NCBI GenBank assembly: GCA_026874595.1
Contig: CM049316.1
Span: 41,121,695-41,185,694, forward strand
Source: Sipunculus nudus
Taxonomy: Eukaryota; Annelida; Sipuncula; Golfingiida; Sipunculidae
Length of the DNA stretch: 64,000 nt
Reading direction: 5' to 3'
The notes below the pieces were generated by a model, which did not search any database, was not told the origin of the DNA, and saw nothing but the letters and a program-made list of their open reading frames with translations. A program made the translations under genes and the position numbers. This document shows positions 1-64,000 of this stretch, one piece after another. The first letter of the stretch is position 1, and the number at the start of each line of letters is the position of its first letter.

Positions 1-632
1 AAAAATCTGATGTTATTTTTTTATAGTTTTTGATTTACGGGAAACATAAATATATGGTCCTTATAAAATAAATATCTGCCTGTTGACTGTTGACATTACA
101 CACATGGATAACGTACATCATTGAGAATATAGTATAAATGACGGTTTTATTTCGCCATTCCTGCGCTTTCGCGAATATTGCGAATTCGAAACCCTCACGA
201 ACAATGAGACGACCCCAATATATACCGTTTACCTCTTGTAAACAATTCTCACAGCCTTTACAGATATGCAGGACAATCGATCGACGACACTCCAACAGAC
301 AGTGTTGACGTCTCTGTCATATTACTTAACGTGATCCAAGTATAAATATATATATTCGCGAGGTTAAAATTTCACGATTTTCTTTTTATCTTTATTTCGC
401 AAGTGTTCTTTTTACGCGATCTCACCTTCACGTAAATTAACATATACGCAGTATATTTATTATTATGAATTAATTAAATTAAATAATATATGCGCAAAAA
501 CGTATCAACTGGAACATTAAGCGATCTGCAATCAATGTTAATATTAATTACAAGCAGATAATTATGAAACATAGGATATCATTAAAATAACTAATCTTTA
601 TTTTACGGCTGACAAACATGATGTTTTACTAC
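1..632. other. AT-rich stretch, no gene seen
   Basis: No open frame here looks like a protein, and no repeat with a partner elsewhere in the window was recognised. Confidence 0.6.
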
Positions 633-943
633 TAAGGCAAATTAAATAAAAGGTATGGTTCTCAGGCACCGCTCGCGTCAATTTTAATCCCCCGCATCAA
701 AAAAGTTTATTTTGTTTTTCGTCTTTCGAGAAGATAAAATAATACAATTTTGATAAGATTTCCTTTGTTATGTAGTGCTTTAACCTGTTTAGCCCTAAAA
801 TTCTGTTGTTTTCACGCTTTTCCCTGATCATTTGACATTTTTATCAAATCATACAAAAAAGTTCAAAAATAAATTATCGCCCGCCCGCAATGAATTCTGA
901 AAAAAGTGCCTGAGAACCATACCTTTTTTTCGTTTGCTTTAGA
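633..943. mobile_element. MITE-like element, copy 1
   Basis: The left end reads taaggcaaattaaataaaag followed by gtatggttctcaggcac. The right end is its near mirror (gtgcctgagaaccatacc, then a T run and gctttag). The ~270-bp interior has no coding capacity. The same termini occur at 1537-1798, 3835-4032 and 38010-38220, so this is a non-autonomous inverted-repeat transposon family. The superfamily was not determined. Confidence 0.75.
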
Positions 944-1013
944 ATATTAGTCTTTCGTCTTTGATAATGGGGCCTCTTCTTCGCGAAGGTTTTATTTTCG
1001 CGATAAGTTCTCT

Positions 1014-1252
1014 ATCGAGAACTTGAAACCCATACGAACAAAAAACTACCACAGTATCTATAGCCGCGAATAAAACATTGACTGTTTTTCATCACAGACA
1101 CTACAAACTGTGACAAATAACAGCATATAGCATATATCGAGAACTTGAAACTCACACGAACAAAAAACTACCACAGTATCTATAGCCGCGAATAAAACAT
1201 TGACTGTTTTTCATCACAGACACTACAAACTGTGACAAATAACAACATATAG
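1014..1252. repeat. Two-copy direct tandem repeat, ~122 bp unit
   Basis: The unit beginning atcgagaacttgaaac is repeated 122 bp later almost unchanged through gtgacaaataaca. The near-identity suggests a recent local duplication. Confidence 0.9.
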
Positions 1253-1536
1253 CTGTATTGCCCCTGTATTGTGTCTGGTTTGAATTTACCTCCCCAACCT
1301 CCTAGCTCCGTATAAATTCCCCTTAATTACTGTAGCTCAATGTGTATGCTATGACATCATACTAAGGCTGTCAAATCTGAGATGCCTCTCAGTCCATAAA
1401 TATATATAGAGAGTTTTACGGTTTATCAGAAGTCTCGTCTCCTGACAATTGCAGCCTCTGCAATGTCATGAAATTAACCACACCCAAAAATGATACAGCA
1501 CAGATACCGACGTGCAACAAACAAACAACTATGTAT

Positions 1537-1798
1537 TAGGCCAAAAAAATAAGGTATGGTTCTCAGGCATTTTTTTTTCAGAAATCAGTGCGGGCGGGCG
1601 GTATTTTATTTTTTACCTTTTTTGGATGTTTCGATAAAAATGTCATATTATCAGGGGAAAGCATGAAAATAACAATTTTTTGCTAAACACTACAGTACAT
1701 AAATTGTAGTTTTAATCTTCTTAAAAGATAAAGATAGGAATAAAGTTTTTTTATGCGGGCGGTGCCTGAGAACCATACCCTTTATTTTTTTGGCCTTA
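1537..1798. mobile_element. MITE-like element, copy 2
   Basis: This copy has the best preserved ends. The left terminus, taggccaaaaaaataagg then tatggttctcaggca, mirrors the right terminus, tgcctgagaaccatacc then ctttatttttttggcctta. The inverted repeat is about 36 bp. The interior carries a GC-rich patch (gcgggcgggcgg) shared with the other copies. Confidence 0.8.
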
Positions 1799-3340
1799 TA
1801 AAAAAAATGTATATTAACCACACACAATAACCCCCCCCCCCCCCACACACACACACACAGGGCATAGTTTCATGGCATAGGTTAGGGTATATAACCTAAA
1901 TTTCTATAATGAAAAAATGGCGTTGGGGGAATATTCTATCAACAGTTGTGTATTAACAACCCTACACCGGTCTATATACAATTTACAATAGCCTTAAAAT
2001 ATACAGTGGATTGTATGTAGTTGTTTCCTGTTGTCCGTCTTGTACACTTGCTACCAGGAAGCGCTACCCAATATCCTGCAATGCCGATTGGATCAATGAT
2101 TTCCAGGTGGGTTCGTCTGCTGAGCTGCAATACTTATTAGTCTCTAGAATATTTGTTATCCAATCAATCATGTCAAGTCAATGAATAAAGACAGGTTCTT
2201 AATGAATGCTGTTCTCCCTCAAATACCGTCTTAATCATAAGCAGTTAACCGCGGCCCCCAAGGACAAATTATGGAATGCAACCTCGTTTCTCTTCGTGCG
2301 TGTGTGTGCGTGTTCTGTAGAATTTCAAAAAGGTTACCGGCCCAAGTTTGTGTTAAAAAGTCCTAAGGTGACACTACCAGTCAAAATGAGTATTAACAAA
2401 TCCTAAGTAAACACTGGCATGCTATATATATTTTTTTCGGAATCTCAGGTTTATACATATGTAATGGGCTGGGTAGAACCCAGAAGTAAGAAACTGTATT
2501 TAAAACAAAGAGTTTTTCCCGGAGGTTCTGCTATTTATCCAGATTGATAAAGCACTCTTTTTGCCCAAAGAGTGTTTATAAATGCTTCACAATGTACATT
2601 CTGTTATATACTAATAATAATATACGACAATAATGTATACAATGTACATTCTGTTATATACTAAAAATAATATACGGTAATAATAATAAAAATAAAACAT
2701 ATATATATGGTTATTAAAATTAGAATTATACAATAACTTTATGTTATGGAGTATAAAGTGATCAAACATTAAACATACTACGGGAGTAAAACACCTTTGC
2801 CTAAACAAGACTGATTAATACAACTAATAATTAAGAAGACTGGTAGAGGCAAAATGTTAAAATAGTTCCACAGTTATATGTATGTAATTTGCCTTGAAAC
2901 AATTTATCCAATGTATTTAAACGGACTTTTTTACCATCTTCACTACATTTATACCTACGCCATCTGTGTATGTAGAAGACCAGTGCGTTGTGGGCCGAAT
3001 ATATAAAAGCACGCAATCTTAAAGAGCACAGTCGTTCTCTTGCTGTGACGAACAGTCCAAAGACGCACGTCGAAAAAAAAAATTAAGTGCTTTGACATAA
3101 GAAAGGAAAGAGTATTCCAAATACAGCTAAATTAGAGTAAACATTAATCAATCAAAGGAAATTTGTTTAGCAGGGAAGGGTTCGTGGCAAGGCCATTAAA
3201 TGGGCGATACATATAACCTCTAAAACAACCCATCGTTCGATGAACGGTAAATTAGGAATTCTTACTATGGACTTTGTATTATTAAAAGTAAAATGTTTAT
3301 CTTTATCCATGTTTAAAACCTGTTAAAATAATATATAGAA

Positions 3341-3390
<50 letters not shown>

Positions 3391-3834
3391 TATATATACA
3401 TGTATATATATTACAGTGAATGAAAGATTTCAGTAAATACGTGTTATTCCTAATTAATCCAGCAACTGGAAATACATGTATTTCCTAAAATACAGCACCA
3501 AAAATTTAACATATTTACTGAGAGAAAATGCACAATTTGTTTCTCTCGGATACATTTTTTCTTATATCGTTAGAATTTATGCTACCGTGCATGGCCTAGT
3601 CGTGCATCATCATCAATAAACCTGTTCTGAATGCAAGTTATTACATTTTTAGCATTACTATCTTATAATTATATCAAAACACTGAAGTAGGCACACGATG
3701 TAATTTTACAGCTGACTTTGTATACCACTGAATAATTTGACGCCTTGATTTCGACCAACATTTGTCAATTGTCTATGCAGATTATAAAGACATTTTCTAT
3801 CTATAAATTTGGCCACAAAATTATATACTTTTAG
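1799..3834. other. Non-coding stretch with simple repeats
   Basis: This stretch contains a C-run joined to (CA)n at 1831-1859, a two-copy ~52-bp tandem repeat at about 2588-2690 (acaatgtacattctgttata in both) and a (TA)n tract at 3344-3398. No gene was recognised. Confidence 0.6.
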
Positions 3835-4032
3835 GGTTTTACGCGCTAATGTATCATTTTACCAGTAATTCTGTAATTTACTGTGATTCTAAATATTTCT
3901 CTTTTATTATGCTTTTCCTTGATCATTTGACATTTTTAACGAAGCATTCAGAAAAAGGTCATAAAAAAAACGCCCGCCCGCAAGGACTTCTGAAATAAAG
4001 TTCCCGTGAACCATACCTTTTTTGGGGCCTTA
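3835..4032. mobile_element. MITE-like element, copy 3 (5'-truncated)
   Basis: The interior (gcttttccttgatcatttga) and right end (gaaccatacctttttt then ggggcctta) match copy 1 at 633-943. The left terminus is missing or unrecognisable, so the start is approximate. Confidence 0.6.
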
Positions 4033-4327
4033 CATGCCATTGTTTGGAACAACTTCTGGATCTGAAATCTGGGTCCATATTTTCCTGAGTCCCATATAGC
4101 AAATCATGGTGATGACGTAGTCAGTGTTATCACTTAATTGGAGACTACCCCACTGGTAAGCCATGGTATATATATGACATAACAGTGGTTCTATAAACCC
4201 GTGATTCATCCTCAGGAATAACGAATATTTCCTTAGATTTACAGTGAATACATGTCACTGCATTGGTGAATAAGGAATTTTCAGGAAATACACATCCTAG
4301 TATTTTCTGGTTTCACACATTCAATGT

Positions 4328-4330
<3 letters not shown>

Positions 4331-4407
<77 letters not shown>
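4331..4407. repeat. (TA)n microsatellite
   Basis: Uninterrupted alternating A/T tract of about 77 bp. Confidence 0.95.
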
Positions 4408-4408
<1 letters not shown>

Positions 4409-5352
4409 GGTGAAATCTCGCCTAACAAACCACCCCTCTATCATGACAACCCCGGTAAAACGATTATTTTTTATATGTAATTCCGTCAAGCACCTTTTTC
4501 GTATGTAGACCTTATCATCATTTATAAGTTGGCGGGATATTTTATTTTACGTTCATTTTTCTAATGGCTAGTTTGACAGCAAAGATGAAAGAGGAATTTT
4601 TTTTTATCAAAGTGCGAAACACTCCTTATATTTCTGATTGTAACAGCCGATGTAATCAATGAGCAATTGTGTCTGTGCGTGAGTACAACACTACCGTTTT
4701 GCTTTTTAAGTGTTTGATTATTGCCCTTTGACATTGTATTGTTAAAATATTTCACACAAACGCTGTCGCGGTAGTTGATAGTTCAAACTGTGTGAATTCC
4801 GACCCTCAAAGTTCGGCAAAAGCCATTCTTGTAATCTTGAATTCTGGGTCGATCGAACGCTCGGCGCCATGTGATGTTAAAACAGCGCAAATGGGTTGTC
4901 CTGGCGCCTTGTGAACGGCGCGAGGAGCATCCGTTAACGTGACAACGGCTCTGAAGCGCGAGAGTAGAGGAAGCCTCGCTCTCATGCGGACCCTTCACGG
5001 TTGTTTGGTTATCAGAACGACATGCACTTAGTGGGATGGTTCCTTTTGAGCGTGCAATTACCACCGATATTTGTGCCAGGAAACTTTCTCTCTTCATACA
5101 TCATGTACAGTAGAAGAAACCAGTGCTTTTAGTTATCTGTCCGTACTGGGCTATATTTGGATTGTACCGCACGGATGTTGTTGGTTATTGACATCTCTGA
5201 TGATGCATTGGAGCACGTTTTCTAAAGAAGTTTTATGGGATTAACCAGTGACAGACTGACTTTTTGCCGTTAGTGGGAAATTATCATGACCAGAAAATCA
5301 TCAGTTTAAAAACCACTCAAAGTTTCAACAAAAAAACTCCAGAAAACCCAGG
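4408..5352. other. Upstream region of the PAN-like gene
   Basis: This is the flank before the start codon at 5353. Bases 4780-5060 are clearly more GC-rich than the surroundings, but their open frame resembles no protein I recognise. It may hold the promoter; no convincing TATA element was fixed. Confidence 0.4.
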
Positions 5353-5683
5353 ATGAATTATAACATAGTGTTGTCGACCCTTTTTGTTGAGGCACTGTTG
5401 CTTTCAGCCAAATGTTCCACAGCGGGCGCCATAATAGAAGAAACCTTGTTCAAGCAAGTTGGAGTAACTGGTATGGCGGCTGGCACCTCTAATTACACAG
5501 CGGCTACAGCCAAAACGATTGTCGACTGCGCGCACTGCTGCGTCGCTTTGAGTACGTGTGTATCTTTTAACGTGATAAAACAGAAACCATACACAGGAGA
5601 GGATCTCAACTGCCGTCTCATGTCAACCATCTTCACGGAAGGCCAATTAAATCCTATGCCTGATACTGCTTATTTCGTGGAAG
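5353..5683 (+). CDS. Exon 1 of the PAN-like gene
   Basis: Begins at the only ATG that places a hydrophobic signal segment at the N-terminus (MNYNIVLSTLFVEALLL). It encodes the signal peptide and all of the PAN-like half. The donor follows ...TAYFVE plus one base (gaag|gtatgt), phase 1. Reading through the donor meets a stop soon after, which supports splicing. Confidence 0.75.
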
Positions 5684-5837
5684 GTATGTTTTATAATAAA
5701 TATTTGTTCCTTTTTCTATAAAAAATTATTAAACATTTTTCTCTTTTTTGTTTAGAAAGAGTGTTTGATATAAAATTTGAAGATAACGAGCAATATCACG
5801 ATCACGCAGATAAATATGTCTTTTTTCATATAATTTC

Positions 5838-5886
<49 letters not shown>

Positions 5887-8800
5887 TAAATGTGTTTACA
5901 TAATGTTTTCCTGATGACAATGCAAATCAACGCCTTATAAAAATTCTTATAAACTTATAATTAAAACTGAAACTGCGTGATTGGCAGCCGGAAGTTTTCC
6001 AGGAAAAAAGACCGGCACGGTCGTTCATCTGAAAGTGAAAGACGCACGTGTATCCACAAATCCACCATCGACTGGCGTCACAAGTTTTCTTAACAGACAT
6101 CTGGTTTCGTGTTCACGCATTCATTTTGCTTTGTTTTCTCGTTCAAATTATCTCCCATGTTGTACAAGTCCTTAAATAATTAGGCCACCTGACGGGATTT
6201 TTTTGCTGTAAATCTTTATTTTACATCCTTGATATTAAGACGGGCGCTTGAATTGCTATTAGTTTAGATTTCGGTTTAATATTTTACTTTTCACGGTCAT
6301 TTCCTTATATCTATTACTTATCTGACATTTTCCTTGCGTTTTGCACACTATATGGTCTATCTTTTTATTATTTACTTAATATTTGAGATAGGCAGGCAAG
6401 AAGCCCCCGTCGTTAGGTCAGGATGCCATGGCATGGCAACCGAAGACCCGCTTTCTGATTGATTGATATGTTTACTACTGGTGTCTTCAAATGGTTACAC
6501 CGCTTACGTTTCAACAGTTCAGCCAATCACTCATGTACTTTAAATTAAGCCTGAAACCGATGTGCCATGGCTGTCGGGCCTTACAACCGGGGCTTCTTGT
6601 CTTCCTATCTCCAATATATTGAGAAATAATAAAGATATGGACCATATAGTGCGAAAAACGCTAGGAAAATGTCAGATAAGTTAAGGTTTTAAGGAAATGA
6701 TCCAGATGAGGTAACAAATTTAATCGAAATCTTCGCTTATAGCAATTCAAGCGCCTGTGATGTTCAGAACCCTCCCGGCGCCTGTCACATGAATATATAT
6801 GTAAACATCGTGTCAGTTACTAGTATTGTTTGGACACTTTACGAAGCCATTTGAACACATGCTGCACTGTATAAAATATATCGGTTGAGTTCAAGATAGT
6901 TTCAGTAAATTAATATTATAATGAAAAGTGAACGCTTTCTTTGATATGCCGTGTTTATATATAATAAGTAATAATCAGTTTTTAAAGAACCCTGTTAAGT
7001 TCGAATTGAAAGCTGTTATATAACTATCCCATAACTTTTTCGTACGTTCTTGTTTTTAAAACACATTAGGGTGATTTAATCATACCCAGAAAATGGATTC
7101 TGATCTTTAAACCAAACATAGACTTGCATATTTAAGAACTCTGTTGTTCTTTTATTCACATAAGCTGTTTCTGCATATTACTTATCAAAAAACTTTAAAA
7201 AACTTATCAATAGGCTTTATATGAATGTATTCAGGGAAAACACAGTCGATTTTGCACCACAGTACCCTAAATATATCGTTTTATTCGCGACTATTATATT
7301 TTATCAGTTTAAAAATTTACTAGAAGCCCTCAATTAAGGCTCCGTGAACGCCAGTTCCTCCCATTGACAGATTTTGGGGCCATATTGGGTATCAGATTGG
7401 TCTGAAATTTGTAACCATAAATGATATAAAAGGGACATTTTTAAGAAAATTCACAGGATTATCTAAAAGGTGATTTTAAATGATTTTAAAATATCAGCCT
7501 GACAGCCATATTGGATTTAACAGTCTGAAATTATAAAGCACCAATCCCCTTATGGGTGTAAGTGTTCAGTAAAATATTCATAAAAGAAAATCAGTGATTG
7601 TGCTCTAGCGACCATACTGGATATTAGGCAGGTCTGTGATTCGATACGGCTTGAGACCCCATATAGGCTCCAATTGCCCTCGTAAATTTATAGTTTCTAA
7701 ATAGTTTCTTTAAAATACCGGATGAAAATGAGCGATTGTTCTGTGGCAAACTAATTGGACTTTGGGCTGTTCTGGAATTTAATAGGGCTGGGGCTTTTAT
7801 GGAAACCAATCATCCATGTAAATTAGAGAAAGACCAAGGATATTCTCTTTGAGATATTGCCCGCGAAAGAAAATCAAGCAGGACGTACACCGCATCACTA
7901 ATAGCATGTGAAAAAGTACCAAAATATAAATTCATTTATTTTGGATTGCTGCACAATAGAGCCACTGTTTACGTGTGTATTGTTAGAAAACCTAAAAATA
8001 TCAGATCACGATATTGTGACGAGCACAAACCCTTGTTACGGAGACAAAAAAAATAGATTTCGCAACACTAGGAAGCGTGAAATGTCCAGGGGAATGAACA
8101 AAGAAATCAGTGTTTTTTTTAACAAATAATTATAATTTATTCTTAAAACAAAACTAACATTACAATACACAAAATCAATTCAATTACACAGTATTTAAGA
8201 CATAACAATAATTAAAATGTACATCACCAGAGTCCGGATCCCAGGCTTTGATTTCTGGATACCACAACTGTCACAGTCCAACAAATCTCGAAGACAATCT
8301 GTTGTAATTCAGAAGTGAAAGTTCAGGTAAAATCCCAAAGGCAAACTGAAGACAATCTGTACAAAATTTGTATAAATCCTGTATAAAGTCCGTAGAATAT
8401 CTGTAACTATGCAATGATCGGAGTAGGTCCCAAGACTGACGAGAAAGTTGCACCCTTTCGTGCCCGCTGGTATTTTACTTTTTCCAGGCTCTAAACACAG
8501 CCCCTATTTATAGCTTTTTCACCCGAAGTCAAGAAACTTCTAGGCACTGAAAATTCCGAAGAACAGACTCGAAGCTTTTAAAACAAAACGAACGCGCTGT
8601 GTGTTTACCTTCTGCGAGCAAGCCAGAGTTCAACAAGAGCGGTTCCCATAGCAACGCACAGGGCTAGCGCCTAACACATATCACAATGTCAAGCACATGT
8701 TGAGCTTAGTAAAATCCTGCGCATAATAAACAAATACATGTTACAATATATATGTTAAAGTATCTATGAGATAAACGCGTATAATGATTCGCGTATGACG

Positions 8801-10142
8801 CAGGTGACATGTCTTAATATAGCAATATATTAACAAAAAGACGTGCCTAATGAGCGATATTCGGATATGTTGTCGATCTTATAGTTCATTTCATTCAGCA
8901 CTCCTGATAAAACGTTAAGTTTAAATGCCACAATTTTCGGATTAGTCTGTTGGGTAAAGAAAGGTTCATGCAAGATGAAATTACAAAATACAACCTTTCG
9001 TATAACCACTCAAGCTGACAGTCAGCTGAGACGACAAAAGAAGTCCGACGACCCCACGTATAGAGTAAGGTCAGTTGTCGATTGTAAAGAGTGGGCCCCG
9101 CAGGACCCCTTACTTGTTATGGGGTTGAAATGACTTTGGATAAAGTGCAAAGGTACAGACAGAAATTTCGCCTACACTAGCATAAATTTACCTTCCCATT
9201 GCCTGCACGAATATGAAGGTAAAGGGATTATATATGGGTAAGGTTCAACATGGTAGAATGAAATAAAACTAGATTTTAAAATACATCGACAATGGTTTTC
9301 CTTGAACCTGATTCTCTAGAAAATCCGTCTGGTAATGCCCGGTATTAATTTTATTTTAAATCCCAGTTTGTTCTTAAAAGGCTAGACATATGTTATGTGA
9401 AAGAATAACGGGAAGGTAAGACTCTGCCTTTTGTTTCCATTAACTTATTCGGCCCATATTCATAAGTCAATTCGTGCATAAGTGAATATACATTTGTGAA
9501 TATTCCTTAAGGACGTTAAGGATTCCGGGTTATGTGCCGGATCCACACCAAAACCTAATCTATTCTTCCTTGGCTCATTCACAAATTCCATAAATATATC
9601 AGTAGATTCGTTCAGGATTACACACGAACGAGAATGAAAACATACCTTCCTGGATACTATAGGAATCTGATATTTTGTTACTTGAAGGTAAGTTCTTGCC
9701 ATATTAAATACAGTCTATGTTCTCTTGCTTAATATTAGCATCTCTTGCATATCTCTTGCATTCTCTTGCATACCCATATTATCTCTCGTTTATGTTACTT
9801 TCAGTGACGTCAGCCTCGCCACCTGTTCCTGTACCGGCCTACACACCTGTTGGCTGTTACTCTTGGCCCCTCAGCAGCTCCCTAGCCCCTAAACCTCTGA
9901 CCTCTTACCTCGGGGATTTCCCTGGCCTGTACAATCCCTCGGATACTACCCCTGTTGTGGAAAAATGCGCCACACTGGCGTCTCAAGCCGGACATTATTA
10001 TTTCGCCGTACAGGACGAGTACGTGTGTCACGCGGGACCTCAGACAGATTCTTACAGTATGTATGGTACTAGTGTAGCCGGATGTCGGGGAGCCACGGTC
10101 GGCGACACTGAAAACGAGGCTATGACTTACAAGATCGTCTGA
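5353..10142 (+). CDS. Secreted PAN/Apple-like plus WSC-like protein, two-exon gene
   Basis: Predicted 222-residue secreted protein joined from 5353-5683 and 9805-10142. Exon 1 ends one base into a codon at a gtatgt donor. Exon 2 follows a ctttcag acceptor and supplies the other two bases, so the frame runs through to the stop at 10140-10142. The first ~25 residues form a signal peptide (hydrophobic FVEALLLSAKC, then STAG). Residues ~30-110 have a PAN/Apple cysteine pattern (DCAHCC, LSTCVSF, LNCRLM). Residues ~112-222 begin with a proline-rich linker (SPPVPVPAYTP), then VGCYSW and YYFAVQDEYVC, a pattern like WSC-type or related lophotrochozoan cysteine-rich domains. PAN and WSC modules usually bind carbohydrate or protein; the ligand here is unknown. 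The 4.1-kb intron holds a fold-back repeat and a solo LTR. A further small in-phase exon inside the intron cannot be excluded. Confidence 0.7.
5842..5883. repeat. (TA)n microsatellite in the PAN-gene intron
   Basis: Alternating A/T tract about 160 bp after the exon 1 donor. Confidence 0.95.
6240..6765. repeat. Long imperfect inverted repeat (fold-back element)
   Basis: The left arm (about 6240-6450; ggcgcttgaattgctatt, then cactatatggtctatc, then caagaagccccc) reappears reverse-complemented in the right arm (about 6550-6765; gccccggttgtaagg, catatcttta, gcgcttgaattgc when read on the minus strand). The arms are ~210 bp around a ~100-bp loop. It would form a long hairpin if transcribed and resembles a fold-back transposon or MITE. 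It lies in the intron of the PAN-like gene. Confidence 0.75.
8119..8745 (-). mobile_element. Solo LTR, copy 1
   Basis: On the minus strand it starts TGTAACATG and ends near TTTGTTAA. It carries a TATAAATAGG promoter-like box near the middle and an AATAAA signal near the 3' end, the order expected of an LTR. A second copy lies at 18184-18766. No gag-pol sequence or second LTR adjoins it, so it is probably a recombination-derived solo LTR. It sits inside the PAN-gene intron. An ordinary interspersed repeat is the alternative. Confidence 0.6.
9805..10142 (+). CDS. Exon 2 (last coding exon) of the PAN-like gene
   Basis: Begins after the acceptor tatgttactttcag and encodes TSASPPVPVPAYTPVGCYSW through GDTENEAMTYKIV before TGA. 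Its cysteines (GCYSW, EKCATLAS, EYVCHAG, AGCRG) suggest a compact disulfide-bonded domain of the WSC/GCY type. The pyrimidine tract before the acceptor (about 9719-9772) is built from small repeats of tctcttgcat. Confidence 0.7.
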
Positions 10143-10664
10143 TGAGGTTGTAACCATGCCAACAATCACGTGGTCGAAAATCACTAAACTAAACTCTAGA
10201 TTCTCTGTTGTGGATTGCTACTACTTGTGATATGTTAAATATAATGTGGTACAGAATGGAAAAAAATACCATAGATTATATAACCATATTTATATTTTAT
10301 AGCTCAAACATCACAATGTGTATAGAATCTATAGTTCAAACCAATTGTGTACATATTAAGGTAAAACCACAGGCACATAGTAACAAACCTTTCCATGCGA
10401 AATTCATTCTATGGATAAAATTTGAAATTTGTTCATGACCACAGTCAAGGAATGTGAAATGAATCTACCAATCCCCGTTTTCTTGTTCTTGTTACCTTGC
10501 AGGAGATTTTCTTTCCAAAATTTAATTATAAAGTGGTTCGAAAGACGTCCAGGATTGTCGCGGAATAATTTTGTACGAACATCGTTATACGTCACTGTAT
10601 TTTTGGTTTAGGAAATAAGTAATTTTGATGTCCTTGAATTAAAGTGAAATGTTTTTTTCCTCCA
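10143..10664. other. 3' flank of the PAN-like gene
   Basis: Probably contains the 3' untranslated region. No canonical AATAAA was identified with confidence, and no other gene was seen. Confidence 0.4.
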
Positions 10665-11319
10665 GGGCCCAGTTTCACTAACAATGCGTATGGCTTAAGT
10701 CAAATTTTACCGAAACGCCTCCCACGTCGGCTAATGTAAGCCCGCGAGATAAGTCAGTTTCACTATACCCGATTTAGCTAAGTCGGTCTGAACCTTTGAA
10801 ATCCCCTCTTCAACGCCACCTATTGATGAAATAATGAATTAAAAAAGTCCGAAATGGGGACGCAAATACTTCGCGGAAGATAATGACATGGAATTTTAAT
10901 TAAGCCTGTGATATTCATGGGAACTTTTTTAATGAATAGTTGAAAAAACGGTCTGGACATCGTGGTATTGCTGTACTTGACTGTACAAAACGAACAACAA
11001 CCCCCATGATCTATTCTTTATTTACGGATACCTTTCAGGGAAACGGCACGTGGCGTGACGTCTTTGTCGCCTGTGACGTACCGTACCACGCTTGACAGAT
11101 GGCCGTATGGTCACATGCAACGAGTGCAGGTAATATAATGTGCTATACACCATTAAAACACAGAGTTAAGCCTCCTCGGTGCAGGCTTAGCATTTTAGCC
11201 CGCCAGGTGACTTAGGTCACTAACATTATTTTTAATGAAACTGAATTAAAGCTCGACTAGATGACTTAAGTAAAAAACGCAGAATAACAGGCTTAAGTCG
11301 GTTTAATGAAACTGGGCCC
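10665..11319. mobile_element. Non-autonomous TIR transposon, ~655 bp
   Basis: The left end GGGCCCAGTTTCACTAA is mirrored at the right end (gtttaatgaaactgggccc), with gcttaagtc repeated just inside each end. There is no coding capacity. GGGCCC-starting terminal repeats occur in DNA transposons of marine invertebrates. Target-site duplication was not resolved. Confidence 0.75.
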
Positions 11320-13399
11320 AGATACTGCTGAGAAAGTTATGGAAAATCTCCTGTGCTGCTGGTCATAAAGCCTAGAAAATGTCTGCCAGATTTCCATCCA
11401 TCTTTACCTTGACTTGTTTGGAAGCTTTCTTGGCCTCTGGCAGTGTTCAAGAAGAGTTAAGGCCTAACACTGGGAGGTCTCTGATGGACACTGTCCATTG
11501 GTGACGCCCATCTATTTAAATGAACAGGCAAGATCGTTCATTCGCTGCTTGGAAGGCATTTGATAGAGTTCTTAGTTTCTCATACAATGTGTTCTGCATG
11601 CAGTGGAGTGCTGCTTGGGCCTGAATTTTCCGCTTAATGTGGTTCTTTTTGGAGGCAGAATTCTGTAAAGCTGGATTACTTCAAGGCGTATAATTGCATT
11701 GTCACTCATCAAGCCATTCGTGGTCTTATCTCTTCTCAGCTTGACCGGACATTTTTCGTGACCAAAGGTCTGACGCGGCATTATTGTTGTAATGCGCTTC
11801 ATGACAGAAACGCGCGGAGGCTGGTTTGTTTTCCAATTTGAGGCAAAGTGGTTCCAAAGGTCTGACGATGTGCCTAGTATTTGAGCCTCTCCTCTTAAAG
11901 GGACAAGGGTCTTCACATCTGTTAATTATTCTGTCTCAGACCCAAATTGTGAAATCGAACCCTCGATCCACGTTTTCATGTTGGTGTTAATATAATATTT
12001 CAAGTAAAAATTATTCAATAAGCATAAAATATAGGCGTACTATTTATCATTATCGTTGTCTAAAGAAGCATTTTCTCACCATTTGTTATCAGATTCTCCA
12101 GGTTCATCATAGCATCTATCTATTCTATAGTACTGAACCAGACCCAAACTTTTCGATCATTGGTACCATTCTGGTGACAAATTTTCACTATGTGTGCTTG
12201 AAAGGTATATATGTGTAGGTAATAAAATGCCTGATAGCAGTATGATAGTGGTAGCTTTAAGTGAAAATATTGATGTTTTATGTCTGATGACGTATATTAT
12301 TTTTATGAGTGATGATAATCCTCATACTACTTAATATACTTAATGCATCCGGTCAAATTTGGTCTCAAATGATAGCTTTAACCATACGCTTTAGAATGAC
12401 ATGCTTTTTATGACCATTGGGTTTATGCTGCTTAAGTAATACATTCTTATAGGTTCTCTCACCCCTAAGAAAAACGACAAAAGAGTGATTAAAATTCGTC
12501 AAATTTATATGCAAAATGTATATCCAGTCAAATGTTTTCTTGTATGATAGTTGTAACATAATCTTTTCAAGGACGTATCATTTTTGATCAATGGGTGTAT
12601 GAAACTAACGTGATCCCTTCTAATACCCTCACCCCTGAGAAATAAAGAAACATTTCCGCATTACTCGTTATTAATTCCATATAGAATCCTTCTAAAGACA
12701 AAACGTAATGTCGTTTACTAAAAATAGCAGAATCGGCAGCTATTAGATTTAGATTTGTTCAGCAACTGATTTTGTTTATTTCGACTTATCACTAGCATTT
12801 TAATATTTTCATTATTAGACTTTGGTTTTAACAAAAGCTTGAATAGGGCCAGTCAAATCTGTACAAACTTATATCTATACAGGTTATATAATATCATCTC
12901 TGCCTGTCCCATTTTCAAACATCTAGTAATTTCCATCCCAGAAAGTGCCTTTTATTTAGAAATCTACCTCCTGTCAGAAATTTTAGCAGTATAACAGAGG
13001 TAACTTAGAATAAATAACTTACTGTCCTCCTACACACTTAGACCTGAAACCAAGGCAAACTGCAGTATCTATCATTTATTTCTGCAGCAACCAAGGCAAA
13101 CCCGAAGAAGAACATTTACGGCTTTTGCCTTGATTTTATCCAGAAATTCTGTAGATATTGCAAAACGAACAAAAATATCTCCTTGAAAAATTTCAGCAGA
13201 ACAACATAACCCTGTAAGACTGGAATTAAGGCTCTTTTTATGTCGTTCATGTAAGCGAATTCGACCAAAAGTTTGTACGGCATCATATGTTATATAGGTA
13301 TAAATACAAAATACTTACAAATGAAAACATACTGCTTAAAATCTTTACTTGTCGCTCCTTCCTTTTAGAGACGTGAATTAAACATAGTTTTAAAGAACT
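11320..13399. other. Non-coding stretch with diverged repeats
   Basis: About 12000-12660 contains two or three decayed copies of a ~200-bp unit. Each has a phrase like 'atttgatcaatgggtgtat' and one like 'ctcacccctgagaaa'. A frame on the minus strand at 11572-11916 resembles no family I know. No supported gene. Confidence 0.4.
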
Positions 13400-13720
13400 A
13401 GGGGGTACCCGTGCTTGCATACGTGTCATGTGCATGTGACACTCGGCTTGCGACATCCGGGTTTTAGTCTGTATGGAAAATGACAGCCCCGGTAGCAGCA
13501 ACGTGGAATAATTGGAAAGATTAACCATTAAGGGTTCGATAAGGGCGCGGGGATACGACAAGAATGTTCTAAGAAGACATCGTTCAGGCGTGAATGTTTC
13601 TACGGAGAGTTTGATGGCAATGGCATATGTATCGACTGAATTAGGGGCGGAATAACGCCTTTTTGCGACCACGCCCTAAACTGCAAATATAAGTTGGATA
13701 CTAGACATGTTTTCCAAGCA
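13400..13720 (+). repeat. Dispersed promoter-like repeat, copy 1
   Basis: Matches 19960-20240 over ~280 bp (cgacatccgggttttagtct versus tgacatccaggttctactgt; gggttcgataagggcgc; gaccacgccc). Both copies end with a GC-box-like CCACGCCC followed 15-25 bp later by a TATA-like string. This could be a duplicated promoter region or a mobile element. Confidence 0.55.
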
Positions 13721-15164
13721 AGAGTCTTCAGACCTCTTTAATAACTTTATAAAAGCTTAACACGTCAAAGCTTGTCTTATCAGACTTCTCGGAGCCGTGA
13801 CAATCAGGACTCAGCAGGACCAGCCAGAAATCTGGCTGATATGGTGCTAAATTCTCCATTCGTCTTGTGTGTTATACAGGTCAGGACATGGTGAGGAAAA
13901 GTACTCATATCTTTGGAACTGCTAAAGCTATATCCATATATAACACATCCGATTAAAGCTATAAATGTCAGCTATCACATGATACCCAAAGTTTGTTTTA
14001 AAAAATAGAGAACATATATGATGGTTAAACTTAATAGATATATGTAACAGTATGTGCTGCAAAATCGCAATTTTGGTGCATGCACATTTCAAAACAAGCT
14101 ACAGTTTTACAAAAAGCTACCGCTTTCACACTGCCATCAGACATTTGTATTATGTTAATACATATAATTATATACACCTTACGAAAAAAAAAACATTGAT
14201 AGCAATTGCCACCTGTTTGGTACCGGTGATCGCTCTCGCTAATGTACTGTACGGTCAGATATTCAGTGAAATTAGCTTATTAATCAACGACATCGTCCTC
14301 AAAGCTCGCCATGATTGCTGTATTATGTATGGTATGTTGTCAGAACAGAATTTAATTTACCAAAGCACCCCCTACTTGGAAATTGTATGATTACAGGCAT
14401 TTCATGTTTGTGTTGTACAATAGATGGCGCTGTATACTGACTAATCCAGAGATCCTGTGATAACATGGTGTGGTTCCAGAGTGTAGGCCTACCTAACGGA
14501 AGTATCCGTTAAAACGTCTTGGTTCAATGAACACCATTCCACTTTTTGGCTGCTGATGTCTTCGTGATCCAGTCAATCCCCAGCAGGAGTAAGAAACGAG
14601 GATAGTCACCCTTGCCCCACACCCGTCTTAACTTTGGATGTATCATTTAGTTTCACGTCGTGGATCGCTGTAGGTATGGAATTACATTTCTTGCCAATTT
14701 GTTGAACTGATAGACATTTGACCTAATTAAATATGGAGCATCAAAATAACACATAAAATTCCCTTGATTTATATACCTATAAACATACAAAAAGCTCCAG
14801 GAGGCATTCCGTAATAGATACAATATTAACTATACAAGCAATTGATATGGAGTCATGCACTTTAATCGGTAAAATTTATATTGGCCTCAAGAAACAATAT
14901 TGAAAATAATTCAAATAAATCCTTACTCATTCTCTTGCTGCAATATATAATTAATCACGATACAAAAGCTTAAGTTTTTTTCTGACTGATTCAGTGGTTA
15001 ATAAGTGGAAAATACCAAAGAAGGCCATGACGGGGGGGGGGGGGACAACAAAAAGGTGTCAATCGCATGTAACACATTTGCTACATAGGCATGAAAAATT
15101 TGTATTTATGATATAATTTATTCATTTTACATGCATTGTAAAACTTGTTATTATAACTAATGGA
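13721..15164. other. No gene supported
   Basis: AT-rich sequence. A 112-codon open frame at 14052-14390 holds a hydrophobic stretch (TLIAIATCLVPVIALANVL) but has no start close to it, and I do not recognise it. A G-run lies at about 15033. Confidence 0.4.
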
Positions 15165-15275
15165 CACTCTCCCAGACTCGACCATGGTTGCGTCCGGTAG
15201 TCGGCAGGGGCAGAGGAAAACCGCGAAACCCGAAAACCCGTTTTATCACTCGACGACTGTCTAGCCCAAGTGAGT
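15165..15275 (-). mobile_element. Degenerate tRNA-derived SINE fragment
   Basis: The text gtccggtagtcggcaggggc then agaggaaaaccgcgaaaccc parallels the better preserved SINE at 41661-41862 on the same strand sense. The tRNA-like head is largely decayed. Confidence 0.45.
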
Positions 15276-15699
15276 GAAGGGCTTTAGGAGATTGGTAACG
15301 TTTTTGCTTTATGTACACAAATATGTGCAATTATGGAATTTTTCGAGTTGGAAACTAAAGACTGCCTTTAAAACCATTTTTTTATAGCTCAGTTATATAA
15401 TTGAATTGCCAGAATTTGAAAATATCTTCTGTATTTTGACAGCTAAAATATCTATATATTTATAAACTCGATGGAAAATATAAAAATACCACTTCAATTC
15501 GCAGAATGTATTTTAACACAGGCGACGCCACGTGCAGCCGAGAGGTCAAAATCAATCATATGATCAATCCAATATAAAAATAAATCGACTCAATTCTTCC
15601 TTATTTCATCTGTTGCATAAGGCCATTCATCATGATATGAAAGTTAAATTTATTTTCTGACTGATTCGTGAAAATATTCAGCCCGCATCCGCCCCGCAT

Positions 15700-16030
15700 A
15701 TTAACCCTTCAGCGCGCATTAACCGGAGCTTTGATGGATTTACACGAAACTCACCATAACTACTTACCAATAAATTGTCTGGCCCGAGTTCGATTATGGG
15801 CAAAATCTAAGCATATTTAATAAGGTCAGGGGTTATAAGGCTATATTGTGGTGTCGTCGCGATACCTAACGAGGAATAAAGTGGATTTTGATAAAACTAA
15901 AAAGAAATATTAATCAGTATAATATCTTGCCCAAGTTCGATTTCCAACAAAATCCACGTATCTTCAATGAGGTCAGAGGTCACCAGACTTTGGTGGCACC
16001 ATGGTGACTTAACATATTTCTATGGATTTT
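15700..16030. repeat. Two-copy diverged tandem repeat
   Basis: The phrases ctggcccgagttcgatt...aataaggtcagggg and cttgcccaagttcgatt...aatgaggtcagagg recur about 150 bp apart in the same order. Confidence 0.5.
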
Positions 16031-16065
16031 GACGAGCGTATTATGCACGTTTGCAGTGCTTTTGT

Positions 16066-16335
16066 CTGGCGAAGCGGTCGGAACCTCGGGCATGTGCGCC
16101 ACCGACTTGGGTTCGAATCCGGGATCGCCCAAATGTTCTTTCTCCTCAAAATGTGTTCGTAACATAAGGGAACTCGTCTAAAATGATGCCCAACTTTGGG
16201 ACCGGGGGAATGGTGGTTTGAAATAATTGGGTAATTACCGTTACCTATTCCGCCAAAAGTGTGACTCCTGGGTTTATTAATCTCGTTCTGAAAGTGAAGC
16301 GCTCTTAAGACAGGGTGTGTTTACGGGTTACCGGG
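16066..16335 (+). mobile_element. tRNA-derived SINE, family 1, copy 1
   Basis: The tRNA-like head (gcgaagcggtcggaacc, then a B-box-like gggttcgaatccggg) is followed by a ~200-bp body ending gtgtgactcctggg and cgctcttaagacagggtgtg. The same head-plus-body recurs at 58455-58760. It is a retroposon, not a functional tRNA. Confidence 0.7.
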
Positions 16336-16349
16336 TGCATATTTAAGCA

Positions 16350-16470
16350 GGCCGAACTAGCAAACCGGTTGGAACGCCGGTCATGTGGGCCACCCTCATG
16401 GGTTCGAATCCGGCATCGGCCCAATCTTTCCCCTAAGCAAATTCTTTGTTCGTAACACGGTCTAAAAAAA
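16350..16470 (+). mobile_element. tRNA-derived SINE, family 1, truncated tandem copy
   Basis: A second head (ccgaactagcaaaccggttg, then gggttcgaatccgg) starts just after the tail of the preceding copy and keeps only the first ~100 bp. Confidence 0.65.
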
Positions 16471-17616
16471 GTAGAGAAAATATAACTCATCAGTGCAATT
16501 ATTTTACCCAAGATAATCTCTCTTTCGAAAAAAAAGGAAAAACATCGAAGGAACAAGAACAAACCTGGGCATTATAGTTTCGCAAATGTAACTATTCTTC
16601 TCATATTTTATTAATCAATAACCCTCACCAAGATATCGCGTAGCCAGTTCTGTCCCGCATATCCAAGTTATTATCTCCGACATGATAGGAGGGCCGGAGA
16701 CTTCGACAGTCATTCAACATTCATTCAACATTTCTTCATTATAAGGTTCTTTTTTTTTACAAGAAATGTTAAACTTACCTTTTTATATCAGTTTTTTTTT
16801 TTTTTTTTGCTAATTGCAGCTACAGCCTTTATTTTACGACAAAATTATACTCGTTTAAATTAGCATAAGGGGGAGGAAAATATGGTTGTAAAAGTGCGGG
16901 GGGGGGGCATGTGAACCCTGTCACCCACCTAACTGCGTCCGTGGCCTCTCAGTTAAAATATATGGTCCGACCAGCACCACAAAGCCATCAAAATAAGCCC
17001 TCGAACTGTTTATGACCCTCGCTTAGCTCCAGGAAAACAAGTGGAAAATACTCTATCGCCTATCAAAAAAAAGGCCATTACAGGAGGTGACAACTGCAGG
17101 TGACAGTCATATGAAAGCCAATAGTCATGGCCCGATCTTCCACAAAATCGCATGAACATCTAAGATCTTTTCTGATATATTGTTGACAACCAAGTTACAT
17201 TCAGACTATCAAAGGCCGCAGGTGAGATAATGACGTTGTCAGTGTGACGTTCTATTGGAAATACAGTAAAACTCAAATAACGACCACCAAGGAGACCTGA
17301 CAATAGCTCGTATTGGCAAACTTTTTAAATTAAATATGTATTGTTATGTGACCGCCATGTAGCAGTTCATTACCCCTTGAAATTACTGATTAATTTTCCA
17401 CGCACCTGTAAAATTTTACTTAAAACGTGTTAAAATCAAACTGAAAAAGGTTACAAATTCATGTCGAGGCACATCTGGAACGTCAAAGTATAATCAATTA
17501 TTCGTAATATTAAAATATGAACGATGAATGCTGGTGCGATATTTGCGTTTGGTATGTTATCATCAGTAAACATGCAGCAGCGTAGCCAGTGGGCAACAGG
17601 GGGCCATGCCCCCCCC

Positions 17617-17618
<2 letters not shown>
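16471..17618. other. No gene seen
   Basis: AT-rich sequence with a T-run at about 16790-16808 and a G-run at about 16898-16906. No coding or repeat unit was recognised. Confidence 0.5.

Positions 17619-17690
<72 letters not shown>
17619..17690. repeat. (TA)n microsatellite
   Basis: Alternating A/T tract of about 72 bp preceded by a C-run. Confidence 0.95.
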
Positions 17691-17694
<4 letters not shown>

Positions 17695-18183
17695 GCATCA
17701 TATTGCCTTTGCTATATTGTTACAGAAGTCTCTTTTATTGTATGCAGCAGTCTGACATGTGAACTCTACACAGCGCTCGGTTTAATCTATGGCGGCACAG
17801 CCCGGCCCACGCGTGGGGTCTCGCGTGTAAACAGTGCTAATGCTAGTATGGGGCTTTCTCGCCTGGCCGAGCCGGGCCGGCCAACGTGTTAACCCTGATA
17901 TGTAGAAACACAGCGATGTTGTTCTAGATGTTTCCTGTAACGCGTGTGCCTTGTATCAAATAAGGTTCTATGGATTGTTCGCGAAATGGAAAGTTCTCGG
18001 CTTGAGGTGAGGGTTAAAAAAAATATAATTAAGAGATAATAACATAATTTAGAGAAAAAGAGGGAGGATAGAAATATTGCAGCGGGCACGCAAGAATGTG
18101 TGTCAGTTTTAGCAAATTTATATCACGACTAAACAACAAACACTGAATATACCTTCATTCTTTCGCACTTGTCAGTGGTTTTT

Positions 18184-18766
18184 TGCTAACAAATAATTAT
18201 TATTTATTCTTAGAACAATCCTAACATTACAATACACTAAATCAATACAATTACACAGTATAACACTAAAATGTATAATACCAGAGTGTTCGGATCTTAG
18301 GCTTTGATTATGGATACCACCACTGTCACAGCTGAACAAGAGTCCTTTAAAACCAATAATCCACGTAAACAGTAATAATCCAAAGGCAAAATGGAGACAG
18401 TCCGTATTAAATCTGTATTCAGTCCGTTAAATATCTGACACCACTGCAATATTCGGGAGGGTTCCAAAACTGACGAGAAGGTAACACTCTTAGTGCTCGC
18501 TGGTATTTTCCTTTCTGTCGGCTCTAAGCACAGCTCCTTATCTATAGCTTCTCACCCGAAAATTCTAGAAATGGAAAATTCAAAAGAACAATACTCACTC
18601 ACATGAACAGACCCGAAACATCTAGAAACGCTCCAGACCCCACACGCGAACCAGCGCTCAACAAGCGAGGCTCCCATAGCAACAAACTTTGCCCTCGTCA
18701 CACGAATCAGAATATCAACAGACACATGTAACACTCCTGCGCACAATAAAACAGACACCTGTAACA
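18184..18766 (-). mobile_element. Solo LTR, copy 2
   Basis: Homologous over its length to 8119-8745. On the minus strand it begins TGTTACAGGTGTCTG and ends TTTGTTAGCA (TG...CA termini). It has a TATA-like CTATAGATAAGG in the middle and AATAAA near the end. Clear target-site duplications were not found. Confidence 0.65.
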
Positions 18767-18831
18767 AGGATCACTAAGATTGGTAGCTGTAGAAAATGAT
18801 AGAATAAGACAAAATATAGAAAACAAATCAC

Positions 18832-18837
18832 TTTATT
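18832..18837 (-). terminator. Candidate distal polyadenylation signal, gene A
   Basis: AATAAA on the minus strand, ~1.87 kb past the stop. A counterpart exists at the same end of the duplicated flank in copy B. Confidence 0.3.
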
Positions 18838-19959
18838 TTTAAGGCATATATTCACTTGAAATAAAAAGATGCTTTTTAAAAAAGTTTAAGATGACTTAAA
18901 GGTGCCCATATCCCTTCACTTCTAAAAAAGATTTTATGTGATTTATGGCTTCCTTTGTGTATATATTAATGATCTAAGGGTAATTTTAGTTGTGAAATGC
19001 TTTCGTGAAGGATGAATGAACTTGTTTTTAACGTTTGTAAACAAAGCGATGTTGATAAACGGGAAAAAACATGTTTTCTAATTTAAGGTGTTGGTTTGCA
19101 TATATATGGAGGTAGAAAGGTCACTTGTTACAAAACGCCATTTGCAAGACACAGGCTTATCTGACTTGCAACCAAATACCCTTGTTAATTTCGTTTGAAT
19201 TATTTTGGAGGGCAACCACATATTATAAACACGTTGTCTTAAACAAAACATGCAGCCAGTGTTTGGTGATATTCTCGCTTTCTTTCCTATTTTTATAAAA
19301 GCTCCAAGGAATTACTAGTAGTTTATAAAAGTCAGATAGGTGATTGGGCCCCTTTAAGTTACATTTTTCAAGTTGTTCATTTGAAAGAGCGAAGGGATAA
19401 TACATAATGTTAACCAGCGGATATACAACATATTACGTTGAACACCATCCGGTTTATGGTTTAACAGGTACATGTGACAAAACAGACCACAATACAACAG
19501 TGTTTATTTAATTTATAATTTATTTCATATTTCCACCAGGGGGTATTCTGGAATCACTGGTATATTTATAGAAAACAGAATGGATTCTGATGAAAAGTTG
19601 TCCTGGTTAAGGGTATAAAAAAGAAATAAAGCACCAGGATTCGTTAGTACTACGGGAAAGGGCAATTTTTTTTATCCCGGCCGAGGTACAGACCTTCGAT
19701 TTATTACTTCAAACCAGTAGGGACCTCTTTCGTCATGGCGGGCAGAGCTGACCTGTGATATAACCATAGAGTTGACGAACAGTGACACACATGGCTTGTA
19801 GTCACATATATCCTTCTATAACATGGCAGACAGTAGCGATAAACGAGGTCCTAGGGATCCAGAATGTGGGCGGTGGTAAATAAATAAATAAATGCCACTA
19901 CTCTGTCCAAAGTTTAAGGAGACACAAGCACTTTTCCAATATACATTTTTTTTTGCGGC

Positions 19960-20240
19960 ATACACATAACTTTGACATGCGATCTGTGACATCCAGGTTC
20001 TACTGTGTATGCAAAATGGCAGCCCCCATAACCGGTATCCAGAAACTGGGAGATAAAAATCTGTTAGGGTTCGATAAGGGCGCAGGATTGCGACACGAAA
20101 GAGTAACCAGGCAGAAATCTATGGACAGAGTTTGGGAGCACTTCAGGGGGACGTGTGCCTGAGTGTTAGTAAAAGCGTAAAAACGTTTTTGTGGGACCAC
20201 GCCCAAAATACATGTACTAGTAGGATATAAAAGTCAACAC
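19960..20240 (+). repeat. Dispersed promoter-like repeat, copy 2
   Basis: Homologous to 13400-13720. It ends with gggaccacgcccaaaatac and then ggatataaaagtc. It falls within the segment present in flank A and largely absent in flank B, so it is probably an insertion in A or a deletion in B. Confidence 0.5.
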
Positions 20241-20370
20241 TAGTTAAAATACAATCACTCTTTTGGATGTTATATAAGCAATAATTATATAATTTAAGAA
20301 AAAGATATGACAAACAGTAAAACAGTTTGATATGAAATATGTATCAATGATAAAACTGGACAAATAAAAT

Positions 20371-20376
20371 TTTATT
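20371..20376 (-). terminator. Candidate proximal polyadenylation signal, gene A
   Basis: AATAAA on the minus strand ~330 bp past the stop of gene A; it lies in the segment missing from copy B. Confidence 0.35.
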
Positions 20377-20702
20377 TAAAATGATGTATTTAGGAAATGT
20401 AAGAAAAAAAAAGTTAAACATTTCTGTATAAAAAATCAATGATGATTATATTTGCTGAATACATTCTGCATTTTTAGGCAATGCGTCGTAGGTTATTTTA
20501 TAATTTTGATGGACCAGGAAAATCAGCAAGGCGAATTATGAATTCACAGATATATACACCTATTTCAATTTGAAAATAATTGATAAATACATCAATATGC
20601 ACAAACCACTGGTAAATCATAGTTTATGTCGAAACCTTCGTGTAGGACGATATAAGGCAAATTACAAAAAAAAAATATGTTTTGGTTGTGTTCGCATTAA
20701 AG

Positions 20703-23700
20703 TTACACCAACAGTAACAGGTTTGGGAGTTCATTTTTAATATGCTGTTCAATGTTCTTCACAACGCCATCACTCAACTTGTTATATCCAAGACGTAACC
20801 GGTAAAGTCCTGACAGTTGTTGTGTCATGTTGACGATCTGCTCCAGTCCGTCATCCAGGTGGTTGTCGTTCAGACTCAACATCCTCAGTGTAGGACATGA
20901 CGGGAGGGCGTCGATCAGCTGTAACACGGCCTGGGTGTCAGTCAGACCACAGCGGATCATGGACAGCGTGTCCAGGTGGGCGAGTGATGGGAGCTGCCGG
21001 GACAGCTGTACTACACTCTCATTACCTATGTTATTATCACTAAGATCTAACACTTGTAAAATACACAGTCCAGACAGCCGTGTGATACAGGCGGCCCAGG
21101 CCTGGTGTATTTGTTTACTTGTGTTTGTTTCATCATGACGTATACTGGTCATGTCATACACATCACAGCTACCCAGCAGCAGCTGTCTCATCTCACGCAG
21201 GTTGACCAGAGTCTCACCCAGCTGCTCCACACCTGCTGCAGTCAGTGACCAGTCTCTCATCTCCAGCACCTGCAGCCCGGGTGTGTACTGTAGACCGTTC
21301 ACTACAGCTACAGCTTCACCACGTCGATCACTCGGGCACCCAGCTACACGTAACTCACGGAGCCGGGGCAGACGCTGTAGCTGGCGGCTAAATGTCTCAT
21401 ACACAACACGGTCTGCTTTGTTTGTGTTTACCAGTGTCACACCTCGTTTTTTCCCGGTAAGCATTTTACCTGTCAGATCTAGCACCACGAGACCTGGTGT
21501 GTGGTGTAAGTTTTGTACGATCTCCTTCACAGCATTATGACGTTTACAGTAACACACTCGTAACTCTCTCAGCTCACTAAGCCTGCACAGCTGCTTCCCT
21601 AACTCTGTGAACACGTCAGACGTCACCTCGTTCTCCAGTAGATCTAGTGTATGTAATCTGGGCGTGTGCTGTAGTCCTCTGATCACTGGTCTCACGTCAT
21701 CTATCTGGTCACACCGACACAGACGGAGCTCACGGAGGCCTGGCAGGTGTTGTAGCTGAACCCCTAGATCTTTAATTGTTTTATCTGTGACAGGGTTATT
21801 TTTTGCATTTAATTCACTGTAAACCCATCGTTTTGACAGCTTTTCCTTTACACCAGATATATCAAGTACATTTAATCCTGTAGTGAATGGTAATTTATTG
21901 ATCACGTGTTCTAATGCATTTTTGTTTTGACATGTACACAGACGGAGGACTTTAAGTTCCTTCAACATTTTGAGCTCATCTCCTAATATCTTAAACACTT
22001 CCAGCTCGGCCATATTACCGGAGAGATCGAGCGTCTGTACGTGTGGTGTGTACTGTAACGCTGTCACTACTGGTTGTAAGGCTGAGGGTACGTCACATCT
22101 ACACAGACGGAGCTCACGTAACTCACCGGCCTCACGCATCCAGGCACCCACAGCCTTGTACATTTCAGGGCTCGCTCTATTTCCTGCAAGTCTGCCTCGC
22201 GTGTCTAACACGCTGGCTCCGATGGCGTCGGCGAAGTTACCTGACAAATCTAGTATCTGTAGTTTTGGGTTTTCTGGCAGAGATTTTATGACGGATAATG
22301 CCGCATTTTCAGATTCACAACGAAAAATTCGAAATTCTTTCAGCTTATTGAGCTTTGGAATGAGAGCAGCTGTAGCTTTACATATATCATCATCCGCCAC
22401 ACACCCTGCCAGGTCGAGTACCTGCACTTCAATACACGAGTCTAGACTCTTTACTACAGGATTTATATTACATTCTTGTGTATTCTGTTCATATAATCTC
22501 AGTTCTTCGAGATATTTTAGTTCGGCTTCTTGTTCTTTCAGATTGTCATAAGTCATTGTACTTGATAAAAGATTACAAACAAACAGTGATGTCAGTGATT
22601 GGTCAATAAACCTAGGTCCCTGATCATTAAACTGTCCCCCGCAGTAGAACATCTTATTCGGAGATGTCTCAATGACGGATGTACTGCTGCTTGCGTTCTC
22701 TCGTGGAACTGTCATCTCTTTATCTCTTTTTTGGTGGTACATGTTTATAGACACCCATCTAGGGGTCCATTTGAAAGCTTTTTCCAGGTTTGTAAAAAGT
22801 ATTGGGTCTGACTCATAACAGTGAATATCCAGGTTTGCTAAACCTTCTGTTCTTTCCAGCACTTCCAGCCAGTGTATCAGTACATCAACTCCTATACCAC
22901 AGTCACGGAAGGACATTTCCTCTGCTCGAGACAGTTTATGTTCAGCCGTCATTTTTATTTCTATGGTAATGCTGAAGTCACTCTGAGATACCTGAATTGT
23001 TGTTTCTTCACCTATCATGTCCGTGAATACACAAATATCATCAATGTTGATTTGATTGAATCCCGTCACTTCGACAAGATGTGCTTGTAGGTGGTGGGGT
23101 ATACCCATGGGTATGTCTGGTTTATAGTCGTCCTTAATTTCGTCTGTTTGACAAACCCTCAATAACTGTAAGTTTGGCGTCTTCATCATACTGATCATTC
23201 CCACGTGACATGCGTGACGTGCCCAGATTTTTAATTCTCTGACGTCATCAGCGTCCAAACTACAGTAGCGTTGTAATACCTCAGTTGGGTATCGGTCACT
23301 CAGCTCTAGTTCTATGATAGCAGGCAGTTTTATATCAATGTCTCCAAAATCAGCCAGGTAGGCGATCTGTACGGCTGTCTGAGACTTCGCCCGATCGCTC
23401 TTATAACCCTTGATTATGTTTTGTATGAAATCTGTCAGGAGTTGGCCTTTCATTCCCTTCAAGAAAGTGACGATCATATTCGCTTCACGTAGCGCGTTGG
23501 GCGCCTCGGATAGATAGGTCAGTAATTTCCATGCGGGCGGCTGATTCACAATTAAGAATGAAGAACGCTGTGAAGTTTTCTTGTACGGTCTTATGAGGAA
23601 AACTTACAAATTTGTCAGTAAGGGTGTGGTGTTCAAACTTAAGAAACCCCAGATCCCAAGTCGTGTCATCGAGCACTCTTCTGACTAAAGTATAAGAGAA

Positions 23701-24549
23701 CGTCAGAGCAAGTTGTTCTCCCATTAATCCATCTTTGGCAACCTCTGCTATCTTCATTAAATGATTATGGTATTTTTCAAGAATATGACTTTCTTCTAAA
23801 TTAACCTTTCCTTTCCCTAATCTTTTCTCAAGCCGACAGCAAATATATATAACAAATTCATGATAGAAGTCTGTGATGTTGTTCGCCAGTGTTTGCCTGT
23901 CACGCCACATGATACAAATAATAAGTAATATTGCAGGAAATCGGCTTAGTTCTATGGCTCCATCAGTCCTTTCGATGGCTGAAGACAAAGCCGATGCTTT
24001 CTCCTCGTCTTTAAAAAACCTTAATATGTAAGCAGATGTTCCTATCTCTGAGAAGCCGTGAAGTACAACATGTGACGTCAACAGATGACCATCATGTTTG
24101 TAGTGGAATTCTGGTGACAGTCTTGACGTTACTAAAAGGTGAACATGTTTCAGGGTTTGTCTGTGGGCTAGATCAGTCACGTGACTTGATACGGACTCTC
24201 GGTACTCGTCGTAGCCTTCTAGTATAATCAAGACTTTTCGTTCCGTATCTTCCAGAATCTGGAGAAATATTGGTGAACAACTATCGGGAATGCTGAGCTG
24301 GCGACAGATAACAGATTCTATATTTTCCTTTTCTTTCACGTCTCTCAGGAAAATGGGTACAATCAGGTCAAACTGTGAGAGTCGGCGGAACTGAGGACTT
24401 ATTTCTTTGTGGAACCATCTTTGAAATCGACTTATTTTCGTCTTTTTAGTAAGTGCCCAGTACATGAGTATTTTTTTCGTCATCGTTGTTTTTCCAGTTC
24501 CTGGTTGTCCTTGGATATAAACATGCAAGGGGTCATCAAGTGCAAACTC
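20703..24549 (-). CDS. Gene A exon 8: NACHT and leucine-rich repeats, frameshifted
   Basis: Single last exon of 3,847 nt, one base more than a multiple of three. Positions count from the exon start: Walker A GQPGTGKTT (14-22), NACHT Walker B VLIILEGYDEYRE (105-118), sensor-like TSRLSPEF (141-148), FPHKTVQENF (317-326) as in NLR post-NACHT helices, a ~320-residue region without a name, and LRRs (~640 to end). The LRRs follow pairs such as LRELRLCRCD / LQTLDLSGN, about 19 units of RNI-like alternating length. An extra base in agtaatttcc (23521-23530), compared with agtaactcc in gene B, shifts the frame; both sides are otherwise intact (24549 to ~23525, then 23549-20703). The open frames seen on the opposite strand over the LRRs are shadows. 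Confidence 0.85.
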
Positions 24550-27500
24550 CTGAAACGACAATATTTCCACAATTTTTTAATCATAAAATAACGCGGACAT
24601 ATAGAATATGCATATAAATTCGAGTGTATCCTTGGTAACGTAACGCTTCGGCATGAGTAATGTTAATATGGTATTTATATACCATTTCAAAAATCTCTGT
24701 GTAATCCTTCAAAGCAGTGCTCGTTAACTCAACTGCTGTTCGTTTAACTCTGACCCAAGACAGATCTGTGTATAATTCATCCATTGGAAGGGATATGGTT
24801 TCGTCGAACCAGGACCAGATTTCTATGTTTCCAAATCTTTTGATGATTGAGTTTATGGCAAGACTCTGTAGACGCAGCCAAGTTTTGATCGAATACTGAG
24901 CATTTCCTGCAGAATCATATAATATATATTTATTCAGATTAAGCATTTATCAAAACTAAACGAGATCGGAAGAATTCTACATTGTTTCCCAAAACCATTT
25001 GGTTAGGTCGTCTTAAATCAATTGACCAGTCATTGGAAACGATCATGTTACCCGAACAAAGCTGAGAAAATCACGAAATTAGCCCGGAGACTATGTTTTA
25101 CACTTATTAATTCGTTTTAATAATAAGACATTGATAAAGTTCAGCACCTTTTCTAAGTATCCACGGCACAGACTCTTCATTATTTTCCCTATCAGCATTC
25201 TTATGATATCTCTAGACATAGAAAGGAAGTGTCCATATCATATCCATTACAGACATCTCCATATACAGGATGAGTATGATAATATTTTTAAAAAATAGAA
25301 GAAAAACAATAAGTTTCAGCTAAACATCAGGAAAATCTTTTCGTCTTTATGTCAATTCAGAAACATATCTTAGTGACTTTTTTTGTCTATTTTATTGATG
25401 AAAAGCTTACCTTGCATACTCTAAAAAGTATTCCGACAAAAACCAAAATGAGTAAAACAATGACGCCTACAATGACACCAACGAAGATTCCAACAAGGTG
25501 GCCATGGAAAAGTCCTGAAATCAGAAATGAATTTTTGAATTCCTGTTTGTGGTTATGTTTTTATCAAGAAAGGGATGAAACTGTGCACTATGTGAGTATA
25601 TAGTGGTGCCTTACGTAGTACCATACTATTATAAACATGTTTTCCCACTATCAGTACACCAATTAAATCAATAATTCTTGCAATAATCCCATCACTATAG
25701 TCTCGTTGATGAATGTCTGAGGAAACATGCTGACAACGTGATAATTGTGAATGCCTAACCTTTATCATGCAAAATACATTAAAATATTAGAAAGTTAAAC
25801 AGTTTTTTTTTGTGTAAACCAAAACAAAACCATGCACGTGTATCACGTACATAAATTTAACAGTTATAGATTTTTTTTTTCACTTCAGCAACACTTTATC
25901 ACCGTTCACTATGCTGGTGTTTTGACATACACAAAAGAAAACATATGTATACACATAAATAATTCCCAGTAAAGCAAATTATGAAATTGGTAAAGGAAAT
26001 TGCCAAATTTGACAATTACAGTTATTTATATATTAAGTTTATGTAAAATAAAAACACACTTTTTGTAAATTGTGTAAAACTTAATAATAAAACAATATTT
26101 ATAAAATGTGTGTTTAAGTATAATATGATAATGAATTATAAATTAATACAAATATAATGAAATAAATAACAAAAAACTAAGATTATTATTATAAAAACTC
26201 TAATGATAATAGTGTTTGTAGAAATAATATCATCTCAATACTACAACCAATACAAACTTTAATAAAAGAAACAGAATAAAAATTTGTTATTCATAATTTT
26301 TATAATTATGATCACCTATAAGTTAACAACTGAGAAAATTATGGTAATGATAAAAATGAAATGAAGCTATAGAAAATAATAAATCGCAACATGTTAAATT
26401 AATTTGGTCTTTAAACAGTGGAGAATATTATAAGTTAACATGGTAGAGTTTCTCAGACGATTTTAATGTTAAGTTCTATGAACGCATACAACATCCTTAT
26501 TAATTCTCCGCGATTTCTCCGGCTCTCCGCCTTTCAGACACGGATCCCCCCCCCCCCCCCCCCCCCCATTTGTGCGGTATCGTGAATAATCTGTCTGCAA
26601 TGGCCGGGCAAACACACCTTTGATAGTTGACAACAGTTGATAACAAGAGACCCAGGGGTCTAATGTTCACTCTGTGAATTACTTTGCACGATGGCGGGCG
26701 ATTCAGAAAGAAAAAAGTGAATGTGAAAATACCATTCATTCCTTTCCAAGTGGACACTGTCCCATTGCACAAGGTAGGTGGTGCCTCCTGTGTGGTTTAC
26801 AAGGAAACTTTCCAATATTGATGCACATGCCAAATTTCAGACCAATATTCCTGAGATATGAACAATATTCACCCAAAGCAAATGTACGGATGACGCCATG
26901 GGAAAACGATTGCAGATGGCACCACCAGTCTTGTGTACAAGATAAAAAGTCCAAGATCTATGGATATGCACAATTGCAGTCCAGTACGGCAAATCACTCC
27001 TCAGAAAAAGGCATTACTTTTTCCTACGATAACAGGAAGGTAGGTGGTGCCACCTATCTGGTTTATGAGATTACTTTCCATGATGGATAGGTATGCCAAA
27101 TTTCAGACCAATACATTGAACCACTCATGAGATAAGAGCAGTTTTCATCTACAGCAAATGTACGGTCGGACGCCATGCCAAAACGATTGCAGATGGTGCC
27201 ACCAGTCTTGTTTACGAGATAGAGATGTCGAGTATCTATGGACATGCAGAATTTCAACCCAATACGCTGGAAAAACCACTAAGAAGAACATAAGGCACAC
27301 GCACAGATGGACACCAAGCAAAAGGAATGGTAGGTGGAGCCACAAGTCTCTATTACAAGATGGAGAGATTAAAGATCTATGGACATGCAAAATTTTAGCT
27401 GAATACGTTGAACCACTCAATGAAATATGGGCTGTTATCTAAAAGACACCCAGATTCATACTGCACAGAAAGGATTGCAGATGGCGCCATCCGTCATTGT

Positions 27501-30500
27501 TACGCACAACTACATAGGCGAGGGAATAACTATGCCGGGTTTCGGAAAGATCAGTACAAGGGTCTCAGAGGAGACTCTGTTTTGGCGGATTATAACAAAT
27601 AAATACTAAATGACATATTATGGGGGGCATAAAAGACCATTACAGCCTTCAGAAAGTAGCTGAACACAGGTAGCGCCACCTCCAGGTTAAAATCAAAAAG
27701 CAGTCACATTATAAATATTCCCGTGAAATTTGATATTGAAGGCTGCAGCAGTTCCCAAGATATTTGGTAACAAAAATTACATCATATACGAAAACACATC
27801 AAGTTTTCAAATTTTGCGATCGACACAATTTGAGGTTTGCTAGAGACGCCATCTTGCAAATATTTTGTCTGAATTTATACTCATTTTAAATCAGAAAAGA
27901 CCATCACAGCCTGCAGAAAGTAGGTCAACACAGGTGGTGCCACCTACAGGCCAAAATTATTTAGCAGTCACATGATCAATATTCCTGTGAAATATGAAAC
28001 TGAAGGCTGCAGCAGTTCCTAGGATATTTGGTAACAGACATACATAATGTATGGAAACACTTCAAGTTACAAAATTTTGCGATCGACACATTTTGAAGTT
28101 CCGTAGAGACGCCATCCTGAAAATGATTTGACTGAATTTATACTCAAATGATTCCGTTTCCTCTAAGGAATTGTTGACTATGATATGAATGCCAAAATAA
28201 TAATACTTTATGACGTATACCTTAGAAGAAGTAAAAGACCATTTAGGCCCGCAGAAAGTGAGTCAACATAGGTGGCGAGACCAAAAGCTTATTTTTGCAT
28301 GTTCATTCATTGATCAGTAATTCTGCAAAGTTTCATGAAGGCAGCTGCGGTGACTGTTGAGATATTTGGTAACAGACGGTGGACAGAGGACGCCGGACGC
28401 CGCGCCATGGCATACGTTTACAGAGTGAAAAAAAAACTGCTGTACATAGATATACAATAAAGCTAGCAATGATATTCACATGTAGGTAGGAAATAAGAGC
28501 CCATGCATCGTAACACCCCCGAGGGCCACCATGTCGCTTTCAGTACTTTTCTGTCCTTCATACGGATATAGCATGTATCACTAAAGAGATGTATAATGCT
28601 CTGTTTCTCCCCAATTCCCCTGAAATAGGGTATCGAGCGACTGTGTTTATATATAAGAAAGAAACTGACACATGGGAAAGAAAAGCATAACCTATGAAAA
28701 TATGAGCTAACATTTATAACTTTTAAAATATTTTGAAGAATGTGTTTGCCACCTGTGTTTAGGCTTTAAAGTGTGACTGAAATGTATATGTCTGTTAAAG
28801 TGTATTACTAGCTAATCAAAGGCAAGGCATGATTGTATAGCTAAGAGCTGCTAAAACTTGGACATTGCAAATACGTCTAAAGATAACCATACACCATGTG
28901 AAACATAAAACGAAAGTTTTGCAAACTGAATAAACCTCTCTAAGATAAACTTACTTGGTTAATTTCAAGGCTATCAGGGCAGGAATTATTGGAAAATTTA
29001 TCTCCTGAGCATATTCTTGATAGTATTTACAGAACGATAGGAACAAATGTCTTATTAACATGACAAAATATGTATTTGTTAGTCTCATAGGAAGTTCAAT
29101 GAGTTAATAAATACGAATAAATATCGAAAATAATTTTAGCGCCACAAGTCGTTAACTCATGAAACTGGCCGTGACCATCAAACACACAAAGTTTCAAGAC
29201 TTGTCATATAGGCAATACTGTTCAAATTAAACGGCTGCTGTTACAGTAATTTATAATAAAAAAATCGGGTAATAATTGAATATATACATTTATACATATC
29301 GGTGTGTGTGGCACCAGTAGTTTCATATCAACTGTAAAACTTTCCATTGTGAACGTAAATAGCATATTTCATACAAGTATAAATGCATTATTTACTATTT
29401 ATGTACTGAACTTTCTGTATGAAATTTTATAAAAAAAGGACCAGTGTCATGAATAACCAGATGTGCCAGTTTTGTTCGGATTTTTTATTGTGGCAGTAAT
29501 TTAAGGGTAAATTCCGTACATTGTACAGTGGCTGATTTAGGACACAGAAAAAAAAACATTTATTTCCAGATCACGATATAACATCAAGAGATCTCGACAA
29601 AAATTTAAGAAAATAAATTGGTGCAGAAAAAAAATAATTTATCTCGAGAAAGTAAGATACATATATATTGATCATGTCTTACATACGGTGGCTGATTTAA
29701 TTGATGTAAAGCTAAACAAAGTTAGAGTGAAACAATCCGATATATGACGTCTGTTAATTTAACATGATCCCTTGAATGTTTCATAAAAATGAGCCAGTCA
29801 CACTGGGTATAGGTTGTGCCTTTCGTTTATATCCACGTGTTTTAACATTGGTCAAGGCCGGGGGGCGCTAAAATGGCCCCTGTTCGTAATCAAAACACTT
29901 CTGGCAAAGCCAGCTGTTTCAATTCAGACAATGCAGAGCTTTGTAAATGACAAAAATTGAATTACTACTTATGCTCTCACGAACATCAACTAGGGATCTT
30001 TCAATACCTCGGATATATTTTATCTGTATGTTAACATAAGCTCAAGTACCTTGTGTAAAAGTAGCTTATAGATAAAAAAAAGCTTATACATGTACTTCAA
30101 AGTTGCGTGATAAGAACCTTTCCCAGCAAGTCTTTAAATATGTATATGCAAAGTAGGCCGGTATCACATAAATACTATAAATAAAGCAGGTGGATTGTGG
30201 CTTTAAGGCCAAAGAAGAGCATTTTACAGAAGGAAAATCATATTTAGAAATGATCGAAATATTCTAACCGTTTATTCAATGTTTTAAATCATTTATGATT
30301 ACGATCACTAAATGTCATCTGAGGTTTAGTTATTAAGTGGCGGATCCAGAGGGGGCTTTAGGGCCCCCCCCCCCCTCCGCCGACGTACCCAGCCGATACC
30401 ACAGTAATCATTTTTATCATATTTTAATTTATGACTTTCATATGCCATAAAACAAAAATAATTTCAATAAAAACGAAAGATCATTTCGTGAAAAACAATC

Positions 30501-30542
30501 TTGATTGATTATATATTATATATTGAATTATATTGTATTAAC

Positions 30543-30586
<44 letters not shown>

Positions 30587-31922
30587 TATTGCCGTGTTAG
30601 TCTGCAGTAGAATATAGGTAAAGAGAAAGAGTGACGCCTTTTTTAAAGACTAATAAACAAGTTAGTCTATCTAAAGGGCGCCACTTGTTTTTTATAATTG
30701 CAGTAGTAAGAACTCTAAACGGATATTGTCCCTTTAACTTTGTTTTGCTTTATGTCGAATTGTTCTTACAAATGTATAATTTTATCTCGAGATAATTTGT
30801 TTCTGTGTCCTAAAACAGCCACCGTAATATTGTGATCCCATCGCAAATTATTTGCTCAACAGCAGAGTTATAGAAAGCATATTTTGGCAGTGTGGCTCGA
30901 AGAAAATTAAAGTCACCGTCACCTAGTTTCAGGTTTGCATAGATATATCACTATGAACTGTTTGGATGTTATTCGAGCACTTTCCAGGGTCCAATGGTTA
31001 TAATATGTACCTCACAAAAAACGAGACTGATTGAAAAACCGACAGACAGATAGAAGGACAACGGACAAAACCTGATAACTTTATTCAGCATAAATAAACA
31101 TCAATTGTATGAGCGAGATTTTTATCCTAAATTCGTGTATGTTAATACTTCGGCGAATATGTCATTTCTTTAATTATAAAATAAAAATACCGGTATCTTA
31201 CCGTTTTCTTTTATAGATCTGTCACTTGCTGTTGCGTTTGGCACTCTCCTCGATCCTTGATAATATGAAAGAAAACTGTTCAATAGTAGACTTGTATTGG
31301 AAGGTTATTTAAAGACTTCCACAGTGATTTCTCCCGTGAAATATTAAGAAAACCTGTTATGATATATGTAATTAGCATAAAGATGAAACTGTTAACTGAT
31401 GTTTGTTAGTTTAATGAACAGATATAAAAAAAAAATATGATCATCGCTTACAATCTAAGAAAAAGGTTTCTTTTGGGTTCTTATACTAGAACCATGGTTC
31501 TAGAAGAAACCATCTTTGTAGTATAAAGGTTCCATCTGGCACTTGGAGGTTCTTGCCTTGATCATTACTTATAATAAGGTTCAAGATGGGACCCGTGTAG
31601 TCGGTGGCGTAAATTCATCTTCGAGAGTGGGGGATGATTCACAAGCGTGTGAGGGTAGTCAAAATTGGGACAACATTTTTGTTAATCATTTATTGTCTGT
31701 GTGACACATTTCAAATATATTACAATTCAGTAAAAGCTTTTCAAAAAGGTTTGTTTCCAGTAAAGGTTAACTCTTAATCATGTTTCGAAAATAATATTTC
31801 ATAGTAATCCCAGAAATGAAAAAAAAGTCCAATTATTAGTATATTTCATTTTCAGTACATAAATATTGTTATATGAAAATCGGGTGGATACTTACATTAA
31901 ACATCCTCCCTTGCAAAACAGG

Positions 31923-31983
<61 letters not shown>

Positions 31984-32145
31984 GTGTATATATATATACA
32001 TGTGTATATATATATACACTACCCCCGTATTGACGGCCATGTATGTTTTCACCGGAAGTCCCGATGAATTAGAAAGTTAACGGTCGAATTGTCGAATGTT
32101 TTGGTCTCCGCAGATTAAATTTAGAATTAATGAGGCAAGACCTTT

Positions 32146-32181
<36 letters not shown>

Positions 32182-35100
32182 TGCGAAGAATTTCGAGGTC
32201 ATCTATCTAGAGATTGACTGTCCAGCGAATTAATGTTACTAATAGGTCTTAGTTTGTTGAAGAATTTACCTTCACTTCATCTTAATGTGATAAACACGCT
32301 GTTGGCCGTATTGTGTGCATGAAATTGTTGCAGAGATGGACAGTTATTTAATAGTTATTTCTAAACTAAAGAACGTGTTAAAAATGCACATGAAATCGCG
32401 TATCGTACAGCAAAAAATTCTACATTTGTTATTTACCACCTGATTATAAAAAGGATACAAATATAATTTTAAAGAATAAAATAAGACTACTAATGTTATA
32501 TATTGACATATCGTTGTAAACGAAAACACACTGAACGTTTTTGTATTAGGGTTTTAAAAAAGATATGGACCTGAGGGACAAAACGGAGTCTCTTAGTGTT
32601 TGGTCACGATTACATGGTCATTATGTAGATGCGTCGTTGTATGAAAATTACATAAATATATAGAGTGTATTACGTTTATGATATTAAATGTATTAACTGA
32701 ACGGTGCATGTGATTAACATGCAAAACATTTATATTCTCAAAACAATCCCCCTCTCTGAGACGGAGAGAGAGAGAAGGGGGACGAACTTTCTCGTAAGGT
32801 GCAATAGCCGACATAGAGACCAGGGATGTATGCTAATTAATTTCAAGCCGCGTAATGAAACACCTGGGCATCACTTGTTTGCAAACTCTTCGAACAACGC
32901 TTGCATATAATACCTGTAGATCGCACTACTGCATACGTGTACATGTGTATATTTATATATTCTTTTTTATTAATGTATCTCATCTCCTATTTTCCAGATC
33001 GATTCTATTCACCATTCCTCACCCGTCATGAATTAAGGTATATGTCGACACGGAATCAGTGATTATCTCGACCGTCGCGAAAGTTAAGGACTTTATCGCC
33101 GATCACACGACGCATCGATCCTACGCAGACGTTTTGGATGGAAGACTTGTATACATAGAGCAATACATCTACCAATGGATCTGTATCACGTGTACCAGGC
33201 GTGCACACATCGTATAAGACACCTTGCATCACCTGCTATTTGTCGTTTGTACGGCTACGACTTGATATATTTTGTTTTGTGAATCAGACAAGTATTAAGT
33301 TTATAATACAAATTTCCACACAAGAGGATCTGGAATCACAACAGATGTAGCCATTTTTTTTTTTTTTTTTTTTTTGGAGGGGGACGAGATAGAACTGTGT
33401 GACGTGTTCACTAACTCAATATCACAGATGCTTAAATATATTATTAAGGTGCATACATCCGTCGCTTTTTTGCTGTTATTTTATTTATTTTATTAAATAA
33501 AATAAACAGCTGCTGAACATTATTAACGAGCGGATCTTTACAACTAAATGAAACAATGTGTTTCCTTTAAAACGTGTTTTCATTTCATCTCGAAGGATTT
33601 ATAAAATTAACACGATATAACTATGTGTGAAATATGATTTTTAGCTGTGGTCTATGCAATTACTCTTTGAGAAATACTATACAAGAGTTTTTCATATTAT
33701 CAATCAAACTTTTTCCTTTTAATATGGACATATGACGTATAATATTTATTCTAAGTGATATTATCTGACATCCCAGACTGATATATATATTTACATGATC
33801 CCCTAGAACCTTTCATGAACAAATGGTTCCAGGAAGAACCCTTCTGTAGGTTCTGAGAGGCACCAATAATCAGGGTTACATATACACCCTAAAGTTTCCC
33901 AAGGAACCCCCAGAGAGGGTTTCCCACTGGCGCCACTCTAAAGAACTAAGGGTTCTTCATGTAACCCTTTTTCTAAGAGTGAAGAGTGGTATAGCTCCAA
34001 TATATTATTTAGAGTTTTGTATAGACAAGGTAAAAAAAGAATACCATAGGATTCCAGACAAATGTACGGGTTGTCTTCATGACATTCTCTTGGTTCAAAC
34101 TTCCAGTTGTCTGCAGAGAACCTAAGGTGACCACATTTACCGATTTTCTTTTTATCCTGCAAATCCCAGTGGTCATAAATGGATTCTGTTGGAGGAATAT
34201 TAAATAACATTACCCGAAATGACATGAATAACATTCAGACAAAATTATACAGACAGTGATACCTCGGAGTATTCTTGGTTTATGTAACATTTTCGAATAG
34301 CGGATTGGTTTATTATGGTTAAGACATGCGTTTATACATTATTGTTAATGACTTATTAATGATAATTGGAATTAAAGCTTATTTTTATGGCAAAATGACC
34401 GATTTATTTGCAACATGTGGCTGGGGTATAACATATTGTGTACCCCACAAATTACACCCATGTGGATTTGGGTTATATTTTTCACAAGTTCTACAAACAG
34501 TTGACCGACGTGGCGCACGGGTCATAAGTTCTTGTTTGCATTGTTCACCTTGTTTTCAGGTAACAAGTAATATATATAGAAATGGAAACAAATTTGCACT
34601 TAATGCTGCCCGATATAATTATACATTGAATGACAAGACATCGAAAAATTCTTGAGAGATATAATGACTCAAATTATTACAACCGAAAAAAAGGGATAAT
34701 ATCTGGCTATAAGGCTATTCGATATTTCCTGGGGAAAATGAAAATCCTTTAAAAAGGTATCAAATTATCTCAAACGTATCATTATTCCTTTATCTTTCGC
34801 ACAGTTTTATTTATTTAATGCTTCAGGACGAGGTTCATATGTGATATCTGCAGCTATGTGAAATGTCACATAGCATAGTATCACCTTCCGGAAATCCGTC
34901 GTCGTTCAGCCATTCAATTCTCCTCAGACCGGTCCAGAACTTGCTCGGGCCCCATTTCCCTGTTGCCAGCACTTCTATTAAATCCTGCCCTCTGATGATG
35001 GTGAAGGTGTAGTTCCAACTTCGGCAGAAACGTCGTGCTTGATGCCACGTGTGTGGATTATCAAAGGCGACATAACACAGGCCCTGAAAACCGATCCCGA

Positions 35101-35906
35101 TGTCTCTAAGGTATCCACGAGTGCACTCTGTCCCTACAAACATGTTGTTTACAAACATATGATGACTATTTTGATATTCGGTGACTCATCATTTCAATTA
35201 TATGCTACCTTTCGTAAACCTTTGATGAAAGAAAAATTGAAGAGAGTTTCCTGCATGTCAGTTTCAAATGTAGATGCTGCCGTACAGGCCGCCCCCACTT
35301 ACCTCTAAATTGACATATACTGCCGACACTTCTATCAGAGCAATCACCTGCTTCAATGGTTTTAGTTATTTTGTTAAACCACGCACACGTTCCCATAGTT
35401 GTGTTCGTTACATCTTTTACTGAAAGAAGGGGAGCAATACTCAGTTTCAGAAAAAAAAATATTGTGTCAATAATCATTGTTATCAAAAATGATTTACGTG
35501 GAAGCCATGAATGATATAATCGAGCATTTACTTGCTTGATTTATATTGCGCCAGCCAAAGTCAATAAAATTAGCAGCATCGCATTAATTATTTTTCTGTC
35601 AGCTCCATTTGTTCTGCCAGTCAACAAAGCTAAAGTTAATAAAATACCACTCTTCCGTCCCCTCTCGGTGTACCAGCTGAATTTACTCACCATTTGTTGA
35701 CCCGTCTATCCATTTCCACTCTCCCATATCTTCAAGTCTGACGTTTATCCATGTGGCATCTTTTTTATCAAATCTCATTTGTGTGAGTAGGCTCGCGATA
35801 TGCGTCTTGTTGTGAACACCGGGTAATGATTTCCCATTATGCTGACAGCACACTCGTGCCTCCCACCAGTTATTAACCTTTCCACAAAGAGTTAATGATC
35901 CAGACT
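20703..35906 (-). CDS. Gene A: tandem C-type-lectin-like / TM / NACHT-LRR receptor (5' end missing, one frameshift)
   Basis: Eight exons: 35691-35906, 35303-35419, 34885-35133, 34045-34185, 25411-25514, 25148-25211, 24683-24906, 20703-24549. All junctions are GT-AG and the phases agree (1,1,1,1,0,1,0). The product order is CTLD1, CTLD2, one transmembrane helix, ~100 juxtamembrane residues, NACHT, LRRs. Hydrophobic residues followed by LFRVCK place the NACHT-LRR in the cytosol. NLRs use NACHT ATPase switching to oligomerise and signal, and CTLDs bind ligands outside the cell, so an extracellular sensor with an NLR output is inferred. The start and signal-peptide exon lie upstream and were not found. 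One extra base at about 23524-23529 breaks the last exon's frame. The 8.5-kb intron 4 is filled with repeats. The alternative, two separate genes, is disfavoured because the lectin exons end mid-codon and the copies match exon by exon. Confidence 0.75.
24683..24906 (-). CDS. Gene A exon 7: conserved pre-NACHT domain
   Basis: 224 nt between attctgcag and aatg|gtatat, exactly the length of its gene B partner. Encodes a helix (SIKTWLRLQSLAINSI) and then the block IEIWSWFDETISLPM followed by ELYTDLSWVRVKR, nearly invariant between copies. A 'xLPMxELYTDLxW' segment just before a NACHT recalls the stretch preceding the NTPase in many NACHT proteins. A specific domain name is not assigned. Confidence 0.8.
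25148..25211 (-). CDS. Gene A exon 6: short acidic juxtamembrane exon
   Basis: 64 nt between ctatgtctag and aaag|gtgctg. Encodes HKNADRENNEESVPWILRK, acidic and followed by W-hydrophobic-basic. Gene B's 64-nt exon (EHEEAAEWFLQK) keeps the pattern but little exact sequence. Function unknown. Confidence 0.75.
25411..25514 (-). CDS. Gene A exon 5: transmembrane segment
   Basis: 104 nt between tgatttcag and caag|gtaagc. Encodes about 26 hydrophobic residues (GIFVGVIVGVIVLLILVFVG) followed by ILFRVCK. Basic residues after the helix give a type I orientation. Gene B has a 104-nt counterpart in the same phase (1 in, 0 out). Confidence 0.85.
26546..26567. repeat. Poly-C run in gene A intron 4
   Basis: About 22 consecutive C. 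Confidence 0.9.
26770..27600. repeat. Tandem array, ~265-bp units, gene A intron 4
   Basis: Units start near 26772, 27039 and 27328 with aaggtaggtggtgccacct-type text. They share 'ccaaatttcagaccaatat', 'gcaaatgtacgg' and 'aaacgattgcagatgg'. Gene-like open frames inside are by-products of the repeat. Confidence 0.75.
27630..28412. repeat. Second tandem array, ~265-330-bp units, gene A intron 4
   Basis: Units start near 27630, 27896 and 28228 (aaagaccattacagcc...cagaaagta) and share 'gaaggctgcagcagttcc' and 'aaattttgcgatcgacaca'. It ends gacgccggacgccgcgccat then ggcatacg, an ending common in bivalve dispersed repeats. Confidence 0.75.
28413..31440. other. Gene A intron 4, AT-rich part
   Basis: No exon recognised. 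It holds two oppositely oriented pieces of a repeat: 'agtggctgatttaggacacag' at about 29530 and its mirror 'gtgtcctaaaacagccaccg' at about 30807. It also has a C-run at about 30362-30375 and (TA)n at 30546-30584. Confidence 0.5.
31459..31600. repeat. 'AAGGGTTCTT' palindromic repeat, copy 1
   Basis: Rich in mirrored aaggttc/gaacc text (ttctagaagaaacc, aaggttccatctgg). It matches the reverse complement of 33790-33990 at its end (ctaagaaaaaggttt). Probably a MITE. Confidence 0.45.
31926..31980. repeat. (TA)n microsatellite
   Basis: Long alternating A/T tract followed by imperfect (TA) with catgtg interruptions to about 32018. A further (TA)n lies at 32149-32179. Confidence 0.95.
32180..33789. 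other. Gene A intron 4, distal part
   Basis: A small (GA)-rich patch occurs at 32758-32776 and a T-run at 33353-33375. No exon recognised. Confidence 0.5.
33790..33990. repeat. 'AAGGGTTCTT' palindromic repeat, copy 2
   Basis: ctagaacctttcatgaac, ggttccaggaagaaccc and aagggttcttcatgtaaccc give repeated mirror sequence. It lies in intron 4 and ends about 55 bp before exon 4 of gene A, in opposite orientation to copy 1. Confidence 0.5.
34045..34185 (-). CDS. Gene A exon 4: end of CTLD2
   Basis: 141 nt between ctccaacag and tatg|gtattc. Encodes GKCGHLRF and then PRECHEDNPYICLES, a typical CTLD close (C...PYIC). It ends one base into a codon, so it is not a terminal exon. The next acceptor of matching phase found is the transmembrane exon at 25514. 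Confidence 0.8.
34885..35133 (-). CDS. Gene A exon 3: first part of CTLD2
   Basis: 249 nt between tttgtag and gaag|gtgata. Encodes GFQGLCYVAF, TWHQARRFCRSWNYT and KFWTGLRRIEWLNDDG, i.e. a second lectin-type fold with its own WxQAxxFC helix and FWTGLRR core strand. Confidence 0.85.
35303..35419 (-). CDS. Gene A exon 2: second half of CTLD1
   Basis: 117 nt between ctttcag and agag|gtaagt. Encodes TCAWFNKITKTIEAGDC and GSICQF, the closing cysteine pairs of a CTLD. The usual EPN/QPD and WND calcium-site motifs are absent. Confidence 0.85.
35691..35906 (-). CDS. Gene A exon 1: first half of CTLD1
   Basis: Enters after ttttgtacag with two codon bases and leaves at aatg|gtgagt (phase 1). It encodes LCGKVNNWWEARVCC and then TWINVRLEDMGEWKW and IDGSTN. 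These are C-type-lectin fold marks: early cysteine, WWEAR helix, W-W core. It is 216 nt, the same as gene B. It starts inside a codon, so another exon must lie upstream. Confidence 0.85.
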
Positions 35907-38008
35907 CTGTACAAAAAAAATTAAAAGAATCTCATTTTATATAAATTTAAACCATAATTTATAACCAGTTTTTTTTAGGAAATGGCAGGTGTACAGTAAT
36001 AAAAAACAGATCACCAGTTATAAACGTGGCTCGGCCCCCTCTGTGTTATTAAGGCAGGGGGAGGGTAGTTAATTAATTCTGCGCGCGTGCGCTCTGGCAA
36101 CTCGTAACAGTTGCACACTGATCATCCGCGTGTCATTTTCAAGTTGGCGATGGCGTTAGCCACACTTTTATCAGGTTTTGTAGTAAAAGTATGATGCCTT
36201 TGCCAGGACGGCACGGTAAGGCGTGTGGTGACCTTCACGAACCTCCAAATTGTAAGAACTGTAAATATTTTCAAAAGATAATCACCGTAGGAAACCTCAT
36301 ATAATTCTGAGCCAACGCAAAGGCCATTGCCAACACCAAGCACAACAGCAAGACATACGTCGGGATATATATAGTATCTTGTATGGAAAATTCATGAGGA
36401 AGAGACTTAACAAAGTGAAGCCCGAATACTGCAGGAAACTGAACTGTTGGAGAAAAATCAGCTATGCTTAAAGCGGATAATTGTATTCCCTCCCGTGCAA
36501 CGGTCAACCCTGTGCCTAAGAACAACCTGCCCGTCATCACGACTGGTGCCCACCAAAGCGCACACCCTCTCCAGCAGGTAGATCCGCTTCTGCAGGATTT
36601 ACAGTCAAAATGTACACCTCTGAGAAAATACTACTGCTGTTAAGCACACATTATCTCTCAATAACCCTTCAAATGTAACAAGGCAAAAAGTTATTTTTAT
36701 ATAGGATAAACAATTTGATAACCCTACCGTCAGAGAAAATACCCATTGCTTGATAAAAATATTTCGAAATAAATTGTCTTAAGAACAGGTGAACGGGCTA
36801 GGTTAGCATTGCATTTTGTTTCCGGGAAAGCATCAGTCAATATTTATTCAACTGTACGAGGCCCCGTTAAAGTATCACACAAAGTTATATCTCTCCAGAT
36901 GTCGTACAGCCCGTTTGACACAGAACTATGTAATTTTTTTTAGAACGGATGGCACCGTTGCTGTAGCAAGATCAAACATGAATACATATGTATCGCCGTT
37001 TATTTTTAAGCAAGTCTGTAAACTACTCTTTAAAATCCACTTTTGAGAATCCGTCATCATATAAAATAATGAGATTCCCGTCACATGCATTTAATATAAT
37101 TTATAAATGAGGAATAAAGAACTTTATGTACCACGCTGTGAATATATAACTTTGATAACCCATGACCTGATTAATTTAGGACACCTCGGTTGATTAAGGG
37201 GCACGCTGTCCTTGCCCTTCGCTGGATATGATTGATAGCATTGAGTATGTCAGAGGGGAAAACGTTAAGCTAATGTGATAAAATGCTTTGTTTGCTACCT
37301 GAGGCCATGTCATTTGTTCTTCAGGTACAAAGTACACTTTATCTTGTGACATGACCAGATATGAACACCTCGGAATAGATAGTATGCATGCAATGTACTT
37401 TTTATGCATAATGTCATATGAGTGCACGTTTTGAGAAATATAGATACCTTTAATAATTACTTCATCGTTTCAGCATTACTGGCTGTGTTCCTAACTTGTC
37501 AAATGATCCAATTCACTAAATATAACAGGGTATTGCAGAAAAACAGAATGTGTATTTTCGATATTTTTCAGTGTCTCATAGTTCTAAACTGTCACCTAAC
37601 TATATACCTTGGATACGGTGATATGATTAACATCTTATATATTATTTATAATAAAAACAATTTCAGGAAACCGATCAAAACAATCTTTTGTTTAATCCAC
37701 AGGGTTTATTATAGGAACAAGATGAATAATTGTTCTGAATAAGAATCCTCAGATATTTTGCGTAACCAGTTTTCGTTGCCTTAAATAATATAGACCTAAA
37801 AGGTAAAGCTTATATTATGAATTTATGGACCTTGGTTGCAACAAGATGATGACGGGATTACGATTCATTCAAATGGTTAGTTTCGTCGAAAAATAGTATC
37901 GAATAGTATATGTTTATGCTATAGATGACCAATTGACGTAACTGAAAGTGGTGGGGTTACTCTTATAAATCTCACACTGCAATTTTTTGTTACTTGTAAA
38001 CATAAGTA
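35907..38008. other. Upstream of gene A lectin exons; start exon expected here
   Basis: Exon 1 of gene A begins inside a codon, so a signal-peptide exon must lie on the minus strand in or beyond this stretch. The best hydrophobic candidate, near 36300-36360 (TYVLLLCLVLAMAFALAQ), has no start close by and no donor of the needed phase, so it is not accepted. No other gene seen. Confidence 0.4.
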
Positions 38009-38009
38009 A

Positions 38010-38220
38010 TAAGGCCAAAAAAGGTTTGGTTCTCAGGCACTTTTTTTCATAAATCCCTGCGAGCGGACATTTTTTTTTTTTTTTTTTTTACCTTTTTTGT
38101 ATGTTTCGATAATAATGGCATGTGTCCAGGGAAAAGCATGATATTAACAGAATTTTTCTCTTAATAGTTAAAGTACTACATAAGAAAGAAAATTTTATCA
38201 AAATTGTATTATTATATCTT
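38010..38220. mobile_element. MITE-like element, copy 4 (3'-truncated)
   Basis: Begins taaggccaaaaaaggtttgg then ttctcaggcac, matching the left end of copies 1-2, with the shared interior (atgtttcgataataatg). The right terminus is missing. Confidence 0.65.
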
Positions 38221-38451
38221 GCACTTTGACAGCGTCTACCTATGGTAACGTTGTTGATACCTTTTAATTTTTTATATACACATGATATAATGATTCTCTA
38301 CTTTTCTTTATTCTAATATATTTAATTAAAGGGGATATATAGTTATGTAACACACATATGAACAGCGCCACCGTATTTACAAACTGGGCATCTATTTGCC
38401 ATTGAATGATTGACGGTTTGGGCATTTTTCTCAACCCTATATATTTGTGTG

Positions 38452-38880
38452 ATTATTTGTATGTTTGTTTGATCAATATTGTCCACGGACGTTACCCGAA
38501 ATAATCCTACATAATTCAAATATTTCTTTTCCAAAGGTTTATTAATTCAAGTATTCTACCTTTGTTTGAGAATGTGTATTCATATAACTGAAAATTATCG
38601 AGTCCGTGACCACAGTTAACGAAAATACCTTTTTTGTGTAATCTCTCCTTGTTTTTGTTTTTTCTCTTTTTAGGGATTGCTAGTTTTCAGTTTATTATAT
38701 TCCATCGAAAAAAACAAACATACTTCTAGCAAGACAAACTTTGATGGACACCTGTGTCATATCAGAACAGATACCTATCCATCAGGCCACACAAAAAAAT
38801 AGCTGTACAACGGATATGCCATTCATGGATCTTTTTCTCGTAAATGAGGATCCGATTCTCAGAAATAATGCCATTTAAAC
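38452..38880 (-). promoter_or_regulatory. Conserved block upstream of gene A (possible promoter / 5' UTR exon)
   Basis: Matches 62926-63385 upstream of gene B over ~430 bp: gtccacggacgttacccgaa-type text, gatggacacctgtg and ctatccatcaggccacac. It has no conserved open frame. Both copies contain a donor-like aaaag|gtattt on the minus strand (38629 and 63108), so it could include a 5' UTR exon. Its position at the far end of both duplicated units supports a shared start region. Confidence 0.45.
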
Positions 38881-39374
38881 TCTTGCTTTTTTTGGGAGGG
38901 GGGCATAGAAATGGTGAGCGTCCGTCCGTCTTATTTTATATGTATTATTCCCAGTAATGGTCCCCTTGGGGAAGTGCCCTGTTAATTCTAAAGTCTGTCA
39001 GAATTAGTACTACCCAATTCATAATAATTGCTCTGTTTACTTAATAATTTTTGTTAAACAAAGTAAAGTGATCTGGTTCAGGGAATATCCAGTTGTGATA
39101 TATTGGATGATTTCTGCTTTATATTTGCACCCTAAGCTAACTTTTGAAGTGTTTCTTATACTTTAGTCATTATAAGTATAAACCATTAGCTAAAACCTTC
39201 AGTCAATTCAATTTTATTTTTGTTGTGCTTATCAGATCGGATGAAATAGGTCACTGAGCCTGTATATTTACTCTTTCCTTGTGCCAGGTGCTTAATATGA
39301 CAGGCAATGACATTTATCGCTTTTGTTATCGACTTTAATATTACATTATAGCTTATCTTAAGCGCTTGTCTCCA
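38881..39374. other. No gene seen
   Basis: AT-rich spacer without recognised features. Confidence 0.5.
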
Positions 39375-40275
39375 GCAAGCAACCACCCCCCCCCCCCCCC
39401 CCCCCCCCCCCAGTATGGAACCATGTATCTCCTAAATGTGAGCATCTTCCCTTAATTGAATCTTTTACTGAGGAATGTGCAGACTCCTAAATATTAACAA
39501 ACACCACCTTAAAAACCTCTTCATGCACCCCATTCAAGGCCTGTCTTCCTGCATGTATATGCATGACCAGCCAGCTGAACCTCGCTCTATATTTAACCCC
39601 GCGCTTGCTTTATCAAGTTTGATTCTTTAGGCTTGCTTGACACTTTGTCTGACCGCTTGGGTTAAGAGTTATACTTTACGATTAATATAATTTAGTCTGC
39701 ACTGTATAACGATATATAGAACGTATACAAAAAGACTCTGCTTGTTAAATACCAAGTTGGTTGAAACCAGATGTTTTACAGTTGCCAATTAGACATTAAT
39801 ACAATATATGTTCTCTCCTGTTTTACAAAGTTTACACATAGCGTTTTATTTGTACGTATCCGTTAGGGTGTAATACCTTACCTTGAGCGGTTGTCACTAG
39901 CAACCACACCGCCAAATATGGAAACATGTACCTTCTGAATTGAATCATCTCCCCTTACTTGAATCTTTTCCTGAGGATTGTGCAGACTCCTAATTATTAA
40001 CACATGTCAGCTCAAATTCCTCTTTGTTGTGGATCACATTCAAGGCCTGTCTTTTGGCAGGTACATGCATGACCAGCCGTACCTCGCTCTATATTAAACC
40101 GTGCGCTTATGGTATCAAGTTTGATGCTTTAGGCTTGATATCCGACCGCTCAGGTTAAGAGTGATACTTGTACGGTTAATATAAGTTAGACTACACTGTA
40201 TAACCGGTCGTATACATAGAACGTATACAAAAAAGTCTGTTCGTTAATTACACAGATGTTTGCAACAAGATATTT
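39375..40275. repeat. Local duplication of a ~400-bp TATA-containing segment
   Basis: 39375-39785 and 39885-40275 align in the same orientation: agcaaccac, gtgcagactccta, cattcaaggcctgtctt, catgcatgaccagcc, ctcgctctatatttaac versus ctcgctctatattaaac, and agaacgtatacaaaaa. Copy 1 carries a 26-bp C-run at 39387-39412. No open frame is conserved, so function is unknown; duplicated promoter or non-coding transcript are options. Confidence 0.75.
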
Positions 40276-41459
40276 TACAAAGTTTGCACATCTTGTTCAG
40301 GAAACGAATCTACACCGTGCTCGGCTTTCCCTCAGGAAATCCCGTCTCTGATAACCCCTGACAAAACAACAAGTATTTTAAGTGACAAACAAACACAACA
40401 CTTGGACCTTGTCACGAGTTCTCCATTTTGACCCTACACGTGGTGAAGTACTATGTTTGTTACCTGCAGAGAACTCTACTGTCGTTGAACTTCCCATTAA
40501 TTCTGACTGAGACATTTTTATATAGCAGGTTCCCAGGAAATCTAACAAATGGGGTATTAGATACATATTTGCTAACATGTCCATTGTAAATTATGGAATT
40601 GTATGAGTACATAGAAATGAAATTAAAAGTTATTTAGAAACCAGTATCCATATCCAAAAATATACACTTTAAGCAACACGCTAGTGACATATGTGCAAAC
40701 GTTTACCCAGTTTACATTTTAATACGTGAGCATGGTAACAATTACATTTTATGTATTTTTTTCAACTGTATACGTTTCATTATTGTTACCAATGTCGCAC
40801 TTTATCAATACACACATGTTTGTTTTCATTGCTTTGGAACAAAATTTACAAATTGCATGGTAAACGATTATATGAATGATTTTTAAGATTAACTTAACTT
40901 TGTTAGACAATCGAGTACACCTTACACATATTGAGAGTAAAATCTGAAAATAAATAAGCAAGTACATGCCTTAAAACGTTTAATTAGAGAGGCATTCAAT
41001 ATGACGCACACGTCCGCCAAGACTAAACACTCCTACTACAATCGCTGATTTGTACGGATACGTACTAACGCTTAACTGATGGCGATTCAGCCTTACGTCC
41101 TTTGTCTATTTTTAAATTTATCAAAGATCATTGCATGTCCCAAAATACAATTAGACATTTGTACATTATCTGAAAAGTCAAGCCTGAAATCGTCAGTTGG
41201 ATAAGATATATGTCTTGTTCACCTTAATAAGGTATCAGGTATTCTGGCTTTATGTGAAATGTTAAAGGTAACACACTTATTTTATTCATAAGGACGGGGT
41301 TCGTGTAGGAGCCTATGGCATGTGGCTTATTTTATCAAACAAATCCCCAAATGCTTGATCTTTTGACACGAAGACGACAATTAGAAGCGATGCGCATACT
41401 CGTGAAGATGAATGTAAAACTTAATTAGGAATGTGTGCAAACATTTACTCAGACAGCCA
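40276..41459. other. No gene seen
   Basis: AT-rich spacer without recognised coding or repeat structure. Confidence 0.5.
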
Positions 41460-41660
41460 GACGGGACACAAATTGTATCAATAAGCCTAGATACTTCTCA
41501 TATAAAATTCAGGGAGGTCCTAGGCAAATGTCCTTGGAAAATTGAAATAAGGTCATGGTGACCAATATTCAGTGACTTGGGTCGAAAACATAATTTTGAG
41601 CACCCAAACAGATGAGCACAAATTTATCCATTAGGGCTAGAATATTCCAACATAACATTA

Positions 41661-41862
41661 AATATAAACATTTACATGGATTGTACAAATAGTTCTAATA
41701 ACTAATCGCGATGGCCCAGATTGTGGCGTTCGGTAGACTGTAGAGGTGGAGGAAACTGGAGAACCCGGAGGAAACCACAACCCACTCTCTTAGCCACGCC
41801 GGGGATCGAACCCGGGTCGCCAGCGGAGAGAGCCGAGCGTTTTACCCCTCGACTGTCGCCCC
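41661..41862 (-). mobile_element. tRNA-derived SINE, family 2
   Basis: On the minus strand it starts GGGGCGACAGTCGAGGGGTA with an A/B-box-like tRNA head (GGGTTCGATCCCCGG). A body with TTTCCTCCGGGTTCTCC and an AT-rich tail follow. It splits a tandem-array unit between aacataacatt and attcagggaggtcc, which reveals a clean insertion. Confidence 0.75.
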
Positions 41863-42369
41863 ATTCAGGGAGGTCCCAGGCAAATGTCCTTTGAAACATG
41901 AAATTAGATCACTGTGACCTATATTCTGCAATCTACAGGGGAAAATATGTCATATGAGCACCCTGAATGTCAGATGGGCACAAGCTGTATGCATAATCCT
42001 AGAATCTTCTAAAGCAACATCTAGTGAGGTTACAGACAAATCTCTTTTGAAACCAGAAATTATGTCATGGTGCACAAGCTATTTTCTATGCGCCAGGAGC
42101 CAAACAAATATGAATTTGTGCACCCAGACAGACAAGGTACAAATTGTATCTATTTTCCTTGCCTTGGCACTTTCTATTGTAAAGTCTAGGGAGGTCGTTG
42201 GCAAGTCTCCTTGGAATCCTGAAATTAGGTAACTTAATTCTTATAATACATGTCAAGTACAGTCAGTTGGGGCAGAAATTGTATCCTTAAGTCCTAAAAT
42301 CTTCCAACACAACATCCAGGGCGATATTCTCCAAACTCCACTGGAAACCTGCACTTGACAGGCAAAATT

Positions 42370-43080
42370 CTACGCTCCCGAGACAGCGGAAATCTTGCGC
42401 ATCTAAAGAAGCAACTGATTTTCACGCTGCCAGCTTTGACCGTTTATGATATATTTAGACACCAGATGGCGGTTCGTTGTCCGCTGAAATTAGCGTGTGT
42501 ATGATGTGACAAGCAGCCAATCAGATGCCAATAAACAAACACTCGACAGGCATTCCTGGCTCCGCCCATTGCTGTGCTTCATGCGCCGCTTGATGAGTTT
42601 CCGGTCGAATTTAAATTGCTCCCTCTGCATTCTCGCATCATCGACCGATTTGATTATGACATTATGACTGTCTTAGCGTAGCCATGTATCTGTTGTCTGC
42701 AGAACTGAAACAAGCCAGCGAGGTGTTTACGCAGCCTTTGTTGTTACGTTTCGTTTGAATTACAGCTCACCGGCCGAGCATCCCATGTGCACAAGGCCCA
42801 AGCAAACCACGTCAGGGGCAATTCTCTCTGAGCCTGTGGCCTGTTCAGACGTTTACGCGGGGCGATGAGCTGTCACTCAAAACGAAATAAACATGATTGG
42901 CTCCGTGTATTCCTCGCTTGGCTTTGTCTTCCACCACAAGGTCTCATCTGATTGGACAAAAATACAGTGCTCCCCTCTGGTGTAGCAATTCAGGATACGA
43001 GGTCATAACAAACAGCGCCTGACGATATAGGAAGTAGCCCTATAGGTAAAGCGCTGTGTAAAGAGCGTAGCAAAATTCAT
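42370..43080. mobile_element. ~700-bp GC-richer insertion, unclassified
   Basis: Interrupts the 155-bp array and differs in base composition. It contains several CCAAT/ATTGG strings and tccgcccattg boxes but no long open frame. Whether it is mobile or a diverged promoter fragment is unclear. Confidence 0.4.
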
Positions 43081-43330
43081 GATTTGAGCACCTTTAACGT
43101 CAGATGGGTAAAAACTTTGTGCATTAGGCTTAGCTATAGGTCCTGGGCAAATTTCTTTTAAAATTTAAAATTAGTTCATTGTGACCTATATTGCAAGCTA
43201 CTGGTCAGAAGCATATTTTTTAGAAGTCAGACAGGGCACAAATTGTATTCATTAGCACTAGACTCTTCTAACGTAATATTCAAAGAGGTCATTGGCAAAT
43301 CTCCTTGGAAAACTGAAATTTTTATTTTCC

Positions 43331-45744
43331 GTCAATTTTTCAACATAGTAACATTAGCCATAGGCTATTCAAATTCAGCTGAGCGTCATGGCCCATGGGC
43401 CACTTGTTAAATTTATCAAAGACCATTGCATGTCCTAAAATATGATAAGACATTTGTACATTATCTGAAAAGTCAAACTTCCTGAAAAACATTTTAAGCT
43501 TAAATTAAGTGTCAGTTGAATAAGAAGTCTGTCTTGTTCACCTTGAAAACTGAACATTGAGAAAATTAAAAAATGGACAGTAATAAAACTACCAGAAAAC
43601 AACAATACAGGTATTAACGAGATTTTAAACTATGCATAGCTATGTGTCTAGCTTTTATGTGGCTTGTTTATTCTAGAGCTGTCTGGGATATAATTAATTC
43701 TGGGATAGATAAACTCTGTTACGAAAAAGTTATGAAATTTCAGAAGTGTTGATATAGATATTGGCCTTTGACCATTGGACCCCAAAACCAGCATGTTTCT
43801 TACTTTAGTGGTGAGCCATATATAAGTTAAGTTCGAAACCAATATGTCAAACTAAACTGAAGTTTTCATCTGAAAACTAATTCGTGAACAGATGGCTCCT
43901 GTGACCTTGACCTTCGACCTTGGGACCCCAAAATTAATTTATGCTCTCCCCATACTGGCAAGTCACCTAAATGCGCAACATTAAAAGTTTGAGATGAAAA
44001 GCTTGGCTTAAAATGCAGCATAATCTTTTTAAATAAGTGAGTCCTGTGACCTTGACCTTTGACCTTGTGACCCCAAAATCATATATGTTCTTGCATTAGT
44101 GGTGGGCCATATGTAAGTCAAGTTTGAAATCCATATGTCATTCCAACCTCGAGTTATCATCTGGAAACAAATTTATGTGGATGGACAGACAAAACAGACA
44201 GACAGACAGGGTGATTACTATAGGGCTTCCACTTGTGATCAGTAAACACACCAGGTTTTGGGACACTAGATGTAACCACAGCTGAGAAACTGACATGATT
44301 GTTGTCATTTTATAGTAAAAAGAAATAGAAAAATATTCGTTAAAATAACAAAACAATACAGGTGGCGCAACCACTTTTCGAGAACTGACAAAACGAGTCA
44401 TGGTCAATATTCAAGGCAAGATTCATGACAATCCATGCATTAATTATCAAGATATTGGAGGTTTTGTACCAATTTTTTATTATTCTGGGGGGTACTTTCA
44501 AGCCCCATAGCTCTGAGAATATAGGTCGCAAAGACCTAATTCCAGGTGTCCACGGAGATTTTTTATTGACCTCCCTGAATTTCACTTAGAAGTTTCTAGG
44601 ATCAGCAGTTACGATTTGTGCCCTGCGGACGGCCGGACGGACGACCAACAAAGCGCCTTTCCTATACCTCAGTTGACTTACAGTCAGCTGAGCTAAAAAT
44701 AAAGCCAGAAATTCACTGTATGAAAATGAATAATTTTGAATATTTATAGTATTATTTTATGGGAAATCTTCAAAAGAGATCATTGGACCCTTGTTTTCTT
44801 TAATGTTGCCCAAAATACCTAAATAATTATTCTGAATGGAGAAAGGAACGATACAAACCGCGGTATGCTCAACTTTCAACAATACAACACTTATTTGTCA
44901 AAATGCCACCAGGTCGGCAATGTAAACTAAAGGCCATGGCAATAGACAATAACTCGTGGTACATGGCAAACAAAGTACTCACCTCCAACAGCTCAGTTGT
45001 GAGTTTATAAACGGTGTTTTGCGACCCATCATACCTCCTCTTTACCCACTCCCTTATCCACATCCTCCTTCTTTATTTTAATCCTGCCAATTCCGGCCTA
45101 GCAGTCAGCAGGACTGCCACAGCGGCGGTGGCACAGACAACAGCCTGTACTTCTTCCGCCACGTTGTTTGTTAATTAGATCATAGGTCATGTGATTTCTT
45201 GGCGCTGAATTTAAAATGTGCTAAAAGCAGTGCGGCATGTTAGCGGTCTCGCATAAGGATATGATGAGTTAAAAAAATCGCCCGGTTGGCCGGCCGGCTC
45301 AGTCGATCAGATTTTTTAGTGGATCTCGGGTTCGGTCGAGCTGTTCACGCGGCTATTTCCCCTGCGGGCTGGCTCGGCGGAGTAAAAATCGGCCGGCCGC
45401 AGGAAATCTCAGTGGATCTGGCACTTTAGGCAACTGAGCATTACATTGGTGCTACGACCGTTTAAATAATACCCAAAGGCAACGAACAGGTAATTATTTC
45501 ATGCTGACACCGGTTAAAAAGTCACTTATACGATTCCAAATGGTCCCCCTATTTGGAACCATACAAGGTGTAAACTGAAGGGCCGAACTGAAGCTGTTGA
45601 TGGAGAGAAGCAGAGCGAATCGGAATAAAGTGTCTTGGGACGAGACAAGGTGGTGGGTAGTCTGAGGCTTATATTGTAGAAACTCTCACTGTATGGCTAT
45701 CCGACTCAATATATGGCACGGCCTTATAATATTGAGTCTGATTA
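43331..45744. repeat. Molluscan-type dispersed repeats, no gene
   Basis: Contains 'gtgaccttgaccttcgacct' rows at 43905-44110, a (GACA)n-like patch at about 44190-44212, 'cggccggacggacgaccaac' with 'agtcagctgagctaaaaat' at 44620-44705, and a GC-rich palindromic patch (ggccggccggctcag) at 45280-45410. Confidence 0.55.
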
Positions 45745-46060
45745 AATCGGGCTGGCAGGATGGTGATATTGCTCATGGATAATGCTCCGTCCCATCCACG
45801 TGACATTGATGACTTTCCGCATGTCAAGGTGATCTTATTGCCTGCCAAAACAACGTGCATACTAATACTACAGCCGCTGGACCATCCAGAACATCAAGAA
45901 GCGCCTTACGAACCGTGTTCTCAGCAAGACGGATATCGCCGTCGGTGCTGAAGAGATCACCCGTTGCGTAAACCTGTTGGATGCTTGTCGCTGGATTACC
46001 GCCGCTGTCCAGACCAGAACGTCAGGACTCTTTGGTGAAGGTAACCGCCTAGATATTTAA
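45745..46060 (+). pseudogene. pogo/Tigger-type DDE transposase fragment
   Basis: Reads RMVILLMDNAPSHP and then HVKVILLPAKTTC...LQPLD, the catalytic D-N-A-x-S-H and LPxxTTxxLQPLD marks of Tc1/pogo (Tigger, DDE_1) transposases. After LQPLD the frame shifts by one; the similarity continues as IQNIKKRLTNRVL and LLDACRWITAAVQ to a stop at 46060. Residues between are missing. The N-terminal DNA-binding half is absent. Clearly a dead remnant. Confidence 0.8.
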
Positions 46061-46138
46061 AGCTATGTTAAAGTACATCTGCATAATTCCATTCCGGTTT
46101 CGACAGGGCAGTATAACACACTTCCTCTCATTATGTCT

Positions 46139-46570
46139 CCCCCTCCAGGGGAGACGTTGTTTTCAGTGCCATCGTCTGTCGTCGTCTGTAGAAATCTTGT
46201 GAACGCGATGACTTTTGAAGGGCTGCATATTTTCCTCCCATATTTAAAACACTAATTGTTCACCCAAAAACTCGGACGAGTTAGAAACCTGATAACCTTG
46301 ACCTTCATCTTTAAGGTCAAATATCCCGAAATGTGAAATTATTGTGAACCTCATAACTTTTGAAGTATTTACCGTTTTGTCCTCAAATTTGGTACAGAAA
46401 TTGTTCCTACCAAGCTCTGAGCCGGTGACCTTGATCAGGACCATCGAGGTCAAATCAGCCGTATTATAGTGATTGTCTTGTGAACGATCACTTTTGAAGG
46501 GCTGCATATTTTCAACAAAAATTTAAACATTCATTGTTCCTACAAAAATCTCGGACAAAGGCGTGCGCAG
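46139..46570. repeat. Molluscan-type dispersed repeat
   Basis: Starts gtctccccctccaggggag then cgttgttttc. Contains 'gtgaacgcgatgacttttgaa' and 'gtcctcaaatttggtacaga' and is internally duplicated. It resembles 49195-49400. Confidence 0.6.
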
Positions 46571-49194
46571 GATTTTTGCCAGTGAGGGGGACTCACGACC
46601 GCAAAGAGGCCTATAACCCCTTATTAAGTTAGGCCTACTTCGCGTCAGGGGTGACAATCACAGACGATTGGTAATGTGTCTATTCGATCAAAATATTAAG
46701 ATAAATTAAAATAAATGATTTTTGAGTAGAAAGGATATATTTTATTCAGTTTTCTGGAGATAATATGTTGACACTCTGAATTAGACTTTAAGCACGGCCT
46801 CCGAGAGAAATTTTTTGAGGCGGTACAAAAGCTTTCTGGCCCCCTTCTTTTCTTCACTATAATAACCATCCAGTTTTACGGATGTAATAAACTCTTTATT
46901 CGGTTTAAGTCCAAGGCTATCTACTTATGAATCAGTAAAATAAAAAATAGACTGTAACAGAGGGATACATATATAGAGGGAGATATATATATATATATAT
47001 ATATTTATATACTATCTACCATGCTAAACTGAAAAAAGTCACATTGATGTCGAAGCAGGCATTGCTTTAACCTCAAGGCAAGCAACCTAGAAAAGGTAAT
47101 TACCTACACTATAGTCTGTGCCTCTCATGCAATATTTACTATCAACAACAATACTACATCACAATAACGACCAAAAAAAATGGAAACTTGGAAGAATAAA
47201 AAAAATATTTACAGGAACATAATTAAGGAGGTAAATAGTGCCGCCGCAACCAAAACCAGTGCGTCAGATTGTTGCATACTTTGGCAGGTGTTAGATACGG
47301 TTGACATATATCAGCCTGCATCATGTTCCACATACAGATCGAAGGAACTACCAACGTTTGTTTACTTTCTTGGGACATTCGCCATGTCTGATAAAAACGT
47401 TTAATGATAAATAAGGTCAGACCTATATTTGCTCGTATACGAATTTGAATATTTGATATTTTGCATACCAAACGCATCCATACCTGATTTTTCACAATAA
47501 TAAGATGCTATATGGGTTCCTGATAAGTTGATAATCGATAAGATATACATATTGCAGGCATATATAGGGAGCACGGGATTTATAAACAAAATGAAAGCGA
47601 CCCCGACCTACCCACGCACACACAAAGAAAAGCACCCAGATAAATTTAAAAAATACAACATAAAATGAAAGGGGCCTCTCCACTGAATCGTTTAAAATTC
47701 AGGTTGAATCAATAAATATATTTGATCCTTGGATAATTCTTATTCACGTACACTTAACAAAAGCAACCAACCTACATTTTATACCTAATCTATACTTAAA
47801 ACAGAGTAAAAGGAATATATTGAAAACAAACGGCATGTACTTCCGGAACGAAGGTCCGGCCCTCCTGATCATATAAAAATGAAAGCAAATAACTATTAAT
47901 TTTGGTAAATATTTTTCCATGCACGGATCTAATGTACTAAATATAAGATTTACCATTCTGTTATGCCGTAACCATTGTGTACCATCACTCAGCAATTCCT
48001 GCATGTCCGTGCATTCTTAGGACTCCTGGCCCATCCAAGCCCTTTGGACCCAACAGGTGAAAACCTATATAACCTAGCTAATGCTGTTTAAGACAAATGA
48101 GAGACTTAAATTTGAGACTTCATCTTCAAGCCTGTTCTTCAACTTGTACCCTTTGAAACTCCTTGGCCTGAGTCTCCATAGGCCCTTTCGATCACTTCCG
48201 ATTAAAACTATAAGCTAACACCAGAGAGAAAAAAACGCTTTATTAAACAAGCATTTAACTGGACCCTATAGGAGACAAAGACCGAGAAGTGCCCCCATTA
48301 GTCGTTCTGTTGACAGCTATATAAATGCAAGTTATTATAAAAACTAAAGCCAACAGAGATTTTCTCTTTTTTTTCAAGTAATTTCTGGTGTTCTTCACAT
48401 ACGAAAGTACTGACGGGCCTGGGTCCCCTTTGGATCACACACTCTTAGAAACTCTATATTTACATTTCGTAGAACACGTGACATAATCATATCGCGCTAT
48501 TTCATGGGCCTTATTGGAAATTCCTAGGCTAAACTAAAATCAATTCATTCGGCCTTACAGGAAATTCTTGGCCGGTACGGGTCTCTTTAGGCCCCTAAAT
48601 TTCGAATAAATGACATTGCTTTCGCCCTCTATATAGGACACACCTGATCGACCCGGACCCTTGCGGCCCTCCTAACAAAATTTAGTAAAATTTATTTAAG
48701 CTAAAATAAGAACTAAATGAGACTTTTAAACATATTATTCTACTCTTTAGGAAATTCCTGGTCGATCTGTGCTCCCCTTGGCCCCGTTCTGCCCCCGTTA
48801 CGGTGTACCTGCTGATCGAACCACTCATAGGGCCTCCTTTGAGTTAGATAAACTATGGCCGGGACTGAATCCACACACTGACGTTACCTTAACCAATCAC
48901 AGAACCGGTATCTGTTGGCTGACCGCCAGGACTGTCGTCCCCCATGCATAAACACGACATAACCTATGCATGAGCAGCACCTTCTAATGATGATTTTCTT
49001 TTGTTCATCATAGCTTCTAGAGGGTGTCATTATATACTGTTTGAAACAGTTTTAACTGGGGCCTTGGCCTTACAAATACAACTTTGTGAGCTTATTTTGC
49101 AAAAGTTTTAGGCATGCCCTGACAATTTACGAAATCGGGTGCCTCCTCAAAATTTGTTGAACAGATTTTAGGGTGGAGGGGCGCGCCTGTTGCC
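46571..49194. other. No gene supported
   Basis: AT-rich with a short (TA)n at 46983-47003. Several short open frames here are not conserved and resemble nothing known to me. Confidence 0.5.
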
Positions 49195-49400
49195 CCTTTG
49201 GTACGAGTTCGAAACCGGGTGACCTTGATCTTCACCTTCACGGTCAAATCTGCCGAAATGTAAAAATTTTGTGATCCCCACAACTTTTGACGTTTGTCAC
49301 ATTTTGTCCTTAAATTTGGTACACCAGTTCTTTCTGCCAAAATCTCATCGGAATTCGAAAAGTGGTGACCTTGACCTTAAAGGTCAAACCTGCTGAAAAC
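49195..49400. repeat. Molluscan-type dispersed repeat, second copy
   Basis: gtgaccttgatcttcacctt, cacaacttttgacg and gtccttaaatttggtaca parallel 46290-46450. Confidence 0.6.
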
Positions 49401-50510
49401 AAGAATCATTGTTTTGTGATAGTGCATATTTTACCCCTAATGTTTTGGTATGGCCCATAGGCGGGAGTCATATATCTGTTTTTGCGCTGCAGGTATTCTA
49501 GTTTTATATCCTGGCGTCGACCATGCAGGCCCGGTGACTACAGCACCTGCGGGCTCTGGGCGCATAATCATCCCCATTTCCGGGTCATACCAAGACTGCA
49601 CCTTGTAAAAGTTGACCTACAGGGCTTTTTTCAGCAGCAGAAATGCACCAAGCTGATGGAGCAGATGTGTGCCCTGGAAGATGAACTGACCTCCTGTGCC
49701 GTGCGCTTTACGTGCGTGACCTCAGGACAAACTACTTTGCACTCATTCGTGAAGAATTAACATCAACTGATATTCTGTACACAGTGCTTTCAACATTTCA
49801 AGTTCCACATGTCTGTCGTTCACGTATTCTGTCAGGTTTTATGTTCAATATGTATTCAGTAGGATGTTTTCGTATTGCCTCTAGTGTAATTATCATTAAA
49901 TGGTCAGGCATTACGTATGTGTACATGTATATTTATTTTTCTCATGAATAATTAATTAAAAACAATAATTAATTAAAAACAATTTTGTTTTCTTTTAAAC
50001 TACACACCACAAACATTCATAATTAGGGTACCCCGCAAAGTAAAACATTTTGTTTTGATACACATTTAAGATATGCAATTGAAACACACTGATACACATT
50101 AAACATCGGCGTGTTACAGCCTGGGAATTCGATCAAGGTAAAGAGTTTCACAAATACGACCACTCCCAAATTACGACCACTTTGCTCAGTCCCCCTGGTG
50201 GTGTTAAATGTGGGGTTCCATTGTACACTGAACTTGATACTTATAAGCTACATTCTATATATCGGCAAAGGGTCGCTCTCCAGGCAATACTAATTCAGAA
50301 TTGATTTTCGTTTTTTTAACTGAAAATACAACGGCATAGATGATGCGCACTCCCAGTTATATTTTTATTATGTATTTTAAACTAATGTATTTTAAACGTG
50401 CTTCGTTTCAAAGCTTCTGGGCCCTCACATATAATTAAACTTTGAGAAATAATAATACTGGAAAGATAAGAATGATAACAGAAAAAAAGGAAAGAATAAC
50501 ACAAATACAG
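49401..50510. other. No gene supported
   Basis: A 92-codon frame at 49482-49760 includes a helical stretch (LQGFFQQQKCTKLMEQMCAL) but no recognisable family or splice context. It may be a decayed transposon. The rest is AT-rich. Confidence 0.4.
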
Positions 50511-51522
50511 AAACAAAATCTAGTTTTTATTATTTAATTTCTGAAGGAACATATTCACTTGAAATACAAAGATGCATATATAGGATGTTTAAGTTAAATT
50601 CATTCAGTTGTTCATTTGAAAATTCAAAAGGAGTATATATGTTAACCAGTAGATATTCAACATATTAAGATGAACACCATTCGGTTTGTGGTTGAACAGG
50701 TACATGTGACAAAACAGACCACAATATAACAGTGTACATTCAATTTATAAATCATTTTCATATTTCCGCCAAGGAGGTATTTTTGAATCAGTAGTATATT
50801 TTCAGAAAACTAAGATGGGATTTTGATGAAAATTTGTCCTGGGTAAGAGTATTAAAAAGAAACAAAGCACCAGGATTCGTTATCACTGTGGAAAAGGGCA
50901 ATTTTGTTTTATCCCTGCTGAGGTAGCGACCTTCGATCAATTACTGCAAACTATTAGGAACCGCATTCGTTATGGCGGGCAGAGCTGACCTATGATATAA
51001 CCAAAGAGATTGCGAACAGTGACACACGTGGCTTGTGGTCATACATTTCCTTCTATTACGTGGCAGACATTAGCAATAAACGAGGATCCTGGTGATCTAG
51101 AATTTGAACGGTGGTATATAATTAAATAAGTGTCATGACTCTATCCAGTGTTTAAGGAAACACAAGCACTTTTCCAATATACATTTTTAGCGGTACACAT
51201 ATAATTTTGACATGCGCTCTGTGACATTCAGGTTTTACTGTAAAACAAAGGTTTTACATAATTTCTCTATAAAAGACCTATGATGATTATATTAGCTGAA
51301 TACATTCTTTATAATTTTGATGGACCAAGAAAATTAGCAAGGTGACTTTCCATGCTGACATTATGGATTCGCAGGTATATACACCTATTTAAATTAGAAA
51401 AAGTTGTTGAATACATACACATGCACAGACCACTGGTAAAACATATGTAAGTCGAAACTTTCATGTAAGTCGATATGGGGCATATTAGAAAAATAAATGT
51501 TTTGGTTGTGTTTACATAAATG
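50511..51522 (-). repeat. Duplicated 3' flank of gene B (probable 3' UTR region)
   Basis: Counterpart of 18815-20702. It is shorter because the ~350-bp repeat-bearing segment of flank A is missing after tgacattcaggttttactg. Confidence 0.7.
50526..50531 (-). terminator. Candidate polyadenylation signal, gene B
   Basis: AATAAA on the minus strand ~1 kb past the stop, at the edge of the duplicated flank, parallel to 18832 in copy A. Confidence 0.3.
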
Positions 51523-54500
51523 TTACACCAACAGTAAAAGGTGTGGGAGTTCCTTTTTAAAATGCTGTTTAATGTTCATCACAACGCCATCACTGCACTC
51601 GTTATGTCTAAGATATAACCAGTGAAGTCCTGACAGTTGTGTCATGTTGACGATCTGCTCCAGTCCGTCATCCAGGTGGTTCTGGCTGAGACTCAACACC
51701 CTCAGTGTAGGACATGACGGGAGGGCGTCGATCAGCTGTAACACGGCCTGGGTGTCAGTCAGACCACAGCATCTCATGAGCAGCGTGTCCAGGTGGGTGA
51801 GTGATGGGAGTTGCCGGGACAGCTGTACTACACTGTCATAACCAATGTTATTATCACTAAGATCTAACACTTGTAACAGACACAGTTCAGACAGTCGTGT
51901 GATACAGGCGGCCCAAGCCTGGTGTATTTGTTTACTTTTATTTGTTTCATCATGACGTATACTGTTCATGTCAAACACATCACACTCACCTAGCAGCAGC
52001 TGTCTCATCTCACGAAGGTTGACCAGCCTATCACCCAGCTGCTCCACACCTGCTGCAGTCAGTGACCACCTTCTCATCTCCAGCACCTGCAGCCCGGGTG
52101 TGTACTGTAGACCGTTCACTACAGCTACAGCTTCACCACGTCGATCACTGGGGCACACACCTACACGTAACTCACGGAGCCGGGGCAGACGCTGTAGCTG
52201 GCGGCTTAATGTCTCATACACAACACGGTGTGCTTCGTTTAAGTTTACTCGTGGTACTACTCGTTCCTTCCGGGTAACCATTTTACCTGTCAGATCTAGC
52301 ACCACGACACCTGGTGTGTGGTTTAAGTTTTGTACGATCTCCTTCACAGAATTATGACGTTTACAGTAACACACACGTAACTCTCTCAGCTCATTAAGCC
52401 TGTACAGCTGCTTCCCTAAATCTGTGAACACATCAGACGTCACCTCGTTCCCCAGTAGATCTAGTGTATGTAATCTGGGCGTGTGCTGTAGTCCTCTGAT
52501 CACTGGTCTCACGGCATCCACCTGGTCACATCGGCACAGACGGAGCTCACGTAGATCTGGCAGATTTTCCAGCTGAACCCCTAGATCCTTGTATAGTTTA
52601 TGTGTGACATGGTTATATTTTACATTTAATTCACTGTAAGCCCATCGTTTTGACACTTTTTCCTTTACACCAGATATATCAAGTACATTTAATCCTGAAG
52701 TGAAATGTAATTTATTTATCACGTAATCTAATGCATATTTGTCTTCACACATACACAAGCTGAGGACTTTAAGCTCCTTCAACATTTTGAGCTGATCTCC
52801 TAATATTTTAAACACTTCCAGCTCGGCCATGTTACCGGAGAGATCGAGCGTCTGTAAGTGTGGAGTGTATTGTAACGCTGTCACTACTGGTTGTAAGGCT
52901 GAGGGTACGTCACATCTACACAGACGGAGCTCACGTAACTCACCGGCCTCACGCATCCAGGCACCCACAGCCTTGTACATTTCAGGGCTCGCTATATTTC
53001 CTCCAAGTCTGCCTCGCGTGTCAAACACACTGGCTCCGGTGGCGTCGGCAAGGTTACCTGACAAATCTAGTATTTGTAATTTCGGGATTTTTGACAGGGA
53101 TTTAATGACAGGCAATGCCGCATTTTCAGATTCACAACGAAAAATTCGAAATTCTGTCAGCTTATTGAGCTTTTGGATGAGAGCAGCTGTAGCTGTACAT
53201 AAATCATGGTCTTCCACGTATCCTGCCAGGTCGAGTACCTGCACTTCAACACACGAGCCTAGACCCTTTACTATAGCATTTATATTAATCTCTTGTGTAT
53301 TCGCTTCATCTAATCTCAGTTCTTCGAGATATTTTAGTTTGGCCACTTGTTCTTTCAGATTGTCATAAGTCATTGTGCTTGATGAAAGATTACACACAAA
53401 CAGTGAGGTCAGTGATTGGTCAACAAACCTAGGTCCCTGATCATTAAACTGTCCCCCGCAGTAGAACATCTTATTGGGAGATGTCTCAATGACGGATGTG
53501 CTGCTGCTTACGTTCTCTCGTGGAACTGTCATCCCTTCATCTCTTTTGTGGTGGTACATATTTATAGAGGCCCTCCTTAGGGTCCATTTGAAAACTTTTA
53601 TCAGGTCTATAAATAGTTTTGTGTCCGCCTCATAACAGTGAATATCCAGGTGTGCTAAACCTGCTGTTCTTTCCAGCATTTCCAGCCAGTGTATGAGAAC
53701 ATCAACTCCTATACCACAATCACGGAAAAATATTCCCTCTGCCAGAGACATTTTATGTTCAGTCGTCATTTTGGTTTCTATGGTAATGCTGAAGTCACTC
53801 TGAGATACCTGAATTATTGTACCTTCACCTATCATGTCAGTAAATACACAAATATCCTCAATGTTGATATAATTGAATCCCGTCACTTCTACACGATGTG
53901 CTTGCAGGTGGTGGGGTATGCCCATCGGTATATCTGGTTTATAATCCGTAACTTCGTCTGTTGGGTAAACTTTTAGTGTTTCTAAATTTGGTGTGTTCAT
54001 CATCCTGATCATTCCCAGTTTGCTCACGTGACTTGCCCAGACTGAGATTTCCCTGACGTCATCAGCGTCCATACTGCAGTAGCGCTGTAATACCTCAGCT
54101 GTGTAATGGTTACTCATCTCTAGTTCTATTTTTGCAGGCAATTTTACATTGCTGTCTCCAAAATCAGCTAGGTAGGCTATCTGTACGGCTGTTTGAGTCC
54201 TCCCGCGATCGCTACTGTTTCCTCTAATGACGTTTTCTATAAATGCAGTCAGAAGTTCCCCTTTCATCCCTTTTAAGAATGTAACAATCATGTTCGCTTC
54301 TCGTAGCGCGTTAGGCGCCTCAGACAGGTTGGTCAGTAACTCCATGCGGGTGGCTGAGTCACAGTGAACAATGAAGAAGGCTGTGAAGAATTCCTGTACG
54401 GTTTTGTGCGGAAAACTAACAGACTTTTCCGCTAGATTCTTGTGTTCACATTTTAAAAATCCAAGTTCCCATGCTATTGGATCGAGCACGCTCCTCACAG

Positions 54501-55346
54501 AATCATACGAAAATGTTGGTGAAAGTTGTTCACCAATCAGTCCATCCTTAGCTACCTCTGCTATCTGCATTAAATACTGATGGTACTTTTCAATGATATA
54601 GTCCACTTTCAAATTATAATTTTCCAGTCTTTTCTCATACCGACAACAAATATATACAATAAATTGTTTATAAAAGTCAGTGATATTGTTAGCAAGCTTA
54701 TGCATGTCACGCCACATTATACAAATAATGAGCAATATCGCTGGAAATTGACTTAGGTCTACGGCACCAGGGGTGCTTTCAATGGCATGTGATAAATGCG
54801 ACACCGTTTCCAGATTCCTGAAAAATTTGATATGTAGACAGTTTTTCCGATCTCCGAGAAACCGTGAAGTAATACATGTGACGTCAGAAGGTGATTATCG
54901 TGCCTGTAATGGAACTCGGGAGAAAGCCTAGATGTTACCAATAGGTGAACGTGTTCCATTGTCTTCCTGTGAGCTAATTCAGTCACGTGACTTGATGTGT
55001 TCTCCCGGTACTCGTCGTATCCTTCTAGGATGATCAAGACATTTCTGTTTGGATCTTCCAGGATACGTCTGAATATCGACGCACACCTGTCATGGATGTC
55101 CAGCTGTCGACAGATGACGGACTCCGCAGTTTCGTTTTCCATCACATCTCTCATAAATATTGGTAGGATAATGTCAAATTGAGAAAGTCGACGGAATTTA
55201 ATCCTAAATAATTTAACAAGTCTGAATAAAAGATTCGACTTGGTATACAAAGCCCAGTCAAGAATAATTTTCTTTGACATTGTTGTTTTTCCACTTCCCG
55301 GCTGACCTTGAATATATACGTGGAGAGCCTCGCCACGGCTGTTTCC
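51523..55346 (-). CDS. Gene B exon 8: NACHT and leucine-rich repeats, frameshifted
   Basis: 3,824 nt, one base short of a multiple of three. Positions count from the exon start. Walker A GQPGSGKTT (14-22), Walker B VLIILEGYDEYRE (~105-118), TSRLSPEF (~141-148), FPHKTVQEFFTAFF (~315-330) and ~19 LRR units (LRELRLCRCD, LQTLDLSGN, LRVLSLSQN) to the stop at 51523-51525. The frame breaks at an A-run on the plus strand (54821-54825, five bases), where gene A has six in its equivalent TTTTTT. The halves 55346 to ~54826 and ~54820 to 51523 are open. The LRR portion is roughly 90% identical in protein to gene A by eye; the NACHT is about 75%. Confidence 0.85.
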
Positions 55347-56889
55347 CTGAAAAGTGTAAAATTTAATATGTTTAATGTAATGAAATATAATGAATTCCTT
55401 TATTTAGAATGTAATCTTTGACAGATACTGTTCGTGTTAGAAATTTTCGATAGAAACTTACAAATATATACTTAAATAGGTTGGCTCTTAATGAATCTTA
55501 AAAATAATATACCCGGTCAAAAATATCTGTATAATCCTGAAGAAATGTCCTCGTCACGTTTGCCGCGGCCCGTTTAACTCTAACCCAAGACAGGTCGGTA
55601 TAGAGTTCTTTCATTGGTAGTGCTATTGTCTCGTCGAACCAGGACCAGATTTCAATGTGTCCAAATCGTTTTGTGATTGAGTCTATAGCCACATTTCTCA
55701 GGCGTGACCACGTTTTCCGTGAGTATTTAATGCTTTCTAAAATTGCAGAGTTATATTAGATTTATTTTGCATAGAAAACAAATGGGTCTTCTTTGGCTGT
55801 ACTAGAAAATGCTCGTTTCTTAGTTGCTTTTCAGTTCAGTGTTATTTTTGTATCACCTGGAAAACGCAGCTAATCGAAATGACTATCTCGTTCATAATGG
55901 GCTACCTTAAAATGTGGAGACAAAATATATTTTAAATTATAGGCGATCGGCTCTATTTTCTATCGGATAATTTAAGTCGCTTTATGTAGGCAATATGGAA
56001 TTATTGTTTAGAAAAACAACCACTTCAGTTCTAAATGATATGCATATATTGACAATTAATATTCTTTTTAAGCATTTGGCTAGAATGCGCTTAAGTTTAC
56101 ATGAAGCAGGGGCGGATCCAGGATTTATGAAAAGGGGGGGTCCAACCCAGGAGGACTAATGAAAATCCTAAAAAAAAGGTCATCACTTCCGGAAAAGAGG
56201 GGTCCAGGCCGCAAAATTTTGTCTAAAAGCCTTTAAAAAAGGTTGTTTCGGATGAAAAAGGGGGGGTCCGGACCCCCTGGACCCCCCCTGGATCCGCTTC
56301 TGTGAAGCAGGAAGAAGATAATCACTGGTGGAAAGAGCACATTTTCCTCCCTCGAGAATATTAAAAAGACTGTGTACACGGTATCGCATGTATAAGGAAT
56401 TAAAACAGAAAATGAAGACAGTGATAGGTGAAATATTACCTTTTTGCAGAAACCACTCTGCAGCTTCTTCGTGTTCCGTGTGATCAGTATTATGGCACAA
56501 ATTCTAGATACAGATAAAGGATGCCAAACTTTATTTATTAGATAACATTAAACTTAATTGATTTAAAAAGTAATGGTCGGTCTAGGGAACATCCCAACAA
56601 AAATGCGATGCATGTAAAATTTATTATAGACGAGCTCTTATCAGCTGTCTGATGTGCATTTTTTTCTAAATGTTTATTCATCACTACACATGCCAAACGT
56701 CTGGGTATAAAATAAATATCAATAAAAGGTACACTTACCAATTTTCTTTTAAACAGGACACCGACTAAAACCGTCATTAAAACTGTGCCAACTATAATTC
56801 CCACTACGCTTACGGCAATTTTCAGATTGGAAAGAAAATTACCTAAAATGTCACAACATAATATATCTGTAAATGCATTAGTTTGCTCG

Positions 56890-56945
<56 letters not shown>

Positions 56946-57762
56946 CAAGCCACCCTCAGAATCTTTGAACAGGTACACTTTTTGGTCAATGCCAAAATTA
57001 AATATATTCCAGTTTAGGATTAACATTTTATAAGCGGACAGTAACAGTGGATGTGACACAGAATGCATGCGAATGATCAGTGTCTGGTGTTGATCATTAA
57101 GTGCAACTGCTAATTAGTAACTATTGCCCTGGGCAAGGGGGACCTTACCCTGGTACCTCCTCTCAGAGTAATTTGTGACAGGGTGAATGAGCAAGGCGTC
57201 CACTCATGGTATTAACTATAGCACTTCCTTAGCTTTCCTTACATAAGAAAGTCTAGTGTTTGTAAGATCAAAGTATGCTTATCAGTACAGTATGAATGGC
57301 AATTGACCGGTGCATTCAATGCTGGCTGTAAACGATTACCAAAACAGCCAGTCTGGGCTGAGGTCTGAACGGAGTAGTGTTGGCACATTTAAGAAGTCTT
57401 ATTGCTATGACATTGAGACAAGAAAAATGATTATTATGATTATGCAATTAGACAAAAATACACCTCTGACATTTGTTCATCTGTTTGACCATAATCATTA
57501 ACAGTTGAAATATAAATATTTAATAATTAACAGTTATTCTGATGGCTTATAATTACAAAGTCACAATAAAAAGTCCGACAAGTTTAAATTGGAAGATAAA
57601 ATAACTTTTAAAATCGATGAAGCGCCCACATTAGCAGAGGAAAAGTGCCCACTTTCCAGAATATAGTGGTGCCCACATTAGCTAAACTTAATAAACAGAG
57701 GGAAAAAATAGGGACTGCCCAAAGGCCCCTTTTTATAGAGGTGCCCACTAAGTGAGGTTTGA

Positions 57763-57814
<52 letters not shown>

Positions 57815-59982
57815 CGTGTGTGCGTGTGTGGAGAAATTCGTCAAATGTTACCATTCGTGGTCGTTGCCGTTTTGAATTCAGTATTATTTTTCACTTGTGG
57901 CGGTTCTAAAATGAATAAGAAAGTAAGATGTAATAGGAATACATTTAAATACACCGCACAGAAATATAATAGGATAAAACATAAAAGGATAGCATATTTC
58001 GTTGTATTTAGTGTCCCAAATGCATGATAGTATATTTATTGATTTACATTAAGAAAATTAACCGATGATTATGAATCGTTAGTCACTTTTTTCGATACAG
58101 AAATCCTATTTATTTATTTATCTTTAAATAAGTTGCTGCACTCCCTTAGCAATCTGATAATTAGAGATGATGTAAAGGAAATAGAAGTTATTAAGGAATT
58201 TCCAAAAGGTAAGAACATACTGTTCCGTGCCAAACAGACATATGGGGATTTTTTGTGGCACACTGTAGGACTAAAAATGACAGTGTCTGGGGATGATGAT
58301 CTAAGGCGGCCACATTTTCCGTAACCAGGTTGAACTCGGGAGTCCCAATAATTATAGATAAACTCTGAAGAAAAAGTGTAGATATACATGGTAGTATCAA
58401 CATTACATAGAAAATATGAAACTCAATGAAAAAAAAACAGAATATGTATAATCTAGCGAAGCGGTTGGGACGCCGGACTTGTACGCCACCGACATGGGTT
58501 CGACTCCTGGATCGGCCCAGGAATTTCCTCTCATTTATTTGTCTTCGTAACAAAATGGGGGCTCGTCTAACGTGACGATTAACTTTGTGCCCCAGGGAAT
58601 AAGTTCACAAAAGTGTGACTCCTGGGATAATTAGTCTTGTTCTGATAGCAGAACGCTCTTAAGAGGGGGTGTGTTACGGGGTGACATAAAAGCGGACAGA
58701 ACTGTCTCGCTATAGTGAAGCTTGCTTTGCTAGCGAAGCGGTTGGTACGCCGGACTTACTTCGTAACAATAAGCAATACTACCGTTGGAAAAAGAAAGGA
58801 AAGATTGAAAGACACTTTTAGATACCACCTTCTGGATTTCCATCACTGAGCCACTCAACTCTCCTCAGACCGACCCAAAACCTGCTTGTCACCCACGTCT
58901 TCTTGGCCAACACGTCCATCACGTCTTGGTCTCTAATGATCGACAGTGTGTAGTTCCATCTCCGGCAGAAAGCACGTGACTCATGCCATGTGTATCCCCT
59001 TCCAAAATGAACATAGCAGATTCCTCGGAAGCCTACGCCTGTCATTTGGAGGTGACCAAATGAACATTCGGGATCTGAGGGAAGAAATTAATTTTCAATA
59101 AATGAATGTCTGTTAATTTAACAAAAAGCGTATTGTCTACACATTGTCGAAGTGTTTACAGCGACTCAAATTATCTTTATATTTACAAGACGAGCGAATG
59201 CTTCCAAAAAGGCCTGGATCCATATTTAAAATCTCCAAAATATATTCAAAGTAAGACAAATAAACTGAAATTTGAAAATCAAAAATAGATGTGCTTAAAT
59301 AAAATAAGGAAAGATTGTGTGGATCATGTTAAATAATTGCCAGAATATACATATTCAGCAATATACGCCACCATTCCTAAACTGTTTAATTTGTTTGTCC
59401 ATAAAATACTTCAAATTTAATCCATTCACTCCATTATGCAAATACTTTTGATGTACCCGTGACACACTTAAAAAAGTATTAATTTATACGTTGATCGTGT
59501 TGACCGGCAAAGCAAACAAACAAATGATTAAAGTAGATTGTAGATTTTGAGTCTACTGGTGTTGACAAAAGATTATAAACACACCATTAAATTGGCATAT
59601 GCTGCCGATGTTCCTTTCCGAGCAGTCACCGGCTTCAACATTCCTAGTTTTCTGGTTATACCACGCACAGGTACCGTTTACTTCATTTTTGTAGCCTTTA
59701 TCTGAAACGTAAAATTGTAGTTTTTAAAGGAGTGATTCAAAAGAAGAGAAAATGACTTTTTTTGTATTAAAATTGTTAAGACATATATATCTACCAGTCT
59801 CCTTCTTACCTAACTTGATTATTTGATGAACGGATATTTCGAGGTTTTAGCTGTTGTTTAATGACACAGGGGAACCAATACTGGACCAATATTTTATAAA
59901 GTGAAGAGAAGGCAGTAAAAAACGGATCAGAACTCATGTTCGTGCCACAGTCATTGCATTAGGGCCGAAGCTGGCATCTAGT

Positions 59983-60028
<46 letters not shown>

Positions 60029-60257
60029 TGTTATTATTCACCATCCGTTGATCCATCTACCCACTGCCAAGCCCCCATGTCGTTAAGTTGCACATTGATC
60101 CATGTTGTTTCCTGTTTGTTTTCTTTTATTTTTTCTCGTACTCGATAAAGGTCTGACTGGTTATGAACACTTGAAAGTTCTGCCCCTTTCTGGTCGCAAC
60201 ATATCCGAGCTTCCCACCAATTGTTGAGTTTCCCACAGAACCTGCCGTTTGGAATCT
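51523..60257 (-). CDS. Gene B: tandem C-type-lectin-like / TM / NACHT-LRR receptor (5' end missing, one frameshift)
   Basis: Eight exons: 60042-60257, 59585-59701, 58829-59074, 58221-58364, 56739-56842, 56440-56503, 55513-55736, 51523-55346. Order, phases and most lengths equal gene A. In the recovered ~1,645 residues: CTLD1 ~1-111, CTLD2 ~112-241, TM ~245-270, juxtamembrane to ~371, NACHT from ~380, LRRs ~1010 to the end. Introns are compact (intron 4 is 1.4 kb versus 8.5 kb in A), which makes the lectin-to-NACHT linkage clearer here. Probable membrane pattern receptor whose cytosolic NACHT-LRR would signal; ligand and partners are unknown. One base is missing in a homopolymer at 54821-54825, breaking the last exon. 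The start exon was not found. Stop-to-stop spacing to gene A is 30.8 kb, head-to-tail. Confidence 0.8.
55513..55736 (-). CDS. Gene B exon 7: conserved pre-NACHT domain
   Basis: 224 nt between gcaattttag and ccgg|gtatat. Encodes SRKTWSRLRNVAIDSITKRF, IEIWSWFDETIALPMKELYT and DLSWVRVKR. Over the 28 residues from IEIWSWF to VKR only two differ from gene A. Confidence 0.8.
56440..56503 (-). CDS. Gene B exon 6: short acidic juxtamembrane exon
   Basis: 64 nt between tatctag and aaag|gtaata. Encodes NLCHNTDHTEHEEAAEWFLQ plus K. Same length and phase as gene A exon 6, with weak sequence match. Confidence 0.7.
56739..56842 (-). CDS. Gene B exon 5: transmembrane segment
   Basis: 104 nt between cattttag and attg|gtaagt. 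Encodes IAVSVVGIIVGTVLMTVLVG then VLFKRKL, a ~23-residue helix with a basic cytosolic edge. Confidence 0.85.
56893..56942. repeat. (TA)n microsatellite, gene B intron 4
   Basis: About 50 bp of alternating A/T, 50 bp from the transmembrane exon acceptor. Confidence 0.95.
57765..57810. repeat. (TA)n microsatellite, gene B intron 4
   Basis: About 46 bp of alternating A/T followed by a short GT-rich patch. Confidence 0.95.
58221..58364 (-). CDS. Gene B exon 4: end of CTLD2
   Basis: 144 nt between tttcttcag and aaca|gtatgt. Encodes NYWDSRVQPGYGKCGRLR and CHKKSPYVCLARN. QPG stands where a sugar-binding CTLD might have QPD. Ends in phase 1 and joins the transmembrane exon in frame. Confidence 0.8.
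58455..58760 (+). mobile_element. tRNA-derived SINE, family 1, in gene B intron 3
   Basis: Head agcgaagcggttgggacgcc with B-box-like gggttcgactcctgg. The body ends gtgtgactcctggg and cgctcttaagagggggtgtg, matching 16066-16335. A second head begins at about 58733 (agcgaagcggttggtacgcc) and is cut short. Gene A's intron 3 lacks it, so insertion came after the duplication or was lost in A. Confidence 0.7.
58829..59074 (-). CDS. Gene B exon 3: first part of CTLD2
   Basis: 246 nt between ttccctcag and gaag|gtggta. Encodes GFRGICYVHF, TWHESRAFCRRWNYT and RFWVGLRRVEWLSDGNPE. One codon shorter than in gene A. Confidence 0.85.
59585..59701 (-). CDS. Gene B exon 2: second half of CTLD1
   Basis: 117 nt between acgtttcag and aatg|gtgttt. 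Encodes GTCAWYNQKTRNVEAGDC and IGSICQF. The cysteine spacing is as in gene A exon 2, with no WND motif. Confidence 0.85.
59985..60025. repeat. (AG)n microsatellite, gene B intron 1
   Basis: About 41 bp of alternating A/G on the plus strand, beginning 16 bp past the exon 1 donor. Confidence 0.95.
60042..60257 (-). CDS. Gene B exon 1: first half of CTLD1
   Basis: 216 nt between cctttcccag and gatg|gtgaat. Encodes FCGKLNNWWEARICCDQKG, then TTWINVQLNDMGAWQW and VDGSTD. By eye about 46% identical to gene A exon 1, with cysteines and tryptophans kept. An (AG)n tract starts 16 bp past the donor. Confidence 0.85.
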
Positions 60258-60305
60258 CTGGGAAAGGAATTAAATAAACTGGTATTGCTTTTAGTTTGTA
60301 CTTTC

Positions 60306-60308
<3 letters not shown>

Positions 60309-60369
<61 letters not shown>
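60309..60369. repeat. (TA)n microsatellite just upstream of gene B exon 1
   Basis: About 61 bp of alternating A/T, some 50 bp before the exon 1 acceptor. Confidence 0.95.
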
Positions 60370-60371
<2 letters not shown>

Positions 60372-62925
60372 TTTATAAGCAGACACTTGTAATGATACAT
60401 GATGTGACATATTACTACACAATGTAGGACTCGCTACATTACCCCATGGCCACGCTTTTAATCTTAAAAAATAACACAAGTTTGTAAAGTTGACGCATAC
60501 ACCAACTGCCACAAAAGTTAAAGGTATCTTGATCCAAGTGATATTTATTCCAGTTTTAACTTTAAAAGATACATTATTGTCTATAAAATATCAAAATATA
60601 TGTTTAAGGTACTTTTAACAAAATATCGAAAAGATATCGATATTTAAAAACTGTATTGAGATAGGCAATAGCGTATCACCGTTCGCGATATACCGGTATG
60701 TCGAAAATATGACACACTTCTTATACATAATTGTAGGTTATAGGTTGTAGTTCAGAAACCGAAGCTTTTTTTATCCCATCTCTAGGTGGACAAGTACTTG
60801 ACACGTTCATGATGTTCTTCATTTCACAAAATAATTTAGTTGAACGTCATAACGAATGACTTACTCTGGCGAAGCTGTCTTATTCATAGGGTGTTACTTT
60901 ATTAGGGCCCCGCTTGACAAGGGTGCCCTATCGTGATCACCGTGTCAGTCCGTACTACCGTCCTTCCGTATTTCCCTTCGTGACGCTTTCTTTCGCGCGC
61001 GATATCTCAACAAGGACATGTTTGATCTTACTCAAATTAACAAGGATAATTGGAACTATAATGGCTCAAGACCTATCGATTAACAGACCTGTCGTATTTT
61101 CAAAATGGCACCACAGTGCAATCGGTGATTTTCTTTCGCACGATATCTCAACAAGAACATGCATGATCTTTCTCAAATTAATATGGGAGATAGCTATCTA
61201 TAAGGGCTCCAGACATTCCGAAATACAGACCTGTAGGAATTACAATATGACCAACACAGCACCATCGGGGATATTTTATTGCACATATTATTTCAGACAT
61301 ATCTTCTTTAATATGATTCGAACCAGAAGGAATTTGTCCCCTTATGCATATTATGCATAGGCCTTAAATTAGGTAACTGTAATCTATAAGTTTCACATTA
61401 CATGGCAAAGACCTATATTTCTGTACCTGTGAAAATCAGAGGTCACATAGCATCTCCCCTCAGCCTAGTAGAACTTCTTATAATATTTCAAACTCGATTC
61501 CATATTGATTGCACCGAGATATCTGAACACAAAGTGGACTGTGACAATTTCCACTGGCATTGATAAAATTTGGTCTTAATTATTAGCCTTTAGTTTTAAA
61601 CACTGCCTCACTTTTTATTGACGCTTGGGGGTTAGGCCCTCGCCATCATATGGACCTGGGAGCAGGCAGGTGCATAAGGTGACTATTATATCTTGTAAGG
61701 ATCTCTCAAGACTATTAATTCTCCCTTGACTGAATGGAATCAAAGTTAACCAACGTGAAGCGCCCTTGGCATCCCTGGTATAATGTTTACAGCCTATATA
61801 GTTAGTAAGCTGGAGTAGCCTGTCCTGTCTATTAGACTTGCCATTGCATGTAATGCATAATAAATATATATTTCCCTCACTACACCTAAGTGTGAGCAAA
61901 CGTCACTTAAAAGCGATATAAAGCCCCTGCCACATACACTCGTTCATCTTTAAACCATATATTTCTTCACCCTTTGATACTAAAATTTAGAAATAATTGG
62001 CATGCTGGACCCTGCTGCCTTAAACATAATTTTCTGAACACGGACAAGATGCCAAATATTACAAGCAGGATTTGTTCTTTTTAGATAAAGAATGACTTAT
62101 AATCAACAATACAGTAATAATATAAAATCAATTTTAGCAAGACTTTACCCTGCCAGACTGGCAACTAATGTTAATGATGAATGGACAATACTGATACTTT
62201 TTGCTCGGAGTTAAGAAACCTGTTGGTTACTGTAAATAAACTATTTCTCTGAAGTTTCTGAGAAATTGTTGCCTTTGAATTACCAAAAGAGAATTTATTA
62301 TTGGATAAAGACCTTAATTGAAAAAGGCTTCATACCGTACAGTTGTTAAAAACTTGTAAAAGCGTGGTGAGCTAAAAAATCATATATAACACACTGTAAT
62401 GAATGTATATTTTCTTAAGATTTATCCGGAACATAATTTAATTTGGCACCATCTGACTTTGAAAGTGTACCTTGTACCCCTTTTCCAGTAATTTCCGTAT
62501 ATTTGTATATATTAGGATAAAACTAACAGTTGTGAAATTTCTCCAATTATGTGTGTTTTGCCTTACTAAATTTGAGATGCATAATGGAGCTGGTGTATAT
62601 GTACAGGTACATTTTCTTTATGATTTCTTCCACCGTGATCTGATGATCTTAAACGTGACCATCAAATGATACAAGCCATCAAAAATGACAAAATAGAACC
62701 CTTCGAATGCGTCTACAGCCTTATTTGTCCCTAGTGTGAGAAGGGGTCCGAAAATTATTGCAAGATTATAAATCAGCATATCTTACAAGATTTTATTTTT
62801 GTGGTTAAAACTAAACAATTTTTAATTGTGGGACAAACAAGAATGGACCGTTTGATTTTGATATGTAACTAAAATATCCTTAAAGCTTATTTTAATAAAC
62901 TAAGGAGCATGAACATATATATATA
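60370..62925. other. Upstream of gene B lectin exons; start exon expected here
   Basis: A signal-peptide exon on the minus strand is required but no candidate with a start, a hydrophobic stretch and a phase-1 donor was found. Open frames at 60914-61360 (+) and 61615-61899 (-) resemble no family I know. Confidence 0.4.
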
Positions 62926-63385
62926 TATATGTTTGTCTGACCGATATCCTCCACGGACAGTACCCGAAATAATCCTGTATGATTCAAACATTTTTTTGCA
63001 AACATCAATTAATTAAAACAATCTACATTTGTTTGCGAATGTGTAATTATTTAACTCTTACTTGTCGTAGTATGTGACCGCGATTAACACCTCTTGTAAA
63101 GAAATACCTTTTCCGTTAAATCTTTCTTGTTTTCTCTTATTAGGGCTTGCCAATTTTCACTCTAGGATGTGCTACTAGTTCTGTATTTGTTCATTATGTT
63201 CCACCGAAAAATTAACTTAGGTTTTTCTTCTAGTAAGACAAACCGGGATGGACACCTGTGAAACATCAGAACACATTTCTATCCATCAGGCCACACACAA
63301 CAAACAGCTGTGCTATGAATATGCCGCTTCTGTTTCTCCTGGATCTGTTTATCGTTAATGAGGATCAGATACTCATTAATTTTTC
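62926..63385 (-). promoter_or_regulatory. Conserved block upstream of gene B (possible promoter / 5' UTR exon)
   Basis: Counterpart of 38452-38880: ctccacggacagtacccgaa, gatggacacctgtg and ctatccatcaggccacacac. Keeps the donor-like aaaag|gtattt at 63108. Confidence 0.45.
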
Positions 63386-64000
63386 TGTTTAGATATAATA
63401 TAGGTATGATACATGAACTATATTTTAAGCTCATTAAATGCAACATTTCACGAACCTAAGTAATTTTTCTTTTTAATCCTGGCAAGCTTGTAAAAATCTG
63501 CTTATCGCTTCTGTTCGAAAAATATTAAAACTCGCTCACTCCCTTGTTCTCAGAGAACACGAAACAATTATAGGTGTTGCCTCACGTAACGATTCTTCCT
63601 CCCAACCTACTTTAGAAAATCGATTCTTGATAACCCATGACCCATGAGTAAATAGTGTTAGCACTCACATGGATACATATTTTATCATGCGCTTAAAATT
63701 TGTGCCAAGCTACAAACATGCGCCTGTTTGATAACCCTTGACCTCAGCAAAGAAACACGATAAATTGTTCATGTTCATGGTCGAATGTCACATAGTGCTC
63801 TATTTTGTATACCTCAGGTTGTGACGTCAGAACTTGTCGTTTTCAAAGTAGTCGTTTTACAATTGTTTACTTTCTTTCGTCTTCAGGCATACAATATGAA
63901 AAGTAATTGATCATGCTTTTATGTATATTTTACAGTCAGTGTATAGAATCAGTCAACTTGTAAATTTCCTAACATTTTCAGTTAATTTACGAATTGCCTT
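63386..64000. other. No gene seen
   Basis: AT-rich end of the window with no recognised feature; homology with the gene A side was not traced past 63385. Confidence 0.5.

What the first reader, a model, noticed from the sequence alone, without database searches (positions are those of the whole stretch)
51523..60257. Membrane-anchored NLR: two C-type-lectin-like domains fused through a TM helix to a NACHT-LRR
Seen: eight consecutive minus-strand exons with GT-AG borders and compatible phases encode CTLD-CTLD-TM-juxtamembrane-NACHT-LRR, and the last lectin exon ends mid-codon, so it must join downstream. Known: animal NLRs are usually soluble cytosolic proteins with death-fold, TIR or similar N-terminal domains, while CTLDs are extracellular. 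Inference: this would be a plasma-membrane lectin-type sensor with an NLR as its signalling half, an architecture I do not know as described.
Basis: partly seen in the sequence, partly recalled or inferred. Interest (0 to 1): 0.93.

Follow-up and report, generated by a model that had tools for sequence, protein, structure and literature searches.

The report
Membrane lectin receptors fused to NLRs
This animal genome holds a large family of genes that appear to join a cell-surface lectin-like receptor to an immune switch protein that is normally free inside the cell, and the gene in this window is one copy, possibly a recently broken one.

Summary
Nine minus-strand exons (not eight) keep one frame from CTLD1 and CTLD2 through a linker and one TM helix into NACHT. 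A signal-peptide exon with the right phase lies 3.9 kb beyond the window. The predicted product is type I: signal peptide, CTLD, CTLD, TM, a conserved pre-NACHT block (e8), NACHT, LRR.

It is not a one-off. A second copy lies at 20.7-35.9 kb with matching splice sites, except the linker exon. Genome-wide, 50 of 117 e8-like exons have a CTLD2-like exon within 6 kb upstream on the same strand, and 0 in the other three side/strand classes. A copy on another chromosome has an unbroken 1,275-residue NACHT-LRR frame. Four sampled e8 loci without CTLD linkage showed no TM exon; two of three scanned gave sub-threshold CARD matches.

Membrane NLRs are published (sea cucumber Ig-TM-NACHT); eight searches of an open-licence library found no CTLD-TM-NACHT-LRR. 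No transcript was seen and the mechanism is inferred. Verdict: new variant of a known kind.

The parts
60042..60257 (-). e1, CTLD1 first part (phase 1 in, phase 1 out)
   Evidence: splice sites; Lectin_C; copy B homologue 51% aa identical over 65 residues
59585..59701 (-). e2, CTLD1 second part (phase 1-1)
58829..59074 (-). e3, CTLD2 first part (phase 1-1)
   Evidence: also recovered by the genome search with a distant homologue
58221..58364 (-). e4, CTLD2 second part (phase 1-1, ends mid-codon, no stop)
57852..57905 (-). e5, short Thr/Asn-rich linker exon (phase 1-1)
   Evidence: no counterpart found in copy B or in C, D, E
56739..56842 (-). e6, transmembrane exon (phase 1 in, phase 0 out)
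   Evidence: the only 19-residue hydropathy peak above 1.6 in the 585 residues read; TM exon with the same phase in copies B, C, D, E
56440..56503 (-). e7, juxtamembrane exon, no Met
55513..55736 (-). e8, conserved pre-NACHT block (WSW core), no Pfam family
51523..55346 (-). e9, NACHT plus LRR exon with a frame break near 54.83 kb
35691..35906 (-). copy B e1 (CTLD1)
   Evidence: same length as A e1
35303..35419 (-). copy B e2 (CTLD1)
34885..35133 (-). copy B e3 (CTLD2)
34045..34185 (-). copy B e4 (CTLD2)
25411..25514 (-). copy B transmembrane exon
   Evidence: same length and phase as A e6
25148..25211 (-). copy B e7
24683..24906 (-). copy B e8
20703..24549 (-). copy B NACHT-LRR exon with its own frame break near 23.52 kb

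Best explanation
The locus is one copy of an expanded gene family that encodes single-pass type I membrane NLRs: signal peptide, two C-type-lectin-like domains outside, one TM helix, a short juxtamembrane stretch, the e8 pre-NACHT block, NACHT and LRR inside. Most likely working (inferred): the paired CTLDs bind a microbial or cell-surface ligand and cluster. This brings the cytoplasmic NACHT switches together at the membrane, where they exchange nucleotide and oligomerise. They then signal either by nucleating soluble CARD-type NLRs that share the same e8-NACHT core, or by driving uptake, as reported for the sea cucumber Ig-TM-NACHT receptor. Shown by sequence: the architecture, its recurrence, past purifying selection. 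Not shown: transcription, surface location, ligand, output. The window copy itself carries a frame break, so it is either a recent null allele or a sequence error. The confidence given is for the architecture as one gene; for the mechanism it would be about 0.4.
For: Nine exons with AG/GT borders and one frame up to the break in e9. Signal-peptide exon of 67 nt in phase 1, the only candidate in 11.7 kb upstream of A, and a same-length, same-phase candidate in copy C, the stronger of two there. A single TM peak in the 585 residues read (the rest of e9 was not scanned for TM). Copy B has all counterparts except e5, with the same phases. Copies C and D on C11 and E on C17 follow the same order, D without an e1 match and E without an e7 match; E's NACHT-LRR is one 1,275-residue open frame. 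All 4 distant e8 loci fetched for this purpose show CTLD exons and then TM (TM of L046); Pfam counts two Lectin_C stretches in each of the 3 of these 4 that were scanned. Linkage 50 of 117 against 0, 0, 0 and a shifted control mean of 0.74. A TM exon within 1.5 kb upstream in 21 of 25 CTLD-linked e8 loci (15 by the strict scan; 6 more by homology without a splice-site check) and 0 of 5 unlinked (linkage). A/B dN/dS (NG86) 0.12 in e8, 0.09 and 0.14 in two NACHT-side pieces and 0.46 in LRR, 0 stops in the pieces compared of either copy. P-loop GQPGSGKTT and an acidic Walker-B-like LEGYDE remain (read; motif names recalled).
Against: No RNA evidence of any kind. Frame breaks in e9 of copies A, B and C and at least two lesions in D, so the intact form rests on E and the wider family. 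Exon e5 was found in no other copy. E gave only one Lectin_C stretch at E<=0.01; its CTLD1 is weak. Only 13 of the 50 linked e8 places have a NACHT hit from the capped one search list within 8 kb downstream. The CTLD lists are capped, so 50 of 117 is a lower bound and the unlinked class is impure. dS of the CTLD exons e1, e3 and e4 could not be computed (saturated), so selection on most of the ectodomain is not shown. No downstream effector domain is present, so the signalling step is a guess.
Confidence: 0.85

Rival explanations
1. Two neighbouring genes, a CTLD-TM receptor and a soluble NLR, lie head to tail and were duplicated together; no joined protein is made.
For: No transcripts were seen. 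CTLD and NACHT exons are both abundant here.
Against: The pairing recurs at 50 of 117 places on nine contigs, upstream and on the same strand in every case within 6 kb. In A the lectin and TM exons have no stop before their donors and compatible phases. e7 and the first 20 residues of e8 have no Met in A, B or C, so an NLR-only product would need an unseen first exon or a cut e8. The four sampled e8 loci without CTLD linkage show no TM exon in the nearest 4 kb.
Confidence: 0.06
2. The architecture is real in the family, but copy A (and B) is a recently broken pseudogene.
For: One single-base frame break each in A and B, two in C, at least two lesions in D, while E is open. 97 of 99 listed NACHT matches elsewhere in this assembly have no stop inside the match, which argues against a general base-error problem, though a frame break would not show as a stop there.
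Against: 0 stops in 925 LRR codons of either copy, where one lineage decaying neutrally for half of the observed dS would gain about 12 (minimum 4 in 300 simulations). Both breaks lie in short runs of one base, where sequencing errors gather. dN/dS is below 1 in every piece for which it could be computed.
Confidence: 0.45
3. The protein is a phagocytic receptor, like sea cucumber AjNLRC4, in which the cytoplasmic part recruits actin machinery, and not an inflammasome-type switch.
For: Nearest published analogue: extracellular Ig, TM, cytoplasmic NACHT, binds bacteria, internalised through actin (PMC8699970, passages read).
Against: AjNLRC4 lacks LRR and is described with two TM helices; here LRR is kept and one TM is found in the part read. 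No endocytosis motif was tested.
Confidence: 0.3
4. Chance hydrophobic exon and misread splice sites; the NLR is an ordinary soluble one.
For: TM exon sequence is poorly conserved (38% aa identity A/B over 29 codons).
Against: Strict TM-exon candidates in 15 of 30 loci against 16 of 600 shuffles and 1 of 30 antisense; all 15 are CTLD-linked.
Confidence: 0.02

Closest known systems
AjNLRC4 and AjNLR-new of the sea cucumber Apostichopus japonicus (PMC8699970, PMC13133943; passages read)
   Same: NACHT in one chain with TM and a non-LRR recognition domain; AjNLRC4 is reported on the plasma membrane with the recognition domain outside and NACHT inside.
   Different: Ig instead of CTLD, no LRR in AjNLRC4, two TM helices reported; AjNLR-new is reported with NACHT outside. 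Here: two CTLDs, one TM in the part read, LRR kept, 50 linked e8-CTLD2 places in one genome.
Transmembrane NLRs of sea anemones (PMC5094078, passages read)
   Same: NLRs with N-terminal TM segments, proposed to be membrane-bound.
   Different: 3-5 TM segments and no lectin ectodomain in the passages read; here one TM and a 260-residue ectodomain.
Sponge NLRs with TM (Dysidea avara, PMC12909245, passages read)
   Same: Putative membrane-bound NLRs.
   Different: The passages give no lectin ectodomain; 'C-type lectin' does not occur in the text.
Oyster proteins with a Cys-rich extracellular domain, TM and intracellular DED-TRADD-N module (about 50 in Crassostrea virginica, PMC8195603, passages read)
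   Same: Lineage expansion of receptors that join an ectodomain through one TM helix to an apoptosis-type module in a bivalve.
   Different: Cytoplasmic half is DED and TRADD-N, not NACHT-LRR; the ectodomain is not called CTLD in the passage.
Death- and HEPN-type NACHT expansion of pearl oyster Pinctada fucata (PMC9646362, passages read)
   Same: Large lineage-specific NACHT family.
   Different: No lectin is mentioned in the text, and no TM is tied to NACHT in the passages read.
Type I C-type lectin receptors (recalled)
   Same: Signal peptide, CTLDs, one TM.
   Different: Cytoplasmic half is NACHT-LRR, not a short tail; canonical EPN/QPD and WND motifs not seen in copy A.

Membership tests
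Animal NLR (NACHT-LRR) | NACHT NTPase domain | tested here: met
   Pfam NACHT 2e-13 in A, 9.5e-15 in B, 5.1e-20 in E
Animal NLR (NACHT-LRR) | C-terminal LRR | tested here: met
   LRR_4 7.7e-13 in A, LRR_14 1.2e-10 in E; in A it lies beyond the frame break
Animal NLR (NACHT-LRR) | N-terminal death-fold or other effector domain | tested here: not met
   Only Lectin_C passes its cut-off in the e1-e8 product of A. A passage of PMC11797021 calls NLRs with NACHT and LRR alone 'bona fide'
Animal NLR (NACHT-LRR) | Cytosolic protein | tested here: not met
   Predicted signal peptide and one TM; prediction only
Type I transmembrane C-type lectin receptor | Signal peptide, CTLD, single TM | tested here: met
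   predictions
Type I transmembrane C-type lectin receptor | Canonical Ca2+/sugar motifs EPN or QPD with WND (recalled) | tested here: not met
   Read by eye in the translations: none in A; L044-L047 have EPS in the expected area but no WND
AjNLRC4-type membrane NLR | Recognition domain outside, NACHT inside, one chain | tested here: met
   frame and topology; prediction only
AjNLRC4-type membrane NLR | Ig ectodomain | tested here: not met
   Lectin_C, no Ig, in A and in the 4 ectodomain models scanned
AjNLRC4-type membrane NLR | LRR absent | tested here: not met
   LRR present
AjNLRC4-type membrane NLR | Surface location and bacterial binding | not testable with these tools
   needs protein work

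The most novel reading that the evidence does not exclude
The genome carries a two-tier NLR system. Dozens of membrane lectin-NLRs with diversified twin-CTLD ectodomains act as sensors, and soluble CARD-NLRs with the same e8-NACHT core act as helpers. Ligand binding outside the cell would nucleate mixed NACHT rings under the plasma membrane, so an inflammasome-like response starts from an extracellular signal without a Toll-type adaptor. The lectin-TM module would have taken the place of the death-fold module by exon shuffling.
Probability: 0.2. Interest if true: 0.95.

Novelty: new variant of a known kind. Interest (0 to 1): 0.82.

Why it matters
Cell-surface sensing and cytosolic NLR switching are usually handled by different proteins. 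A family that joins them in one chain, with 50 linked e8-CTLD2 places in one genome, would be a direct route from an extracellular pattern to a NACHT oligomer. It would make testable whether NLR switches can be driven by clustering at the plasma membrane. With tandem copies and paired ectodomains, it could also be a large innate recognition repertoire in an invertebrate.

Tried and rejected
Tried without profit: a NACHT tree of 18 rows to count origins of the lectin-TM form gave 4 changes, with one origin not ruled out. Signal-exon candidates of E, L044, L046 and L047 were several and not convincing; B gave two weak ones and L045, with only 880 bases upstream, none. Cross-searches with signal peptides were noise, and its output was cut. 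e8 has no Pfam family: four families matched one member each, best 0.0024, none twice. I suspected that e8 matches the FISNA region of NLRP3 (recalled), but the PDB profile search aligned only the NACHT side to NLRP14 and NLRP3, so I do not claim it. The CARD call in loci without CTLD linkage is below the Pfam cut-off (21-22 bits against 23.9) in 2 of the 3 loci scanned (L050, L052), because I gave half-domain exons; L049 gave no CARD hit and L051 was not scanned. In one search the automatic choice of splice sites took non-homologous borders for some exons (for example C e2 and e3, L044 e1). I used those models only for domain scans and trimmed some by hand. L047 was scanned without its e2, and L044 was not scanned as a joined ectodomain. 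The organism was not identified; 'bivalve' is my guess from NLR expansions and is not tested. No structure prediction was run, because the spliced protein is not letter for letter in the DNA.

Rejected: a mini-intron at the frame break of A. The acceptor-like TTTTTCAG is there, but the nearest upstream GT would leave a 22-base intron, and the protein similarity to B is continuous across it (by eye).
Full report
What is there. On the minus strand of the window, nine exons run from 60257 to 51523: e1 60257-60042, e2 59701-59585, e3 59074-58829, e4 58364-58221, e5 57905-57852, e6 56842-56739, e7 56503-56440, e8 55736-55513, e9 55346-51523. All have AG acceptors, e1-e8 have GT donors, and the phases fit: e1 to e5 are phase 1-1, e6 is 1-0, e7 is 0-1, e8 is 1-0. 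Pfam gives two Lectin_C stretches, NACHT and LRR. The limits it gave are those of e1 and e9.

Start of the gene. I fetched the 8 kb beyond the window. In 11.7 kb upstream of e1, a scan for an ATG exon with a hydrophobic core and a phase-1 donor gave exactly one candidate, of 67 nt, at C11:41189575-41189641. Copy C has a candidate of the same length and phase 1.85 kb upstream of its e1, the stronger of two found there. Read with this exon, the frame is open for 585 codons into the NACHT domain. The ectodomain is 260 residues with 12 Cys and 4 N-glycosylation sequons. One hydropathy peak above 1.6 is found, followed by KRK. The rest of e9 was not scanned for TM. This is a type I layout with NACHT-LRR inside.

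The frame break. The NACHT-LRR exon of A is covered by two overlapping ORFs in different frames. Comparison with copy B shows a single-base length difference near 54.83 kb; B has its own near 23.52 kb. C has two breaks in e9 (three ORFs of 182, 444 and 702 residues), and D has a stop in e4 and a break in e8. E on C17 has one open frame of 1,275 residues. In the 1,597 codons compared, A and B show 0 stops. dN/dS (NG86) is 0.12 in e8, 0.09 and 0.14 in the two NACHT-side pieces, 0.46 in LRR, and 0.08, 0.40 and 0.28 in the short exons e2, e6 and e7; for e1, e3 and e4 dS is saturated. One lineage decaying neutrally for half of the LRR dS would gain about 12 stops, minimum 4 in 300 simulations. So the copies were under selection until recently, and the breaks are either recent nulls or sequence errors. 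I cannot decide which.

A second copy and three more. Copy B in the same window has e1-e4, the TM exon, e7, e8 and e9 in the same order; its e1-e8 exons have the lengths of A or differ by whole codons (borders read by eye). Only the small linker e5 was not found. Copies C and D lie 2 Mb away on C11, and E on C17. C has all but e5. D has no match for e1. E has no match for e7, and its TM exon was recognised by hydropathy and phase, as were those of C and D. In A against B the LRR part is far younger (dS 0.21) than e8 and NACHT (dS 1.4-2.3), which suggests conversion or exchange of the LRR end.

A gene family. The e8 block gave 56 matches with A's e8 as query and 113 with a distant e8. Four places seen only were added, giving 117. 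Three queries for the first CTLD2 exon gave 201 places, merged by hand. Each search scores at most 150 candidates (424, 201 and 791 were seen), so this is a lower bound. Of the 117 e8 places, 50 have a CTLD2-like exon within 6 kb upstream on the same strand. None has one upstream on the opposite strand, downstream on the same strand, or downstream on the opposite strand. With e8 places shifted by 0.1-1.5 Mb the mean is 0.74 and the maximum 5 in 500 draws. At 10 kb the counts are 51, 7, 3 and 0. The 50 lie on C17 (35), C12 (4), C11 (3), C6 (3), C16, C2, C3, C4 and C7 (1 each). They include near-identical tandem copies and damaged copies such as D, so they are neither 50 independent events nor 50 proven genes. 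Only 13 of the 50 have a NACHT hit from the list within 8 kb downstream. That list holds 99 matches from 98 scored of 417 candidates and does not include A or B, whose NACHT is certain, so this count says little. Of the 117, 44 have a listed NACHT within 3 kb downstream on the same strand and 0 on the opposite strand.

TM exon as an independent mark. In 30 e8 loci with 1.5 kb upstream, a strict scan found a TM exon with the phase of e6 in 15, against 16 of 600 shuffles and 1 of 30 antisense. Homology to those TM exons added six, without a check of splice sites. So 21 of 25 CTLD-linked loci have it and 0 of 5 unlinked (linkage within 12 kb). The remaining four linked loci were not searched further upstream.

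What the unlinked e8 loci carry. In four of them (8 kb each) no TM exon candidate was seen in the nearest 4 kb. Exon-sized stretches of L050 and L052 match Pfam CARD at 3e-4 and 2e-4, below the family cut-off; the stretch of L049 gave no CARD match, and L051 was not scanned. I read this as a shared e8-NACHT body with either a death-fold or a lectin-TM front. This is suggestive, not shown.

Working. Shown by sequence: architecture, recurrence, past constraint, intact P-loop. Inferred: surface location, ligand binding by the CTLDs, clustering, NACHT oligomerisation. The CTLDs of A lack the canonical EPN/QPD and WND motifs (motifs recalled, sequences read by eye), so calcium-dependent sugar binding is not to be assumed. 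Without a death fold the protein needs a partner: either a soluble CARD-NLR through NACHT contacts, or the actin machinery as reported for AjNLRC4.

Comparison with the literature. All papers were seen as passages, at most 12 each. PMC8699970 describes AjNLRC4 as extracellular Ig, TM, intracellular NACHT, on the membrane, binding bacteria and mediating phagocytosis. PMC13133943 describes AjNLR-new with the reverse topology. PMC5094078 reports NLRs with 3-5 N-terminal TM segments in sea anemones, and PMC12909245 putative membrane-bound NLRs in a sponge. PMC9646362 counts over 200 NACHT genes in pearl oyster, some with death or HEPN fronts. PMC8195603 describes about 50 eastern oyster proteins with a Cys-rich ectodomain, a TM helix and an intracellular DED and TRADD-N module, a similar layout with another cytoplasmic half. 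Passages of four more papers name no CTLD-TM-NACHT protein. Eight searches of an open-licence library found none in their listings. Subscription papers and database gene models were not searched, so a prior description cannot be excluded.

Verdict. The finding is real as an architecture and larger than described: a family, not a single gene. The window copies may be broken. Membrane NLRs exist in print, so this is a new variant of a known kind, of high interest, with the joined transcript as the one missing proof.

Noticed in passing
window 20703-24549 and 51523-55346: LRR parts of copies A and B are much closer to each other (dS 0.21) than their e8-NACHT parts (dS 1.4-2.3), as if the LRR end was exchanged or converted.
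   Followed up: partly
G000 C17:54757525, 54768469, 54779413, 54791559 (minus): Three e8 places with equal scores, 10.94 kb apart, and a fourth 12.1 kb further, each with a CTLD2 hit upstream: it looks like a recent tandem array of the family.
   Followed up: no
G000 C17: 68 of 117 e8-like exons lie on C17, many between 2.3 and 4.9 Mb and between 47 and 60 Mb: an NLR-rich chromosome.
   Followed up: partly
L050, L052: Two of three scanned e8 loci without CTLD linkage have CARD-like exons (below cut-off), and none of the four sampled has a TM exon candidate, suggesting a swap of the N-terminal module on a common e8-NACHT body.
   Followed up: partly
NACHT places C13:52745258, C9:39667626, C6:12187769 and nine others: 12 of 53 NACHT hits without a detected e8 still have a CTLD2-like exon within 12 kb upstream on the same strand, against 0 upstream opposite, 1 downstream same and 0 downstream opposite, so the family may extend beyond e8-type NLRs.
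   Followed up: no
window 9708-10142 (+): Open frame with a weak WSC-domain match (0.0052, 17.4 bits, below the cut-off of 27.8), unrelated to the finding.
   Followed up: no
window 19353-20006 and 50588-51241: Beyond the 3' ends of copies B and A a further block of about 0.65 kb is 84% identical between them, so the LRR end and its 3' flank seem to have moved together.
   Followed up: no
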